From positions 1-64,000 of the forward strand of contig CAJIYJ010000003.1 of the NCBI GenBank assembly GCA_905181625.1: 64,000 bases of DNA, written 5' to 3'. Shown here one piece after another: positions 1 to 64,000 of the stretch (position 1 is its first letter; each line of letters opens with the position of its first letter). Source of the stretch: an uncultured Flavobacteriaceae bacterium. Its GTDB lineage: Bacteria; Bacteroidota; Bacteroidia; Flavobacteriales; Flavobacteriaceae. The position numbers were made by a program, and so were the translations under genes. Below the pieces are notes generated by a model, which saw nothing but the letters and a program-made list of their open reading frames with translations, had not been told where the DNA came from and did not search any database.

Positions 1-65
1 TTAGAGTTACTCTTTTTCTTATCAATTTCTAATAATTCATTTTTAACATGTAATCCAACACTCAT
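1..65 (-). CDS. 5' end of a divergent gene, product not recognised (partial)
   Basis: An ATG on the minus strand at 65 opens a frame (MSVGLHVKNELLEIDKK...) that runs off the left edge of the window after 21 codons. A good Bacteroidota-type promoter lies just upstream at 88-119, which supports a real gene start. There are too few residues to name a family. It is divergent from topA. Confidence 0.45.
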   Translation of the reverse strand, partial: MSVGLHVKNELLEIDKKKSNS

Positions 66-87
66 ATATCTTTTATTAAATCTTCTG

Positions 88-119
88 CAAATATAAAATT
101 AAAAATAAATTTATGACAA
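88..119 (-). promoter_or_regulatory. Promoter of the divergent left-edge gene
   Basis: Read on the minus strand, a TTG at 119-117 is followed after 21 bases by TATATTTG at 95-88. This matches the Bacteroidota primary sigma pattern TTTG-N19-21-TAnnTTTG. It lies 22 bases before the ATG at 65. Confidence 0.5.
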
Positions 120-192
120 TATGTCAGTAATGTTTTTAATTAATAATGATTAAAATTCAAGAATGTTAGAAAATAGAATAAAAAAAATAATA

Positions 193-200
193 TACTTTTG
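193..200 (+). promoter_or_regulatory. -7 box of topA promoter
   Basis: TACTTTTG matches the Bacteroidota -7 element TAnnTTTG and ends 20 bases before the topA ATG. I see no clear TTG at the -33 position, so only the -7 box is claimed. Confidence 0.4.
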
Positions 201-220
201 TGGTCTAAAATTTCAAATCA

Positions 221-2704
221 ATGTCTAAAAATTTAGTAATTGTTGAATCTCCTGCCAAAGCCAAAACTATTGAGAAATATCTAGGAAGTGACTTCAAAGT
301 TTCTTCTAGTTATGGTCATATATCTGATTTGCCTTCAAAGGAATTAGGGGTTGATGTTGAAAATGATTTTAAGCCTAAATACATAATTTCTAAAGACAAA
401 AAAGATATAGTTAAAGATTTAAAGAAAAAAACCTTAGCAGCTGATTTTGTATGGCTAGCTAGTGATGAAGACAGAGAGGGAGAAGCTATAGCTTGGCATT
501 TGTTTGAAAGCTTAAAACTTGAGAAAGCAAAAACAAAAAGAATAGTTTTTCGTGAAATCACCAAAAGTGCTATTTTAAAAGCGATTGAAAACCCTAGGGA
601 AATTAATTATAATTTAGTTAATGCTCAGCAAGCAAGAAGAGTTATTGATAGGTTAGTCGGATTTGAAATTTCTCCAATTTTATGGAGGAAAGTTAAGGGT
701 GGGCTTTCAGCTGGAAGAGTGCAATCTGTTGCAGTTAGACTTTTGGTTGACAAGGAAAAAGAAATTAACGATTTTATTACATCATCATCATTTAAAATCT
801 CTGCTAAATTCAGTAATTCAAGTAACGTTGAGTTCACTGCTCAACTTTCAGGTAGTTTTAATTCGTTTGCAGAAGCTAATCTTTTTTTAGAAAAAAGCGC
901 TAAGTCTAATTTTAATATTTTGTCAATAGATAAAAAGCCTGTTAAAAAATCAGCTTCAGCCCCCTTTACTACTTCCACTCTACAACAAGAAGCTTCTAGA
1001 AAACTTGGTTTCAATGTAAGTAGAACTATGTCTGCTGCTCAAAGGTTATATGAGTCAGGAAACATAACCTATATGAGAACTGATAGTGTTAATTTATCTG
1101 ATGATGCCTTAAAGTCTGCAGAAGCTGTAATTTCAAAAAATTACGGAGATGAATATTCAAGAAGAAAAAAATATCAAAATAAAAACAAGGGAGCTCAGGA
1201 AGCGCATGAAGCTATTAGGCCAACAAACTTGGAAAATCAAGAAGTTAACATGGAGTCTGATCAATCGAAGTTATATAGGCTAATTTGGCTTAGAACTATT
1301 GCTTCTCAAATGAGTGATGCTAATCTTGAAAGAACAACTTTCAAAATTGGTTCAAATAATTATAGTGATCAATTTATTACCAAAGGTGAAGTAATAAAGT
1401 TTGACGGATTTTTAAAAGTATATATTGACGGAACTGATAATGAAGAAGACCTGAATAATAGTGGGATATTACCAGCCCTGTCTAATGGTGAAAGTTTAAG
1501 TAATTTAAAAATGATTGCTACAGAAAAATTTTCTCGACCTCCTTACAGATATTCTGAGGCAGCACTTGTAAAAAAAATGGAAGAATTAGGTATAGGAAGA
1601 CCATCAACCTACGCGCCAACTATTACGACTATTCAAAACAGAAAATATGTTGTTAAAGGTTCTTTTGAAGGAGATGAAAGAGAATATAGAGAGCTTATGC
1701 TGAAAAATGGTTCAATCACTTCCAATAAAGGAACTGAGATTAGCGGATCAGATAAAGGGAAGTTAGTTCCAACAGAAGTTGGAATTGTTGTTACAGATTT
1801 TTTGGTTAATAATTTTAAAGATATTTTGAATTATAACTTCACAGCTAGTGTGGAGCAAGATTTTGATAAAATCGCAAATGGAGATAAAGAATGGACAAGT
1901 GTTTTAAAAGAATTTTATTCTTCATTCCATCCTATAGTTGAAGATGTTCAACTGAATGCTGCTAGAGAAACTGGTGAAAGAGTATTAGGAGATGATCCTA
2001 AAACAGGAAGAAAAGTTAGTGTTCGTTTAGGGAAATTTGGACCAATGGCTCAGATTGGTACTGTCGACGAAGAAGAGAAGCCGATTTTTGCAGGACTATT
2101 GCCGGATCAGAAAATCAGTAAAATTACCTTAGAACAAACGTTAGACCTTTTTAAACTGCCATGTTATTTAGGTGATTTTGAAAATGAAAAGATTGAAGCT
2201 AATTCTGGAAGATTCGGTCCATATGTAAAACACAACAACGCTTTTGTTTCTTTACCTAAAGGATTGAGTCCTTTAGAAATCTCTTTAGACAAAGCTATTG
2301 AGTTGATTTTAGAAAAAAGAAAAGCGGATGCTCCCATAAGTAATTATGATGGCTTTGATGTAAGTAAGGGTAAGGGGCGATTTGGCCCATTTATAAAATG
2401 GAATGGATTATTTATTAATGTTAATAAGAATTATGATTTTGACAATTTAAGTCAAGAGGATTGCGCTAGTTTAATTGAAGCTAAAAAGAAAAAAGAAATC
2501 GAAAAACTTCTTAGAATTTGGGAAGATGAAGGTATTAGAATTGAGAAAGCTAGATGGGGCAGGTTTAATGTTATAAAAGGTAAGACTAAAGTCGAATTGC
2601 CAAAAGGAACGGATGTAGATAAGTTTACACTTGAGGACGTAAAAGCTTTATTTCAAAAAAAGAAAACAAAAAAGACATCTCCAAAATCAAAAAAACAAAA
2701 ATGA
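221..2704 (+). CDS. topA: DNA topoisomerase I
   Basis: Type IA topoisomerase that relaxes negative supercoils through a transient 5'-phosphotyrosine link. The N-terminus (MSKNLVIVESPAKAKT) is the TOPRIM domain with its catalytic Glu at residue 9. The DEDREGEAI stretch is the acidic TOPRIM motif. The active-site tyrosine is in YMRTDS, Tyr284. The C-terminal third carries several topoisomerase C-terminal repeats seen as GRFGPYVK and GRFGPFIK, and the protein ends in a Lys-rich tail typical of Bacteroidota TopA. At 827 residues it is full length. The ATG follows a TAnnTTTG promoter box. The stop overlaps the next start (ATGA), so the downstream arginase-fold gene is probably translationally coupled. 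Confidence 0.97.
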   Translation: MSKNLVIVESPAKAKTIEKYLGSDFKVSSSYGHISDLPSKELGVDVENDFKPKYIISKDKKDIVKDLKKKTLAADFVWLASDEDREGEAIAWHLFESLKLEKAKTKRIVFREITKSAILKAIENPREINYNLVNAQQARRVIDRLVGFEISPILWRKVKGGLSAGRVQSVAVRLLVDKEKEINDFITSSSFKISAKFSNSSNVEFTAQLSGSFNSFAEANLFLEKSAKSNFNILSIDKKPVKKSASAPFTTSTLQQEASRKLGFNVSRTMSAAQRLYESGNITYMRTDSVNLSDDALKSAEAVISKNYGDEYSRRKKYQNKNKGAQEAHEAIRPTNLENQEVNMESDQSKLYRLIWLRTIASQMSDANLERTTFKIGSNNYSDQFITKGEVIKFDGFLKVYIDGTDNEEDLNNSGILPALSNGESLSNLKMIATEKFSRPPYRYSEAALVKKMEELGIGRPSTYAPTITTIQNRKYVVKGSFEGDEREYRELMLKNGSITSNKGTEISGSDKGKLVPTEVGIVVTDFLVNNFKDILNYNFTASVEQDFDKIANGDKEWTSVLKEFYSSFHPIVEDVQLNAARETGERVLGDDPKTGRKVSVRLGKFGPMAQIGTVDEEEKPIFAGLLPDQKISKITLEQTLDLFKLPCYLGDFENEKIEANSGRFGPYVKHNNAFVSLPKGLSPLEISLDKAIELILEKRKADAPISNYDGFDVSKGKGRFGPFIKWNGLFINVNKNYDFDNLSQEDCASLIEAKKKKEIEKLLRIWEDEGIRIEKARWGRFNVIKGKTKVELPKGTDVDKFTLEDVKALFQKKKTKKTSPKSKKQK

Positions 2705-3843
2705 TAGCTGAGTATCTTTTACCAGTTAATAATGAAATAGTTGATTTTAAAAATAAATTATCGCCTCTTGCTATTGGAAAAGCTATTACTATTTATGGTG
2801 ATGATCAGTCCAATTTAAAAGGTTTTGATATTGCTTTAATCGGGTTAAGTGAGAGCCGTAAATCAAGTGAAGTAAATAAAAAATATATAGACATTAATTC
2901 ATTTAGAAAAGAGTTTTATTCTCTTTTCTGTGGAGATTGGAATGTCAATATTATTGACATGGGTGATGTTATTAATGGAGAAGATATTTCTGACACTTAT
3001 TTCGCACTTAAAACTATAAATGAATCTCTTTTAGAAAAAAACATAATTTCTTTTTTTATTGGAGGAACTCAAGATTTAACTTTCCCTTTATATCAAGCTT
3101 TTGCAAAAAAAGGAGATTATGTGAACTTAACATCAATTGACAATAAATTTGATTTTGGACAGATTAAAAAAGACTTTGATTCGTCATCTTATATGTCCAA
3201 AATAATAATGGAAAAGGACAATAAGCTAAGTCATTATTGTAATTTAGGGTTCCAAACATTTTTAAATTCTCAGGAAGAAATTGACCTATTAGAAAAATTA
3301 CAATTCGAATCTCATAGATTAGGAAAAATAAACAAAAAAATAGATTTGATAGAGCCAAGTTTAAGATATACAAATCTTTTATCTATAGATTTTAGATCAG
3401 TAAAGGCTTCAGAATTAAATTTTATTCATAACTACCCTAATGGATTTGAAAGTAGTGAAATATGTTCTATTGCAAGATATGCAGGGATGAGTGATAGAAT
3501 TTCATGTGTTGGTGTTTTTGAGGTTTTCCAAAATTCTATTTCAAGTGCTTTGTTAGCTCAAGCTGTATGGTACTTTATAGAAGGATTTTCACTTAGAATA
3601 ATAGAAGATCCTAAATCTGAAAACTTTAAAGGTAAAAGTTATCATATGGATTTAGAAAACCATCAAATTAAGTTCTATCAAAGTGATATAAGTCAAAAAT
3701 GGTGGTTTGAACTAATAGAGGAAAATAGCAATAAGTTAATTGATGTTTCGTTATATCCATGTGGACATGAGGATTATTTAGAGGCTTGTAATGACGATAT
3801 TTCTGATAAATTATTGTTAAGTTTGAAAAGAAATTTAATATAA
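2701..3843 (+). CDS. Arginase/formimidoylglutamase-fold protein with a degenerate metal site
   Basis: The 380-residue protein aligns by eye with the ureohydrolase (arginase, agmatinase, formimidoylglutamase) family. The three metal-binding signatures are present in outline but altered. The GGDHS position reads GGTQD (His replaced by Gln124). The DAHxD position reads DNKFD (Asp147 and Asp151 kept, His replaced by Lys149). The SxDxD position reads SIDFR (Asp230 kept, second Asp replaced by Arg232). Three of the six usual Mn2+ ligands are therefore missing, and hydrolase activity is doubtful. The start overlaps the topA stop and the gene precedes gldK. In my recollection, flavobacteria often carry such a protein between topA and gldK, so a role linked to the T9SS is possible but unproven. 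The label formimidoylglutamase should not be taken as function. Confidence 0.8.
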   Translation: MIAEYLLPVNNEIVDFKNKLSPLAIGKAITIYGDDQSNLKGFDIALIGLSESRKSSEVNKKYIDINSFRKEFYSLFCGDWNVNIIDMGDVINGEDISDTYFALKTINESLLEKNIISFFIGGTQDLTFPLYQAFAKKGDYVNLTSIDNKFDFGQIKKDFDSSSYMSKIIMEKDNKLSHYCNLGFQTFLNSQEEIDLLEKLQFESHRLGKINKKIDLIEPSLRYTNLLSIDFRSVKASELNFIHNYPNGFESSEICSIARYAGMSDRISCVGVFEVFQNSISSALLAQAVWYFIEGFSLRIIEDPKSENFKGKSYHMDLENHQIKFYQSDISQKWWFELIEENSNKLIDVSLYPCGHEDYLEACNDDISDKLLLSLKRNLI

Positions 3844-3857
3844 TTAATTCAAAATTC

Positions 3858-3865
3858 TATTTTTG
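3858..3865 (+). promoter_or_regulatory. Possible -7 box upstream of gldK
   Basis: TATTTTTG fits TAnnTTTG and ends 22 bases before the gldK ATG, in the short gap after the arginase-fold gene. No -33 TTG at proper spacing is evident. A gldKLMN operon promoter here is plausible. Confidence 0.35.
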
Positions 3866-3887
3866 TAGAATAAATATTGTTATTTTT

Positions 3888-5375
3888 ATGGGCTTTAAGT
3901 TGAATAAAATTAAATCTTTGGTGAAAAAAATATTATTATTTCTCGTTATATCGGTTTTCTTAATTTCCTGTTCTAAAGGTGATAGAGGAGAGCTTATGGG
4001 CAACAAAGGGAAGAAGTTTTTTCCAGACAAACCTACCGGTATGTTATTAATTCCAAGTGGAGCTTTTTTAATGGGTATGGCAGATGCTGACATGGCTCAA
4101 CTAGAAAATGCACCAACAAGTACTGTTTCTATAAAAGCTTTTTATATGGACGAAACAGAAATTACTAATGGAGAGTATAGGCAGTTTGTTAACTGGGTAA
4201 GAGACTCTATAGTTAGAGATGCTCTAGCTAAACGTGCCATTACAGAACTTGGACCAACTCCTAGTCAAGAAGATTTAGATACTGATAACAGTATAAATAG
4301 TTTTTTTCCTAAATATCAAGTTCCTGAAGATGTTGCTGATGAAGAAAAGAATGGATATACTAAATATAAAGAACAGTGGTCACTTGAAATTAGTGAGTTC
4401 GATAAAGATACTTACAACTTAAATAACGAAGTTGATATAATTTGGGGTAGAGAAGATTATCCAGATTTAGCTTACGCCGAAGTAATGGAAGGTGAGTTTG
4501 GTGAAGGAACAGGTTTTTTCCTGTCTAAAGAAGAATCATTTAATGGTGATAGAACATTTAATACAAAGAAAATAGAATACGTTTATGATTTCTTTGATGC
4601 TGCTGCTGCTGTAAAAGCTAAAAGCGAAACAAGAAAAGAATATTTTAAACAAAGGACAATTCAAATTTATCCTGATACAACTTCATGGATTAGAGATTTT
4701 AATTATAGTTATAATGAGCCTATGCACAATGATTATTTTTGGCATGATGCTTATAATGATTATCCAGTGGTTGGTATTTCTTGGGAACAAGCCAGTGCTT
4801 TTGCACATTGGAGAACAATGTATAAAAATCAATATCAAAGAACTAAGAAAAAAGAAGGGCAAAGATTGCCATCGTTTAGATTGCCTAGTGAAGCGGAATG
4901 GGAATATGCTGCCAGAGGAGGCTTAGAATCTGGAACTTATCCTTGGGGAGGACCTTATACTTTAGATTCTAAAGGATGTTTTTTAGCTAACTTCAAACCT
5001 AACAGAGGTGATTATGCATCTGATAATGCGCTTTACACCGTAGAGGCTAAATCTTATTGGGCAAACGATTACGGTTTATATAATATGGCTGGTAATGTTT
5101 CAGAATGGACTGAATCAGCTTATGATAAAGGTGCTTATGAATTTGATTCTGGATTAAATCCTAATGTTAATAATGGTGCTTACGCTAATGATTCTACTAA
5201 TTTAAGAAAAGTTGTTAGGGGAGGTTCTTGGAAGGACGTAGCCTACTTCTTAAGAGTTAGTACAAGAGATTATGAATATCAAAAAGAAAAAAGATCGTAT
5301 ATTGGATTTAGAACTGTACAAGATTATCTTGGAGAAGATATTGGTATAGACGACAACCCAAATAAAGTATTTTAA
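3888..5375 (+). CDS. gldK: T9SS outer-membrane-ring lipoprotein GldK
   Basis: GldK (PorK family) forms, with GldN, the periplasmic ring of the type IX secretion/gliding machine. A lipoprotein signal peptide is visible, with the lipobox Cys in FLISCSKG. The mature part is a formylglycine-generating-enzyme/sulfatase-modifying fold used structurally. Its segments include GMLLIPSGAFLMG, ETEITNGEYRQF, FRLPSEAEWEYAARGG, NMAGNVSEW, VVRGGSW and a C-terminal GFRTV. An insertion of nearly 200 residues between the first and second parts of the fold is normal for GldK. The length of 495 residues is close to the family norm. It is first in the co-directional set gldK-gldL-gldM-gldN. Confidence 0.96.
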   Translation: MGFKLNKIKSLVKKILLFLVISVFLISCSKGDRGELMGNKGKKFFPDKPTGMLLIPSGAFLMGMADADMAQLENAPTSTVSIKAFYMDETEITNGEYRQFVNWVRDSIVRDALAKRAITELGPTPSQEDLDTDNSINSFFPKYQVPEDVADEEKNGYTKYKEQWSLEISEFDKDTYNLNNEVDIIWGREDYPDLAYAEVMEGEFGEGTGFFLSKEESFNGDRTFNTKKIEYVYDFFDAAAAVKAKSETRKEYFKQRTIQIYPDTTSWIRDFNYSYNEPMHNDYFWHDAYNDYPVVGISWEQASAFAHWRTMYKNQYQRTKKKEGQRLPSFRLPSEAEWEYAARGGLESGTYPWGGPYTLDSKGCFLANFKPNRGDYASDNALYTVEAKSYWANDYGLYNMAGNVSEWTESAYDKGAYEFDSGLNPNVNNGAYANDSTNLRKVVRGGSWKDVAYFLRVSTRDYEYQKEKRSYIGFRTVQDYLGEDIGIDDNPNKVF

Positions 5376-5414
5376 AAAATTATAAAATTTATCATTAACT
5401 AAAAATAAAATAAA

Positions 5415-6017
5415 ATGAAAGCAATTAAACACAAGAGATTTTTTATTCCAGACAACGTTTTAGAATTAATGTTTGGTTTGGGTGCAGCTATTGTAATTAT
5501 AGGTGCTCTTCTAAAAATAACTCATGGAGATTTTATATTTTCTGGTAATGTATGGTTAACATTTGGTCTGATAACAGAGGCAATAATTTTCGGTATTTCT
5601 GGTGTAAAAGGCTATATGACGATAGATCCTGATGGTTTTGAAAGTGGAGATGACATAGAAACTCTTGAAGTTGAGACTCATGAACTTGCAAAGGCTGTAG
5701 CTACTTCAATAAGTAAGATCACCAAATTAAATGAGGACCTTGCTTCTGCAAGTTTGTCTATTGGTAAATTACATGTTCCTGCAGATATGAACAGCCATAT
5801 GAGTGAATATAATGCAAACATTCATACAGGAGCTGTTAAGCTAGGTGAAATCAATAAGCTTTATGAATCTTTAAGTAGTCATTTAGTGGAAGTTAATTCT
5901 TCAACCAGTGAAATGCACGTTCCTGAAGGATTAAATGAAGAGCTAGCTAAAATGAAAAATAAAGTTGCACAACTTAACGTGAAATACAAAGGTGTGCTTA
6001 ACGCTATGAATAATTAA
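5415..6017 (+). CDS. gldL: T9SS/gliding motor inner-membrane protein GldL
   Basis: GldL makes the stator-like proton-driven motor with GldM in the inner membrane. Two transmembrane helices are visible at about residues 15-34 and 45-63. The second contains Glu55 (LITEAIIF), matching the acidic residue this family uses for proton coupling. Lys34 closes the first helix. The rest is a helical, partly coiled-coil cytoplasmic domain rich in Ser and Glu. The length is 200 residues. It lies 39 bases after gldK and is followed by gldM after a 20-base AT-only spacer made of repeated TAATTAATAA units. Confidence 0.95.
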   Translation: MKAIKHKRFFIPDNVLELMFGLGAAIVIIGALLKITHGDFIFSGNVWLTFGLITEAIIFGISGVKGYMTIDPDGFESGDDIETLEVETHELAKAVATSISKITKLNEDLASASLSIGKLHVPADMNSHMSEYNANIHTGAVKLGEINKLYESLSSHLVEVNSSTSEMHVPEGLNEELAKMKNKVAQLNVKYKGVLNAMNN

Positions 6018-6037
6018 TAATTAATAATTAATAAATT

Positions 6038-7759
6038 ATGGCAGGAAAATTAGATACAAGGCAGAAAATGATAAACATGATGTATCTCGTGTTTATAGCT
6101 ATGCTTGCACTTAATATTGGTAAAGAAGTTCTTGCTACTCTAGGAAATTTAAGTAGTGATTTAGAGGCTTCAACTAGACAAGTTGAAACTGCCTCTGATG
6201 AAGTATATGCTAAAATAGCAGCTAATGCCAGTACCTCATTAAATTATGAGATACCGGCAATTATGGTTTTAAAAATGAAAAAAGAAGCTGACGATTTTTA
6301 TGATTTTATTCAAGTTATTAAAGATTCGTTGATAGTAGGTGAAGATGGAGTGAAAAATAAGTACCAAAACCAAGTTGTTGATAAGGAAACTGGTGAAAAG
6401 TTTTTTGTTACTTCTTATCAAGAAATGGATAAATCAGAGATTTTAGATGATATGTTTTTTGATGGAGATATCATGTCTGTTAAAGGAGAGGAATATGTGG
6501 CTAAATTCAAGAATTTTCCTAGCTCTATTAAGGATGTTGTCGAGGAATTAGTGTTTAGAGAAGAAGAATCTAAAGTAGCCAAAACTCAATTAGATGGTTC
6601 GAAACAAAAAGAATCTGTTGAAGTTGTTTATAATTTTGAGGCTGTAAATTCTGTTGCAAGTGAGCGTTTTAACTATTCTGAAAAAGTATTAAAAGAAGAT
6701 GGGACAAAGCAAGAATTTTTAAATTATAACTTTCAAGGATTTCCTGTGATTGCATCAATTGCGAAATTAACTAAAATCCAAAGTGATATAAGATTCATAG
6801 AAAATTCAGTTTTAAATGAAATTAACAACGCTCTTGGTGGTGGTAGTTTAAATTCTTTCCAGACTTTACTAGTTTCTGAAAAACCTACATTTTATACATC
6901 TGAAACGGTAAATGCTTCTATAGTAATGGGTAAAAAAGATGCTGCCTATGAGCCTGACAGAGTAGAACTTTTTATTAATGGAACTCAACTTAAAAAGACT
7001 GAATATTCCATTGTAAAAGGAGCAGTAGTTTTAAACAAAAGAATTCCATCAGCAGGGACTTATGATTTGACGGGATTTATTTATAAAAATAATGTTGATA
7101 CTCAGGAAGAAGAAAAAATACCAGTTAATTTAAAGTTAGAAATTACAAGAGAACCTAATTCAGCTGTTGTTTCTGCTGATAATATGAAAGTATTTTACAG
7201 AGGGCTTAGAAATCCAACTTCGATTTCTATCCCTGGAGTTGCAGCTAATACAATAGTTCCTTCTAGTAAAAACGCTAAATTTTCTAAATCTAAAAAAGGG
7301 TGGGCCGCTCAACCTACTAATTCTAAAGCTAAAGAAATGAAGATTACTGTTTCTGGAATGCTTAATGGGAAAAGAAAGAACTTTAATGGTGGAACTTTTA
7401 GAATATTAAATGCTCCCCCTGGAAAAGGTTCTGTAAAAGGAATGGGTAAAGTATTAAGAACAGGTCAATCTGGATCAAAAACTTTAATTAGTAATGGTCT
7501 TATAACAGGTGAAAAACCTAAGAATTTTTTCTATGATTATTCTATAGATGTTACAGGTTATGATATTAAAGTTGGTAATAATACATCGATATCAGTTAAA
7601 GGAAATAAAGTAAGTGCCAGTAAGGACGCTGCTAGAATTATTAAAAGTTCTAGTAAAGGAACTGTTGTGCAAATATTAAACATTAGAGCTAGTATGAGAG
7701 ATGGAGATGTTGTTACTCCAAATTACGAAGTTGAACAATTTTATATTATTATTGAATAA
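6038..7759 (+). CDS. gldM: T9SS/gliding motor protein GldM
   Basis: GldM anchors in the inner membrane and spans the periplasm as a dimer of stacked Ig-like domains, transmitting motor force to the GldK/GldN ring. The start MAGKLDTRQKMINMMYLVF is the family signature: a short cytoplasmic segment with Arg8, then one transmembrane helix (about residues 11-31), followed by a long periplasmic part. The four-helix first periplasmic region and the Gly/Ser-rich C-terminal domains (TGYDIKVG, NYEVEQF at the end) fit. At 573 residues it is somewhat longer than typical GldM. The stop overlaps gldN as TAATG. Confidence 0.95.
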   Translation: MAGKLDTRQKMINMMYLVFIAMLALNIGKEVLATLGNLSSDLEASTRQVETASDEVYAKIAANASTSLNYEIPAIMVLKMKKEADDFYDFIQVIKDSLIVGEDGVKNKYQNQVVDKETGEKFFVTSYQEMDKSEILDDMFFDGDIMSVKGEEYVAKFKNFPSSIKDVVEELVFREEESKVAKTQLDGSKQKESVEVVYNFEAVNSVASERFNYSEKVLKEDGTKQEFLNYNFQGFPVIASIAKLTKIQSDIRFIENSVLNEINNALGGGSLNSFQTLLVSEKPTFYTSETVNASIVMGKKDAAYEPDRVELFINGTQLKKTEYSIVKGAVVLNKRIPSAGTYDLTGFIYKNNVDTQEEEKIPVNLKLEITREPNSAVVSADNMKVFYRGLRNPTSISIPGVAANTIVPSSKNAKFSKSKKGWAAQPTNSKAKEMKITVSGMLNGKRKNFNGGTFRILNAPPGKGSVKGMGKVLRTGQSGSKTLISNGLITGEKPKNFFYDYSIDVTGYDIKVGNNTSISVKGNKVSASKDAARIIKSSSKGTVVQILNIRASMRDGDVVTPNYEVEQFYIIIE

Positions 7760-8616
7760 TGAAATTTAATTATACATCTATTTTAGCGTGTTTGTTTGTG
7801 TTAATATTTTTAGAGGGTTATGGTCAATCAAACCTTTTGAATGCTGTTGATCCAATAGAAATAGGTCAAAAGAATATTGATCAAAAACAATCCGATACAG
7901 ATTCATTCTTAGAGTATAATCTTATAGATGATAGAGATATTCTTTGGTCTAAAATTGTATATGAATACATTGATTTAGATGAAAAATTAAATTTCCCTTT
8001 GTTATTTCCAACCTATGATGATCCTAATGAAAGAATCAGAAAGTCTTTATGGCGCGTAATTAGGGAGAATATTATTGATGGAAAAATAACAAAAATTTAT
8101 CAAGGTGATGAGGATAATTTTAATTATCCTATGACCAATTTAGAAGCTAAAGAAAAAATATCTATTCAATTAGAATTTGCAGATGGATCTTCTATTCCTA
8201 AGGAAGTAGAGTCAACAGACATTTCCGGATATAAGATTAAAGGAATGTGGTATTTTGATAAAAAAATTGGAGAAATGCGCTACCGTTTACTTGGACTAAT
8301 GCCTGTTGGTGAAGATGTTAAACAAGATGAGGAACTAGACGAAAGGAATACTAATTTATTTTGGATTTGGTATCCTAGTATTAGAGAAGTTCTTCACGCT
8401 GCAGAAGTGTATAATGACAAAAATAATGCTACAAGAATCTCTTTTGATCAACTACTAGTTTCTAGACGATTTAATTCTTATATCTATAAAGAAGATAATA
8501 TGTATGGCAATAGATTTATTAAAGATTACAAAAAACCTGGTCTTGAATCTATTTTAGAATCTGAAAGAATTAAAAAAGAAATTCTTGACTTTGAGCAAGA
8601 TATGTGGAATAGATAA
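7759..8616 (+). CDS. gldN: T9SS ring protein GldN
   Basis: GldN (PorN family) is the periplasmic partner of GldK in the T9SS ring. An N-terminal signal peptide is visible (MKFNYTSILACLFVLIF..GYGQ). Family-typical features follow: WSKIVYEYIDLDEKLNFPL, then ERIRKSLW, then a region around IKGMWYFDKKIGEMRYRLLG and FWIWYPSIREVLHA. The length of 285 residues agrees with the family. The start is the ATG of TAATG at the end of gldM. This is the last gene of the gldKLMN set, followed by about 300 bases of non-coding DNA. Confidence 0.94.
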   Translation: MKFNYTSILACLFVLIFLEGYGQSNLLNAVDPIEIGQKNIDQKQSDTDSFLEYNLIDDRDILWSKIVYEYIDLDEKLNFPLLFPTYDDPNERIRKSLWRVIRENIIDGKITKIYQGDEDNFNYPMTNLEAKEKISIQLEFADGSSIPKEVESTDISGYKIKGMWYFDKKIGEMRYRLLGLMPVGEDVKQDEELDERNTNLFWIWYPSIREVLHAAEVYNDKNNATRISFDQLLVSRRFNSYIYKEDNMYGNRFIKDYKKPGLESILESERIKKEILDFEQDMWNR

Positions 8617-8915
8617 TTTTATTTTCCTATTATACTTTTAACTCTACCATCCGAATATTCAGCGAACTACTTTTATTATATAATTTCTTTTTTTATCCTA
8701 TTTTTTTCATTTAAAAAGATTATTTTCAAAACTTGCCCATTTCTTTTTTTTGATTTGAATGTTTTTACCGTATAATTATTCGCATATTATTATTTGAGAT
8801 TCACTTTAAATACAAAGCTTATATAAACATTTAACCAGGTATTGCGTCATTTTTAATAATTTTAATTTATTTAATTTTTCATTTTTTTCGTTATATCTAA
8901 CAATTATCCATCCAT
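8617..8915. other. Intergenic region between gldN and the giant surface-protein gene
   Basis: These 299 bases are very AT-rich, with many T-runs and no credible gene on either strand. TATTATTTG at 8788-8796 resembles a TAnnTTTG -7 box with one extra spacer base and could belong to the promoter of the giant gene, leaving a leader of about 110 bases. I see no strong intrinsic terminator hairpin for the gldKLMN operon. Confidence 0.4.
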
Positions 8916-11900
8916 ATGAAAAATTTTTTTTCCCTCATTTTTTTAACTACCTCATTATTTATCTATTCTAATCCGCCGGTTGATTTAATAGTTAAACCTG
9001 CAAAGTCTAGTCCTGCAATTGCTGCTCCAGAAACTTCATCTGCTACAATTACTGTTTTGGAAGGTTCAACTACTCAAATAGATCTTGCTTCTTACACGAC
9101 TGGAAGTCCAACTGGCTATTCTATTGTTTCTGATCCTGTACATAAATCAACGAATAGCGCTGGCCTCAATGGTACTTATTACTCATACACTCACAGTGGT
9201 TCTGAAGCACCTTCGGATTCTTTTACTTTTAAGGCATCCAATGGAGATGGAGATAGCAACACTTCCACTATTACAATTAAAGTTACTAATGTAAACGATT
9301 CGCCAACTATTGATGCGATTGATAAAACTGTTGAAGAGGGTTCCTCAGTTGAAATCACCGTTATTGGTAAAGATGCTGAAAACGCTGAGTTAACTATTAC
9401 TAACGGAAATGCAACTAATGGTACTGTTAACAAAGATGCAATTACTGGGCTTCTGACTTATACTCACAACGGTTCTGACACAACTTCCGACTCTTTTACT
9501 GTTACTGCAACAGAACTTGCCAACACTCAAAATGGGGGTAACAATTTACTTTCTGGAACTGCGACGGTAACCATAACTATATCAGCTGTTAATGATGCGC
9601 CAGTTGTAGCTGCTTCTAATATTGACGTTTCTGAGGGCGGTAGTTCTACAGGTGGACTTTTTAATGCCACTGATTCAGATAGTCAAACATTAACCTCCTC
9701 GGTAACTCAAAACCCAACTAATGGTACAGTTACTTTAGATTCAAACAACCCATTGAATTTTATCTATACTCATGACGGTTCAGAAACTAGTTCTGATGCA
9801 TTTACTTACAATATTTCCGATGGGGCGCTAAGCTCTTCTGCTATAGTATCAATAAATGTAACTGAAGTCAACGACGCTCCAACAGCAAACAATGACACTT
9901 ATTATATTTCTGGAGCAGCTTTTACTGTCACCATCCCTGGAATTGGTGTACTTGGTAATGACGTTGATCCCGAAGAAAATGATTTCACCGCTGTTCTTGT
10001 AACCAATCCAAGCTCTGGAACCGTTGTATTAAATTCTGATGGTACTTTTGTTTACACACCTACTATTGGTAATACAGAAGTTTTTAATACTGATTCTTTT
10101 ACTTACGCTGCTGTTGATGCAATTTCTGGATCCTCAGGCAACTCTGCAACTGTAACGTTTAATTATTCTACTTTAATTCCAATACCAGATTCTTATGTCC
10201 TCAACGAAGGAGAAACAATTACTATTGATCAAGTTAATGGATTGATTGCTAATGATTTAGACACAAACAATTTTTCGATTGATAGTCTTTGGGTATTTAC
10301 GCAACCTAAATATGGAACTATTACTTTAAACACAGATTTTAAAGGTGGGTTTACTTATGCTCATGACGGTTCCGAAAATTTAAGAGATGTTTTTGAGTAC
10401 AAAGTAAAAAACTCAAATGGAGATTTGTCTGAGAAAACTTTTGTTAATCTTTTTGCATCGAATGTTAACGATGCACCAACATCCAATGGAATGAGTGTTA
10501 CGTTGAATGAAGGAGCCGAGTCAATTTTTTCACTATTATACTCAGATAGCGATACTACAACTGATCAAATTGCTTTTACTATTGCCACACAGCCAACCAA
10601 TGGTAACATTATTGATTTAGGTGTGGGAAGTATTCGATACATTCACAACGGAGGAGAAACTACTTCAGATTCGTTCACTTACACTGTTAGTGATGGAGAA
10701 TTCACAACCGCCGCAGCTACGGTTTCAATTACAGTACTAGCTGTTAATGATTTACCAACGGCATCTAATTTAGACGTAACAGTTACCGAGGGTGGCACTT
10801 CTAGTGCTATAGCTGTCAACGCTACCGACATTGAGACTAACGATAATAATCTGACTTTCAAATTAGAGACAGGTGCTTCCAATGGAACAGTAGCTATTAG
10901 TAGTGCAGGTGTATGGACTTATACTCACAACGGAACTGAAACATCATCTGATAGTTTTACTTATTCAGCCAATGATGGAACAGCCAATGGTAACCCAGCG
11001 ACTGTTTCCATTACTATTACATCTGTTAACACCTCACCGTTAACAACGGCTGCAGCAATTGCTCTTAATGAGGGCGCTGCTGCTACATATGATTTGGCAA
11101 CCAACACGACTGATTCTGATACCAGTTCTGGAATTACATATATAATTGTTTCATTAGCTACAAATGGTGCTTTATCTGATGGCGGAACAACAATTGCCTC
11201 TGGGGATCTTCCTAAAACTGTTAACGGGAGCTTTAGATACATACACAATGGAGGAGAAACAACAACAGACTCTTTCACATTCAAGGCAAATGATGGCGCT
11301 AGTGATAGTAATATTTCAAAAGCTTCTGTTGCAGTGACAGCTGTAAATGACATTCCTACCATAACTGCAACTAGTGATGGTAGTGCTGATTATAATGTTG
11401 ACGAGAAGGATGTTGTGGCCATTTCCATTGAAGCAAATGATGTGGATTCTACAACATTAACCTATTCTGTTGTGACGGCTCCAACAAGTGGAACATTAAC
11501 AGCATCAGATGGTTCAGAACTTGCTAATGGAAATACTATTTCAGGAGGAACAATGACTTATACTCATACTGCTGATATTACTTCCAATGCAACTGATTCT
11601 TTTCAGGTCAAAGTGAATGATGGAACAGTCGACAGTGCCACAGCAACAATTAATTTAGCCATTACTGCTATAGATGAATCAAAACCTCAGGTTATCATTG
11701 AAGCTTATTCAAACTCTGTTTCAGAAGATGTTGGTACAGTTACAGTAACTGCAAGTTTGGTTAGTAATTCTTTTTATTCACCAAGAAGAGATATGAACGC
11801 AGCTGCTGTTTCAGCAAATACGATTAATTCTCTTGGCTATACTTATTTAGGAGAAGAAGGAGGCCATAAATATTACTTATATGCACAGGGAAATAATGGT

Positions 11901-11999
11901 GGAGCTCACAAGAATAACAGTCAAGCCAAAGCTGACGCATTAGCTAAAGGAGGTTATTTATTAGATGCTGCAGATTATGAGAACTTGGTTAAAGGGTAA
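8916..11999 (+). CDS. Giant T9SS surface protein, fragment 1: signal peptide, cadherin-like repeats, start of lectin-like domain 1
   Basis: First part of a gene that continues, through single-base frame breaks, to 24534. A signal peptide (MKNFFSLIFLTTSLFIYSNPP) is followed by about nine repeats of roughly 100 residues of the cadherin-like/tandem-95 type. They are recognised by recurring YTHNGSETTSDSFTY cores and VNDAPT linkers, near residues 127, 225, 318, 520, 614 and 812. The ninth ends near residue 925. A Calx-beta-like module then begins (SVSEDVGTVTVTASL) and is interrupted by a C-type-lectin-like domain starting at 11835. The frame ends at 11999, where the AAAGGG run appears to have one G too many. 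Removing it joins this frame to the next fragment. Base composition looks less AT-rich than that of the neighbouring genes. Confidence 0.85.
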   Translation: MKNFFSLIFLTTSLFIYSNPPVDLIVKPAKSSPAIAAPETSSATITVLEGSTTQIDLASYTTGSPTGYSIVSDPVHKSTNSAGLNGTYYSYTHSGSEAPSDSFTFKASNGDGDSNTSTITIKVTNVNDSPTIDAIDKTVEEGSSVEITVIGKDAENAELTITNGNATNGTVNKDAITGLLTYTHNGSDTTSDSFTVTATELANTQNGGNNLLSGTATVTITISAVNDAPVVAASNIDVSEGGSSTGGLFNATDSDSQTLTSSVTQNPTNGTVTLDSNNPLNFIYTHDGSETSSDAFTYNISDGALSSSAIVSINVTEVNDAPTANNDTYYISGAAFTVTIPGIGVLGNDVDPEENDFTAVLVTNPSSGTVVLNSDGTFVYTPTIGNTEVFNTDSFTYAAVDAISGSSGNSATVTFNYSTLIPIPDSYVLNEGETITIDQVNGLIANDLDTNNFSIDSLWVFTQPKYGTITLNTDFKGGFTYAHDGSENLRDVFEYKVKNSNGDLSEKTFVNLFASNVNDAPTSNGMSVTLNEGAESIFSLLYSDSDTTTDQIAFTIATQPTNGNIIDLGVGSIRYIHNGGETTSDSFTYTVSDGEFTTAAATVSITVLAVNDLPTASNLDVTVTEGGTSSAIAVNATDIETNDNNLTFKLETGASNGTVAISSAGVWTYTHNGTETSSDSFTYSANDGTANGNPATVSITITSVNTSPLTTAAAIALNEGAAATYDLATNTTDSDTSSGITYIIVSLATNGALSDGGTTIASGDLPKTVNGSFRYIHNGGETTTDSFTFKANDGASDSNISKASVAVTAVNDIPTITATSDGSADYNVDEKDVVAISIEANDVDSTTLTYSVVTAPTSGTLTASDGSELANGNTISGGTMTYTHTADITSNATDSFQVKVNDGTVDSATATINLAITAIDESKPQVIIEAYSNSVSEDVGTVTVTASLVSNSFYSPRRDMNAAAVSANTINSLGYTYLGEEGGHKYYLYAQGNNGGAHKNNSQAKADALAKGGYLLDAADYENLVKG

Positions 12000-12378
12000 A
12001 ATGAATACTGCCAATTTTGGTAATCACGAGTTTTGGATTGGTTTAAACTATAAATTATCTGCAGATGCTTACCAGTGGATAAATGGTGCTACTTATAGTG
12101 CTACTGAAGGTAGTAGTTCAAGGTGGGCCAGTGGAGAGCCTGGTAACACTTCAAATCAAGAAACCAATAGAGGGGTTACATTTGCCAAAGATTATGCTGG
12201 TTGGTATGCAAAACTTGAATCTAGTGACTTGCGTGGTTATGTCATAGAATTCGATAACAGTGTGAATGCCACTGCTGCTACCACTGTTAATTTAACTTAC
12301 TCAGGAGGAGCTCAAAACACAAGTGGTGATTCTACGGAGATTCTGGCGATGACTGGACTATTAACACTAATGCTATAA
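11965..12378 (+). CDS. Giant surface protein, fragment 2: C-terminal half of lectin-like domain 1
   Basis: Continuation of the giant gene in another frame; the true join to fragment 1 is near 11990. It completes C-type-lectin-like domain 1 (FWIGLNY, then YQWINGATYS, then WASGEPGN, ending in GYVIEFD near 12258). The host Calx-beta module then resumes (TTVNLTYSGGAQN). The frame is lost near 12340. Restoring one base there gives GDSGDDWTINTNAITIANG in frame with fragment 3. The nominal ATG at 11965 lies inside fragment 1 and is not a real start. Confidence 0.8.
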   Translation: MLQIMRTWLKGKMNTANFGNHEFWIGLNYKLSADAYQWINGATYSATEGSSSRWASGEPGNTSNQETNRGVTFAKDYAGWYAKLESSDLRGYVIEFDNSVNATAATTVNLTYSGGAQNTSGDSTEILAMTGLLTLML

Positions 12379-12413
12379 CAATTGCTAACGGCGCATCCTC
12401 AGCAACTGCTACA

Positions 12414-12929
12414 GTGACTGTCATAAACGACACAACTGCTGAAGGAAACGAATCGATTGTGATAACAGCAACAGCTGCAGATATTGACGTAGCCAGAGTA
12501 AAAGGGAGTAAAAAAATTGCTACAATTGAGATTCAGGATAATGAGTTAGCTATTGCTACCATGACTACAACAGCAACAAATGTAACAGTGACCGAAGGCA
12601 CGGATTCCTCTGTTGATATTATTGCCACTTTAGACTTCCCTAAAGCATTTGATAGTTCTGTTGCCTTGACTCTTTCGGGAACGGCAAGCTCAGGAACTGA
12701 TTATACCTCCAGTAATGAGGGGTTTGTTAATACGCTAAGTATGTCGGGAATGAGTAGTGTAAATGGCGTAGTTGTTGATGCTAGCGGAAATTATTATGTT
12801 GGTGATAGATTAAATAGATACATATACAAAATGACACCCTCTGGAACTGTAACTACTATTGGTAGTGGTAATGTTGTGATTTTGAAACTTCACCCAGCCC
12901 AGGATCTTCAGCTAAATTTAGGGAGATAA
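12414..12929 (+). CDS. Giant surface protein, fragment 3: Calx-beta modules and first blade of NHL propeller 1
   Basis: It contains the end of the first Calx-beta module (ATVTVINDTTAEGNESIVI). A second Calx-beta module follows (VTVTEGTDSS to SSGTDYT), interrupted at 12721 by the first six-bladed NHL-type propeller (first blade GVVVDASGNYYVGD). A missing base near 12858 ends the frame. Reading one frame over gives GDFETSPSPGSSAKFREIKD, which joins directly to fragment 4. Translation here depends on the upstream fragments. Confidence 0.8.
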   Translation: MTVINDTTAEGNESIVITATAADIDVARVKGSKKIATIEIQDNELAIATMTTTATNVTVTEGTDSSVDIIATLDFPKAFDSSVALTLSGTASSGTDYTSSNEGFVNTLSMSGMSSVNGVVVDASGNYYVGDRLNRYIYKMTPSGTVTTIGSGNVVILKLHPAQDLQLNLGR

Positions 12930-12934
12930 AAGAC

Positions 12935-15900
12935 ATGGATATCGACAGCAGCGGGAAAATATATTTTACTGATGGCTATTCCATTAGAATATTAGATCCA
13001 AGCAATGAACGTATTTATTATGTTGCTGGCTCAAATAATGGAGTTAATAGTGATTCCACCGTACCATCTGGAAGTGCAACATCAATTGCTACCGATGCAA
13101 GATTTTCGTATGGGTTAAGAGGAATTACTGTAAATGCTGCAGGTACCATTATTTATGTTAATGATGATAATCAAATAAAAAAGATATCAACATCAAATGG
13201 AGCGACAATTTTTACAAACTCTTTAAATGAAGATCATGATAAATCTATAGTAACTAATATTAATTACACCAATGAGTGGGGAAGAAGTAATGATGGTGAT
13301 GCGGCTAGTTCAGCTAGATTTGAAGGGCCTAGATCGATTGATACAGACAGTAATGGTGATATTATAGTTGCTGATTATTATGGTCTTAAAAAATTAACAG
13401 TTGGTTCTGAGTCTAGTGCACCTAAATTTTATAAAGTCTTACAAAAGGAGTGGGATGAAAAGGAAGGGTTAGTAATTGATTCAGCTAACAACATGTACTT
13501 TAGTTCAAAAGAAGGAAATTATATTTATAAATATGTTCCCTCATCAGGAAGCTTAATTAAAGTTCTCGATTCAGAGGATGGAACAGTTGATGGAGAAACA
13601 GCAAGTGCCAAAATATCTGGGCCAAGAGACATAGCTCTACATTCCAATGGAAATTTAGTCTTTGTTCAAAACAGTGATAAAAAAGTAAGAGAAATTGATT
13701 TTGCAGCTAAAATTAGAATTCCTGCAGGATCTCAATCGGGATCTTATACTTTAAACATTAAAGATGAATCATTTTATGAGGACAATGAATCAATACAAAT
13801 TGTTGGTGCTGGATCAGGTTTAAGTATTAATCCTATAAACATTTTCACAGTAGGCAGCGGAGGTTCTGCTGTTGATTATTTAAGTTTTGATAGTACTACT
13901 GCCAAAGATGACAATGCAACTGATGGAACTAATGGACTCGTGCTTGTTAGCGATGACAACGCACCTTCGGTTCAAGTCACTACTTCAACAACTACTATTC
14001 AAGAAAACGGAGGGGTAGCTACGGTTTCCTTTACTATAGGTGGAGCCGCTGAATCTGGAACAAAAATGGATTTAGATGATGGATTGAAAGATGAGTTTAT
14101 TTTTATAGGAAATTATCAAGACCACAAATATTACATTGCTCAAGAATGGAGAAGTTGGAATGAGGCCAAAGACCGTGCTACTGCACTTGGTGGGTACATG
14201 TTAACAATCAGTTCTCAAGCTGAAAATAATTTTATCCAAAATAATTTAGGAGATTTCAAGTGGGATTCTTATTGGCTTGGTTATTCTGATACAGCTGAGG
14301 AAGGAACGTTTGTATGGGCTAATGGAAGTGATGCTACTTACACCAATTGGAACGGTGGAGAACCTAATAACAGCGGAGACGAGGATGTAGTAGAATTTAA
14401 TGGTCATAATGGTAAATGGAATGATTTAAATATTAATGATGGAAGGTTCTTTATCATTGAATTTAGTGGAACCATTTCTGCTAAAGATGTAGTTGTTCCT
14501 TATTTAGTTACCAGGTCTACTGGATTCTCTGACACTAGCGGATCAGGTGGAGATGCTACTTTCACCAACTCAGGAATCGTAACAATTCCTGCAGGTCAAT
14601 CCAAAATTGACCTCACTTTAACAGGTGTTGACGATTCAGCTAACGAGGCCATTGAGACAATAACTTATACAATTTCTAATTCTGGTGGTGACCCACTATC
14701 TGATGGAACGGGTTCTATTAAAGATGGTACATATGATTCTGAAAATTCTGCGGTTTCTATTAATATAATTGATGATGAGGCGCCAGCAGTTACTTGGGCT
14801 TCAACAGCTATTAATTTTAATGAAAATGGAGGGTCTGTTACTATTACAGCAACAAGTGATCAAGCAAAATCAACTGCTAGTAAACTTAATTTAACAGTTA
14901 CAGATAGTGGTGCTACTCAAAATGTTGATTATTCGATTGCTGAGCTTGAAACTGTTAATACTTTGGCAGGAAGTTCTTCTGGTTTTAAAGATGGAGAGGG
15001 TAGTGATGTTAAGTTTAGACATCCTAGAAAAATTACTACCGATTCATCTGGAAATATTTATGTTGCAGACACAGATAATAATGTAATTAGAAAAATAACA
15101 ACAAGTGGAGTGGTAACGACTTATGCCGGTAACGGAGATTGGGCTCATGACAGAAGTACTGGAAACAAATTACAGGTTGGTTTTGCAAGACCTGTAGCTC
15201 TAGCCTTTAATAATGCTGGTGATGAATTATTTATTTCTGAGGAAGGAAGAAATAGAATTTCTAAAATTGATGCCTCAGGAAATGTATCTTTAATCTCTGG
15301 AACTGGTGAATGGGGAGATGAAGATGGAGATAAAAATACAGCTCAATATAATAGTCCCAGAGCTATTAGTTTCGACAGAGCTGGAAACCTTTATGTCGCA
15401 GAAAACCAAAAGATTAAAAAGCTAGTCATTGATGGTTCAGGAAATTGGGAAGCAACTACATTTGTTGGCTCTGGAAATTACGGTACAAATGATGGTACCG
15501 GAACTGATGCTGAGTTCAGACAAAGTGCAGCAATAGTTATTGACAAATCTGGAAGTGAGGATGTGATGTATGTGGGTGATGAAAATAGAATTAGAAAAGT
15601 AACTTTACCTGGAGGTGTTGTAACAACCTTTGTTAATGTTAATGATAACTGGGGAAGTACAGATGGGACGTTAAATTCAGCAATTATGAGACGGGTTAAT
15701 GGATTAGCTATTGACACATCTCAATCTGCCTTAACTATATATGCCACAGATGAAAATACAATTAGAAAAATTACAAATGATGGCGTCGAAACATTAGCTG
15801 GTGAAAATTACGGATTTCAAGACGGAAATTTTGCTTCTGCGGAATTTAAAAATCCAAGTGGAATTGTTGTAAACTCCTCTGGTATTTATATTGCTGACTC

Positions 15901-17728
15901 TGATAATCATAAAATCAGAAAAATTGATTTATTACCATCTATTACCATACTTGCGGGTCAAACCACTGGATCCATAACAATAAATGGTATTGATGATCAG
16001 CTGTATGAAAGTAATGACGAAGCTTTCACTCTTTCAGTTTCTTCAGTTTCCAACGTTGATACGACAAGTAGTGTTTATTCTAATCTTGTAACTTCAATTA
16101 CTAGTGATGATGCGACTCCAATAGTTAAATTAAGTGCTACGGAAGATATGGTAGATGAAAATGGAGGAACAGCAACAATAGTTCTAAGTTTAGCTGATGC
16201 CTTTTCAAGTGCAAAATCTGATATGAACGCCTCTGATAGATCAGACTTTTATTATCTTGGAGAGTATAGTGGTTCAAAATACTATGCCTCTAAAAATGAA
16301 GATAGTGGACGTAAAAGCTATTCGGATGCACTTTCAAATGCCACAAGTTTAGGTGGTCAATTGGCAGTAGTGACAACAGCTGGTGAAAACGATTTTATTA
16401 CCTCTAAAATTTACGAGAAAGATCCTGAATATAACTCAGAAAACAGAGAGTGGTTGAACCACTGGATAGGTCATGCATATGACTCTGATAACTCAGTTTG
16501 GGAATGGACTAATAGTGCCCAAAGTGATTATACTAACTGGGGGTGGGACTACAATCCAGACTATATTGACAAATTTTATACTCAAATTAGATACAGAGGA
16601 CTTTGGTTTAACGGTCAAAGTAACTGGAACTCACAATACATTGTTGAATTCTCCTCGGCTATTTCTGATGCTGATGCTCAAGCAGTTGTTGCTTTCTCTG
16701 GAGCTGGTACCACAGGTGGTGATTACACTACTAGTATAGGTGCGCCTGATGCCAATAGAACAGTAACAATTCCTGCTGGTCAGTCAAGTGCTAACATCGT
16801 TATTACTGGTGTTGACGATAGTGATGACGAGGCAATTGAAGACATTGTATTAACAGTAAGTTCACCAGATGCTGGTGCCAACTCAACTGTTGATTCAACT
16901 AATAATACTGCAACTATTTTAATTAGTGATGATGAAAAGCCGTCGGTTACTCTTGGATTAGATGTGGCGACTATTGGTGAGGTATCTTCTGAAGGAATTC
17001 CTGTTACTAGTACTTTATCTGCCAGTATTGTTAATGCTAAACTATACCCTGTTGATTTATCACTGGATTTTGTTAGTTCTGGAAGTGGAATTGCCATTTT
17101 TGGTAATGACTTTGGATCAGATGACTTAAATAGAGTAACCACCCTTGCTGGAGACGGTAATGATGGCTATGTTGATGGCGATGCGGATGAAGCAGAGTTT
17201 TCTGACGATTTACACAACGGTACAATTGACTCTCAAGGAAACTTGTATGTTGCAGATGGCTATAATAATGTCATTAGAAAAATAGCACCTGACGGTGAGG
17301 TGTCTACATATGCTGGAACAGGTAATTATGGGAGCGATAATGAGGATATTGATAAAACAGATGGAGATAAATTAGAAAGAACTTTAAGACGCCCTTTTTC
17401 TGCAAAAATCCACTCGGGATACATGTATGTTGTTGAACATGATGCACATCAAATCTCTAGAATTAATATGAGTACTGGAGTGTTATCACGTTATGTAGGG
17501 TTAAGATATCAAGAGGGAGATGATAACGGAAATGAAACGGAAGCTAAATTAAATAGACCTACTGATATTGGTTTTGATTCAAACAATATTATGTATGTAG
17601 TGGATCATGGAAACACCAAGATTAGAAAAGTAGAAGACAATGGTTCTAATCGAATTGTTACAGATTATGCTGGAAATGGAAATTATGGAAACCGTGATGG
17701 AAATGCCCTAGTAGAAGCTGATAGGTAA
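12935..17728 (+). CDS. Giant surface protein, fragment 4: lectin-like domains 2-3 and NHL propellers 1-3 inside Calx-beta modules
   Basis: The longest stretch of the alternating section. Order: rest of NHL propeller 1 (to 13711), with its Calx-beta host closing as IRIPAGSQSGSYTLNI. Then Calx-beta hosting lectin-like domain 2 (14091-14470; GGYMLTISSQAENNFI, NWNGGEPNN, KWNDLN). Then Calx-beta hosting NHL propeller 2 (14948-15937, six blades ending in RKIT- or RKID-like strands) and closing as ITILAGQTTGSITI. Then Calx-beta hosting lectin-like domain 3 (16241-16656; GGQLAVVTTAGENDFI). Finally the start of NHL propeller 3 (from 17128). Both insert types sit at consistent positions in their hosts. 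The frame ends at 17728, where one extra base separates it from GNFKVIVPDSNDNLYV in fragment 5. Confidence 0.85.
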   Translation: MDIDSSGKIYFTDGYSIRILDPSNERIYYVAGSNNGVNSDSTVPSGSATSIATDARFSYGLRGITVNAAGTIIYVNDDNQIKKISTSNGATIFTNSLNEDHDKSIVTNINYTNEWGRSNDGDAASSARFEGPRSIDTDSNGDIIVADYYGLKKLTVGSESSAPKFYKVLQKEWDEKEGLVIDSANNMYFSSKEGNYIYKYVPSSGSLIKVLDSEDGTVDGETASAKISGPRDIALHSNGNLVFVQNSDKKVREIDFAAKIRIPAGSQSGSYTLNIKDESFYEDNESIQIVGAGSGLSINPINIFTVGSGGSAVDYLSFDSTTAKDDNATDGTNGLVLVSDDNAPSVQVTTSTTTIQENGGVATVSFTIGGAAESGTKMDLDDGLKDEFIFIGNYQDHKYYIAQEWRSWNEAKDRATALGGYMLTISSQAENNFIQNNLGDFKWDSYWLGYSDTAEEGTFVWANGSDATYTNWNGGEPNNSGDEDVVEFNGHNGKWNDLNINDGRFFIIEFSGTISAKDVVVPYLVTRSTGFSDTSGSGGDATFTNSGIVTIPAGQSKIDLTLTGVDDSANEAIETITYTISNSGGDPLSDGTGSIKDGTYDSENSAVSINIIDDEAPAVTWASTAINFNENGGSVTITATSDQAKSTASKLNLTVTDSGATQNVDYSIAELETVNTLAGSSSGFKDGEGSDVKFRHPRKITTDSSGNIYVADTDNNVIRKITTSGVVTTYAGNGDWAHDRSTGNKLQVGFARPVALAFNNAGDELFISEEGRNRISKIDASGNVSLISGTGEWGDEDGDKNTAQYNSPRAISFDRAGNLYVAENQKIKKLVIDGSGNWEATTFVGSGNYGTNDGTGTDAEFRQSAAIVIDKSGSEDVMYVGDENRIRKVTLPGGVVTTFVNVNDNWGSTDGTLNSAIMRRVNGLAIDTSQSALTIYATDENTIRKITNDGVETLAGENYGFQDGNFASAEFKNPSGIVVNSSGIYIADSDNHKIRKIDLLPSITILAGQTTGSITINGIDDQLYESNDEAFTLSVSSVSNVDTTSSVYSNLVTSITSDDATPIVKLSATEDMVDENGGTATIVLSLADAFSSAKSDMNASDRSDFYYLGEYSGSKYYASKNEDSGRKSYSDALSNATSLGGQLAVVTTAGENDFITSKIYEKDPEYNSENREWLNHWIGHAYDSDNSVWEWTNSAQSDYTNWGWDYNPDYIDKFYTQIRYRGLWFNGQSNWNSQYIVEFSSAISDADAQAVVAFSGAGTTGGDYTTSIGAPDANRTVTIPAGQSSANIVITGVDDSDDEAIEDIVLTVSSPDAGANSTVDSTNNTATILISDDEKPSVTLGLDVATIGEVSSEGIPVTSTLSASIVNAKLYPVDLSLDFVSSGSGIAIFGNDFGSDDLNRVTTLAGDGNDGYVDGDADEAEFSDDLHNGTIDSQGNLYVADGYNNVIRKIAPDGEVSTYAGTGNYGSDNEDIDKTDGDKLERTLRRPFSAKIHSGYMYVVEHDAHQISRINMSTGVLSRYVGLRYQEGDDNGNETEAKLNRPTDIGFDSNNIMYVVDHGNTKIRKVEDNGSNRIVTDYAGNGNYGNRDGNALVEADR

Positions 17729-17735
17729 CTTTAAG

Positions 17736-18077
17736 GTGATAGTACCTGATTCAAATGACAATCTTTACGTAACAGCTGATGAAAGAATAAGAAAAATTTC
17801 AGCTGACGGATCTAACGTTTCAACCATTGCTGGACAGTGGCACGATTTTGCTGATGGTTATGGAACCAATGCTAAATTCCGAACACCTGAAGGACTAGCT
17901 ATTGACGCTAATGATAATATTTATGTTTCTGACAGAGGAAACCACAGGATAAGAAAAATTTCTGAGTTAACAAGTGCTAAGGGAGTTAAAGTAGAAACGA
18001 TTTCTGGTACTGGTGATTATGATTACCAAGACGGTACCAATGACCAGGCAGCATATAGAGATCCAATTCTGATATGA
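17736..18077 (+). CDS. Giant surface protein, fragment 5: blades of NHL propeller 3
   Basis: This holds blades four and five and the start of blade six of the third NHL propeller (NLYVTADERIRKIS, NIYVSDRGNHRIRKIS). Two more frame breaks follow, near 18064 and 18108. Between them the intended reading is NSDMTRLPGALFVVD, and after the second it is QDNRVRKVQITPKMTIPAGQ, which enters fragment 6. It is part of the giant gene, not a separate gene. Confidence 0.78.
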   Translation: MIVPDSNDNLYVTADERIRKISADGSNVSTIAGQWHDFADGYGTNAKFRTPEGLAIDANDNIYVSDRGNHRIRKISELTSAKGVKVETISGTGDYDYQDGTNDQAAYRDPILI

Positions 18078-18150
18078 CTCGTTTACCTGGTGCTTTATTT
18101 GTAGTTGATATCAAGACAATAGGGTAAGAAAAGTACAGATTACTCCAAAG

Positions 18151-21100
18151 ATGACAATTCCTGCTGGACAAACATCAGTTACTTACAACCTTTCATCAAT
18201 AAATGATATTGTTTATGAAACTGATGAAACTATTCAGTTCACTTCTAATTCTGTAGTTGGAGGAACTTTAGCTTCTACAGATCCAATTTCATTAATACTA
18301 AAAAGTGATGAGTTAATTCCAAATGTTGAAATAGACGCTGAAAGTTTAGTGCTTAATGAAGCGAATGGAACATTAGAACTGGAAGTGTTTTTAGTTGACT
18401 CTTCAGGGGCTTCAAGTAACTGGGAAAAAACAGAATTACCATCTGAGGCATCTAATGACTATGAGTTCATGGGTGAGTTTGAAGGTAATAAATATTACTT
18501 CTCAAGATTTAGTAGTAATTGGGCTAATGCCAATCAAAATGCCCTTGATTTAGGGGGCCAATTATTGGTAATTGATAGTCAAAACGAAAATGAGTTCGTC
18601 AATACTATTATGATACATAACGGTACTTGGTTAGGAACAAAAAGACAGGCTGGCGATCTGCTTGGACTAATGTTTACGGAACATCTTGTTTATGAAAACT
18701 TTGAAGATGATATTTTTGCTAATGGTTATGGTTATGCCTTGACTTACGGAAATAAGTGGTATAATCACAATGAGAATGATTACAGACACTATATTATTGA
18801 ATATGGTCCTGTTTCAAGTTCTGAATTGCCATCGACAGTTAACTTAGTGTTCTCGGACGCTGGTACTGCCACTAAAGGTGATGCAGCAGATGGAACGTCT
18901 GACTTTAAAGTTTCTGCTGAAACTGTTACTATTCCAGCAGGTCAGCAAAGTGCAACGGTTACCTTAACTGGTTTACAAGACGACAACGAAGAAGCTATTG
19001 AAAACATACTTGTTTCATTGGCTCTTCCTGAAAGTCCAGCAGTTGCTTTAGGTACATACACCTCATTGGATATTAAAATTAAAGATGATGAAAAACCTGT
19101 TGTAACTTTTGAAGCTTCCAGTAATTCTATTTCAGAAAACGGAGGAGAAGTTATTCTAACAGCCAATTTATCGAATGCTAAATTAGATCCAACTGTAATA
19201 GCTTTAGCCTTAGAAGGAACAGCAACTGCCTTAGAAGATTATAATGTGTCTTCAATTTATAAGTATACTAGTTTTGTTGGAAAAGCTGATGAACCAGGAT
19301 CTAGAGACGGCCTGGAAGATGCAGCAAGGTTTAATCAACCAATCTATATCACTAGTTATCTTAATGGATCTATGTTAGTTTCTGATCGTGATACTCATAC
19401 CATTAGACATATAGCTGCTGATGGAATAGTTTCTACAATTGTTGGTAAGGCTAATAGTTGTGGAGGGGATGATTCTGGACTAGCTTCAGATGTGAGAATA
19501 TGTAACCCTGGACAAATTGCTGTTATTAACGATGGCTCAGGTAAATTTATTTTCCATACCGATAATAGAATTTATATGTACGACCCTGATTATAATGACA
19601 CAGGCAAAAAAATGGTTATTGCATTACAAGATGGAATGGATAGAATTGGTGGTGTAGCTTTAAATTCTAATATACTTTATGTCAGTCAACGATATAAACA
19701 CACTGTTTTAGCTATTGACTTAACTGATGGATCAGAAACTACAGTTGTTGGTAAAGAAGATAGTTATAACGGTGATTTCTATTATGCAGATCCACTTGAC
19801 TTAACTGACGGTAGTCTTATGTATCCTGGAATGTTATTGTGGGATAATACAAGAAATCAGCTATACATTAATTCTGCTGGAATAGATTGGATGGAAACTT
19901 ATTGGTCAGATAGTTTTGTAGCAATAGCAAATTTCACAACTAATAAGGTTACGACAATGCATAATGTTATGGATTATTATTATAATCAATCGAGTAGTAA
20001 TGGAAACAATGCAAGCTTTAGGGCAATGGATTTAGATGCTGATGGAAATTTATATATTCCAGTATCTAACAGAAATGCAATTGCTAAAGTTAGTTTCAAT
20101 GAAGATGGAATTGCTTATGTAGCATTTAATATTACTGATGGTCGAATGTATAGTCCTTCATCTGTAGCCTATTCTAATGGATCGTTATTCTTATCTAATT
20201 ATTATGGACCAACAATCGATAAAATTGGACTTGGTGCCACTATTGAGATTCCTGCTATGGAAGTAACTAACAACATTACATTAGGAGCCTTTAAGGATCC
20301 ATTATTTGAGGAAGATGAAGTGATGGATATTAATGTGGCTAGTTTAACTAATGCAACTTCTGCAGATGCTGAAGTCGCTGATGTTACAATTATTGAGTCA
20401 ACTAGATTAACCTTAGTTGAAGATGCTCCTTTTGATGGGGTTGAAGATGGTAAAGTAAGTTGGGGAGATTATGATCAGGATGGCGATATGGATTTAGCTC
20501 TTATGGGACAAGGAAAAGATGGAACTATTACTAACGTTTATATTAATAACGAGGGAACTTTTTCAAATACAAATCAAAACTTTACCAAATTTATTGGAGG
20601 AGATATACAATTTGTAGATGTTGACCAAGATGGTTGGTTAGATGTAGCAGTTTCTGGTAATTCACCTGAAGGAAGAAAATCAGAACTCTATATTAATATT
20701 GAAGGAGCTTTCTTTGAATTAATGGAAGATTATCAAGTAATTGGATTATCTCAAAGTGAAATGGCCTGGGGGGATTTAGATAATGATGGAGATCCAGATT
20801 TAATTATGTCTGGTATAGATGAAGATAATAATTTTCAAACCTACTACTATACTAACCTTGGTGATTTTAAATTCTTAAATGAAGGTTTGTTTAACCAAGA
20901 TGGAGTTATTGGTGGTGAAATAGACGTGGTTGATGCGGATCAAGATGGAGATAATGATTTGTTTATTAATGGTACAGCAGGAAGTACAGGTAATCAATAT
21001 GTTCGTAGAAATAGTTTTGAAAATACTTATTATAGAGACGGGTATGATTCTGAAGGAGATAATAATATTAATCAATTTAATGTAGCTCCAGGATTTGTTG

Positions 21101-24100
21101 ATGGAAATACAATCTATGCTGATCTTGATGGAGATGGTGAATTAGATTTTTTAACAATGGGTTATGAAGATTCAAATAAATCTACAGTCAAAGTAGGTAC
21201 TAATTTATACGCTTTATCTACTCTTCCTTTATTAAAGAATGTTGACTTTGATTTTGCAGATTATAATAACGATGGTCAGAGTGATTTAATAATAGCTGGA
21301 GAAGATCCAAATACCGGAGTGGCTATAACTAAACTTTATACAACATTTCCTGAATATTTTGGAGATACTTATGGGCTTGTAGATTCACAACTAGTAATAC
21401 TAGGGCTTAGACAAAGTAGTACAGACTGGATTGATTATGATAATGATGGTGATCTAGATTTATTCTTAACCGGGTTAGATGATGCTGGTTTAGCAAAATC
21501 TCTTTTATATAGAGCGGATAACACCAATAATTTAAATTCTGCACCTAATAAAATTGAAAATCTAACGGCTACTCATGATGGTAATGGAACTGTTGAGTTT
21601 AATTGGGATGTGCCAACAGATAACATATCAAAGGAATTTAGGTATGATATAAAAATTGGAACAACTTCTGGAGGAACAGATATTGTGTATGCTAATAGTA
21701 ATGCTTTAACAGGATCAACATTAATTAACATTCCTTCTTTATCTACAATAAACGATAGAGAAGTTATATTAAATCCGGGCACCTACTATGCTTCTGTTCA
21801 AGCTATTGATGGAGGAAATAGAGGGGGACTTTTCTCAGATGAAATTTCTTTTACTATTGATTATGATTGGAAGGTGTTAAACTTAGGAGGTATAATCGAT
21901 AGAAGACTAGTTCCTCAAGAATCTTCTCAATTAGGATTCTTAGATATTGATGGGGATGGTGATAAAGATTTAATAAGCACTAATGTTGGGATGAATGCGA
22001 ATCCTAATACTCCTGGGCTTGAAGTTCCACAGAAATCAATAAACGTTTATGTTTTTGATAATGAAGTGTTTGTTCCAGTAAATATTTTCTTTGATGGGCA
22101 AGCCTCGTTTGAGTTTGGTGATTTTAATAAAGATGGTCAAAATGATATCATTGTAGCTGTTGAAGAAAATGGTGGAACTAGAGTTCACATGCTTTTAAAC
22201 ACTAGGTTATTAGATGATGCAAGGCCTGATGATTATAGAGATTACTTTTTCAGTTATAATCCTTTTAAAAATGGTGAAAACTTTATTGAAAGTGTTTATG
22301 ACATGAAATTTGCAATTAAAGATTTAGATAATGATGGTTTTGTGGAAATTATAATTGCCGGTCAGTCTTCTAAAATATCATCAGAAGCTTCAACTGTAAT
22401 GGCTATGTCATCAGTAATTCCAAAAGAAGGAAATGATGATGTTGGTTTTGATGGTTTTGAGCTTACTGAATCTGTTGGTGTAGTGGATGGAGATGTATTA
22501 AGTAATTTAAGTTATGCTTCATATGACTTTGGAGATATTGATAACGATGGAGATTTTGACTTCTTGATTTCAGGATATTCATTTGATGGATACAAGACTA
22601 TCCTTTTTGAAAACAAAAGAAAGGTTGATGAAAATCAAGTAGTTATTCAACCTCTACAAGTTTATTTTGAAGAAAAAGAAAATGACTTTGTTTCTGTAAA
22701 ACAAGGAACAACAGATTTTGTTGATTTCGACTCTGATGGAAAATTAGATGTTTTAATTAGTGGTCAATCTGGAGACGGAGACTTAGTTAAGGCTTATAAA
22801 AATAACTCAGAATCTTTTTCAGCGATTGACGTAGGTCTTCCCGCTGTTAGAGATGGAAGGTTTATTTTTGGTGATTTTGACAGTAATGGTTATTCTGATG
22901 TTGTTTATTCTGGAACTGTTAGTGGTCAAGGTAAAATTACTAAGATGGCCACTTGGGTTGCTGAAACTAACACGATGATTGATTCAGACCTTGATCTTTC
23001 TTACTATCAGGACGCTAATATTGGTGTTGCAGATTTTGATGGAGATTTAGATGCTGATCTTGTTATAACTGGTAAAAATAAGTTTGTTCTAGATAGAAAT
23101 GCTTATATCTCAGATGTTCTAATCAACGTTAGAGGATTTGCAGGTCCAGTTGATGGAGGTATAGTAAATGATGGCTCTGGGGATATCTTTAGAGAAGGAG
23201 TTTTAGAAGGTAAACCATTAAAGAAAGCAGTTGGTGTAAAAAAAGTATATGGTTTAAATGCTAGACCAAATGCTCCTACAGATGTTTCTTTCTCACGACA
23301 GAGATTGGGTGTAGCAAGAACTGATGGGGATGATGGTATAAAAACTTCAGAAGCAAACGGGGCATCAGCAGATGTTGCTAAATTCGAGCTTTTAATAAGT
23401 TGGTCTGGTGCAACTGACACAGATGCCGATGGTTTAAGAACCCCGGATGAAGGTTTAACCTATTCTGTAAGAGTAGGAACAACTCCAGGAGGTGAAGAAA
23501 TTCTAGCTAGTGGAGCCGATCAAGATGGTATTAAAACTGCTGCTGATTCAGGAAATGCAGAAAACAATACAACATGGAAAATTGCTGTTCCAGTTGGTGT
23601 TTATTATGTGGCTATCCAATCAATTGACGGAAGTTTTATAGGTTCTGAATTTAGTACAGAAGTAGAATATCCAGTAACTAATAGTTTAAAACTTGGTGAT
23701 GCTAATGGAGATGACGGAGTTAATATATTGGATTTAACTACTAATGTAGAAAAAGCATTAGGTGGCAACCCAGTACCGTTTAATATGGATGTTGCTGATG
23801 TTAATAATGATGGATTAATTAATGCGCTTGATATTTCAGCTATAGTAAACCTTATTTTAAATGGTGAAGGTGGAGTAGCAAGAGGCTCTAACTACGATCC
23901 TTATGATTGGGAATATTTCTCTAATAAACCTGTTGGTGAAGCTAGTTTAGTTTATACTCGTGATAGGGTTTACTTAGAAAATGATAAGGATGTAACTTCA
24001 TTACAATTTACAATTGATTCAAACATTCAATATGAATTATCTAAAGAAATGGATAATTTGAATGTTGTAACTTTTGTTAAAGAGAGTAAGAGAACTTTCA

Positions 24101-24534
24101 TAATATATAGCTTAAATAATCAGCCAATTAATGAATTAACTAATGTGATATTTGATTATTTAGATATCAACGATAATGATAAATTTGAAATAGGAGATCT
24201 ATATGCTGGAACAAAAGATGGATTATCTCTAAAACTTACATACTCTGATGAAAGATTCTTTGATTCTTCTGATAGTGCAATTCAAATGTATCCTAATCCT
24301 GCTAGTTCAAATCTGAATCTTTTAACAGATATCACAAAAGAAGTGGAAACTTTAGATGTTAATATTTATAACATCTTAGGAGTTTCAGTTTATCAAACTT
24401 CAATAGGATCGATGGGAAGATTAAATGATATAGATGTTTCTATGTTAGCCTCTGGACTTTATACTGTTCAGGTAAGAATGATAACTAAAAATAGTGAAGA
24501 AATTGTAAGTGTTCATAAGCTAATTAAGAAATAA
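18151..24534 (+). CDS. Giant surface protein, fragment 6: lectin-like domain 4, NHL propeller 4, two FG-GAP propellers, dockerin, T9SS sorting domain
   Basis: C-terminal 2,127 residues. After the host strand TIPAGQTSVTYNL come Calx-beta with lectin-like domain 4 (18460-18806) and Calx-beta with NHL propeller 4 (19258-20238). Then seven FG-GAP/VCBS repeats (20407-21530; DYDQDGDMDLALMG, DYDNDGDLDLFLTG), an Fn3-like domain (21541-21855), seven more FG-GAP repeats (about 21885-23085) and a second Fn3-like domain (about 23260-23680). A dockerin follows (residues 1850-1894), then a short cohesin-like domain (DKDVTSLQFTIDSNI, TFIIYSLNNQPINEL). The protein ends with a type A T9SS sorting domain (YPNPASSNLNLL to KLIKK), so surface export is expected. 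No ATG or usual start fits at the 5' edge; translation comes from upstream. The next gene starts 6 bases after the stop, suggesting one operon. Confidence 0.88.
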   Translation: MTIPAGQTSVTYNLSSINDIVYETDETIQFTSNSVVGGTLASTDPISLILKSDELIPNVEIDAESLVLNEANGTLELEVFLVDSSGASSNWEKTELPSEASNDYEFMGEFEGNKYYFSRFSSNWANANQNALDLGGQLLVIDSQNENEFVNTIMIHNGTWLGTKRQAGDLLGLMFTEHLVYENFEDDIFANGYGYALTYGNKWYNHNENDYRHYIIEYGPVSSSELPSTVNLVFSDAGTATKGDAADGTSDFKVSAETVTIPAGQQSATVTLTGLQDDNEEAIENILVSLALPESPAVALGTYTSLDIKIKDDEKPVVTFEASSNSISENGGEVILTANLSNAKLDPTVIALALEGTATALEDYNVSSIYKYTSFVGKADEPGSRDGLEDAARFNQPIYITSYLNGSMLVSDRDTHTIRHIAADGIVSTIVGKANSCGGDDSGLASDVRICNPGQIAVINDGSGKFIFHTDNRIYMYDPDYNDTGKKMVIALQDGMDRIGGVALNSNILYVSQRYKHTVLAIDLTDGSETTVVGKEDSYNGDFYYADPLDLTDGSLMYPGMLLWDNTRNQLYINSAGIDWMETYWSDSFVAIANFTTNKVTTMHNVMDYYYNQSSSNGNNASFRAMDLDADGNLYIPVSNRNAIAKVSFNEDGIAYVAFNITDGRMYSPSSVAYSNGSLFLSNYYGPTIDKIGLGATIEIPAMEVTNNITLGAFKDPLFEEDEVMDINVASLTNATSADAEVADVTIIESTRLTLVEDAPFDGVEDGKVSWGDYDQDGDMDLALMGQGKDGTITNVYINNEGTFSNTNQNFTKFIGGDIQFVDVDQDGWLDVAVSGNSPEGRKSELYINIEGAFFELMEDYQVIGLSQSEMAWGDLDNDGDPDLIMSGIDEDNNFQTYYYTNLGDFKFLNEGLFNQDGVIGGEIDVVDADQDGDNDLFINGTAGSTGNQYVRRNSFENTYYRDGYDSEGDNNINQFNVAPGFVDGNTIYADLDGDGELDFLTMGYEDSNKSTVKVGTNLYALSTLPLLKNVDFDFADYNNDGQSDLIIAGEDPNTGVAITKLYTTFPEYFGDTYGLVDSQLVILGLRQSSTDWIDYDNDGDLDLFLTGLDDAGLAKSLLYRADNTNNLNSAPNKIENLTATHDGNGTVEFNWDVPTDNISKEFRYDIKIGTTSGGTDIVYANSNALTGSTLINIPSLSTINDREVILNPGTYYASVQAIDGGNRGGLFSDEISFTIDYDWKVLNLGGIIDRRLVPQESSQLGFLDIDGDGDKDLISTNVGMNANPNTPGLEVPQKSINVYVFDNEVFVPVNIFFDGQASFEFGDFNKDGQNDIIVAVEENGGTRVHMLLNTRLLDDARPDDYRDYFFSYNPFKNGENFIESVYDMKFAIKDLDNDGFVEIIIAGQSSKISSEASTVMAMSSVIPKEGNDDVGFDGFELTESVGVVDGDVLSNLSYASYDFGDIDNDGDFDFLISGYSFDGYKTILFENKRKVDENQVVIQPLQVYFEEKENDFVSVKQGTTDFVDFDSDGKLDVLISGQSGDGDLVKAYKNNSESFSAIDVGLPAVRDGRFIFGDFDSNGYSDVVYSGTVSGQGKITKMATWVAETNTMIDSDLDLSYYQDANIGVADFDGDLDADLVITGKNKFVLDRNAYISDVLINVRGFAGPVDGGIVNDGSGDIFREGVLEGKPLKKAVGVKKVYGLNARPNAPTDVSFSRQRLGVARTDGDDGIKTSEANGASADVAKFELLISWSGATDTDADGLRTPDEGLTYSVRVGTTPGGEEILASGADQDGIKTAADSGNAENNTTWKIAVPVGVYYVAIQSIDGSFIGSEFSTEVEYPVTNSLKLGDANGDDGVNILDLTTNVEKALGGNPVPFNMDVADVNNDGLINALDISAIVNLILNGEGGVARGSNYDPYDWEYFSNKPVGEASLVYTRDRVYLENDKDVTSLQFTIDSNIQYELSKEMDNLNVVTFVKESKRTFIIYSLNNQPINELTNVIFDYLDINDNDKFEIGDLYAGTKDGLSLKLTYSDERFFDSSDSAIQMYPNPASSNLNLLTDITKEVETLDVNIYNILGVSVYQTSIGSMGRLNDIDVSMLASGLYTVQVRMITKNSEEIVSVHKLIKK
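23692..23832 (+). other. Dockerin type I-like module in the giant surface protein
   Basis: Two F-hand calcium loops are spaced as in dockerins: DANGDDGVNILD (codons at 23698-23733) and DVNNDGLINALD (23797-23832). Positions 1, 3, 5, 9 and 12 of each loop carry the expected D-x-N-x-D-x3-N-x2-D residues. Dockerins bind cohesin modules in known systems. The next gene encodes cohesin-like modules, so the partner may be adjacent. Confidence 0.8.
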
Positions 24535-24540
24535 GTATTA

Positions 24541-27500
24541 ATGAAAAGATTCATTCAACTATTCATACTTCTTTTTGGAGTATCGCTTTACAGTCAAGAC
24601 ACCCTGTCCGTTAAGGACGGGGCGTATGGCTATGATAAAGATTTTACTTTAGACTTACATATCACTACAGCTATCCCTATAAAGGCTTTGCAGTTCGATA
24701 TTAATTATGATGGAAATAATTTCAACTACTTATCACAGTTCGCTTTAAATAAAGAGAGACTAGGGGGTGATGATTCAGATCATGTTATCTCTGTTAAAGA
24801 TGTAAGCAGTAGTTCGCTTAGGGTACTGATTTACTCTCCTTCAAATAAAACCATTCCAATAGATTCAGGAAAATTACTGGGTATTGATTTTAAAGTTGGA
24901 AGTAATTATGGGTATTTTGATTTCAATTTAGCTAGTGTAGTTGCCTCTAAAGAAGATAATACTAATCTAAGTCTAAATTTAGAAAATGGTGTGATTACTG
25001 TGTTAGCTCCGTCATTTAGCTCTTCATCTAAGTCAATAAGTTTTGGTAGTATTTATAAAGGTGAAACAGCAGATAAAGACTTCACTATTTTTAATATTGG
25101 AACGGATACTTTAACAGTAAGTTTGGAAAAAGATGAGCTAACAAAGTTTGCTTTAACTGATTTTGATACTAAAACAAATGCTGTTACATGGCCTCAAAAG
25201 ATTAATCCAGAATCTGAATTAAAAATAAATGCTAGGTTTGATTCATCGGAAAATGGAACCTTTAGTCAAAAGTTATTATTAAAATCTAATGATCCTAAAT
25301 CTTCTGAAGATAAGATCGAAGAGTTTGTTTTTACAGGTAAAATTTACAATGATAATAGAATAACAGTTGAATCTAATGTAGATGCTTATAATAAACAGAC
25401 TTCAGAAATGAAGGTTTCTATAAATGGAGATGAAGATATTACTAGTTTTCAATTTGATATAACTCCATCGGTTTCAAATATTATCCTAGTTGAAAATAGT
25501 TCTAGCTTATTAAAATCTGGAACTGATCATATAATTAGTTCTAATATTTTAACTGATTCTGAAACCGGTAAAAAATCACTTAGAATAATTGTTTTTTCAC
25601 CATCTAATGCCTTGTTAACTCAGCCAATAGGAGAAATTGTTAAATTTTCAATTATTCCAGATAAATTGATCAAACCTGATTTATATACAATTGGGATAAG
25701 CAACTCTGTTTTAGTTAATAAAGAGTTGACTAATGTTGTTTCTGAATCTGAATCTGGAAGTATTAATTTAATAACAGGAAGATTAGCTTTTAATTCTCCT
25801 CCAGTTAATGTTGATGATAGTAAGCGTGAGTATATTTTAGATTTAGGAGAAATATTTGTTAATAGTTATAATGATAAAAGTATCTCATTATTAAATGATG
25901 GAAATAAAAAACTCATTATAAATTCAGTCTCTTCTTCTAGTCCAGACATGTCAGTTTCTGGTAGTTTCCCCTTAGAAATAGAGGCTAACGGAACGAGTAG
26001 TCAAAACTTCTCTATAACTCCCTCTGGAACTTCTAGTGATTTTAGTGGATACTTAAAATTCATTCATGATGGCGGTTCAGAAGTTGATTCAGTTTTGGTT
26101 AAAGGCAATGCAGTAAATAGAAATAAGATAATATTAAAAAATTCAAATGTTTCTAAGGCTGCTACCAACTCTATTCCTATTTCTATGCTTAATTCAAATG
26201 AAATTAAAGGAATGCAATTCGATTTAACTCTTCCTAAAGAGACTAAATCTTTTACATGGAATTTATCGGCCTCCACTAATGAAGATTTTGAATTTGATGA
26301 GATAACTGACGGAGATGGAAATAAAGCTAAAGATCCAGGTATTTCTCATTATGTAGGTGATAAAATTAATTTCATTAACAATGCAGGAAGTACACATCCT
26401 TTATTTATTGTTACTGCTTTAAATGCGGATGGAGGGTATGATGCTACTAAGCAATTAGCCGGAGTGACTAATCAGGGTGCTACTTCTGGTTCAGTTATTG
26501 TAGATTTATCTGAAGTTGCGCCAGGAACATACTATTATATTTGTGGAAATCATAAATCAATGCAGGGTAGTATTACAATTTTACCTAAATTTTCTATTTC
26601 TGCGGATTCATCTAATTTAGTTTCCGATAGATCTACTGGTTTTATATTAACTCAATCAATATTAGGCGCTAGAAAATATAGATTTTTAATATATTCTAAT
26701 AGTAATTCTTTATTTAAAGGAAATAGAGGAAATATAATTAATTTGCCTTTATCAATTGCTTCTATTTCAAATTCAGATATGGATATTGTTGATGGATCTT
26801 ATGACTTGGTACTTGATAATATTATTATTTCAGGAAAAGATAACGCTAACGTTTCTACTAAAATTACAACAACTGGTGTAATTATAATTGGTGGTACAAA
26901 TGCACTTCCTCCTGTAATTACTCCAAATCAAAGTCCTAGTTTAAAAGAAAACTCATCTGCTCTTACTTATTTTTATAAGATTAAGGCAACTGATGCAGAT
27001 GAAGATAGTTATTTAGATGATTTTAAAATTGTTTCTGGGAATGATGATGGTATTTTTGGTGTAATTCCTGAAACAGGAGAGCTTTATGTAGTTAAGCCGG
27101 TGATTGATTATGAAACGAAATCTTCATATTCCTTAGTTGTTACTGTTTCTGATGGAACTAAAACTAGTGCTGAAGAAGCTATTGTAATAAAAATAACTGA
27201 TGATCCAAATGCTTTTGTTGTAAATAATTTTACAGTTAAGATTTTTTCAAGCAGTGGCAAAAAAGGAATTTCAAATGATTCAGACATAAGAACAACAGCT
27301 GCTGGAGATGTTTTTTTATATGAGTTGAAAGGTGGAAGTGATAAAGATTTATTTACTATTGATTCTTCAACAGGTAAGTTAACTTTTAATGCTGCACCAA
27401 CTTTTTCAAGTCCAAGTGATTCTAATAAGGATAATCTTTATGAACTTTCTATTAAATCTTTAGTGATTGATGATACTTCAAACAGTTTTCCTGTGATAAC

Positions 27501-28296
27501 ATCAGAAAAAACAGTCTCAATTGCAGAGAACAGTACAGATGCTCTAACAGTTTCATCAATATTGTCTTCTACTGGAAGTGATGTCGATGGAGATGGTATT
27601 GTTGACTCATTAGATAACTGTCCTAATACTGCAAACTCTAACCAAAGAGATGGTGATTCAAATGGTGAAGGCGATGTTTGTGAAGATTCAGATGGTGATG
27701 GGGTTTTAGATTATAAAGATGTCTGTCCTTATATTCCAAATCCAGATCAAAAAGATTCTGATTTTGACGGAGTAGGTGATGTTTGTGACGATTCAGACGG
27801 AGATGGGATTTATGATCCTAGCGATAATTGTCCATCTATATCTAACTCTGATCAATCAGACATTGATGGGGACGGAATAGGCGATGTTTGTGATAATGAT
27901 AAAGATGGTGATACTATTTTGAACGATGTTGATAATTGCCCAACTGTAGCAAATACGGATCAAGCTGATTCAGATAGCAATGGGATAGGCGATGTTTGTG
28001 AAGATTCTGATGGAGATGGAATTTATGATGTTACGGATAATTGTTTAACGACCGCCAATACAGACCAGGCTGATATGGATAGTGATGGTATTGGAGATGT
28101 TTGTGATGATTCAGATGGAGATACAATTTTTGATTCAAATGACAACTGCCCAACCACTGCAAATACAGACCAGGCTGATATGGATAGTGATGGTATAGGG
28201 GATGTTTGTGATGATTCAGATGGAGATACAATTTTTGATTCAAATGACAACTGCCCAACCACTGCAAATACAGACCAAGCTGATATAGATGAGTGA
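24541..28296 (+). CDS. T9SS surface protein with three cohesin-like modules, inserted cupredoxin, cadherin-like domain and TSP3 repeats (fragment 1)
   Basis: A signal peptide (MKRFIQLFILLFGVSLYSQ) opens the gene 6 bases after the giant gene. Domains in order: cohesin-like 1 (residues 20-155; IKALQFDINY, SLRVLIYSPSNK); ASH/choice-of-anchor-D-like (156-265); cohesin-like 2 (267-411; ITSFQFDI, SLRIIVFSPSNA); a second ASH-like domain (412-525); cohesin-like 3 (526-785; IKGMQFDLTL, RFLIYSNSNS) split by a cupredoxin at 570-683; a cadherin-like repeat (800-895) and a degenerate second one; then thrombospondin type 3 repeats from about residue 1015. The frame breaks near 28285 inside the repeat array, where one extra base turns DSDGIGDV out of frame, and continues in the next entry. 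Together with that entry and the tail to 29462 the gene encodes about 1,640 residues. Confidence 0.85.
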   Translation: MKRFIQLFILLFGVSLYSQDTLSVKDGAYGYDKDFTLDLHITTAIPIKALQFDINYDGNNFNYLSQFALNKERLGGDDSDHVISVKDVSSSSLRVLIYSPSNKTIPIDSGKLLGIDFKVGSNYGYFDFNLASVVASKEDNTNLSLNLENGVITVLAPSFSSSSKSISFGSIYKGETADKDFTIFNIGTDTLTVSLEKDELTKFALTDFDTKTNAVTWPQKINPESELKINARFDSSENGTFSQKLLLKSNDPKSSEDKIEEFVFTGKIYNDNRITVESNVDAYNKQTSEMKVSINGDEDITSFQFDITPSVSNIILVENSSSLLKSGTDHIISSNILTDSETGKKSLRIIVFSPSNALLTQPIGEIVKFSIIPDKLIKPDLYTIGISNSVLVNKELTNVVSESESGSINLITGRLAFNSPPVNVDDSKREYILDLGEIFVNSYNDKSISLLNDGNKKLIINSVSSSSPDMSVSGSFPLEIEANGTSSQNFSITPSGTSSDFSGYLKFIHDGGSEVDSVLVKGNAVNRNKIILKNSNVSKAATNSIPISMLNSNEIKGMQFDLTLPKETKSFTWNLSASTNEDFEFDEITDGDGNKAKDPGISHYVGDKINFINNAGSTHPLFIVTALNADGGYDATKQLAGVTNQGATSGSVIVDLSEVAPGTYYYICGNHKSMQGSITILPKFSISADSSNLVSDRSTGFILTQSILGARKYRFLIYSNSNSLFKGNRGNIINLPLSIASISNSDMDIVDGSYDLVLDNIIISGKDNANVSTKITTTGVIIIGGTNALPPVITPNQSPSLKENSSALTYFYKIKATDADEDSYLDDFKIVSGNDDGIFGVIPETGELYVVKPVIDYETKSSYSLVVTVSDGTKTSAEEAIVIKITDDPNAFVVNNFTVKIFSSSGKKGISNDSDIRTTAAGDVFLYELKGGSDKDLFTIDSSTGKLTFNAAPTFSSPSDSNKDNLYELSIKSLVIDDTSNSFPVITSEKTVSIAENSTDALTVSSILSSTGSDVDGDGIVDSLDNCPNTANSNQRDGDSNGEGDVCEDSDGDGVLDYKDVCPYIPNPDQKDSDFDGVGDVCDDSDGDGIYDPSDNCPSISNSDQSDIDGDGIGDVCDNDKDGDTILNDVDNCPTVANTDQADSDSNGIGDVCEDSDGDGIYDVTDNCLTTANTDQADMDSDGIGDVCDDSDGDTIFDSNDNCPTTANTDQADMDSDGIGDVCDDSDGDTIFDSNDNCPTTANTDQADIDE
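26248..26589 (+). other. Cupredoxin (plastocyanin/azurin-like) domain inserted in cohesin-like module 3
   Basis: About 114 residues, from SFTWNLSAS to SITILPK, form a cupredoxin-like unit. A complete type 1 copper ligand set is visible: His619 in STHPLF, then Cys668, His671 and Met674 in YYYICGNHKSMQG. The flanking segments IKGMQFDLTLPKE and FSISADSSNLVS are the two halves of one cohesin-like module, as shown by comparison with modules 1 and 2, which read straight through this point. Confidence 0.75.
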
Positions 28297-28720
28297 TGGA
28301 ATAGGTGATGTTTGTGATGACGATAAAGATGGCGACACGATACTAAACGATGTTGATAACTGCCCTACTATTGCTAATACCGACCAAGCCGATTTAGATG
28401 AGGATGGGATAGGCGATGTTTGTGATGATGATAAAGATGGCGATACCATACTAAATGATGTTGATAATTGTCCAACGACTGCGAATACCGACCAAGCCGA
28501 TTTAGATGAGGATGGGATAGGCGATGTTTGTGATGATGATAAAGATGGCGATACCATACTAAATGATGTTGATAATTGTCCAACGACTGCCAATACCGAT
28601 CAGGCTGATTTTGACTCAGATGGATTGGGAGATGTTTGTGATACGGATGCTGATGGAGATGGTATATTAAATACAGAAGATGATTGTGCTAACACTCCAT
28701 TAGGATCTAAAGTAAACACT
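27583..28720 (+). repeat. Thrombospondin type 3 repeat array with near-identical DNA repeats
   Basis: A run of about eleven calcium-binding repeats follows the pattern DNCPTxANTDQxDxDxDGIGDVCDxDxDGD. Within it, two DNA-level families are nearly identical from copy to copy: a 105-base unit around 28038-28283 (DSDGDTIFDSN type) and a 108-base unit around 28320-28600 (DKDGDTILNDV type). The frame break near 28285 lies where one family meets the other. Spacing was checked from the recurring GACAACTGCC and GATAATTGTCC words. Confidence 0.88.
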
Positions 28721-29260
28721 AAAGGATGTGTAGTTTTTGAATTACCAGTTAACAACAATAAAGTTGAGGTCACTAGCGCCACTTGTATCGGCACTACTGA
28801 TGGATCGATAGGACTTAGTGTAGAAGATGCTTCTTTTGATTACAGCATTACTGTTACTGGCAAGGACGATCCAGTCGCTATTACTGGTGAGAACAAGACG
28901 GCTTCTATAACAGGACTTGCTGCAGGCACTTACTCGGTTTGCTTTAAAGTAACAGGTCAAGAAGCTTACGAGCAATGCTTTGAAGTGGTCATAGGCGAGC
29001 CTAAAGCTCTAAGTGCATTTATTGATATAGATAACGATAACAAATCAACAAGTATTCAGTTAGGAGGTTCTAATAACTATAATATAGAGGTTAATGGCGA
29101 GAGATTTGAAGTGAAGGGTGATAATTTTAATACGACTCTTCCAACAGGTCTTAGTATTATTAAGATATCAACGAACCTAGATTGTCAAGGCGTAATAGAA
29201 AAAGAGATCTTTATCTCTGAAGACATTCATTACTACCCTAACCCAACAGAAAGGATGTAA
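28289..29260 (+). CDS. Cohesin/TSP3 surface protein, fragment 2: TSP3 repeats and pre-sorting domains
   Basis: Continuation of the gene starting at 24541. Four further TSP3 units are followed by a segment with paired Cys (TSATCIGTTDGSIGLSV, TYSVCFKVTGQEAYEQCFEVV). This resembles the beta-sandwich often placed before sorting domains in flavobacterial proteins. The sorting domain begins as YYPNPTE and the frame is lost at about 29250. Another frame continues it as NVHVSGEDTRVMVSVFSEKG to the stop at 29462. The ATG at 28289 is not a real start. Confidence 0.8.
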   Translation: MSDGIGDVCDDDKDGDTILNDVDNCPTIANTDQADLDEDGIGDVCDDDKDGDTILNDVDNCPTTANTDQADLDEDGIGDVCDDDKDGDTILNDVDNCPTTANTDQADFDSDGLGDVCDTDADGDGILNTEDDCANTPLGSKVNTKGCVVFELPVNNNKVEVTSATCIGTTDGSIGLSVEDASFDYSITVTGKDDPVAITGENKTASITGLAAGTYSVCFKVTGQEAYEQCFEVVIGEPKALSAFIDIDNDNKSTSIQLGGSNNYNIEVNGERFEVKGDNFNTTLPTGLSIIKISTNLDCQGVIEKEIFISEDIHYYPNPTERM

Positions 29261-29262
29261 CG

Positions 29263-29462
29263 TTCATGTTTCTGGTGAGGATACTAGAGTAATGGTCAGT
29301 GTGTTTAGTGAGAAGGGGGATTTGATTTACTCAAAAGAGCAGCAGATACAGGACTTCTCTAGAAAAACAAATATTAATCTATCCAGGCAAATCACAGGAA
29401 CTTACATTGTGGTTATGGAAGGAAGAACAGTTAGAAAAACCTTTAAAATTGTAAAAAGATGA
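29263..29462 (+). CDS. Cohesin/TSP3 surface protein, fragment 3: T9SS sorting domain end
   Basis: In the frame one base away from fragment 2, the sequence reads as the body of a type A T9SS C-terminal domain (VMVSVFSEKGDLIYSK, TGTYIVVMEGRTVRKTFKIVKR). The stop TGA at 29460-29462 overlaps the next ATG (ATGA), suggesting coupled translation of the following lipoprotein. It is too short to be called as a gene of its own and has no start codon context. Confidence 0.75.
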
Positions 29463-29794
29463 GAAACCATATATTAAAATACTTTAGTTTTCTTTTTACT
29501 TTGACTCTTATAAGCTGCGGTGGTGGCGGAGGAGATGATGGCGGCGGCTCTGGCGGTGGAGGCGGTGGTAATGTAATCAATCCACCAGGAAAATCAACAC
29601 TAACAGCACCTGCTAACAACAAGACTTGTGAGACTGGAACGAGTGTTTCTGACACGAAGAGTGAAGTCACTTTTACTTGGGGAGCTTCAGCAGATACTAA
29701 TACGTATGATCTTAAAATAACTGATTTAAACTCAAGTACTATTACAAACAAAACAGGCTTATCAACCACCACTACTAAAGTCGACTTTAGATAA
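29459..29794 (+). CDS. Lipoprotein with Fn3-like domains, fragment 1
   Basis: A lipoprotein signal peptide with lipobox (TLISC) is followed directly by a Gly-rich tether of about twenty residues. Then comes the start of an Fn3-like beta-sandwich (STLTAPANNKTCETGTSV, VTFTWGASADTNTYDLKI). The frame ends at 29794. One frame over, the protein continues as STLDKGVPYSWNITSKSTAS, so a single extra base near 29780 explains the break. Its start overlaps the stop of the cohesin gene, so it is likely part of the same surface system, tethered to the outer membrane. No enzyme motif is visible. Confidence 0.75.
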   Translation: MRNHILKYFSFLFTLTLISCGGGGGDDGGGSGGGGGGNVINPPGKSTLTAPANNKTCETGTSVSDTKSEVTFTWGASADTNTYDLKITDLNSSTITNKTGLSTTTTKVDFR

Positions 29795-29795
29795 A

Positions 29796-30203
29796 GGCGT
29801 TCCATACTCATGGAACATTACTTCAAAAAGTACAGCTAGCACGACAACCACTGCTAGTGATACGTGGAAGTTTTATTTAGCAGGCACAGGAGTTGTTAAT
29901 TACGCTCCTTTTCCAGCAGATCTTAAAACACCAGCTTCGGGATCCACAGTCACTAGAGATGGTGATGGTAAGGTAGCCTTCACTTGGGATGGTAGTGATC
30001 CAGATACAGGAGATACTCTTAAGTACACACTTTATGTAGACACTACAGATGGGAAACAAACACCACCTGCAGCACAGACAGACTTAACAGCTAAGACAGC
30101 AAGTGTGGCATTAGAAGCTGCAACCACATATTACTGGAGAGTGAAAACATCAGACGGAGTAAATAGTAGTTACTCAATTGTCTATTCTTTTAAAACGGAG
30201 TAA
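29796..30203 (+). CDS. Lipoprotein with Fn3-like domains, fragment 2
   Basis: Continuation of the previous entry in another frame. It finishes the first Fn3-like domain (KGVPYSWNITSK, ASDTWKFYLAG) and holds a second complete one (PADLKTPASGSTVT, VAFTWDGSDPDTGDTLKYTLYV, TTYYWRVKTSDG, YSFKTE). Stop at 30201-30203. The joined lipoprotein would be about 248 residues. It probably acts in binding or display on the surface; no closer function can be assigned. Confidence 0.7.
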   Translation, partial: GVPYSWNITSKSTASTTTTASDTWKFYLAGTGVVNYAPFPADLKTPASGSTVTRDGDGKVAFTWDGSDPDTGDTLKYTLYVDTTDGKQTPPAAQTDLTAKTASVALEAATTYYWRVKTSDGVNSSYSIVYSFKTE

Positions 30204-30222
30204 CTTTACTAAAATTTAAAAA

Positions 30223-31212
30223 ATGAAAATTTTAAAAAATATTATATCAGTATTTTTAATCTTGTTTGTTGTAATTTCTTGTGCTTCTGACGATGAAATT
30301 ATTGATAATTCAAAAGAAGTTACACCTGGAGTTAAATTAGTAAACTTTTCCCATACATTATCTAGTTGTGATCCTACTAATGACACGTATAATTATTGTT
30401 CAGATAAAATTAACTCTTGGACTAACAAAGGAGTTTCTAAAATGAAAAATCAAAATGCGGATGTATTGGTCGTGACTTGGAATGTAGGTGAGTTCGTTAG
30501 CGAAGGAGGTTTTGATAGACCTTATAATACTCATAAAGTGGTTTTGATGTCATCTGAAATAGAATCTATTCTTTCAAATATATCAGAATGGCTTAAAGGG
30601 ACTTGCTTAAGTAGTGGGGAACAGTCTACAACTTTAAATGAATATAGAAATTATTTAGAAAAAGGAGCGGATGTTTCTTCTCAATTTGTAATATGCTCTA
30701 ATAGTAGAATAGTTCTGGCTGCTTATAAAAAGGCTAAAAATTCAGAAGAGGAAAATGGAATTCAATCTTTTGTTCTTCATGAACTATATCATGCTTTTCA
30801 ACAAGATTTGGGAATTCAAAGTTGTACAAATCAAAGAGAGAGTAGTTCTAATTCAAATGGTAAAGCAATAGTTGAAGGTGCTGCGCAATTATTTGCTGAA
30901 ATAGCTACAGGAGAAATGAAAGGACATGATGGAATAAATAATCTTTTAAAACAGGTTTATAATGATTATCAAGGAAGTAAAGATAAATCTATTTCTAATG
31001 GATACGCTTGGTCTGCGGGACTAGCGTTAATGATTCAAAGAAGCTGGCTTGATCAATCAATTATTATGGATGGAAGTTTATTTCATAATTGTAAAACTGA
31101 AACAGACTTTACAAACTCTAATCAAAATTTATTAAAGATCAAAGATCTTTGGTATATGATTGAGAAAGATGGTGATAATTATAAGTTTTCAGATCAAGCT
31201 TTAGGGAAATAA
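30223..31212 (+). CDS. Lipoprotein with HExxH zinc-peptidase motif
   Basis: A lipoprotein of 329 residues with lipobox ISC at about residue 20 and an acidic stretch after the Cys (ASDDE), as in Bacteroidota surface lipoproteins. The core motif HELYH gives His186, Glu187 and His190. Glu218 in IVEGAAQLFAE is a good candidate for the third zinc ligand, a gluzincin-like layout. Several Cys occur in the mature part and may form disulfides. I cannot place it in a named peptidase family. It lies 19 bases after the Fn3 lipoprotein and is probably the last gene of the surface operon. It may process surface proteins, which is inference from position only. Confidence 0.7.
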   Translation: MKILKNIISVFLILFVVISCASDDEIIDNSKEVTPGVKLVNFSHTLSSCDPTNDTYNYCSDKINSWTNKGVSKMKNQNADVLVVTWNVGEFVSEGGFDRPYNTHKVVLMSSEIESILSNISEWLKGTCLSSGEQSTTLNEYRNYLEKGADVSSQFVICSNSRIVLAAYKKAKNSEEENGIQSFVLHELYHAFQQDLGIQSCTNQRESSSNSNGKAIVEGAAQLFAEIATGEMKGHDGINNLLKQVYNDYQGSKDKSISNGYAWSAGLALMIQRSWLDQSIIMDGSLFHNCKTETDFTNSNQNLLKIKDLWYMIEKDGDNYKFSDQALGK

Positions 31213-31251
31213 TTCCATTAGAGATTTTTAACCCCCTTTTTACACTTTTTT

Positions 31252-31566
31252 TTGAAAGACATTACAATCCATATAATAGATAGAGACGGTAAAAAACATT
31301 CTCTAATAGCTCCTACTGATATGAATATGAATATCATGGAACTTTGCAAGAGTTATGATTTACCTGTTGAAGGTATTTGTGGAGGAATGGCTATGTGTGC
31401 TTCTTGTCAAGTCTACGTTGAATCAGATACATTAATTGAAAAAAATTCTCAAGAAGAAGCTATGCTTTCTGAAGCTTTCTACGTCAAAAGCAATTCAAGA
31501 TTAGGCTGTCAGATTCAAATTAATAAAAATCTAGATGGTGTCCAATTTGAATTAGCTCCTGAATAA
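31252..31566 (+). CDS. 2Fe-2S ferredoxin (adrenodoxin type)
   Basis: A small electron carrier of 104 residues. The cluster ligands are Cys43, Cys49 and Cys52 in ICGGMAMCASC and Cys86 in RLGCQI, the C-x5-C-x2-C...C spacing of adrenodoxin-like ferredoxins. The first codon is TTG at 31252, in a T-run. No ATG fits upstream, and family members start at this point with a short beta strand (KDITIHIIDRDG). The stop is 3 bases from the convergent aconitase gene. Its redox partner is not encoded nearby. Confidence 0.92.
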   Translation: MKDITIHIIDRDGKKHSLIAPTDMNMNIMELCKSYDLPVEGICGGMAMCASCQVYVESDTLIEKNSQEEAMLSEAFYVKSNSRLGCQIQINKNLDGVQFELAPE

Positions 31567-31569
31567 TAC

Positions 31570-33837
31570 TTAAACTAAATTTTGTTTTTTAATTAAATTT
31601 AAGGCTGATCCTTCTTTATACCATTCTATTTGCTGATCATTATATGTGTGATTAGTAATTATCAAATTTTTAGATCCATCTGAATGAATTAATTCAATAC
31701 TGATTTGTTTTCCAGGACTAAATGACTCAAAATCAATAAAATTAAATTTATCGTCTTCTTGGATTAAATCATAGTCATTTTCATTAGCAAAAGTTATCCC
31801 TAGCATTCCCTGTTTTTTTAAGTTGGTTTCATGAATCCTGGCAAAAGATTTCACAAGAACTACTTTTACTCCAAGATGTCGAGGCTCCATTGCAGCGTGC
31901 TCTCTTGACGAGCCTTCTCCGTAATTATGATCACCTACAACTACAGTTTCTATATTATTTTCTTTATATATTCTTTGGACATCAGGAACTCCTTGGTATT
32001 CTCCGTTTAATTGATTTTTTACAAAATTTGTTTTTTCATTAAAAGCATTAACAGCACCTATTAAGCAGTTATTAGAAATGTTATCTAAGTGTCCTCTGAA
32101 CTTAAGCCAAGGACCAGCCATAGAGATATGGTCAGTCGTACATTTGCCTAAGGCTTTTATTAGTAATCTAGCGTTAATGATATTCTTTCCATTCCATGGT
32201 TTGAACGGTTCGAGTAATTGTAATCTTTTCGATTTTGGATTTACAACAATATTTATATTTGATCCATCAGAAATTGGTTCTAAATAACCTGCATCTTCAA
32301 CTTCAAAACCTTTCGGAGGAAGTTCCCAGCCTGTAGGTTCTTCAAGCATAACTTTTTCACCTGAAGAGTTGATTAATGAATCAGTTAAAGGGTTGAAATC
32401 TAGTCTTCCAGAAATTGCTATTGCCGCAACCATTTCAGGTGATGCTACAAAAGCGTGAGTATTAGGATTTCCGTCTGCTCGTTTAGCGAAATTTCTATTA
32501 AAAGAATGTACTATCGTGTTTTTTTCTTTTAATTCAGCATCTTTTCTGGCCCATTGTCCAATACACGGTCCGCAGGCATTGGTGAATATTTTTGCATTTA
32601 AATTTTCAAAAATCTTTAAAAATCCGTCTCTATCAGCTGTGTATCTTACTTGCTCAGATCCAGGATTGATTCCTAGTTCAGATTTAGTATCTAAACCTTT
32701 GTCAATTGCTTGTTGTGCAATTGAAGCCGCTCTAGATAAATCTTCATAAGATGAGTTGGTACAAGATCCAATTAGTCCCCATTCAACTTTTAAGGGCCAG
32801 TCGTTTTTTTTAGATTTAGCTGCCATCTCATTTACTGGGGTCGCAATATCTGGAGAGAATGGCCCATTTATGTGAGGCATTAGTTCAGATAAGTTTATTT
32901 CAATTACTTGATCAAAATATTTTTCAGGATCTTGATAAACTTCAGGGTCAGCTGTAAGGTATTCTTTAATTTTATTAGCAGCATCAGCTACATCACTTCT
33001 GTCAGTTGACCTTAGGTATCTCTCCATAGATTCATCATAACCAAAAGTAGAGGTAGTTGCACCAACCTCAGCGCCCATATTACATATGGTACCTTTTCCA
33101 GTACAAGACATTGATTTAGCTCCTGGACCAAAGTATTCGATTATTGCTCCAGTTCCTCCTTTTACAGTTAAAATTCCAGCAACTTTCAAAATCACATCTT
33201 TGGGAGCTGTCCATCCAGAAAGTTTTCCAGTTAATTTTACTCCAATTAATTTAGGAAACTTTAACTCCCATGGCATACCAGCCATTACATCTACAGCATC
33301 TGCTCCACCAACTCCAATTGCCACCATTCCTAGTCCACCAGCATTAACGGTATGTGAATCTGTACCTATCATCATTCCTCCTGGAAATGCATAATTTTCT
33401 AAAACTACTTGATGAATAATTCCTGCTCCAGGTTTCCAAAACCCTATCCCATATTTGTTAGAAACAGATTCTAAAAAATTAAAAACCTCGTTACTATTAT
33501 TTAATGCTGATTGAAGATCTTTAGTTGCTCCAAGTGATGCTTGTATTAAGTGATCACAATGAACTGTTGTAGGTACAGCTACTCTATTTTTCCCTGCTTG
33601 CATAAATTGTAACAAGGCCATTTGAGCTGTAGCATCTTGACAAGCTATTCTGTCAGGAGCAAAATCCACATAATCTTCTCCTCTTTTAAATGGAGAATTT
33701 AATTCAGAATTCCAAAGGTGCGAATAAAGTATTTTTTCAGACAGAGTTAAAGGATTCTGATTTATTTTTCTTGCTTTATCAACTTTATTTTTTATTTGTT
33801 GATATACTTTCTCGATCATTTCAATATTGAATGCCAT
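31570..33837 (-). CDS. acn: Aconitate hydratase (mitochondrial-type)
   Basis: TCA-cycle enzyme interconverting citrate and isocitrate with a 4Fe-4S cluster. Cluster cysteines are in [10 protein letters not shown] and [10 protein letters not shown]. Other conserved stretches are [23 protein letters not shown] and [12 protein letters not shown] in the swivel domain. About 755 residues long, it resembles the mitochondrial-type aconitase common in Bacteroidota rather than the longer AcnA or AcnB. I take the ATG at 33837 ([10 protein letters not shown]) as the start, because relatives begin there; an upstream in-frame ATG at 33843 would add two residues. Confidence 0.95.
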
Positions 33838-33932
33838 ATACATTATTTTGTATTGTAAAAATAGTTTATATCATATGAATTTGAAAGAATTCATATCTTT
33901 TTTATTTAGTTTCCGATTTGAAAAATTGATTT

Positions 33933-34295
33933 TTAAATTACAATTAGAATAGAACAAAGAATTAACATTATAAAGGCAGGAACGGACTTAATGAAAGGAT
34001 CATTTATTTTGATGTGAACAAGAATGGCTCCAATCATAAGGCACCCCATCAAAAAAGCACATATATCTACTAAGCTTGGAAGCCATATTCCCAAAATTAG
34101 AAGTACAGCTAATGACAGTTTTAAAAAACCAATCAATTTCATAAACCAGTTTTTGAAGCCATAAGCTTTGAATTCATCAGGCATATTTTGAGACTCTCCT
34201 CCTCTATACTTTGAGGAAGCTTTAAAATTTAGCAACCATACATTAAAAATTCCTACTGCAATAATAACTTGAATAATAAGCTTTGTGTTTTCCAT
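33933..34295 (-). CDS. DoxX-like small membrane protein
   Basis: 120 residues with four predicted transmembrane helices (around residues 6-22, 50-70, 74-95, 100-119) and the DoxX-like layout FKAYGFKNWFMKLIGFLKL. Function of such DoxX_2-type proteins is mostly unknown. It is divergent from a second DoxX-family gene, with starts about 40 bases apart, so the two may share a control region. Confidence 0.75.
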   Translation of the reverse strand: MENTKLIIQVIIAVGIFNVWLLNFKASSKYRGGESQNMPDEFKAYGFKNWFMKLIGFLKLSLAVLLILGIWLPSLVDICAFLMGCLMIGAILVHIKINDPFIKSVPAFIMLILCSILIVI

Positions 34296-34336
34296 TTTTT
34301 GTAATTTCCATTAAATTTACAAATTATTTAAAATCT

Positions 34337-34708
34337 ATGGATCATATTGCTAAATTACTATTAAGAGTTAGTTATTCTTTGTTGTTAATGACTCATGGTT
34401 TCCCTAAGTTGGGAAAACTTTTTTCTGATGAAATTAAATTTCCTGACCCTTTGTCTGTAGGAGATGGGAATTCTTTGTTTCTCACTGTTCTAGGAGAGTT
34501 TGTTGCTCCTTTTTTTATTATAATAGGTTATAAAACCAGGTTATTTTCTTTTTTTCCAGTATTTACTATGCTGATAGCCGCTTTTGTAGTTCACTTTGAA
34601 GATCCTTTTGGTAAAAAAGAGTTAGCAATTTTATATTTACTGGGCTTTGTTCTAGTAATGTTGTTTGGTCCAGGTAAATACTCTATTGACTATTACAAGA
34701 AAAAGTAA
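34337..34708 (+). CDS. DoxX family membrane protein
   Basis: About 123 residues from the ATG at 34337 (MDHIAKLLLRVSYSLLLM), chosen over a longer frame beginning at 34283 because the latter would overlap the divergent neighbour and adds non-family sequence. Four hydrophobic helices and the DoxX signature HGFPKLGKL, then FVAPFFIIIGYKTRLF. Members are linked to quinone or thiol redox in some bacteria; the substrate here is unknown. Its stop abuts the convergent AraC regulator gene. Confidence 0.8.
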   Translation: MDHIAKLLLRVSYSLLLMTHGFPKLGKLFSDEIKFPDPLSVGDGNSLFLTVLGEFVAPFFIIIGYKTRLFSFFPVFTMLIAAFVVHFEDPFGKKELAILYLLGFVLVMLFGPGKYSIDYYKKK

Positions 34709-34709
34709 C

Positions 34710-35582
34710 TTAGGACTCTTGAGAATTCATTTTTTTTCTATATTCTGATGGAGTCATCTGAATTTTTTTTTTAAAAAGTCTATTAAAATGAGAAAAATTA
34801 TTGTATCCACATTGAAAGCATATGTTCTTAATGTCTAGCTCACTTTGAGCTAATAGCTTTAGGGCATTGTTAATCCTATATTCATTTAAAAAAGTTGTAA
34901 ATGTTTTGTTAGTCTTTGATTTAAAGTATCTGCAAAACGATGGTGGTGTCATAAAAACTAATTCTGAAACTTCATTTAATGAAACCTCTTCTTTGTAGTT
35001 TAGTTTTATGTAGTTAAAAACTTTTTTAATTCTCTCGTTTTCTTGTATGTTTTCAGAATCAAAATTTTCGGAATTTAAAATAGTTACATCTTTACTGATA
35101 GAAAGATCATTTAACATTTTTATTAATGTTAGAATTTTTTGAATAGGTGTTTCATATTGAAGTCCTAACATAGTTATTCCTATAGTTTTTTTTGTTTCAC
35201 CTGAAAACACGAGTCCTCTTTTTGATAATTCAAATAATTTATTAATGTTTTTGAACTCTAAAACTTTATCAATAGAGTCTCCTAAGAAATTTGATTTAAA
35301 CTGAATTACAACTTCCTTTCTGTCTTTGTCAAAATGTTCAGTAAATCCAGTATGAGGAACGTTAGATCCTATCATAACTAAATCTCCCTCTTGATAGTTT
35401 GACAAATGAAGGCCAACTTGCCTTTTGCCTTTCCCATTGTTTATATAGACTAGTTCAATTTCTGGGTGGTAATGCCAACTCTTTAACTTATTGTTTAGGT
35501 TGTTGTTGTTTACGTCAAACAATTGATAAGAAAACGATTTATTTTCTAGTTGAATTGCTTCTAAGTTTGCTTTTATTAGCAT
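34710..35582 (-). CDS. AraC family transcriptional regulator
   Basis: 290 residues. The N-terminal half is a cupin-like sensor domain (WHYHPEIELVYINNGKGKR, QEGDLVMIGSNVPH). The C-terminal about 100 residues are a double helix-turn-helix AraC domain (LNEVSELVFMTPPSFCRYFK, then ICFQCGYNNFSHFNRLFKKK, MTPSEYRK). It probably responds to a small carbohydrate-like ligand, as is common for cupin-AraC proteins. No target is evident in the window. Confidence 0.93.
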   Translation of the reverse strand: MLIKANLEAIQLENKSFSYQLFDVNNNNLNNKLKSWHYHPEIELVYINNGKGKRQVGLHLSNYQEGDLVMIGSNVPHTGFTEHFDKDRKEVVIQFKSNFLGDSIDKVLEFKNINKLFELSKRGLVFSGETKKTIGITMLGLQYETPIQKILTLIKMLNDLSISKDVTILNSENFDSENIQENERIKKVFNYIKLNYKEEVSLNEVSELVFMTPPSFCRYFKSKTNKTFTTFLNEYRINNALKLLAQSELDIKNICFQCGYNNFSHFNRLFKKKIQMTPSEYRKKMNSQES

Positions 35583-35703
35583 TTTATCTTTTTAAATTAT
35601 CAAATACGTCTTAATTTAACATTATAATAAAATATAATATAAATATTGTTAATATAGTACAAGTATAAGATAAAATATTTAAACTTTTACTTGATAGATA
35701 TGT

Positions 35704-35711
35704 TATTTTTG
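35704..35711 (+). promoter_or_regulatory. -7 box upstream of the ankyrin-like gene
   Basis: TATTTTTG fits TAnnTTTG and ends 20 bases before the ATG at 35732. No TTG at -33 spacing is visible. Confidence 0.35.
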
Positions 35712-35731
35712 CGCATTATTTAAAAAGAAAT

Positions 35732-36097
35732 ATGAAATATATATATTTATCCTTGTTATTTGCTTCTTCATTAATTAATGCAAATTTAAAAACTGTAGAA
35801 TTAATTGAAATAAATAATCAAGTAGTTGAGAGTATCAAGTCTAATGATTATGAATCATTAAGAAAGATACTTTCGGGCAGGTTATTGTCAGCTAGATCAG
35901 TTATTGATGGTAAGCCACTTTTAATACATGCTGTTATTAATGATAAACCTGACATGGTTAATTTGTTAATAAGGTATGGTGCTCAGCCATATGAAGACTA
36001 TTGTGATCAAGGATTTAATGCTAATGAATGGGCAGTTAAGTCTGGGAGTTATTACGCAAGAGCAGAGTTGATCGTTATATCAATTTTCCACAATTAA
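35732..36097 (+). CDS. Secreted ankyrin-repeat-like protein
   Basis: A 121-residue protein with a cleavable signal peptide (MKYIYLSLLFASSLINA). The mature part reads as one to two ankyrin-type helix pairs (GKPLLIHAVINDKPDMVNLLIRYGAQP, abbreviated in function as a repeat core). It is followed by a strong intrinsic terminator at 36150. A periplasmic protein-binding role is possible. It stands alone as a transcription unit. Confidence 0.7.
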   Translation: MKYIYLSLLFASSLINANLKTVELIEINNQVVESIKSNDYESLRKILSGRLLSARSVIDGKPLLIHAVINDKPDMVNLLIRYGAQPYEDYCDQGFNANEWAVKSGSYYARAELIVISIFHN

Positions 36098-36149
36098 TTA
36101 CCCTCTGATTCTTAAATTGTCAGACTTCAATAAAATTTGTTTGTTGTTT

Positions 36150-36181
36150 AAAAACCCTTAAGAAATTAAGGGTTTTTTTTT
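36150..36181 (+). terminator. Intrinsic terminator after the ankyrin-like gene
   Basis: An inverted repeat AAAACCCTTAA / TTAAGGGTTTT with a short GAAA loop is followed by a run of T. It lies about 55 bases beyond the stop at 36097 and suits transcription from the plus strand. Confidence 0.85.
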
Positions 36182-36200
36182 AAAGATTGTTAAAAAAATA

Positions 36201-36246
36201 AAAACGGTTACACTATAATAGTATAACCGTTTTATTGTTTTAGTAG
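36201..36246. repeat. Copy 1 of a hairpin repeat also found beside tRNA-fMet
   Basis: The hairpin AAAACGGTTA...TAACCGTTTT plus the tail ATTGTTTTAGTAG is nearly the same as 36687-36734. The last 27 bases are identical. Copy 1 has no tRNA next to it; the sequence diverges at the point where the tRNA would start. Confidence 0.8.
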
Positions 36247-36403
36247 ATAACTCATTGAAATATCGAACATAAGTCTAACTCCAAAAGACTTAATCGACAC
36301 TCATCACATAATGACTCTTATTATGAAAAGTTGAACTAATATGATTTTGATTTCCCCTCACCCTATTATTCAAAGCTGCAGCAAAACTCAAGCTATTGTT
36401 TAC
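36247..36403. other. Intergenic sequence between the repeat and the small membrane-protein gene
   Basis: Together with the terminator and repeat listed separately, it makes up a 306-base gap without a clear gene. On the minus strand, a short run of about 22 codons ending at 36233 (FGVRLMFDISMSYLLKQ) could be a remnant of an outer-membrane protein tail, but it is too short to claim. Nothing else stands out. Confidence 0.3.
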
Positions 36404-36673
36404 TTAACTACCTGCAAAAGGAGTTCCAAAAAGACCTACTGCCAACTCTGCCCAAATTAACATAAATATTATAACCAATATTCCAATGTATAGGACTCGA
36501 TTTTTTAAATTCTTTGCACGATTACTCGCAAAATTAATTCCAATACTAAGGAAAATTAGTAGAGAACCCATAATAATGAAATCAAATGGACTCCAGTTAA
36601 TTTCATCAGTGATAGTCATTCCAATTAAAGGAATTAATAACAAAAAAAGAGGATAAAAAATTCTTTTTGACAT
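36404..36673 (-). CDS. Small integral membrane protein, conserved hypothetical
   Basis: About 89 residues from ATG 36673 (MSKRIFYP). A TTG two codons upstream is in frame but less likely. Three hydrophobic helices are visible (about residues 5-20, 31-47, 60-84), ending in WAELAVGLFGTPFAGS. That tail looks like a widespread small membrane protein of unknown function. The sequence TATATTTG at 36686-36679 would place transcription start almost at the ATG. The gene sits between two copies of a hairpin repeat. Confidence 0.7.
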   Translation of the reverse strand: MSKRIFYPLFLLLIPLIGMTITDEINWSPFDFIIMGSLLIFLSIGINFASNRAKNLKNRVLYIGILVIIFMLIWAELAVGLFGTPFAGS

Positions 36674-36686
36674 GCTCAAATATAAA

Positions 36687-36731
36687 AAAACGGCTACACT
36701 TTATAAAAGTATAACCGTTTTATTGTTTTAG

Positions 36732-36734
<3 letters not shown>
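36687..36734 (-). terminator. Hairpin repeat copy 2: probable terminator of tRNA-fMet
   Basis: Read on the minus strand after the tRNA, AAAACGGTTATAC...GTAGCCGTTTT forms a stem followed by TTTTTTTATA, a good intrinsic terminator. The same element occurs at 36201-36246. Confidence 0.7.
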
Positions 36735-36803
<69 letters not shown>

Positions 36804-36886
36804 ATGTGAGCGCGAATTTACAACTTTTTAATTTATATTAAAAAGTTATATCAATTATAATTTAACCGTCTTACCTTTACACTTAT

Positions 36887-37768
36887 ATGCATAAATCAGG
36901 TTTTATTAATATTATTGGGAATCCTAACGTTGGGAAATCAACTCTTACTAATGCTTTAGTTGGCAGAAAGCTTTCTATTATAACATCGAAAGCCCAGACA
37001 ACTAGGCATAGAATTCTAGCTCTTATCAACGATGAAGATTACCAACTAGTAATTTCTGATACACCAGGGATTATAAAGCCTGCTCATAAACTTCATGAAT
37101 CAATGATGGATTTTGTGAATATGACTTTAGAAGATGCAGATGTCTTAATTTATATGGTTGAGTACAGAGATTATAAACTTAAAGACGCTCGTTTATTTAA
37201 TAAAATTAAGAACACAAAAACTCCTTTAATTTTAATTATAAATAAAATAGATAGTATAGATCAACCTAAATTAGAATCTGAAATTGATCATTGGAAGGTA
37301 GAACTTCCTAACGCGGAAATATGGCCAATTTCAGCTAAAGAAATGTTTAATATTGATGGTCTTTTAAAAAGAATATTAGAAATTGTTCCAGAAGGTCCGG
37401 CTTATTTCCCAAAAGATCAGTTAACAGATAAACCAGAACGATTTTTTGTAAATGAAATTATCAGAGAAAAAATACTACTTAATTATAAAAAAGAAATTCC
37501 TTATTCAGTGGAAGTTGAAACGGAATCTTTTGTAGAAGAATTATATATTATCAAAATCAGATCAATAATAATGGTTGAAAGGTCAAGCCAAAAGGGTATA
37601 ATTATTGGTCATAAAGGAGAAGCCATAAAAGCGGTTGGAACTAAAGCCCGAATAGATATGGAAGTTTTTTTTGATAAAAAGATTTTTCTTGACTTGCAAG
37701 TGAAGGTTAATAAAAACTGGAGGTCAAGTGAAAAACAACTTAAAAGATTTGGTTACAATCAAAAGTGA
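36887..37768 (+). CDS. era: GTPase Era
   Basis: Essential GTPase that binds 16S rRNA and assists 30S subunit maturation. G1 GNPNVGKST near residue 11, G3 DTPG, G4 NKID, then a C-terminal KH domain with GIIIGHKGEAIKAVG. Length of 293 residues is normal. It is followed 47 bases later by der, another ribosome-assembly GTPase, the usual pairing in Bacteroidota. Confidence 0.97.
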   Translation: MHKSGFINIIGNPNVGKSTLTNALVGRKLSIITSKAQTTRHRILALINDEDYQLVISDTPGIIKPAHKLHESMMDFVNMTLEDADVLIYMVEYRDYKLKDARLFNKIKNTKTPLILIINKIDSIDQPKLESEIDHWKVELPNAEIWPISAKEMFNIDGLLKRILEIVPEGPAYFPKDQLTDKPERFFVNEIIREKILLNYKKEIPYSVEVETESFVEELYIIKIRSIIMVERSSQKGIIIGHKGEAIKAVGTKARIDMEVFFDKKIFLDLQVKVNKNWRSSEKQLKRFGYNQK

Positions 37769-37788
37769 TTTTATTTCATTTAAAAGTT

Positions 37789-37796
37789 TAGATTTG
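37789..37796 (+). promoter_or_regulatory. -7 box upstream of der
   Basis: TAGATTTG matches TAnnTTTG and ends 19 bases before the der ATG, in the era-der gap. A separate promoter for der is possible; the -33 element is not clear. Confidence 0.4.
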
Positions 37797-37815
37797 TACC
37801 CCTTTAAAATATAAC

Positions 37816-39120
37816 ATGAGTTCTATAGTAGCAATAGTAGGTCGTCCAAATGTTGGTAAATCCACACTGTTTAATCGATTAATTCAAAAAAGAGAAGCTA
37901 TCGTTGATTCTCAAAGCGGGGTTACAAGAGATAGACATTATGGTTTTTCTTATTGGAATGGTAAGGATTTTACTGTAATTGATACGGGTGGATATATGCT
38001 TGGAGGAGATGATAATTACGAAAAAGAAATAAACGGTCAGGTTATGATTGCTATCGAAGAATCAGATGTAATTATTTTTGCAGTTGATGTTGAAAGCGGT
38101 CTTAATTCAACCGACAGTGAGATAGCTAGATTATTACACAAGTCTAATAAGGATGTAATTGTAGCAATTAATAAAGTAGATAACTATGAAAGGCAACTAG
38201 ATTCTAATGAATTTCATTCATTAGGCTTTAAAAAAATATTTAATATCTCAGCAATTAATGGAAGTGGAAGTGGAGAACTTTTAGATGAATTAGTAAGTTT
38301 TTTCCCTGATGAAAGTAGTATAAAGGTTGAAGATATTCCTGGTTTTGCCGTAGTAGGAAGACCTAATGCTGGAAAATCCTCTTTTATAAATGCTCTTCTT
38401 GGAATTGACAGGTATGTTGTCAAGGATGAGCCGGGAACTACAAGGGATAGTATAGATACTCATTTTAATAGATTTGGATTTGATTTTAAATTAATTGATA
38501 CAGCAGGTATAAGAAGAAAATCAAAAATTAGTGACGATGTTGAGTTTTATTCAGTTGTAAGGTCAATACGAACTATTGAAAATTCTGATGTATGTTTAAT
38601 CATATTTGATGCTTCTAGATCATTTGACGCGCAGGTTAAAAATATTTTCTGGCTTGCTGCAAGAAACAATAAAGGCATAGTTATACTGGTTAATAAGTGG
38701 GATTTAGTTGATAAAAAAACCAACACTATTAAGTTGTTTGAAGAACAGATAAGGAAAGAACTTGAACCGTTTGTTGATGTTCCTATTGTCTTTATGTCAA
38801 CCTTGACTAAACAAAGAATTTTTAAAGCAATTGAAACTGGGATGGCTGTTTATAAAAACAGAAAGACGTTAATTGTTACAAGAAAATTTAATGAAGCAAT
38901 GTTACCTGTAATTGAGAGAAATCCTCCTCCAGCTTATAAAGGTAAATATGTTAAAATTAAATTTTGTACCCAGCTACCTTCACCATATCCGCAATTTGCT
39001 TTTTTTTGCAATTTGCCTCAATATGTTAAAGATCCATATAAACGATATTTAGAGAACCAAATAAGAGAAATATATGATTTTAATGGAGTTCCTATAAATA
39101 TATTTTTTAGAAAAAAATAA
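37816..39120 (+). CDS. der: GTPase Der (EngA)
   Basis: Essential 50S assembly GTPase with two tandem G domains. The first has GRPNVGKST near residue 8 and NKVD; the second has GRPNAGKSS near residue 180, DTAGIRRK and NKWD. A C-terminal KH-like domain follows (KIKFCTQLPSPYPQFAFF). At 434 residues it is full length. Confidence 0.97.
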   Translation: MSSIVAIVGRPNVGKSTLFNRLIQKREAIVDSQSGVTRDRHYGFSYWNGKDFTVIDTGGYMLGGDDNYEKEINGQVMIAIEESDVIIFAVDVESGLNSTDSEIARLLHKSNKDVIVAINKVDNYERQLDSNEFHSLGFKKIFNISAINGSGSGELLDELVSFFPDESSIKVEDIPGFAVVGRPNAGKSSFINALLGIDRYVVKDEPGTTRDSIDTHFNRFGFDFKLIDTAGIRRKSKISDDVEFYSVVRSIRTIENSDVCLIIFDASRSFDAQVKNIFWLAARNNKGIVILVNKWDLVDKKTNTIKLFEEQIRKELEPFVDVPIVFMSTLTKQRIFKAIETGMAVYKNRKTLIVTRKFNEAMLPVIERNPPPAYKGKYVKIKFCTQLPSPYPQFAFFCNLPQYVKDPYKRYLENQIREIYDFNGVPINIFFRKK

Positions 39121-39126
39121 ACTTAA

Positions 39127-39444
39127 TTAAAGTTCGTTTCTAATATTTATAAGGTTAGATTTTACTTTTTCTAACTTTTTAATTACTTCAAAATTTTTAT
39201 TTAAAATTTTTAATTGCTCTTTTGCCCCATCTAAAGTATATCCCTTTTCTTTCACCAAGTGGTGAATAGTTTGTAATTTCTCAATATCAATTGAAGAGTA
39301 TCTTCTAGTTCCTTTACTATTTTTTTTTGGCTTAAGAATTTCAAATTCTTTTTCCCAAAACCTAATTAAAGATGCATTTACGTTAAATGCTTCAGATATT
39401 TCTCCAATACTATAATATAATTTCTCTGGTAAGTCGACATGCAT
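39127..39444 (-). CDS. MerR family transcriptional regulator
   Basis: 105 residues with a winged-helix MerR domain at the N-terminus (YSIGEISEAFNVNASLIRFWEKEF, key residues only; RRYSSIDIEKL) and a short C-terminal coiled coil. There is no separate ligand domain. Its ATG overlaps the stop of the M23 peptidase gene (TAATG), so the two are coupled. This pair is common in Bacteroidota; the target genes are unknown. Confidence 0.9.
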   Translation of the reverse strand: MHVDLPEKLYYSIGEISEAFNVNASLIRFWEKEFEILKPKKNSKGTRRYSSIDIEKLQTIHHLVKEKGYTLDGAKEQLKILNKNFEVIKKLEKVKSNLINIRNEL

Positions 39445-40421
39445 TAGTCTAATGATTGGTTTTCTTGATTAGCTAATTTCAGCAAGGCATCAAATTCACC
39501 TGGTGAAAGATTACCATAATAAAAATTGATTGGATTAACTCTTTTTTTATCTTTTTGGACTTCATAATGTAAATGTGGAGCTTGAGATCTTCCTGTGCTT
39601 CCTACGTAACCTATAATGTCTCCTTTTTTTACTTTTTGCCCTCTTTTGACATTATATTTATTTAGGTGAGCATAAAGGGTTAGATATCCAAAACCATGAT
39701 CAATCCTTATGTGTTTTCCATATCCAGATGACCTGGAATCAGCTCTGATTACTTTACCGTCACTTGCTGCATATATTGGTGTATTTCGAGGAGCAGTAAA
39801 GTCCATGCCCCAGTGCATTCTTCTTGATTTGTTAAAAGGATCCGTTCTGAATCCGTAACCAGAGGCCATTCTAGTTAAATCATTATTTTTTATAGGTTGA
39901 ATTGAGGGTATAGCTGAGAGGAGTTTTTCTTTTTCACTTGCTAACCTTTCAATCTCATCTAAAGACTTAGATTGAATAACAATCTGTTTGGTTAAAATTT
40001 CAATTTTTTTTGTAGTCTCTATTACAAGTTTAGAGTTGTCAAAACCTTCAAGATTTTCATATCTGTTAATTCCACCAAAACCTGCTTTTCTAACTTCACT
40101 AGGAATAGGATTGGTTTCAAACAAAACTCTGTAAACGTTATTATCTCTTTGTTCAATATCTTCCAGGACAATATTTAATTGTTCTATTTTCTTATTTAAT
40201 AAATCAAATTGAAACTTATAATTTGATATTTCTCTTGCTTGGAAAAGTTCAGTTGGTGTGTTGATTATGGAAGAATTAAGAAGAACTAATAGACCTATTA
40301 TTCCAAAAAACATTGAAGCTGATAAAAAAGCTAAAACATTCCTTAATTGAACACTCTTGTTAGTCTCAATTTTTCTATAAGAAAGAGTTTTGTGATCGTA
40401 ATAATACTTGGTCTTTAACAT
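39444..40421 (-). CDS. M23 family metallopeptidase (cell-wall hydrolase)
   Basis: 325 residues. A short cytoplasmic start is followed by a transmembrane helix (about 27-50), a coiled-coil region (about 65-170) and a C-terminal LytM/M23 domain. Zinc-site motifs are HWGMDFTAPRNTP, with the ligand pair completed by HLHYEV near the end. It probably cleaves peptidoglycan cross-links or regulates amidases during growth or division. Divergent from alaS, with 110 bases between them. Confidence 0.93.
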   Translation of the reverse strand: MLKTKYYYDHKTLSYRKIETNKSVQLRNVLAFLSASMFFGIIGLLVLLNSSIINTPTELFQAREISNYKFQFDLLNKKIEQLNIVLEDIEQRDNNVYRVLFETNPIPSEVRKAGFGGINRYENLEGFDNSKLVIETTKKIEILTKQIVIQSKSLDEIERLASEKEKLLSAIPSIQPIKNNDLTRMASGYGFRTDPFNKSRRMHWGMDFTAPRNTPIYAASDGKVIRADSRSSGYGKHIRIDHGFGYLTLYAHLNKYNVKRGQKVKKGDIIGYVGSTGRSQAPHLHYEVQKDKKRVNPINFYYGNLSPGEFDALLKLANQENQSLD

Positions 40422-40531
40422 TAACTAAAATATACTATTTTTACTGATGATTTATATTAAGTTTTTTAATAAAACTTTAGTAAAGATATAAAATTGTTTT
40501 TTTGTAAATGTCAATTAATAATTAACACTTA

Positions 40532-43141
40532 ATGAATTCAAATCTTGTTCGTTTAGAATTTTTAAATTTTTTCAAAAATAAAAATCATAAAATCGTTGAG
40601 TCTGCTCCTATGGTTATTAAAAATGATCCTACATTAATGTTTACTAATGCTGGGATGAATCAGTTTAAAGACAATTTTCTAGGAAACTCAATTAGCAAAG
40701 AAAAAAGAGTTGTAGATACTCAGAAGTGCTTAAGAGTTTCAGGCAAGCATAATGACTTAGAAGAAGTAGGGATTGATACTTATCATCATACTATGTTTGA
40801 AATGCTTGGAAATTGGAGTTTTGGAGATTATTTTAAAAAAGAAGCAATCAACTGGGCGTGGGAATTATTGACCGAAGTTTATAAAATTGATAAAGAATCG
40901 CTTTATATTACTGTATTTGAGGGTTCGAAAGAAGACAAAACTTCATTAGATCAAGAAGCATTTGAAATTTGGAGTGGAATTGTTGATAAGGATAAAATTA
41001 TTTTAGGAAATAAAACAGATAATTTTTGGGAAATGGGAGATATTGGTCCTTGTGGACCATGTTCTGAAATTCACGTAGATATTAGATCAGAAAAAGATAA
41101 AGCTTTAGTTTCCGGAAAAGATTTAGTTAACATGGATCATCCAGGAGTTATTGAAATTTGGAATCTAGTATTTATTCAATTTAATAGAAAAAAAGATGGT
41201 TCATTGGAGAATCTTCCTTTAAAGCATATTGATACTGGTATGGGTTTTGAGAGATTGTGTATGGTTTTACAAGGTGTCACTTCAAACTATGATACGGATA
41301 TTTTTAGCCCTCTTATTAAAGAACTAGAATTATTGACAGGTTTAAAATATGGTGAAAACAAAAAAAATGACATAGCCATTAGAGTTATTGTTGATCATTT
41401 AAGAGCAGTTTCTTTTTCTATTGCAGATGGCCAATTGCCTTCAAATAATGGTGCAGGATATGTTATTAGAAGGATTTTGAGAAGAGCAGTAAGGTATGGT
41501 TATACTTTTTTAAACCTTAAAACACCATTTATATATAAACTTGTTAAATGTTTGTCTATTCAGTTTGAGACTGCATTCCCTGAAATTAAAGGACAGGTAG
41601 ATATAATAGAAAATATAATTAAAGAGGAAGAAGCTTCATTTTTAAGAACTTTAGAAAAAGGAATTTTAAAATTGAATGAAATAATATTAAACAGTAATAA
41701 CAAATTGGTTTCAGGGTCAGATGTTTTTGAACTGTATGACACATTTGGATTTCCTAAGGATTTAACTGGGTTAATATTAAGAGAAAATGACATGAATTTT
41801 GACTCTGATGAGTTTACATCATTAATGAAAATTCAAAAAAATAGATCAAAATCTGTATCAAATAGTTCAAATGAAGAGTGGGTTAGATTATTAGATTCTG
41901 ATCAATCTGAATTTGTAGGTTATGACAAACTTAATGTTGTTACTAAACTTGTTAGATATAGGAAATCTGTTTCTAAAAAAGGCATTAGCGTTTTTCAATT
42001 AGTATTTGACAAAACTCCTTTTTATGCACAAGGTGGTGGTCAGGTTGGAGATGTCGGAATGATTGAGTCTTCAGATAAAGAACAAATTATTATTCACGAT
42101 ACAATTAAAGAAAATGACTCTATAATTCATGTAGCAGATTCTTTGCCGAAGAATTTGAGTAAGGAGCTTACTTTAAGAGTTAATAAAAAAAATAGGTTAG
42201 CAAGTTCAAGTAATCATTCCGCTACTCATTTACTTCATGAAGCTTTAAGAAGCGTTTTAGGTACTCATGTTCAACAAAAAGGTTCTATGGTTTCAGACAA
42301 GTATTTAAGGTTTGATTTTTCTCATTTCTCTAAATTGAGTGAAAATGAGATTGAAGAAGTTCAGACTTTTGTTAATCAAAAAATAATAGATCAAATCCCA
42401 TTAGAAGAAAACAGATCTGCATTATACAAAGATTGTATTAATAAAGGAGTTATTGCGCTTTTTGGTGAAAAATATGCTGAAACAGTTAGATCTGTAAAGT
42501 TTGGTAATTCGCATGAGCTATGTGGAGGAACACATGTTTCTAACACCATTCAGTTAAGAAGTTTTATCATCTCTTCTGAATCTGCTATATCAACTGGAAT
42601 TAGAAGGATTGAAGCAGTTAGCGGAGCTCAAGCTATCGAACTTTTACTTAATCAATCAAAGACACTGAAAAAAGTTAATTCTATTTTAATAAATGATAAA
42701 GATCCAGTTGAGGCCATTAACAAAATAAAAAATCAAAGTACAATACTTAATAAAAAATTAGAAAAAGTTAACAACGAACTTTCCATCTTTTATTTAAAAG
42801 AGCTTAAAGAAAAAGTTAATCTCATTAAAGGTCTTAATTTTTGTACTCAAGAACTTTCATGTGATCCTAATATCCTAAAAAACTTAGTTTTCAAAGCTGG
42901 AAAAGAAATTGAAAATTTGTTTTTAATCCTTACAACTAAGTTTGAGGGAAGAGCTTATGTAGTTTGCTATGTTTCTAAAAACTTAGTAGAATCAAAACAA
43001 ATGAATGCAAATTTAATAGTTAAAAAATTAGGCGAGCATATAGATGGATCTGGTGGTGGGCAACCATTTTTTGCTACTGCTAGCGGAAACAATATTAATG
43101 GAATATCTAAAATATTAAAAGAAGCTAACTCTTTTATATAA
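40532..43141 (+). CDS. alaS: Alanyl-tRNA synthetase
   Basis: Class II aminoacyl-tRNA synthetase. The N-terminal catalytic core shows FTNAGMNQFKDNFLG and MFEMLGNWSFGDYF. The editing domain has the zinc-binding HSATHLLH and CGGTH motifs, and the C-Ala domain ends with GSGGGQPFFATASG. At 869 residues it is complete. The gene ends 2 bases from a convergent lipoprotein gene. Confidence 0.97.
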   Translation: MNSNLVRLEFLNFFKNKNHKIVESAPMVIKNDPTLMFTNAGMNQFKDNFLGNSISKEKRVVDTQKCLRVSGKHNDLEEVGIDTYHHTMFEMLGNWSFGDYFKKEAINWAWELLTEVYKIDKESLYITVFEGSKEDKTSLDQEAFEIWSGIVDKDKIILGNKTDNFWEMGDIGPCGPCSEIHVDIRSEKDKALVSGKDLVNMDHPGVIEIWNLVFIQFNRKKDGSLENLPLKHIDTGMGFERLCMVLQGVTSNYDTDIFSPLIKELELLTGLKYGENKKNDIAIRVIVDHLRAVSFSIADGQLPSNNGAGYVIRRILRRAVRYGYTFLNLKTPFIYKLVKCLSIQFETAFPEIKGQVDIIENIIKEEEASFLRTLEKGILKLNEIILNSNNKLVSGSDVFELYDTFGFPKDLTGLILRENDMNFDSDEFTSLMKIQKNRSKSVSNSSNEEWVRLLDSDQSEFVGYDKLNVVTKLVRYRKSVSKKGISVFQLVFDKTPFYAQGGGQVGDVGMIESSDKEQIIIHDTIKENDSIIHVADSLPKNLSKELTLRVNKKNRLASSSNHSATHLLHEALRSVLGTHVQQKGSMVSDKYLRFDFSHFSKLSENEIEEVQTFVNQKIIDQIPLEENRSALYKDCINKGVIALFGEKYAETVRSVKFGNSHELCGGTHVSNTIQLRSFIISSESAISTGIRRIEAVSGAQAIELLLNQSKTLKKVNSILINDKDPVEAINKIKNQSTILNKKLEKVNNELSIFYLKELKEKVNLIKGLNFCTQELSCDPNILKNLVFKAGKEIENLFLILTTKFEGRAYVVCYVSKNLVESKQMNANLIVKKLGEHIDGSGGGQPFFATASGNNINGISKILKEANSFI

Positions 43142-43143
43142 AT

Positions 43144-43680
43144 TTATTTTTCTAATATTTTAGGAGGATAGACTTCCATGATTTTATTAACAAAGTTTTC
43201 AATTAACTCATCACGATTAGCCTTGTTAGAAGATAAAACACCTATCCCTTTACCTTGCCATATTAATTGCTTAGACTTAGTGTCAATAACGTCAATATAT
43301 AAAGCTCCTTCTGATGTAGTATAGGCTACTCTATTGTAACTTCTACCATAACGTGGATACCATCCTGTATAATAAGGGCTATAAAAAGAATTATCTATAT
43401 AAACGTTTTCAGAAGATTTTGTAGATATGTTAATTAATAAATCAGGAGATTCGTTTATGGACATTCCTTTGTTTGTCAATGAATTTTTTATTGATTTTAA
43501 AATTCTTTTTTTATCAATATCAGAAATCTCAACCTTATCTATCCCAGTTTTATAAAAAGCGTATGTTTTGTATTTGGAAAAATCAGCATCTGAATCATAA
43601 TCTGAAGCTACTTTTATAGTTCCACAGCTATAAAATATTAGAGAAAATAATAGTATAATGTTTAAACTTAAATTTTTCAT
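43144..43680 (-). CDS. DUF4136-type lipoprotein
   Basis: About 178 residues from the ATG at 43680 (MKNLSLNIILLFSLIFYSCG), which gives a proper lipoprotein signal peptide. A longer frame to 43707 would spoil it. The mature part starts KVASDYDSDADFSKYKTYAF and ends with LIWQGKGIGVL and NKIMEVYPP, as in the DUF4136 family of outer-membrane lipoproteins of unknown function. Confidence 0.88.
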   Translation of the reverse strand: MKNLSLNIILLFSLIFYSCGTIKVASDYDSDADFSKYKTYAFYKTGIDKVEISDIDKKRILKSIKNSLTNKGMSINESPDLLINISTKSSENVYIDNSFYSPYYTGWYPRYGRSYNRVAYTTSEGALYIDVIDTKSKQLIWQGKGIGVLSSNKANRDELIENFVNKIMEVYPPKILEK

Positions 43681-43785
43681 AATTATAATTTTAATATATA
43701 AAGTCAATAACTGTGCCTTAATTTATTTTAAGTTGTGTTATTTTTAAAATAATTTATATTTAATAAATATATCACTTTTTTATAC

Positions 43786-44706
43786 ATGTTATTTTTTAAA
43801 AAAATCAATTCTGTAAATCAACAAATTATTTTCCCAATATTAGATGATAATGATTTTAAAATTTATATCAAAAGAGAAGATAAAATTCATCCAATAGTTT
43901 CAGGAAACAAATTCAGAAAATTAAAGTACAATATCCAAAAGGCTAAAGAATTAAATAAAAATATCATTATAACTTTTGGAGGAGCTCATTCAAATCATTT
44001 ATTGGCGACAGCTTATGTTGGAAAAAAAGAAAATTTAAAAACTATAGCATATGTTAGAGGGGAGGAATTGAAAAATATTAAATATAATTCTACTCTACAA
44101 AAATGTAATGACTTTGGGATGGAGTTCGTTTTTATTTCAAGAGGTGATTATCGTAAAAGAAATGAATTAGATTATATTAAGTCAATTAAAACCAAATTTA
44201 AAGACGCCTATGTTATACCTGAAGGAGGAACAAATGAGCTTGGAGTCTTAGGTTGTGAAGAGATATTAACTTTAGATGATTCTTTTTTTGATGTTATATG
44301 TTGCCCGGTTGGATCTGGAGGAACAATTTCTGGAATTATTAATTCAAGTTCGAATAACCATAAAGTTATAGGATTTTCTGCTTTAAAAGGAAGTGAAATA
44401 AATAATGTAATTAGTAAATTTGTTAATAAATCAAATTGGAAAATATTTGATGATGATATTTTTGGAGGTTACGCCAATATCGATAATAGGTTGGTTGATT
44501 TTATAAATAAATTTTATAAAAATACAGGATTAGAATTAGATCCGATTTATAATTCTAAAATGCTGTTTAAAATAATTAAACTTATAGAAAGTAAAAAATG
44601 GGAATTTGGAAAGAAAATTTTATTAATTAATACAGGAGGTCAACAATCAGTGAAGGAAATGAATATTAAATTAAAAAAGAAAGGATGCGAAATAATAAAA
44701 TATTAA
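43786..44706 (+). CDS. PLP-dependent ACC deaminase / D-cysteine desulfhydrase family enzyme
   Basis: 306 residues of the fold-type II PLP family. The PLP lysine is Lys42 in SGNKFRKLKYN. GGAHSNH is the substrate/PLP phosphate-side motif, and PVGSGGTISG binds the cofactor phosphate. Substrate (ACC, D-cysteine or another amino acid) cannot be decided from sequence. The last 22 bases overlap the next gene. Confidence 0.9.
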   Translation: MLFFKKINSVNQQIIFPILDDNDFKIYIKREDKIHPIVSGNKFRKLKYNIQKAKELNKNIIITFGGAHSNHLLATAYVGKKENLKTIAYVRGEELKNIKYNSTLQKCNDFGMEFVFISRGDYRKRNELDYIKSIKTKFKDAYVIPEGGTNELGVLGCEEILTLDDSFFDVICCPVGSGGTISGIINSSSNNHKVIGFSALKGSEINNVISKFVNKSNWKIFDDDIFGGYANIDNRLVDFINKFYKNTGLELDPIYNSKMLFKIIKLIESKKWEFGKKILLINTGGQQSVKEMNIKLKKKGCEIIKY

Positions 44707-45500
44707 TAATTTTTTGTTTAATTTTTTTGTACTCATGTGGTTCAAAAAAAGTCTCTTACAGAGACAATAGTCCAAAAAAAATCAAAAATAAGTCTGTAAA
44801 ATCTGTTAATCGATTTTTTAATACAATGACTAGCGAACAAAGAACACATTGGTATGTAAATACTTATTCCAAAGCAGCTATAAATGAGATGAAAAAATAT
44901 GGAATTCCAGCTAGTATAACGATGGCTCAAGGAATTTTAGAGTCAAGTTCAGGAAAGGGTGAGTTGGCCTTAAAATCAAATAATCATTTCGGGATAAAAT
45001 GTCATAGTACTTGGAAGGGTAAAAAGGTTTATCACGATGACGATGAAAAGGGAGAATGCTTTAGAAAATATAGAAACCCTGAAACATCATACAGAGATCA
45101 TTCATTGTTCTTAAAATCTAGAAGTCGATATGGTTTTTTGTTTAAATTAAAGATGAGTAATTATATAAAGTGGGCTAAAGGATTGAGAAAGGCAGGTTAT
45201 GCGACTGATCCCGCTTATGCAAATAAATTAATTTCAATTATAGAAAGGTATGAACTTTGGAAACTAGATGGTTCTAAAAAACCTTTAAATAAATCTAAAG
45301 AAAAGAGAGTTTCTAAAAAGGAGTCTAACAAGGATTCTAATAGTATAGTTAGGCAAGTTGGAAATCATCTAGTAAAAAAAGGAGACACCTTGTTTTCGAT
45401 TTCAAAGAAGTATAACATTAGTGTCTCGGATCTTATTAAAATAAACAACCTTATCGGAAATAATATAAGTTTAGGTCAAGGTTTAAAAACAAAAAAATAA
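44685..45500 (+). CDS. Glucosaminidase with LysM domain, lipoprotein
   Basis: 271 residues. Lipoprotein signal peptide with lipobox in FLYSCGSK, a glucosaminidase domain (about residues 60-190; [18 protein letters not shown] with the catalytic Glu, NNHFGIKC) and a C-terminal LysM domain ([20 protein letters not shown]). It cleaves peptidoglycan glycan strands. The start overlaps the PLP enzyme gene and hemL follows after 2 bases, so the three are probably co-transcribed. Confidence 0.92.
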
Positions 45501-45502
45501 AA

Positions 45503-46789
45503 ATGTTATATAAGAGAAGTAGTGAGTTGTTTAAAGAAGCTGTAAAATACATTCCTGGAGGAGTTAATTCACCTGTTAGAGCGTTTAAATCAGTTGGAGG
45601 GGATCCTATATTTGCTTCTAGAGCTAAGGGAGCTTATGTTTACGATGAAGATGATAATCAGTTTATTGATTACATTTCATCGTGGGGACCAATGATTTTA
45701 GGCCATGCGCATCCTAATGTGATTAAAGCAATTTCAGAAACAGCTAAAAATGGCACTTCCTTTGGAATGCCAACTACTTTAGAAACGGATTTGGCCAAAT
45801 TATCTTTGTCAATGGTTCCGGAAATGGAAAAAATTAGATTCGTAAATTCAGGAACTGAGGCGTGCATGAGTGCAATTAGATTAGCACGAGGATATACAAA
45901 TAAAGAAAAAATAATAAAATTTTCTGGATGTTATCATGGACACTCTGACTCCTTTTTAATTGAAGCGGGTAGTGGAGTAGTAACTTTTGGAACACCTAAT
46001 AGTCCTGGTGTAACTAAAGGTACAGCTAAGGATACTTTAATAGCTCCTTACAACGATTTAAAATATGTTAAAGAACTTTTTGAAAATAATAAAAATGAAG
46101 TTGCTGCTATTATTATTGAACCCGTTGCTGGTAACATGGGTTGTGTTATTCCAAAAAATGGATTTATTGAAGGGTTGAGGGAATTATGTGATCAGAACGA
46201 TTGTCTTTTAATTTTTGATGAAGTAATGACTGGTTTTAGACTTGCTAAGGGCGGTGCTCAAGAAGTTCTAGGAGTAAATGCAGATATAGTTACTTATGGA
46301 AAAGTTATTGGCGGAGGTCTTCCTGTTGGAGCTTTTTCATCAAGAAACGAAATAATGAATAAACTTTCACCTGAAGGGTCAGTATATCAAGCAGGTACAC
46401 TTAGTGGAAATCCTTTAGCAATGTCAGCAGGATTAGCTACCCTCTCTGAGTTAAAACTTAATGATAATATTTATCAAAGTTTAGATGATAAATCCTCTTA
46501 TTTAGAAAAGGGAATGTATGAAGTACTTGGAAAAACATCATTAGATTTTAAAATAAACCGTTTAGGATCCATGATTTCTCTACATTTTTGTTCTGAAGAT
46601 GTTACAGATTTTAAATCATCTCAAAAAGGAAATAATGAAAAGTTTAAAAAGTATTTTCACGGAATGCTAAGGGAAGGAATTTATCTTCCCCCTAGTGCAT
46701 TTGAAAGTTATTTTTTAAACGATGCTCTTACTTACAGGGATATAGACTTTACACTCGATGCTTTAAAAAAAGTTTCAAAAACTATTTAG
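45503..46789 (+). CDS. hemL: Glutamate-1-semialdehyde 2,1-aminomutase
   Basis: Makes 5-aminolevulinate from glutamate-1-semialdehyde in the C5 pathway of tetrapyrrole synthesis. A PLP enzyme; the Schiff-base lysine is Lys267 in [15 protein letters not shown]. Signature [16 protein letters not shown] at the N-terminus and [14 protein letters not shown]. At 428 residues it is full length. Its end overlaps the convergent protease gene by 4 bases. Confidence 0.96.
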
Positions 46790-49251
46790 ATAGGCTTGCC
46801 AACAAGTATTTTATTAATTTTTGCTGTTGCCATATCCAAATGCATTAAAGTCATTTTATCAGATCTGTTTTTATGCTTTTTAATATCTTTTTTTAATTCT
46901 ATCAACTGTCCAACAGCAATAGTTCTTATATCAGACTGACTAACTTTTACAGAAGTAACTCTTCCTCTTGCCCTAGACGGGATTGAACCCTGTTCTTCGT
47001 TCATTATGTAACTAATTCTATCTAAGTAAGCCAATTGTAAATTTCTTCTATACACATCAATTGTTTTATTAGTATAAAGTTCTTTCCAAATTCCTTCTTT
47101 TAAATCTGACATCATGTCTAGTAATGAATAAGCATTGTTTCCATTAATTGCTTCATTTTCAATTAATCTTGCCATTTTTCCAAAATCTAATATGCTGTTA
47201 AGTGTTCTAGACTGAGTGCTTCTAATTCTATTTGTAATTCCAGCAAATTCAATTTTATTAAGAATGTTATTATCAATCATCCATGTTGGTGTTTCAAATA
47301 ATTGTTTTTGTAAAAAATTCATAGAATTTTTCTGATGTGATTTATTTACATGAGTGTAAACTGCACCAGATTGATCATAAGTTTTATAATACTGATATAC
47401 ACCTCCTATATTAGCACTTACATGTCCCATGTATCTGTTAAACTGAGACAGAACTTGCCCGTACATTGTATTTAAATCAGCATAGTCCTTACCATCTTCT
47501 GAAGTCCAATCAATTAAATTAGGGATGATTCTTTTTAAATTTTTAATTCCATATTCACTTGCTTTTACTGCATCATCTCCAAGATCTTCAGTTTGAGAAC
47601 TGGGATCTATACCTGCACTTCCAAATCTATGAAGAAGACTATTTTGATTATCTAAAATCCATTTATCTAAAACAGGTTTTTCATCTTCAGCTTTTTCTGC
47701 GCTTAGAATAGGTCGATATCCCCATTTTATAGCGTGTTTATCGTAAACCCCGACATTAGGCATTAAAGCCACTCCTTTATCCTCAGGTTGTGCTATATAG
47801 TTAAACCTAGCATAGTCCATTATTGATGGAGCTGTTCCAAACTTCTTAGTAAATGTTGCGGACCTTAAAGAGTCTACCGGATAAGCACTGCTGCTTCCCA
47901 TATTATGAGGCAATCCTAATGTGTGACCAACTTCATGAGCTGATACAAATTGAATTAATCGACCCATAACTTCATCTTTGAATGACACTCCTCTAGCTTC
48001 TTCATTAATTGCTGCAGTTTGAACAAAAAACCAATTTCTTAAAAGAGTCATCACGTTATGGTACCAATTAATATCTGATTCTAAAATTTCACCAGATCTT
48101 GGATCGCTAACATGTGGACCATTTGCATTTGGAATAGGAGATGCTAAATATCTTACTACTGAATATCTGATGTCCTCAGGACTCCAGTCAGGATCTTCTT
48201 CAATTGAAGGTGGATCTTTTGCAATAATAGCATTTTTAAACCCTGCTTCTTCAAAAGCTACTTGCCAGTCTTCTATTCCTTGTTTGATATATTTTCTCCA
48301 CTTAACAGGTGTTGCTCTATCGATATAATAAACAATTTGTTTTTTTGGAGTGACTAGCTCTCCATTTTTGAATCTCTCAATATCCTCCTCTTTAACCTCT
48401 AGTCTCCATCTATCTAAATATTTTATAGATTTACTTTCTTGAACATCTAAACCGTAATCAACTTGACTTCTTGCAAACCAACCCACCCTTTGGTCAAAAT
48501 ACCTTTTTTTCATTTGGATTTTAGGAAGTAAAATCATCGAGTTATTTATTTCTAGTGAAATTGCTCCAGTACTAGAGTTAGAAGGTGGCGCTGAAGATTT
48601 ATAAGTTTTTACACTCCTTGATTCAATATTTTGAGGATAACTTTTTAACGATTCTATAAAAGATCTTTTAGAATCTAGGCTAGATATTTTATAGCTTTTT
48701 CTTCTAGATTGTGGAAACCCTAAAGGTTTTACGTCGTCTGTAAATAATTTAGTTACATCTATGACAACTGATGTTGAATCTTTACTTTCTGTTGCTATCT
48801 TAAAACTATATAATACAGGTTCAAAATTTGAGTTTAAAACTGCTTCACTAACAGGCAAAGAATCATTTGCAACAACAGTGTGTGACACAACTCTTAATAA
48901 AATATTTTGATCTTTTTTATGCCATCTTAAAACTTGAGTATTTTGTTTCCCCCCTCCAAAGCCAATACCAGATGCAGTTTTTGCAATTCTAGTAACCATA
49001 AGCATTTCTCTACCTAACAATGAATCATTTATTTCATAATAATATTTGTCTTTAACCTTATGAACATCAAATAGACCATGATCAGTTACGGCATCTTTAG
49101 TTATTATGTCTTCATAGGATTTAGGCTTCTTTGCTTCTTTACTATCTTTCTTACTATTATCGTCACTATCTGCTTTAGCGGGGCGTTGTGCATTTATTTG
49201 AAACGAGATAAAAAAAATGAATAATAGTGAGTATATAGTTGAAATTTTCAT
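46786..49251 (-). CDS. Large secreted zinc metalloprotease (DUF5117/DUF4953 type)
   Basis: 821 residues with a signal peptide ([21 protein letters not shown]). The catalytic motif [11 protein letters not shown] gives His439, Glu440, His443 and His449, the extended HExxHxxGxxH metzincin signature. The region before it ([24 protein letters not shown]) matches the large Bacteroidota protease family with DUF5117/DUF5118. There is no T9SS sorting domain, so it may be periplasmic or outer-membrane associated. Substrate unknown. Confidence 0.92.
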
Positions 49252-49398
49252 AATATATATTTTTTGCGATTATGAATATAGTAATTAATCGAATATTTTT
49301 TAGTGTTTATGACAAGATATGTAGTCAAAATTAGCAATAAAACATAATTATCGGTTTGTTTTATTATTAAAAATAGTTTGTAAATCTATTTCGAAATT

Positions 49399-51096
49399 TT
49401 AAACAAACCATTTTTCTACGTCAATTAATTGAAGAGCATCAATAGATAATTTATTTTTCTTTCTATATCCGTTGAGTTTTTGATGTACTTGAGTAGGTTT
49501 ATTTGAAAGTAAATTTTCTTTACTTGTGTAAACACCTATAACATGATCAATCCACTTTTCATCAATTCCGATTTCAACGAAATCTTCCCTTTTAGGTTTT
49601 GCCTTTGATGTTTCGGGTTTCATTTGAGGAAAAAATATTACTTCCTGAATAGATTGATTATTTGTAAAGAGCATAACTAATCTATCTATTCCAATACCAA
49701 TTCCTGATGTTGGTGGCATTCCATATTCTAAAGCTCTAATAAAATCATTATCAATAAACATTGCCTCATCATCTCCTTTTTCAGATAATTTCAATTGATC
49801 TTCAAATCTAGATAGCTGATCAATAGGGTCATTTAATTCTGAATAGGCATTAGCAAGTTCTTTTCCATTAACAAAAAACTCAAATCTTTCAGTAAGTTTT
49901 GGATTATCTCTATGTTCTTTCGTTAAGGGACTCATTTCCTTAGGATAATCAGTTATAAATGTCGGTTGTATGTAGTGGTGTTCACATTTTTCTCCAAAAA
50001 TCTCATCAATCAATTTCCCGATTCCCATTGTTTTATCTACTTCAATTCCTAAACTTTTAGCAGTTTCAAATAATTCTTTTTCCTGCATGTTTGAAATATC
50101 AATTCCGGTATGTTCTTTTATAGAATCTAGTATACTAATTCTATTGTAAGGTGCTTTAAAATCTATTATTTTATCTCCTAGTTTTACCGTGCTAGTTTGA
50201 TTTAATTCATAAGCAATCTTTTCTAAAAGATTTTCCGTCGTCTCCATCATCCAGTAATAATCTTTATAAGCAACATACAATTCCACCATAGTGAATTCTG
50301 GATTGTGAGTCCTGTCCATGCCTTCATTTCTAAAAGCTTTTGCAAATTCATAAACTCCATCAAACCCTCCAACAATTAATCTTTTAAGATATAATTCATT
50401 TGCTACTCTTAAGTACAGGGGGATGTTTAACGCATTATGATGAGTGATAAAGGGTCTAGCAGTAGCTCCTCCCGGAATTGATTGTAAAATTGGTGTTTCA
50501 ACTTCAAGATATTCTTTTTCATTAAAAAAAGATCTCATGATATTCATGATTTTAGTTCTTTTTAAAAAAGTTTCTTTAACGTTAGGGTTGACAATTAGGT
50601 CGACGTATCTCTGCCTGTATCTAAGTTCAGGATCTGTAAATTCATCAAAAACATTACCATCTGAGTCACTTTTAGGAAGTGGAAGAGGCCTTAAAGATTT
50701 ACTGAGAACAGTAAATTTTTTCACTAAAATTGTCTTTTGACCAACTTGGGTTATGAATAAAGTCCCTTCAATTCCAATTATATCACCAATGTCAAGAAGT
50801 TTTTTATAAACTTCATTATACATAGCTTTATCCTCATTAGGACAGATTTCATCTCTGTTAAAATAAACTTGAATTTTACCGATTTTATCTTGAATTTCTG
50901 CAAAACTAGCTTTTCCTTGTATCCTTCTTGACATTAACCTTCCTGCTATAGATACAGTTTGGTTTTCTATAAAGTTTGAAACTATTTTTTTTGTGTCAGT
51001 ATCAATTGGAAATAGGGCAGCTGGGTATGGATTAATCCCCAATTCTTTGAGTTTATTTAATTTATCTCTTCTGATTTGCTCTTGTTCAGACAGCAT
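49399..51096 (-). CDS. lysS: Lysyl-tRNA synthetase (class II)
   Basis: 565 residues. N-terminal OB-fold tRNA-binding domain (VSIAGRLMSRRIQGKASFAEI, key residues only) and class II catalytic domain with motif 2 FRNEGMDRTHNPEFTMVE and motif 3 GIGIGIDRLVML. A C-terminal extension of about 60 residues past motif 3 (KWIDHVIGVYTSK to VEKWFV) is as seen in other Bacteroidota LysS. Promoter at 51118-51147. Confidence 0.97.
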   Translation of the reverse strand: MLSEQEQIRRDKLNKLKELGINPYPAALFPIDTDTKKIVSNFIENQTVSIAGRLMSRRIQGKASFAEIQDKIGKIQVYFNRDEICPNEDKAMYNEVYKKLLDIGDIIGIEGTLFITQVGQKTILVKKFTVLSKSLRPLPLPKSDSDGNVFDEFTDPELRYRQRYVDLIVNPNVKETFLKRTKIMNIMRSFFNEKEYLEVETPILQSIPGGATARPFITHHNALNIPLYLRVANELYLKRLIVGGFDGVYEFAKAFRNEGMDRTHNPEFTMVELYVAYKDYYWMMETTENLLEKIAYELNQTSTVKLGDKIIDFKAPYNRISILDSIKEHTGIDISNMQEKELFETAKSLGIEVDKTMGIGKLIDEIFGEKCEHHYIQPTFITDYPKEMSPLTKEHRDNPKLTERFEFFVNGKELANAYSELNDPIDQLSRFEDQLKLSEKGDDEAMFIDNDFIRALEYGMPPTSGIGIGIDRLVMLFTNNQSIQEVIFFPQMKPETSKAKPKREDFVEIGIDEKWIDHVIGVYTSKENLLSNKPTQVHQKLNGYRKKNKLSIDALQLIDVEKWFV

Positions 51097-51117
51097 ATTT
51101 ATATATTTAATTTACAT

Positions 51118-51147
51118 CAAATATAAGGAATCATGAACAAGCTACAA
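51118..51147 (-). promoter_or_regulatory. lysS promoter
   Basis: On the minus strand, TTG at 51147-51145 is followed after 19 bases by TATATTTG at 51125-51118. This is a full match to the Bacteroidota pattern TTTG-N19-TAnnTTTG, and it ends 21 bases before the lysS ATG. Confidence 0.6.
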
Positions 51148-51177
51148 CCTAAGTATTTATATTCACCATTATATATT

Positions 51178-51185
51178 TATCTTTG
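51178..51185 (+). promoter_or_regulatory. -7 box of the small YqaE-type gene
   Basis: TATCTTTG fits TAnnTTTG and ends 15 bases before the TTG start at 51201. It overlaps no coding sequence. Confidence 0.4.
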
Positions 51186-51200
51186 ATTTAAAATTTTGTT

Positions 51201-51359
51201 TTGAGTTTTCTTAGAGTTCTTTTATCAATAGTTTTTCCACCCTTATCAGTTATAGATAAAGGCTGTGGTTCAGTCATAATTGTATTTATATTGACTTTGT
51301 GCGGATGGGTGCCAGGAGTTATAGCAGCTTTGGTAATTTTAAATAATCCTAAAAAATAA
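51201..51359 (+). CDS. YqaE/Pmp3 family small membrane protein
   Basis: 52 residues from a TTG start. The sequence reads SFLRVLLSIVFPPLSVIDKG, then a second helix VIIVFILTLCGWVPGVIAAL, then VILNNPKK and a stop. The FPPL turn, the GWVPGVI motif and the two-helix layout are those of YqaE/Pmp3 proteolipids, which sit in the cytoplasmic membrane and are stress-induced in several organisms. No ATG is available in frame; the TTG matches where family members begin. It ends 8 bases before lipB. Confidence 0.85.
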   Translation: MSFLRVLLSIVFPPLSVIDKGCGSVIIVFILTLCGWVPGVIAALVILNNPKK

Positions 51360-51367
51360 TCTTAGAA

Positions 51368-52066
51368 ATGAATAACGCAATTATAGTTCATGATTTAGGT
51401 TTAGTCGAATATGATGCAGCGTTAGATTATCAGCTGAATTTATTCAATGAAATAATTCAGTCAAAATTGAATAATAGAAGAAACAATACTAATTTAATTA
51501 CTAAGAACCATTTAGTTTTTGTAGAACACCCTCACGTATATACTTTAGGAAAAAGCGGAGAAATGAAAAATCTACTATTAAGCAAAGAAGAGTTAGAAAA
51601 TAAGGGTATAAAGTTCTATAATACTAATAGAGGCGGAGATATAACCTGCCATGGTCCAGGTCAGATAGTTTGCTATCCTATTATAGATTTGGATAATTTT
51701 TTTACAGATATTCATAAATATTTAAGATTTCTTGAAGAAGTAGTTATTTTAACCTTAAGTGAATTTGGAATAAAAGGAGAGAGAAGCTCTGACGAAACAG
51801 GAGTTTGGCTAGATCCTAATACTTTTAAATCTAGAAAAATTTGCGCTATGGGTGTTAAAGCTAGTAGGTGGGTAACCATGCACGGTTTAGCTTTAAATGT
51901 AAATAATGATTTGAGTTTTTTTGAAAATATTATTCCCTGTGGAATACTAAACAAATCAGTCACTTCAATTTCAAACGAATTAAAAAAAGAAATTAATATA
52001 GATTTAGTAAAGAAAAAAATAATAAATAATTTTTTAATTATTTTTTCTGCTAAATTAATTAATTGA
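51368..52066 (+). CDS. lipB: Octanoyltransferase LipB
   Basis: Transfers octanoyl from acyl carrier protein to lipoyl domains, the first step of lipoate assembly. Conserved RGGDITCHGPGQ, the KICAMGVKASRWVTMHGLALN segment with its catalytic Lys, and the nucleophilic Cys in IIPCGI. 232 residues, full length. The last 12 bases overlap the convergent lipoprotein gene. Confidence 0.95.
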   Translation: MNNAIIVHDLGLVEYDAALDYQLNLFNEIIQSKLNNRRNNTNLITKNHLVFVEHPHVYTLGKSGEMKNLLLSKEELENKGIKFYNTNRGGDITCHGPGQIVCYPIIDLDNFFTDIHKYLRFLEEVVILTLSEFGIKGERSSDETGVWLDPNTFKSRKICAMGVKASRWVTMHGLALNVNNDLSFFENIIPCGILNKSVTSISNELKKEINIDLVKKKIINNFLIIFSAKLIN

Positions 52067-54070
52067 ATAAACTAGAATTTCATTTGATTCTCCTAATGAA
52101 GTAATGATTTTTTCTTTTTTTTCATCCATTGAAAAGTTAATTGAACTAGTTCCAAATACTGGGAAACCAGAGACTGATTTTGACTGAGAATCAAAGAGAT
52201 AGATTTTATCTTGATCTTTATCTGTAATTGATACATATTCCTGCTCTCCACCTGTTAATATTTTAGGGTTAGTGTAATTCCCAAAAGGAAGTTCAATTAT
52301 GTTTTCATTTATTGTAAGAATATTTTCAGAAATTGTAACTAAAATATTATTGCTTGCTGTAATTAAGTAAGGCGTGTCTAGAGGAAGAGGTTTTATGGAA
52401 ACTTCTCCATTTAAGTTCATTCTAACTAAGTTGTTGGATTTATCAATAGTGACAAATGAATTTTTATTAACGAAAATTTCTTTTGAACTTACTTTTAACG
52501 TTTCAGGAACTTTCACTCTAACATTCCCTCTTCTATCTGTAATATATAGTCTCTTCTTAGTATTAATTATTAAATAATCTTTTGATCCAATTCTAAAATG
52601 TTTTGGTAAATTGGTAAGCTGACTTCTAATGTTGTTTTTGTTAAAGCCTCTAACTTTTTTAAATTCAACATCCAACATTTCGACCCTTCCATCTCTGTCA
52701 ATTAGAAGCCTATACTTATTTATTTTATCATAGTCAAAAACTGCGAGGCCTTGTTTTGATATTTTTTTATGATTTAATTTTTTAACTATTTTCCCATTTT
52801 TATCTAAAATCATGAGACTTTTTTCTGTCTCAAAGGCATATTGTAGTCTACCATTTTTATAAAGATCTATTTGAGAAATCTCTCCGACTACTTTAGATTC
52901 AAGTTGTTTTTTCCAAATTAATTCCCCTTTATTAGAAATTAGATACAAATTATTCAAATCATCTTGAGTGATTAATTCTTTTTCTTTTGTCACATAATTA
53001 GTGACTATTCTAGGTTTTAAATGACTTGAACTTTGTAATTTAAAACTAAATAACAAGTTAACTCCAGAAGATTTTATTTTTTCTTCTGTTTTTGAAACTA
53101 TATGAGTTTTGTGAATTAGCTCGTTATCAATTATTAAATGACTGATCCAATAAGGGAAATCTTCTTTTAAAATTTCAAATTTTTCAGACAAAACATTACC
53201 GAATTTCTCGAGATTATAAACTTTTAAATGATTACTTTTCTTAGGAATTTTTAAAAGTATTTCTTTAAATTTTGATGAATTATTAATGACAGATTTATTA
53301 GAGAAATTTAAAATAATTGTCTCAATTGCGATCTTGTTTTTTGACAATATTAATATGTCATTTAATATTGTTAAATAATTTTTATCTAAAGATTTATAGA
53401 AATCATCCAATGTATTTGGATTAAATAAAGATTGTGAGAGTTTATAAATTTTATTACTTCTATAGTTATAACTGCTTTCTGTGTTTTGTTGAATTTTTAA
53501 ATTTAATAAATTTTTATTATTAAAATTAAAAGTTAAAATAGAATCTTTATTTAACACAATAGATCCTATTTCTAATATGTCATAAAATAAAGAGTCATTT
53601 TTTATTAATTCAATTTTATCTATTGAATTTGTGCTTTCTAGGTTTTTTAAATATTTTGAGTGGTCATATGCATAACGTTCGAATTCTATAAAGTTATTTG
53701 GAACAATTTGTGTAATTCCCGTAATTGTTGGTTCTATATCGGAAATCTTATTAATTTTTCTTGGAATAGAATCATTCTTGAATAACAGACCATGAAGCGT
53801 TAATTGATTTTGATTAAAATCTACGTCAAATTGAATCCAATCTGAAATATGAGAGATATTATAAAAATCTAAAAGTTCCGGAATATCAATATGTTTTTTT
53901 AATTCATCTGAAAGTAAAAGAGAAATATTTGAGCTAGATGATTTGTATAGTTTTTCAAAATCACTTTCAATACTACTACTAATATGATTTGAATTTCTCA
54001 AAGAATTTTCAATTAAAAGTTTTTCGGTAGACTCTATGTAAACTCCATTTTTCTCTGTATATAATATAGC
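52055..54070 (-). CDS. Beta-propeller-like lipoprotein of unknown function (main fragment)
   Basis: The open frame reaches upstream to 54070; the nominal TTG at 54001 lies inside it and is not the true start, since family-like sequence (LYTEKNGVYIESTEKLLIENSL) precedes it in frame. The N-terminal half resembles DUF3352-type proteins. The C-terminal half (about residues 350-645) has repeated beta strands (LYLISNKGELIWKKQLES, LMILDKNGKIVKKL, LYITDRRGNVRVKV) like a propeller. The lipoprotein signal is found in a separate frame at 54480 (next entry). It lies next to rnhB, as seen often in flavobacteria. Function unknown. Confidence 0.75.
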   Translation of the reverse strand, partial: AILYTEKNGVYIESTEKLLIENSLRNSNHISSSIESDFEKLYKSSSSNISLLLSDELKKHIDIPELLDFYNISHISDWIQFDVDFNQNQLTLHGLLFKNDSIPRKINKISDIEPTITGITQIVPNNFIEFERYAYDHSKYLKNLESTNSIDKIELIKNDSLFYDILEIGSIVLNKDSILTFNFNNKNLLNLKIQQNTESSYNYRSNKIYKLSQSLFNPNTLDDFYKSLDKNYLTILNDILILSKNKIAIETIILNFSNKSVINNSSKFKEILLKIPKKSNHLKVYNLEKFGNVLSEKFEILKEDFPYWISHLIIDNELIHKTHIVSKTEEKIKSSGVNLLFSFKLQSSSHLKPRIVTNYVTKEKELITQDDLNNLYLISNKGELIWKKQLESKVVGEISQIDLYKNGRLQYAFETEKSLMILDKNGKIVKKLNHKKISKQGLAVFDYDKINKYRLLIDRDGRVEMLDVEFKKVRGFNKNNIRSQLTNLPKHFRIGSKDYLIINTKKRLYITDRRGNVRVKVPETLKVSSKEIFVNKNSFVTIDKSNNLVRMNLNGEVSIKPLPLDTPYLITASNNILVTISENILTINENIIELPFGNYTNPKILTGGEQEYVSITDKDQDKIYLFDSQSKSVSGFPVFGTSSINFSMDEKKEKIITSLGESNEILVYSIN

Positions 54071-54480
54071 TTATTATTATTTTTAGATTCTTTTAATTAT
54101 GAACGTAACCGTTGTAAAGCTTAGGGAATCCTCTGATGTTTCGTTTTTTCGTTTTAATAACATTTTCTTTTCCTCGGAAATAAAACATGCTTTGTATGTT
54201 GTTTTTCCCAACATTGTGGTAGCTTATCAGATACGGGTTTATTCTAGAAAATCTATTTGAAATGGAATCAGTAGTTATGATTTACCCAGAATAGATTTAA
54301 AGTTCTTATGAAAAGTTTCTGTATTCTTAATCTTTTGAACGACTCGTACTTGATTAACCATTAATATGGGATTTGTTGGAACTAAGTCTATTAGATTTAG
54401 TTTGTCTTTTCATAACTGCTTTCACAGCTAATAATTGATAAAGTAAATAGAATTAATAGCAATGTTTTTTTCATTTCCAT
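54071..54480 (-). pseudogene. N-terminal part of the beta-propeller-like lipoprotein, frame-broken
   Basis: A clear lipoprotein signal begins at ATG 54480 (MEMKKTLLLILFTLSIISCE). After 27 codons the frame is lost. Further pieces appear in turn in other frames: NLIDLVPTNPILMVNQVRVV, then TDSISNRFSRINPYLISYHN, then FPKLYNGYVHN, and last ESKNNNKLY just before the main fragment. At least three to four single-base breaks lie in about 400 bases. With them repaired, this joins the entry at 52055-54070 to make a protein of about 800 residues. Confidence 0.75.
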
Positions 54481-54527
54481 TATATAGTGTAAATGTAATG
54501 AACTCTTAATTCAATTTCTAATTCAAT

Positions 54528-54839
54528 TTATATCAATTTAAATGTTTTTCTGTGGTGTTTTGTTGTGCCATTTTTTAAAATGGCTAACCTATGTTTTTTA
54601 GTTGGGTATCCGTTATTTTGATGCCAACAATACTCAGGATAATCTTTCGATATTTCTATCATGTATTCATCTCTACTAGTTTTAGCAAGTATAGACGCAG
54701 CAGCAATACTTAAATATTTGGAATCTCCTTTAACGATGCATTCATATGGAATTTTATTTTTTGAATGAAACCTATTTCCATCAACAATAATAAATTCAGG
54801 TTTAATTTTTAATTTTTCTATGGCCTGATTCATAGCCAA
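54528..54839 (-). CDS. rnhB: Ribonuclease HII, C-terminal fragment
   Basis: Continuation of the rnhB frame that starts at 55102. It includes the Asp motif (FIIVDGNRF), [19 protein letters not shown] with the fourth acidic residue, and the end HHRKTFKLI. The join to the N-terminal fragment is at TCATTTTGG, where one T appears to be missing; TTTTT would read [13 protein letters not shown] without a break. The apparent ATG start here is internal. Confidence 0.88.
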
Positions 54840-55102
54840 AATGAAGCTTTTTCTATATGATTAATTTTTTCAATTACTCTCACTGAAACATTTGAAACTG
54901 CATAGTCAAGAGCATTTTCGATAATTATTTCTTTTAAAAAAATTCTTTTTTTTAATGAAAGCTGTTTGGAATCGTTTAATAATTTGTTTTTAAATTCTCT
55001 TGGAAGAATTACTGCAGCAGCTGTTACTGGACCTGCTAAGCATCCTCTGCCAGCTTCATCTGTACCACATTCAATAAAACTTGAAAAGTATTGCTTTAAC
55101 AT
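54830..55102 (-). CDS. rnhB: Ribonuclease HII, N-terminal fragment
   Basis: Removes RNA from RNA:DNA hybrids and misincorporated ribonucleotides. The catalytic DEAGRG motif (Asp15, Glu16) is in [14 protein letters not shown]. The frame ends after HIEKASFWL because of a one-base T deletion near 54845 compared with the expected ASFLAMN. Whole gene 54528-55102, about 190 residues, normal for RNase HII. Confidence 0.9.
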
Positions 55103-55162
55103 TTTTTTTATTTTAAAAATACTTAATTAATAAAATATAAATATAATTTGAGATAAAATTTA

Positions 55163-55810
55163 ATGTTTTTTCTAACGATTTTATTCTTTTTTTGTAATAA
55201 TATTTGTTAGTTCATTTTCATTATTATACAGCCAAGAACATCAGACTGAAAGTAAGCCCGTTGTTGTAGAGGAGGAAACTACAAAACATAAAACTACAAC
55301 AAATACTTTAAAAAATATTTTACAAATTAAACAGTTGAATGATCTTCGTTCAATGGTTTTTTTAAATCAGAAAGGGTTTCTTAAAGTTTTACACTACCTA
55401 CATAGATACTACTCTAAATATTAAAAAACACTATAAATTTAATTACTTAAGAAAAGATAATCTAGAACTTATTAATTTTCAAACATTGGTCAAACCTATA
55501 ATAATTTAACGTCATTTATGATCAAATCTTTTTACCTGCATTAGTTTTTCCGCTAAGCATAAGACATTATTTAAGTTCTAATGATTAAATATTATCATGT
55601 CCCAACCCTTTAACTGAGATTTTATTTAAAACAGTTATGAAACAAGGTCAGTTTACGGATGTCTTTTTTCTCAACTAATACATCTGAAAATTTTAATTTT
55701 TCTATTGCGTTTAAAGGGTTGAGATCTTTGGCAATTATCAAAATATTTTATCTGGTCTAAAAATTTTAGATTTACAACTAACTTTACTCAATACAAGAAT
55801 ATAATTTTAA
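55163..55810 (+). pseudogene. N-terminal part of a putative porin, multiply frame-broken
   Basis: Signal-peptide-like start (MFFLTILFFFCNN), then short stretches in alternating frames that match the putative porin family of Bacteroidota. They are QEHQTESKPVVVEEET, the KFNYLRKDNLELINFQT piece, YHVPTP, TEILFKTVMKQGQFTDVFF, STNTSENFNFSIAFKGLRSL, GNYQNILSG and LKNFRFTTNFTQYKN. I count at least eight breaks in about 650 bases. The stretch has no other gene. It leads into the intact C-terminal part in the next entry. Confidence 0.7.
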
Positions 55811-57145
55811 ACATCATTTGTTAATCAAAATTATGAAAACAAAGAAAATGGTGGTTTAACTGACTCTTCAATAATTAATTTCGAATCTGAAGATCAGTTA
55901 TTTAAAGAAAGGGCTAAACTTTCTGTAAAGTTTGAAAATGCAATAAATAATTTTTCTAGTAAAAGATATTATTTTGATCATCAATTTTCTTTTTCTAAAA
56001 AGAATGATTCCTTAAAAAAAAATGAGTTGTCACTTGGTCATAGGTTTGAATATGAAACCTTAAATAATTCTTTTTACCAAAGCGCTTCTAGTGAATATTT
56101 TGGTGAATTGAGTCCAGGACTCAACCTTGTAAATGACAAGTCAGAACTCAGAACGACCTTAAATGAGTTCTATACTTTTTTAAAATCAGATTTTTTGGGA
56201 AAAATTGAAGTGATTTATACTAATTATAATTATAATTATAAATCGAACTCTTTATCAGATGATTTTAAAGGTTTTGATGAAAATGAAAATGCAATTTCAT
56301 TTAAAGTATATAAAAATATTTTTAATCATTATCTAAGTGGAAAAATGACCAAGAATCTTTTTGGTGAAAGATTAGGAAATTTAATAGACTTAAGTATTAC
56401 ATCAATTAATAATAAAGACGTTAATTATCGATTTGGAGGCAATATCTCTTATAATCACCCTGGTTTTTATTATGAATTACATAAAAGTAGTTATGTCGAT
56501 TTAGACTGGAATAATGACTTAAAAAAAACTGAAATTAAAAATCTTTTTTTAAGTGTTAATTCAAAATCAGTAGGAGATTTAAAAATTGATTTTAGAATGA
56601 TAAATAACTTTACTTATTTTTCTTTAGCAAATGATAATGGATTTTCAGATAATGAAAAAACTTTAGTTCCTAAAGTAAGCCAAATTGACTCTAGAATAGA
56701 ATACTTAAAAGTTAAGTGGCAAAAAGAATTTAAATTGGGGAAGTTTAGTTTAGATAATTCTCTAGTGTTTCAAAAGGTTAAGCAAAATTCGGATTTCCTG
56801 AATTTGCCTGAATTTCTGACCAGAAATACTATTTACTATTCTAATACTATTTTAAAAGGAGCAATGTTTTTTCAAACTGGATTAAGTTTTAAATATTTTT
56901 CAAAATTTTATTCTAATGAATACAACCCTCTTATTAGTTCATTTCATGTTCAGAATAAAAATAAAATAGGAGGATTTCCAATAATTGATTTCTTTGTAAA
57001 TGCAAAAATAAAACAAACTAGGTTGTTTTTAAAAGCAGAACATTTTAATTCAAGCTTAACAGGGAATAATTTTTATTCTTCCCCTTCTTATCCCTACAGA
57101 GATTTTTCAATAAGATTTGGTTTAGTTTGGAATTTCTTTAATTAA
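55811..57145 (+). CDS. Putative porin (outer-membrane beta-barrel), C-terminal fragment
   Basis: The frame is open from 55811, and the nominal TTG at 56027 is internal. It has repeated amphipathic beta strands with alternating aromatic and polar residues and ends in [13 protein letters not shown], a barrel-type C-terminus with terminal aromatic residues. It resembles the putative porin family often found next to rnhB in flavobacteria. The full protein with the broken N-terminal part would be about 650 residues. The last 8 bases overlap the convergent end of gltD. Confidence 0.78.
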
Positions 57146-58598
57146 CAGAAGGAAGATCTCCTTTTTCTTTTGTTTCAAGATTAGAGTAGCCCATTAAAAA
57201 TTTATCAACTTGAGCTGCTGCCTCTCTCCCCTCAGAAATTGCCCAAACAATTAAAGATTGCCCTCTTCTCATATCGCCTGCAGAAAAAATATTTAGAATA
57301 TTTGTCTGATAGTTATTGCATTATAATTGATTTCTGTCATCAGTTTTGATGCTCAATTGGTCAATTAGATCTGGTTCGTGACCTGTAAAGCCTAAGGCTA
57401 ACAAAGCTAGATCACATGGCCATAATTTTTCTGACCCATTTACTTCTTTTAACTGAGGTTTTTCACCTTCTTTTTTAACCCATTCTACTTCTACTGTTTT
57501 CAGAGCTTTAACATTTCCTTTGCCATCTCCAATAAACTCTTTAGATAATATACTCCATTCCCTATGAATTCCTTCTTCATGAGAGCTCGAGGTTTTTAAT
57601 TTAAAAGGCCAATATGGCCATGGATTGTCTTCTGATCTATTAGAAGATGGCTTTGGCATAATTTCAAAATTTGTAACAGATTCAGCTTCTTGCCTATTAG
57701 ATGTTCCAACACAGTCAGACCCAGTGTCACCACCTCCAATCACTATCACATTTTTCCCTTTAGCATTAAACTCTTTATGAGTTTTGCCTATTCCATCAAC
57801 TACTTTATTTTGTAGTTTTAAAAAATCCATTGCTTGCTTTACTCCATTTAGTTCCGTTCCTTTTATAGGAAGTGACCTTCTTATAGTTGCGCCGCCGCAC
57901 AATACAATAGCATCGTATTTTTTCAAACTTTCAATCGGATAATTTTTGCCAACTTCAGTGTTAGTTAAGAAATTTATTCCTTCGTTAATAAGAAGTTCTA
58001 GCCTTCTATCGATTATATTCTTCTCCAACTTAAAGTCAGGTATCCCGTATCTTAAAAGTCCTCCTATTTTTGAATCTCTTTCAAACACATCAATAGAGTG
58101 CCCTGCTTTATTTAATTGCTGGGCTGCTGCTAGTCCAGCAGGACCTGATCCAATAACTGCGATTTTTTTTCCAGTCCTTTTTAATGGTGGATTAGCTTTA
58201 ATCCAACCTTCTTTAAACCCTCTTTCAACAATATACTTTTCAATCAGTTCAATTGAAACGGGAGGATTAATTATTCCTAATACGCATGCCGCTTCACAGG
58301 GAGCTGGACAAAGTCTTCCTGTAAATTCAGGAAAATTATTAGTAGAATGTAATATATTTAATGCTTTTTCCCATTGGTTATTATAAACAGCATCATTGAA
58401 ATCCGGAATTAAGTTTCCTAATGGGCAACCACTATGACAAAAAGGAACACCACAGTCCATACATCTTCCACTTTGCTCTTGAAGTTTTTTTTCAGACGGT
58501 TTGATAGTAAATTCTTTATAATTTTTTACTCTTTTTTTGACTGGGATGTAACCTTCTTCAGCTCTTTCGTACTCTATAAATCCTTTTAATTTACCCAT
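57138..58598 (-). CDS. gltD: Glutamate synthase small subunit GltD, with an internal stop
   Basis: Supplies electrons from NAD(P)H to the large subunit. The N-terminal part has Fe-S cysteines ([27 protein letters not shown]). Two Rossmann motifs follow, [10 protein letters not shown] for FAD and GGGDTGSDC for NAD(P)H. A TAA at 57321-57323 breaks the frame after DDRNQL, but the same frame then continues as [19 protein letters not shown], through [18 protein letters not shown], to a stop at 57138. Two compensating one-base changes, an extra T and a missing A about 15 bases apart, would restore NQYNANNYQ. With that repair the protein is about 486 residues, the usual size. It follows gltB after 5 bases. 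Confidence 0.93.
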
Positions 58599-58603
58599 GT
58601 CAG

Positions 58604-61600
58604 TTAATTAATTATTTCTAATTCTTTTGCCATTTTTTCTAAAGCTAATTTATATTCTGTTGGCATTATTTTAATAAATTGTTTTGATTCTATATCCCAA
58701 TTTGAGATTAAATCCTTTGCTAATTCACTTGAAGTATAAGTGAAATGATCTTCAATTAATTTTTTAATTAAATCTAAATCTTGAGAATTTGGTTCTTCAA
58801 ATTCGATCATTTCCATATTAAAATTTCTTTCATCAAAATCACCTCCTTCTTTATAAATATAGGCAATACCTCCACTCATTCCTGCAGCGAAATTTCTTCC
58901 AATATCACCTAGAATAAGAGCAATTCCTCCTGTCATATATTCGCAGCCATGATCCCCAATTCCCTCAACCACTGCAGTAGCACCAGAGTTTCTTACACAA
59001 AATCTTTCTCCAGCCATTCCGTTGATGTAAGCTTCACCTGAAGTTGCTCCGTAAAGTGCAACATTACCTGTGATTACATTTTTATTCGATTTGAAAGTTG
59101 ATTCCGACGGGATTTTTACAATTATTTTAGCTCCAGAAAGACCTTTTCCGAAATAGTCATTAGTATTTCCAGTCACTGCTAATGTTAATCCCTTGACGCT
59201 AAAGGCTCCAAAACTTTGTCCAGCAACTCCTTGAAAACTTATATTAATTGAATTTTCTTCAAGTCCCTTTATCCCGTAAATTTTTGATATTTCATTACTT
59301 AGGATAGCCCCAACAGTTCTGTCTGTATTTTTTATTTTATAGGATAAATTTATTGAAGTATTATTTTTAATAGCTTCTTTAGAATCATTAAGGATCTTAA
59401 AATCTAAGACATTTTCTAACTTATGATCTTGCCGTGAGTTGTTTTTTACTGAAACATTTTTATCTATGCTAGGCTTGTATAAAATATTTGATAAATCAAT
59501 ATGTTTGGTCTTATAGTGTTCTAGAGTTTCATTCATATTAATTTTTTGACTTTGACCTATCATTTCATTCATTGTTCTAAAGCCAAGTTCAGCCATTATT
59601 GTTCTCAATTCTTCAGCTACAAAATGCATAAAATTAATTACATGTTCTGGTTTTCCTTTAAAATTTTTCCTTAATTCAGGGTCTTGAGTTGCTATTCCAA
59701 CAGGACAGGTGTTTAAATGGCAAGCTCTCATCATAATACAACCTGATGCAACTAGTGGAGCGGTTGAGAATCCAAATTCTTCAGCCCCTAAAAGGCAGGC
59801 TATTGCAACATCTCTTCCAGTTTTTAATTGGCCATCACATTCTAAAACTACTCTTCCCCTTAAATCATTCATGACTAAAGTTTGTTGAGCTTCTGCAAGA
59901 CCAAGTTCCCATGGGAGCCCAGCGTGTTTTAATGATGTTAGAGGTGATGCTCCGGTTCCACCATCAAAACCAGAAATTAATATTACATCTGCTTTAGCTT
60001 TAGCTACTCCAGCTGCAATTGTACCAACTCCAACCTCAGAAACTAGTTTAACATTAATTCTAGCGTCTCTATTCGCATTTTTTAAGTCATATATTAACTG
60101 AGACAAGTCTTCAATTGAATAAATGTCATGATGAGGAGGAGGGGAAATTAGACCAACGAAAGGAGTGGAATTTCTTACTTTTGCAATCATAGGATTAACC
60201 TTAGCTCCAGGTAATTGTCCCCCTTCACCAGGTTTAGCACCTTGTGCCATTTTAATTTGAATTTCTTTTGCATTAGAAAGGTAATGAGAACTAACTCCAA
60301 ATCTTCCTGATGCTACTTGCTTGATTGCACTATTTTTCCAATCACCATTAGCTTCTTTTTTAAATCTGGCAGGGTCTTCACCACCTTCACCTGAATTGCT
60401 TTTACCTCCAATTCTATTCATTGCAATTGCTAGGTTCTCGTGAGCCTCTTTACTAATAGATCCATAAGACATAGCGCCTGTTTTAAATCTTTTCACAATT
60501 TCAGACCATGATTCTACTTCTTCAATTGGTATTGGATCTAGATCAACAAATTTGAACATCCCCCTTAAGGTCATTAGTTGTTCATTTTGTTTATTTATTA
60601 AATCAGAATAAACTTGATATGTTTCATATTTATTTTCTCTAACTGATTGTTGTAGTTTGGATATGGTTGAAGGGTTTAGCATGTGAGCTTCACCATTTCT
60701 TCGCCATCTATAATTCCCTCCAATTTCAAGGCTTGTGAATACATTTTGTTTTTCAAAAGCTTTTTTATGTCGAATTGACAATTCTTTTTCTATAGCATAT
60801 AGACCAACACCTTGAATTCTACTTGGGGTGTTACTAAAATATTTTTTAGTAAAATTCTCCCTTAATCCAAGTGCCTCAAATATTTGCGATCCTCTGTAAG
60901 AGTGTAGAGTTGAAATACCAATTTTATTCATCACTTTGAGAATTCCTTTGGCGATAGCTTTATTATATTTTTCGATTGATAACTTCAAAGATTGATTTTT
61001 GAAAAACCCTTGACTATGATGATGCTCAATAATCTCATTAACTAAGTAAGGATTAATAGCACTTGCTCCGTACCCAAATAACATTGAAAAATGATGAGGT
61101 TCTCTAGGTTCAGAAGATTCTATTACAATTCCAAACTTTGATCTTTTTTTTAACTTTATTAAAAAGTGATGAATAGTTGAGCAAGCTAACAAGATAGGAA
61201 TTGCAGCCATTTTTTCATTAACTCCTCTATCACTTATGATTATAATATTACTTCCTATATTAACATGGCTAATGACTTCGTTTACCATTTTTTGAAGAGC
61301 TTCCTCTATGCCGTTATGCCCTTTTTTCAACTCATATAAAGCATTGACTGATGAGCTTTTGAAATTTGAGCTTTTAATAAATTTTATTTTATCTAAATCT
61401 TCATTAGAAATTATAGGATTTGCAATTTTTAACTTTTTTGAATGATCAGGAATTATATCATAAAGATTATAATCACTTCCAAGTCCTAAACTTGTATCGG
61501 TAACTATTTCTTCCCTTATGCCATCTAAAGGAGGGTTAGTGACTTGAGCGAATAATTGTTTAAAATAATTAAATAGTAATTGTGGTTTTTTAGATAAAAC

Positions 61601-63103
61601 AGCAAGTGGAGTATCTGTTCCCATAGATCCTATAGCTTCTTTACCTGAAACACACATTGGTAAAATGATAGTTTTTAGATCTTCTTCAGTATATCCAAAC
61701 ATTCTAAGTCTAGTTTCAAAGCTCAACTTCTCTTTAGGAGTTTTGTTTCCCGTATATGGGACTAGTTTTAATGGAAGAATATTTTTGTCTAACCATTTTC
61801 TGTAGGGATATTTTGAAACTATTTCATTCTTAATTTCTTCGTCTTCAATGATTCTACCTTCGTTCATGTCAACCAAAAACATTTTACCAGGCTCTAATCT
61901 TCCGTGTTTTTCAATGTTGCTAGGTTCAATATCAACAACTCCAGTTTCTGACGACATGATAACGTAACCATCTTTGGTTACACTATATCTAGAAGGTCTT
62001 AATCCATTTCTATCCAAAAGAGCTCCGATATATTTCCCATCTGTAAAAGGAATTGAAGCTGGACCATCCCAAGGTTCCATGATACAAGAATTAAACTCAT
62101 AAAAAGCTTTCTTTTGGTCAGACATAGACTTGTGCTTTTCCCAAGCTTCAGGAACCATCATCATCATTACTTCAGGCAAGCTTCTTCCAGTTGTTAGTAA
62201 CAGTTCGACGACCATATCCATGCAGGCTGAATCAGATTTTCCCTTTAAAATAATTGGAAATATTTTTTTTATATCATCACCTATAAATTCATTTTTAAGG
62301 AGCTCTTCTCTCGCATTCATTCTGCTATAATTTCCTTTAAGGGTGTTTATTTCTCCATTATGACACATGTATCTAAATGGCTGTGCTAAATCCCAGGTCG
62401 GAAAAGTGTTAGTAGAAAATCTTTGATGGACTAAAGCTAGTCTAGTAACTAGTTCAGGATTTGATAGATCTAAAAAGAATTTATCAATATCCTCAGGTAT
62501 AAGTAATCCTTTATAGATTAATGTTCTGTTGTGAAGACTGGTGAAATAAAAGTAGTTTTTTTGAGAAAAATCTATATTATATATAGTGTTTTCTGCTATT
62601 TTTCTAGCTACAAATAATTTCGTATTAAATTCAGTATCTGACAATTTTTGATTATTCTTCCCTATAAAAACTTGTTTGATAGTTGGTTGTGTTTTTGCGG
62701 CAATGCTTCCAACAACTGTTGAGTTAATAGGAACTTCTCTCCAACCTAAAACTGCAAGACCTTGATTTTTGATTTCTTTTTCAAATACATCAATACAGTA
62801 GTTAAGTTGGTTGTTTTTTTTAGGAAGAAAGACCATTCCAACAGCATATTCATAAGGCTCAGGCAAACTAAAATCACATTGTTTTTTAAAAAAATCATGA
62901 GGAATTTCTATCAAAATTCCGGCACCATCCCCTGTTTTACCATCTGAACTAACTGCTCCACGGTGTTCTAAACAAGTTAAAATATTTAATGCTTTGAAGA
63001 TTATATCATTAGTTTTCTCCCCCTTCAAACTGCAAATGAATCCAGCTCCACAATTATCATGTTCAAATTCAGGAGAGTATAATCCTTGTTTTTTAGGTAG
63101 CAT
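58604..63103 (-). CDS. gltB: Glutamate synthase large subunit GltB
   Basis: Makes glutamate from glutamine and 2-oxoglutarate, the core of nitrogen assimilation with GltD. Class II glutamine amidotransferase domain with the nucleophile Cys18 (DNCGAGF), exposed after removal of a 17-residue propeptide. Then the central domain, the FMN-binding synthase domain (GGKSNSGEGGEDP, GAKPGEGGQLPG, GFDGGTGASPL, and CPVGIATQ for the 3Fe-4S cluster) and the C-terminal GXGXG repeat domain (GDHGCEYMTGG). 1,499 residues, full length. Confidence 0.97.
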   Translation of the reverse strand: MLPKKQGLYSPEFEHDNCGAGFICSLKGEKTNDIIFKALNILTCLEHRGAVSSDGKTGDGAGILIEIPHDFFKKQCDFSLPEPYEYAVGMVFLPKKNNQLNYCIDVFEKEIKNQGLAVLGWREVPINSTVVGSIAAKTQPTIKQVFIGKNNQKLSDTEFNTKLFVARKIAENTIYNIDFSQKNYFYFTSLHNRTLIYKGLLIPEDIDKFFLDLSNPELVTRLALVHQRFSTNTFPTWDLAQPFRYMCHNGEINTLKGNYSRMNAREELLKNEFIGDDIKKIFPIILKGKSDSACMDMVVELLLTTGRSLPEVMMMMVPEAWEKHKSMSDQKKAFYEFNSCIMEPWDGPASIPFTDGKYIGALLDRNGLRPSRYSVTKDGYVIMSSETGVVDIEPSNIEKHGRLEPGKMFLVDMNEGRIIEDEEIKNEIVSKYPYRKWLDKNILPLKLVPYTGNKTPKEKLSFETRLRMFGYTEEDLKTIILPMCVSGKEAIGSMGTDTPLAVLSKKPQLLFNYFKQLFAQVTNPPLDGIREEIVTDTSLGLGSDYNLYDIIPDHSKKLKIANPIISNEDLDKIKFIKSSNFKSSSVNALYELKKGHNGIEEALQKMVNEVISHVNIGSNIIIISDRGVNEKMAAIPILLACSTIHHFLIKLKKRSKFGIVIESSEPREPHHFSMLFGYGASAINPYLVNEIIEHHHSQGFFKNQSLKLSIEKYNKAIAKGILKVMNKIGISTLHSYRGSQIFEALGLRENFTKKYFSNTPSRIQGVGLYAIEKELSIRHKKAFEKQNVFTSLEIGGNYRWRRNGEAHMLNPSTISKLQQSVRENKYETYQVYSDLINKQNEQLMTLRGMFKFVDLDPIPIEEVESWSEIVKRFKTGAMSYGSISKEAHENLAIAMNRIGGKSNSGEGGEDPARFKKEANGDWKNSAIKQVASGRFGVSSHYLSNAKEIQIKMAQGAKPGEGGQLPGAKVNPMIAKVRNSTPFVGLISPPPHHDIYSIEDLSQLIYDLKNANRDARINVKLVSEVGVGTIAAGVAKAKADVILISGFDGGTGASPLTSLKHAGLPWELGLAEAQQTLVMNDLRGRVVLECDGQLKTGRDVAIACLLGAEEFGFSTAPLVASGCIMMRACHLNTCPVGIATQDPELRKNFKGKPEHVINFMHFVAEELRTIMAELGFRTMNEMIGQSQKINMNETLEHYKTKHIDLSNILYKPSIDKNVSVKNNSRQDHKLENVLDFKILNDSKEAIKNNTSINLSYKIKNTDRTVGAILSNEISKIYGIKGLEENSINISFQGVAGQSFGAFSVKGLTLAVTGNTNDYFGKGLSGAKIIVKIPSESTFKSNKNVITGNVALYGATSGEAYINGMAGERFCVRNSGATAVVEGIGDHGCEYMTGGIALILGDIGRNFAAGMSGGIAYIYKEGGDFDERNFNMEMIEFEEPNSQDLDLIKKLIEDHFTYTSSELAKDLISNWDIESKQFIKIMPTEYKLALEKMAKELEIIN

Positions 63104-63302
63104 ATTTTGACTTTAGGAGCCTTTAAAATTATATAATACTGCGTCTTTTTAAAAGAATTTTGATGATTAATAACTAATTAATATGGACTTGACATTATAT
63201 TATGTGAATTTTATTTAATTCTTATTTTATTGACTAAAAATTAACAATAACACAATTATAATTTATTTATTTTTTAATATGTTTACGTTTTAAAATTTAA
63301 AA

Positions 63303-64000
63303 ATGGAAATTATACTCATTTCAATATTTGTAATTGGTTATTTATTAATAACTATCGAGCATTCAATCAAAATAGACAAGCTAATTCCGGCTCTTGCAAT
63401 GATGGGTATTATGTGGGCTATTATCGCATTGAACCACATGGAAGTTTTTGATATAAACACGGTTACTAGGGAGTTGGATCCTACTCATATTGATGAAATT
63501 CTTTTGCATCATTTAGGTTTAACTTCCGAAATTTTAATTTTCTTACTCGGTGCAATGACCATTGTAGAAATAATTGATTTTTTCAGAGGATTTCTAGGAA
63601 TTAAAAGATTAGTTAAAACAAGAAGCAAAACTAAAATCCTGTGGATTTTTGGATTTTTAGCATTTGTTCTTTCAGCAATAATAGATAATTTAACTGCAAC
63701 CATTGTACTTATCACTCTTCTTCAAAAGATAGTTAAGGATAGAAACTTAAAATTATGGTACTCAGGTTTGATAATCATTGCAGCAAATGCAGGAGGAGCA
63801 TGGTCTCCGATTGGAGACATAACAACAACTATGTTATGGATTGCCGATAAGGTTACTCCTTTAAGCTTGTTCAAGTATTTATTTATTCCATCTTTGGTAT
63901 GTATGGTTGTCCCTTTTCTAATTGCAGCTAGGTTAAAAATATTTAAAGGAGAAATGGAAATTCCAAAGGAAGTTATAGATATGGAAGAAAATAAATACGG
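63303..64000 (+). CDS. nhaD: NhaD-type Na+/H+ antiporter (partial, runs off the right edge)
   Basis: First 232 codons of an ion-transporter-superfamily membrane protein. Hydrophobic helices and the family segments SAIIDNLTATIVLITLL and NAGGAWSPIGDITTTMLW are characteristic of NhaD. It exports Na+ in exchange for protons, as is typical for marine bacteria. The ATG at 63303 follows about 200 bases of AT-rich intergenic DNA after the divergent gltB start, with no clear promoter box. The C-terminal half lies outside the window. Confidence 0.9.
   Translation, partial: MEIILISIFVIGYLLITIEHSIKIDKLIPALAMMGIMWAIIALNHMEVFDINTVTRELDPTHIDEILLHHLGLTSEILIFLLGAMTIVEIIDFFRGFLGIKRLVKTRSKTKILWIFGFLAFVLSAIIDNLTATIVLITLLQKIVKDRNLKLWYSGLIIIAANAGGAWSPIGDITTTMLWIADKVTPLSLFKYLFIPSLVCMVVPFLIAARLKIFKGEMEIPKEVIDMEENKY

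What the first reader, a model, noticed from the sequence alone, without database searches (positions are those of the whole stretch)
11760..20290. Four-fold alternation of Calx-beta modules carrying inserted lectin-like domains and inserted six-bladed NHL propellers
Seen in sequence: eight Calx-beta-like modules in a row are each split by another domain. In odd modules the insert is a C-type-lectin-like domain (11835-12258, 14091-14470, 16241-16656, 18460-18806) placed after the first strands (for example ENGGVATVSFTI) and before the resumed strand that leads to TIPAGQ. In even modules the insert is an NHL-type propeller (12721-13711, 14948-15937, 17128-18150, 19258-20238) placed immediately before the ITIPAGQ-type strand. 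I count six blades in each propeller. Two different insertion points, strictly alternating four times, suggest duplication of a Calx[CTLD]-Calx[NHL] unit and would put lectin and propeller faces out from a beta-sandwich stalk. I do not know a described protein with this arrangement.
Basis: partly seen in the sequence, partly recalled or inferred. Interest (0 to 1): 0.85.

Follow-up and report, generated by a model that had tools for sequence, protein, structure and literature searches.

The report
Lectins and propellers nested in Calx-beta
A small marine flavobacterium encodes a giant secreted protein in which lectin-type domains and propeller domains are plugged, in strict alternation, into two different loops of eight Calx-beta building blocks, a nested layout that looks like a multi-headed sticky stalk.

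Summary
The eight modules lie at the stated coordinates, within about 10 bases. In relatives L029/G017, G002 and G012 they lie in one open frame. Profile tests put the inserts inside Calx-beta folds. Leaving out the propeller raises L029 module scores against unsplit Calx of other genera from 13-25 to 41-49 bits in 4 of 4; the true cut ranks 1st-5th of 113-147 slid cuts. Flanks of the lectin modules match template columns 2-23 and 28-86; this half is weaker, and lectin module C2 gained nothing in the cut test. A second protein of the genus alternates Calx[NHL] with unsplit Calx, a natural empty site. Only lectin 2 keeps the EPN...WND sugar-site motif (6 of 6 relatives; 0 of 20 at other positions). 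Copies group by position across genomes, so the array is old. gldLMN lies upstream and a type IX sorting tail ends the protein. Best reading: a T9SS-exported multivalent adhesin. AlphaFold strand order agrees, but confidence is low and no Calx structure appeared among the listed fold matches. The window's frame breaks are absent from L029.

The parts
3888..8616 (+). Type IX secretion genes: gldK-like (3888-5375), gldL (5415-6017), gldM (6038-7759), gldN (7759-8616)
   Evidence: Pfam FGE-sulfatase (gldK named by position), GldL_N, GldM domains, GldN
8916..11675 (+). N-terminal part of the giant protein: start with signal-like sequence, then Big_9/Cadherin-type repeats
   Evidence: Big_9 nine stretches, Cadherin_3 six stretches; signal read by eye
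11676..12545 (+). Module C1: Calx N-part 11676-11771, lectin 11832-12261, Calx C-part from 12262 (frame breaks inside)
   Evidence: orthologous module in L029
12546..13954 (+). Module N1: Calx N-part to 12722, propeller 12723-13702, Calx C-part 13703-13954 (frame break inside)
13955..14776 (+). Module C2: Calx N-part 13955-14056, lectin 14090-14470 with EPN and WND motif, Calx C-part 14477-14776
14777..16108 (+). Module N2: Calx N-part 14777-14944, propeller 14945-15931 (six blades in the model), Calx C-part 15932-16108
16109..16933 (+). Module C3: Calx N-part 16109-16210, lectin 16244-16657, Calx C-part 16664-16933
16934..18309 (+). Module N3: Calx N-part 16934-17125, propeller 17126-18141, Calx C-part 18142-18309 (frame breaks inside)
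18310..19089 (+). Module C4: Calx N-part 18310-18414, lectin 18457-18807, Calx C-part 18817-19089 (two cancelling shifts inside the lectin)
19090..20391 (+). Module N4: Calx N-part 19090-19254, propeller 19255-20232, Calx C-part 20233-20391
20467..22161 (+). FG-GAP-like repeats (first and last residues of two named best stretches; limits approximate)
   Evidence: PF13517 five stretches, best 787-848; PF01839 best 1336-1351 of P0006
23689..23892 (+). Dockerin type I domain
   Evidence: PF00404 E 1.2e-9
24286..24531 (+). Type IX secretion sorting tail
   Evidence: PF18962 E 2.1e-11; TIGR04183 E 8.7e-8
24541..28296 (+). Neighbouring secreted protein; cohesin-like domain at 24604-25005, later cadherin and thrombospondin type 3 repeats
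   Evidence: PF00963 E 1.7e-4, 22.2 bits against cut-off 24.1; others

Best explanation
A secreted surface protein of roughly 5,000 residues, exported by the type IX secretion system encoded next door. Its middle is a row of eight Calx-beta sandwiches. Each sandwich is interrupted by a head domain: a C-type-lectin-like domain between strands B and C (modules 1, 3, 5, 7), or an NHL propeller before the strand that starts ITIPAG (modules 2, 4, 6, 8). Shown: the order, the two insertion sites (strongly for the propeller, moderately for the lectin), conservation of the four-unit array in relatives, the sugar-site motif at lectin 2 only, the sorting tail and the gldLMN neighbourhood. Inferred: the sandwiches form a stalk that presents heads at two kinds of loop; lectin 2 binds mannose-type glycans with calcium; the other lectin folds and the propellers bind other ligands; the whole is a multivalent adhesin; the dockerin may attach it to the cohesin-like neighbour.
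For: Order in relatives. Slid-deletion scores for propeller modules 18.4, 21.1, 24.6, 13.3 to 49.1, 45.0, 41.3, 42.9 bits, true cut ranks 5/147, 3/119, 2/124, 1/113. Lectin flanks: C-part alone 74.4 (columns 28-86), with N-part 83.5 (columns 2-86), controls 75.5 and 74.6 without extension. Natural unsplit modules in L037 and L090. Six-bladed propeller model and NHL fold matches. Lectin 2 like DC-SIGN and mannose receptors, EPN...WND in 6 of 6 at position 2. Position groups in trees. T9SS genes and tail.
Against: AlphaFold models have mean pLDDT 64.9 and 55.8; contacts between halves were not measured, and no Calx-beta entry is among the 50 fold matches listed in either search. For lectin modules the single-sequence cut test gave little gain and C2 fell from 24.1 to 21.7 bits, with true cuts ranked 22/131, 35/138, 12/128 and 4/130; the N-part alone reached only 14.9% probability. 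With inserts left out, Pfam Calx-beta passed its cut-off in 2 of 8 modules; N1 was weak and N3 had no match. No binding data exist.
Confidence: 0.7

Rival explanations
1. The domains are simply in tandem: complete Calx-beta domains alternate with lectin and NHL domains, and no sandwich is split.
For: Structure models are of low confidence and show no Calx match among the listed rows; lectin module C2 scores no better with the lectin left out.
Against: Best Calx stretches in uncut sequence are half-domains; propeller modules roughly double or triple their score at the right cut; N- and C-parts match complementary columns; unsplit modules run straight through both points.
Confidence: 0.06
2. The flanks form a split beta-sandwich of some other family that only resembles Calx-beta.
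Against: Joined flanks match a profile of unsplit domains of other genera at 38-49 bits in 7 of 8 modules and 21.7 in C2; that profile was itself started from L037, so the family name rests on Pfam.
Confidence: 0.08
3. The propellers are enzymes or sensors rather than binding heads, and the protein is a surface-bound processing machine.
For: NHL-type propellers include enzymes such as virginiamycin B lyase and PAL among the fold matches.
Against: No catalytic motif was tested here; the sequence matches are to NHL/teneurin and non-specific families; neighbours in the protein are adhesion-type domains.
Confidence: 0.15
4. In the window's own organism the gene is decayed and the protein is not made whole.
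For: Eight frame-shifting indels between 11971 and 18684 relative to L029, at sites with homopolymers of at most 3; the next gene's thrombospondin region also changes frame.
Against: Two shifts cancel; protein identity to L029 is 98% over the 733-residue query; L029 is itself broken upstream, with no frame of 250 residues between 4550 and 7262, where the window is open, which fits assembly error in a repetitive gene; intact frames exist in G002 and G012.
Confidence: 0.15

Closest known systems
FREM1 / CBCP (FRAS1-related extracellular matrix family)
   Same: [quoted passage not shown] the window protein has Cadherin_3 repeats.
   Different: FREM1 has one Calx-beta (residues 1731-1820) and one lectin domain (2052-2179), apart from each other; no NHL propeller is mentioned in the passages seen. 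Here both inserts lie inside Calx domains, four times each.
C-type mannose receptors and DC-SIGN
   Same: Nearest solved relatives of lectin 2 by sequence and fold, with the EPN...WND type of site (meaning recalled).
   Different: No cysteine in the 26 lectin copies examined; lectins 1, 3 and 4 lack the motif.
NHL / teneurin-like six-bladed propellers
   Same: Sequence (TEN_NHL, NHL) and fold of propeller 2.
   Different: Here the propeller is inserted into a Calx-beta domain.
   Same: Calx[NHL] modules: five in L037, one in L126.
   Different: L037 alternates them with unsplit Calx modules and has no lectin hit; L126 has a single module.

Membership tests
Calx-beta domain (PF03160) | Sequence match to the family over the whole domain | tested here: inconclusive
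   Inserts left out: match runs across the join in 7 of 8 L029 modules (N1 only 12.3 bits, N3 none), above cut-off in N2 and N4; a home-made unsplit-Calx profile covers both halves in 7 of 8 (C4: columns 26-84 only)
Calx-beta domain (PF03160) | Beta-sandwich fold with both halves paired | tested here: inconclusive
   Strand order fits but pLDDT is mostly 36-76 in the flanks, contacts not measured, no Calx entry among listed fold matches
C-type lectin-like domain (PF00059) | Sequence match and fold | tested here: met
   Four stretches in L029; window pieces with lectins 1 and 4 are below cut-off; fold matches for C2
C-type lectin, calcium-dependent sugar binding | EPN or QPD plus WND motif | tested here: met
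   Met for lectin 2 only (6 of 6); not met for lectins 1, 3, 4 (0 of 6, 0 of 7, 0 of 7)
NHL propeller | NHL repeats closing a six-bladed propeller | tested here: met
   Propeller 2 modelled with 24 strands, NHL fold matches; propellers 1, 3, 4 by sequence only
Type IX secretion cargo | C-terminal sorting tail | tested here: met
   PF18962 and TIGR04183 above cut-off
FREM/FRAS1 family | CSPG repeats, then Calx-beta, then a separate lectin domain | tested here: not met
   Lectins lie inside Calx domains and propellers are present (comparison from passages)
Cohesin-dockerin pair | Dockerin in one protein, cohesin in the partner, and binding | tested here: inconclusive
   Dockerin clear, cohesin just under cut-off, no cohesin among solved-structure hits; binding not testable here

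The most novel reading that the evidence does not exclude
In this lineage the Calx-beta sandwich serves as a two-socket display scaffold: one loop (B-C) takes lectins, another (before the ITIPAG strand) takes whole propellers, so that a stalk is built with heads at alternating places. The same genus carries versions with two kinds of head, with one kind of head, and with empty sockets, and one lectin keeps the sugar site while three have been turned to other uses.
Probability: 0.5. Interest if true: 0.7.

Novelty: new variant of a known kind. Interest (0 to 1): 0.58.

Why it matters
Domains nested inside other domains are known, but a strict alternation of two different nested heads at two different loops of one scaffold, repeated four times and kept across species of a genus, is a clear natural example of how a structural repeat becomes a multivalent display. 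It gives a testable case of division of labour among repeats (one lectin keeps the sugar site). It suggests ready-made sockets for protein engineering, and a candidate attachment organ for small marine flavobacteria.

Tried and rejected
Tandem unsplit domains: see rivals. FREM1-type architecture: similar composition, different topology.

Composite modules outside the genus: none found in what was opened, which is a part of what matched. Family sample: 75 of 299 genomes had some match, own genus included; 18 regions fetched and scanned, no lectin or propeller with Calx halves on both sides. Order sample with the propeller-to-Calx junction: 84 of 395; 7 regions scanned. Phylum sample with the same query: 34 of 395 at E 1e-6; one of those regions scanned (G694). 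Order sample with the Calx[lectin] profile: 71 of 296 at E 1e-6; 12 regions plus loci L100-L103 scanned. Some of these matches reached into the Calx part in the search (G330 56-268, G542 55-245, G390 19-200, G336 20-187 of 270), but the half-domain profiles did not confirm it at E 0.05. L102 (G414) has a lectin between Calx-like C-part matches; read by eye the domains look separate. The samples overlap and are not the whole order or phylum.

Solved-structure search for the cohesin-like domain gave only hits at E 0.33 or worse. Literature: 0 papers held for Calx-beta + C-type lectin + NHL repeat, Calx-beta + domain insertion (57), Calx-beta + type IX secretion (81), C-type lectin + NHL repeat + Bacteroidetes (82). 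Seen as listing only: 5 papers for T9SS + C-type lectin + adhesin (94), 10 of 104 for the cohesin/dockerin terms (95), 10 of 29 for apart from the two read. Seen as passages: PMC514892, PMC8346017, PMC4699468.

Full report
What was checked. The window is bases 1-64000 of contig 3 of a 1.86 Mb, 8-contig genome estimated 90.6% complete. The nearest named relative found is CAJIYP010000001.1, titled Cryomorphaceae bacterium BACL29 (locus L029; 98% protein identity over the 733-residue query; taxonomy).

The observation. The region is one very long gene broken into several open frames in the window. L029 reads through all eight modules in one frame of 4465 residues, although upstream of that frame, between 4550 and 7262, it has no frame of 250 residues, where the window is open. 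Relative to L029 the window has eight frame-shifting indels between 11971 and 18684, two of them cancelling inside lectin 4; homopolymers at those sites are at most 3 long. I cannot tell assembly error from recent decay; intact frames exist in L029, G002 and G012.

Order of parts. Profiles made from the window and L029 and run on relatives give the same order: Calx N-part, lectin, Calx C-part, Calx N-part, propeller, Calx C-part, four times. All four units are present in L029/G017, G002 and G012 and, over two frames, in G014. In G012 the first Calx N-part was not hit. G015 and G016 run into a contig end in the fourth unit, G013 starts inside the second, and G019 has a 3 kb piece. In the genus 14 of 22 genomes had some match to the two-module query, several of them to a lectin alone. 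With the Calx[NHL] profile 10 of 22 matched at E 1e-10, 9 of them over the module length (all but G006). The 13 without the array are 64-86% complete by the table, so absence is uncertain. In G005 and G010 no such gene was found in the 18.9 kb fetched beside gldN; in G020 a protein start that looks similar by eye follows gldN and is cut by the contig end.

Are the Calx domains really split? (1) Best Pfam Calx-beta stretches in uncut sequence are half-domains: 52-118, 48-118 and 2-57 of 119 in the window, 45-118 in L029. With inserts left out, matches run across the join broadly in 6 of 8 L029 modules, weakly in N1 and not in N3; 2 of 8 pass the cut-off. An unsplit module of L037 given as control had no Calx-beta match at E 1, so Pfam is insensitive here. 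(2) I built a profile from 33 unsplit Calx domains of other genera, found by starting from the four unsplit modules of L037, and scored every deletion of insert length. Propeller modules rose from 18.4, 21.1, 24.6 and 13.3 bits to 49.1, 45.0, 41.3 and 42.9; the true cut ranked 5 of 147, 3 of 119, 2 of 124 and 1 of 113. Lectin modules C1, C3 and C4 gained little (36.0 to 37.9, 39.9 to 43.5, 38.7 to 41.4), C2 fell (24.1 to 21.7), and the true cuts of C1, C2, C3 and C4 ranked 22 of 131, 35 of 138, 12 of 128 and 4 of 130. (3) Profile-profile comparison of lectin-module flanks from 16 copies gives template columns 28-86 for the C-part alone (score 74.4), 2-23 for the N-part alone (E 0.0018, probability 14.9%) and 2-86 for both (83.5). 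Controls with lectin sequence (75.5) or a reversed N-part (74.6) stay at 28-86. (4) A second giant protein of the genus, L037, holds five Calx[NHL] modules alternating with four unsplit Calx modules. Aligned together, unsplit modules of L037 and one of another genus (L090) run straight through both points. A smaller protein (L126) carries one Calx[NHL] near its N-terminus.

Structure models. The model of unit 2 (718 residues, 7 rows) has mean pLDDT 64.9 and pTM 0.54. The propeller is mostly above 80, with 24 strands, i.e. six blades; the flanks are mostly 36-76, with strands in the order expected of split Calx sandwiches. A model of module C2 alone has pLDDT 55.8. No coordinates were available to me, so pairing of halves was not measured. 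No Calx entry is among the 50 rows listed in either. The models support the identity of the inserts and are compatible with the split; they do not prove it.

Evolution. In trees of 26 lectin and 25 propeller copies from seven relatives each position forms one group across genomes; shuffled labels did as well in 0 of 200. So the four-unit array is older than the split of the sampled species. Support is below the starred level for lectin position 2 (94/96) and propeller positions 2 (78/74) and 3 (91/90), and the tool warned of long branches. The order of duplication is not resolved; duplication as a pair is inferred from the alternation.

Division of labour. Only lectin 2 has the EPN...WND motif of a calcium-dependent sugar site (meaning recalled): 6 of 6 at position 2 against 0 of 6, 0 of 7 and 0 of 7 at positions 1, 3 and 4; no cysteine in the 26 copies. 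Lectin 2 matches mannose-receptor-family chains over several domains and DC-SIGN at about E 1e-16.

Context and mechanism. Directly upstream are a gldK-like gene and gldL, gldM and gldN. The protein starts with Big_9/Cadherin-type domains and ends with FG-GAP repeats, a dockerin and a type IX sorting tail. The next gene starts with a cohesin-like domain just under its cut-off, which makes docking possible. From this I infer a T9SS-exported multivalent adhesin: a Calx stalk with lectin and propeller heads at two kinds of loop. Anatomy and export signals are shown; stalk geometry, binding and docking are inferred.

How far it is known. Outside the genus no composite module was found in the regions opened, which are a part of the matches in sampled genomes. 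Four phrase searches of open papers returned nothing. FREM1 (passages) is nearest in composition but keeps its Calx-beta and lectin apart. I rate this a new variant of a known kind: known domains and a known export route, in a nested and alternating layout for which I found no description.

Noticed in passing
window 23689-23892 and 24604-25005: A dockerin in the giant protein and a cohesin-like domain at the start of the next gene suggest a docking pair; orthologues in L030 and L031 also match cohesin weakly.
   Followed up: partly
window 24973-25299 and 26344-26580: The next gene also holds a choice-of-anchor D domain (above cut-off) and a plastocyanin-like stretch (below cut-off), an odd mix with thrombospondin type 3 repeats.
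   Followed up: no
window 28289-29260: The thrombospondin type 3 region continues in another frame, while the relative L031 has a 1588-residue open frame for this gene.
   Followed up: no
L105 5022-8732 (+), residues about 225-400: In another family of the order a lectin domain appears, by eye, to interrupt a PKD-like domain, so lectin insertion into sandwich loops may be more widespread.
   Followed up: no
   Followed up: partly
L029 taxonomy: NCBI places BACL29 in Cryomorphaceae, while a table passage of PMC4699468 lists BACL29 under Flavobacteriaceae.
   Followed up: no
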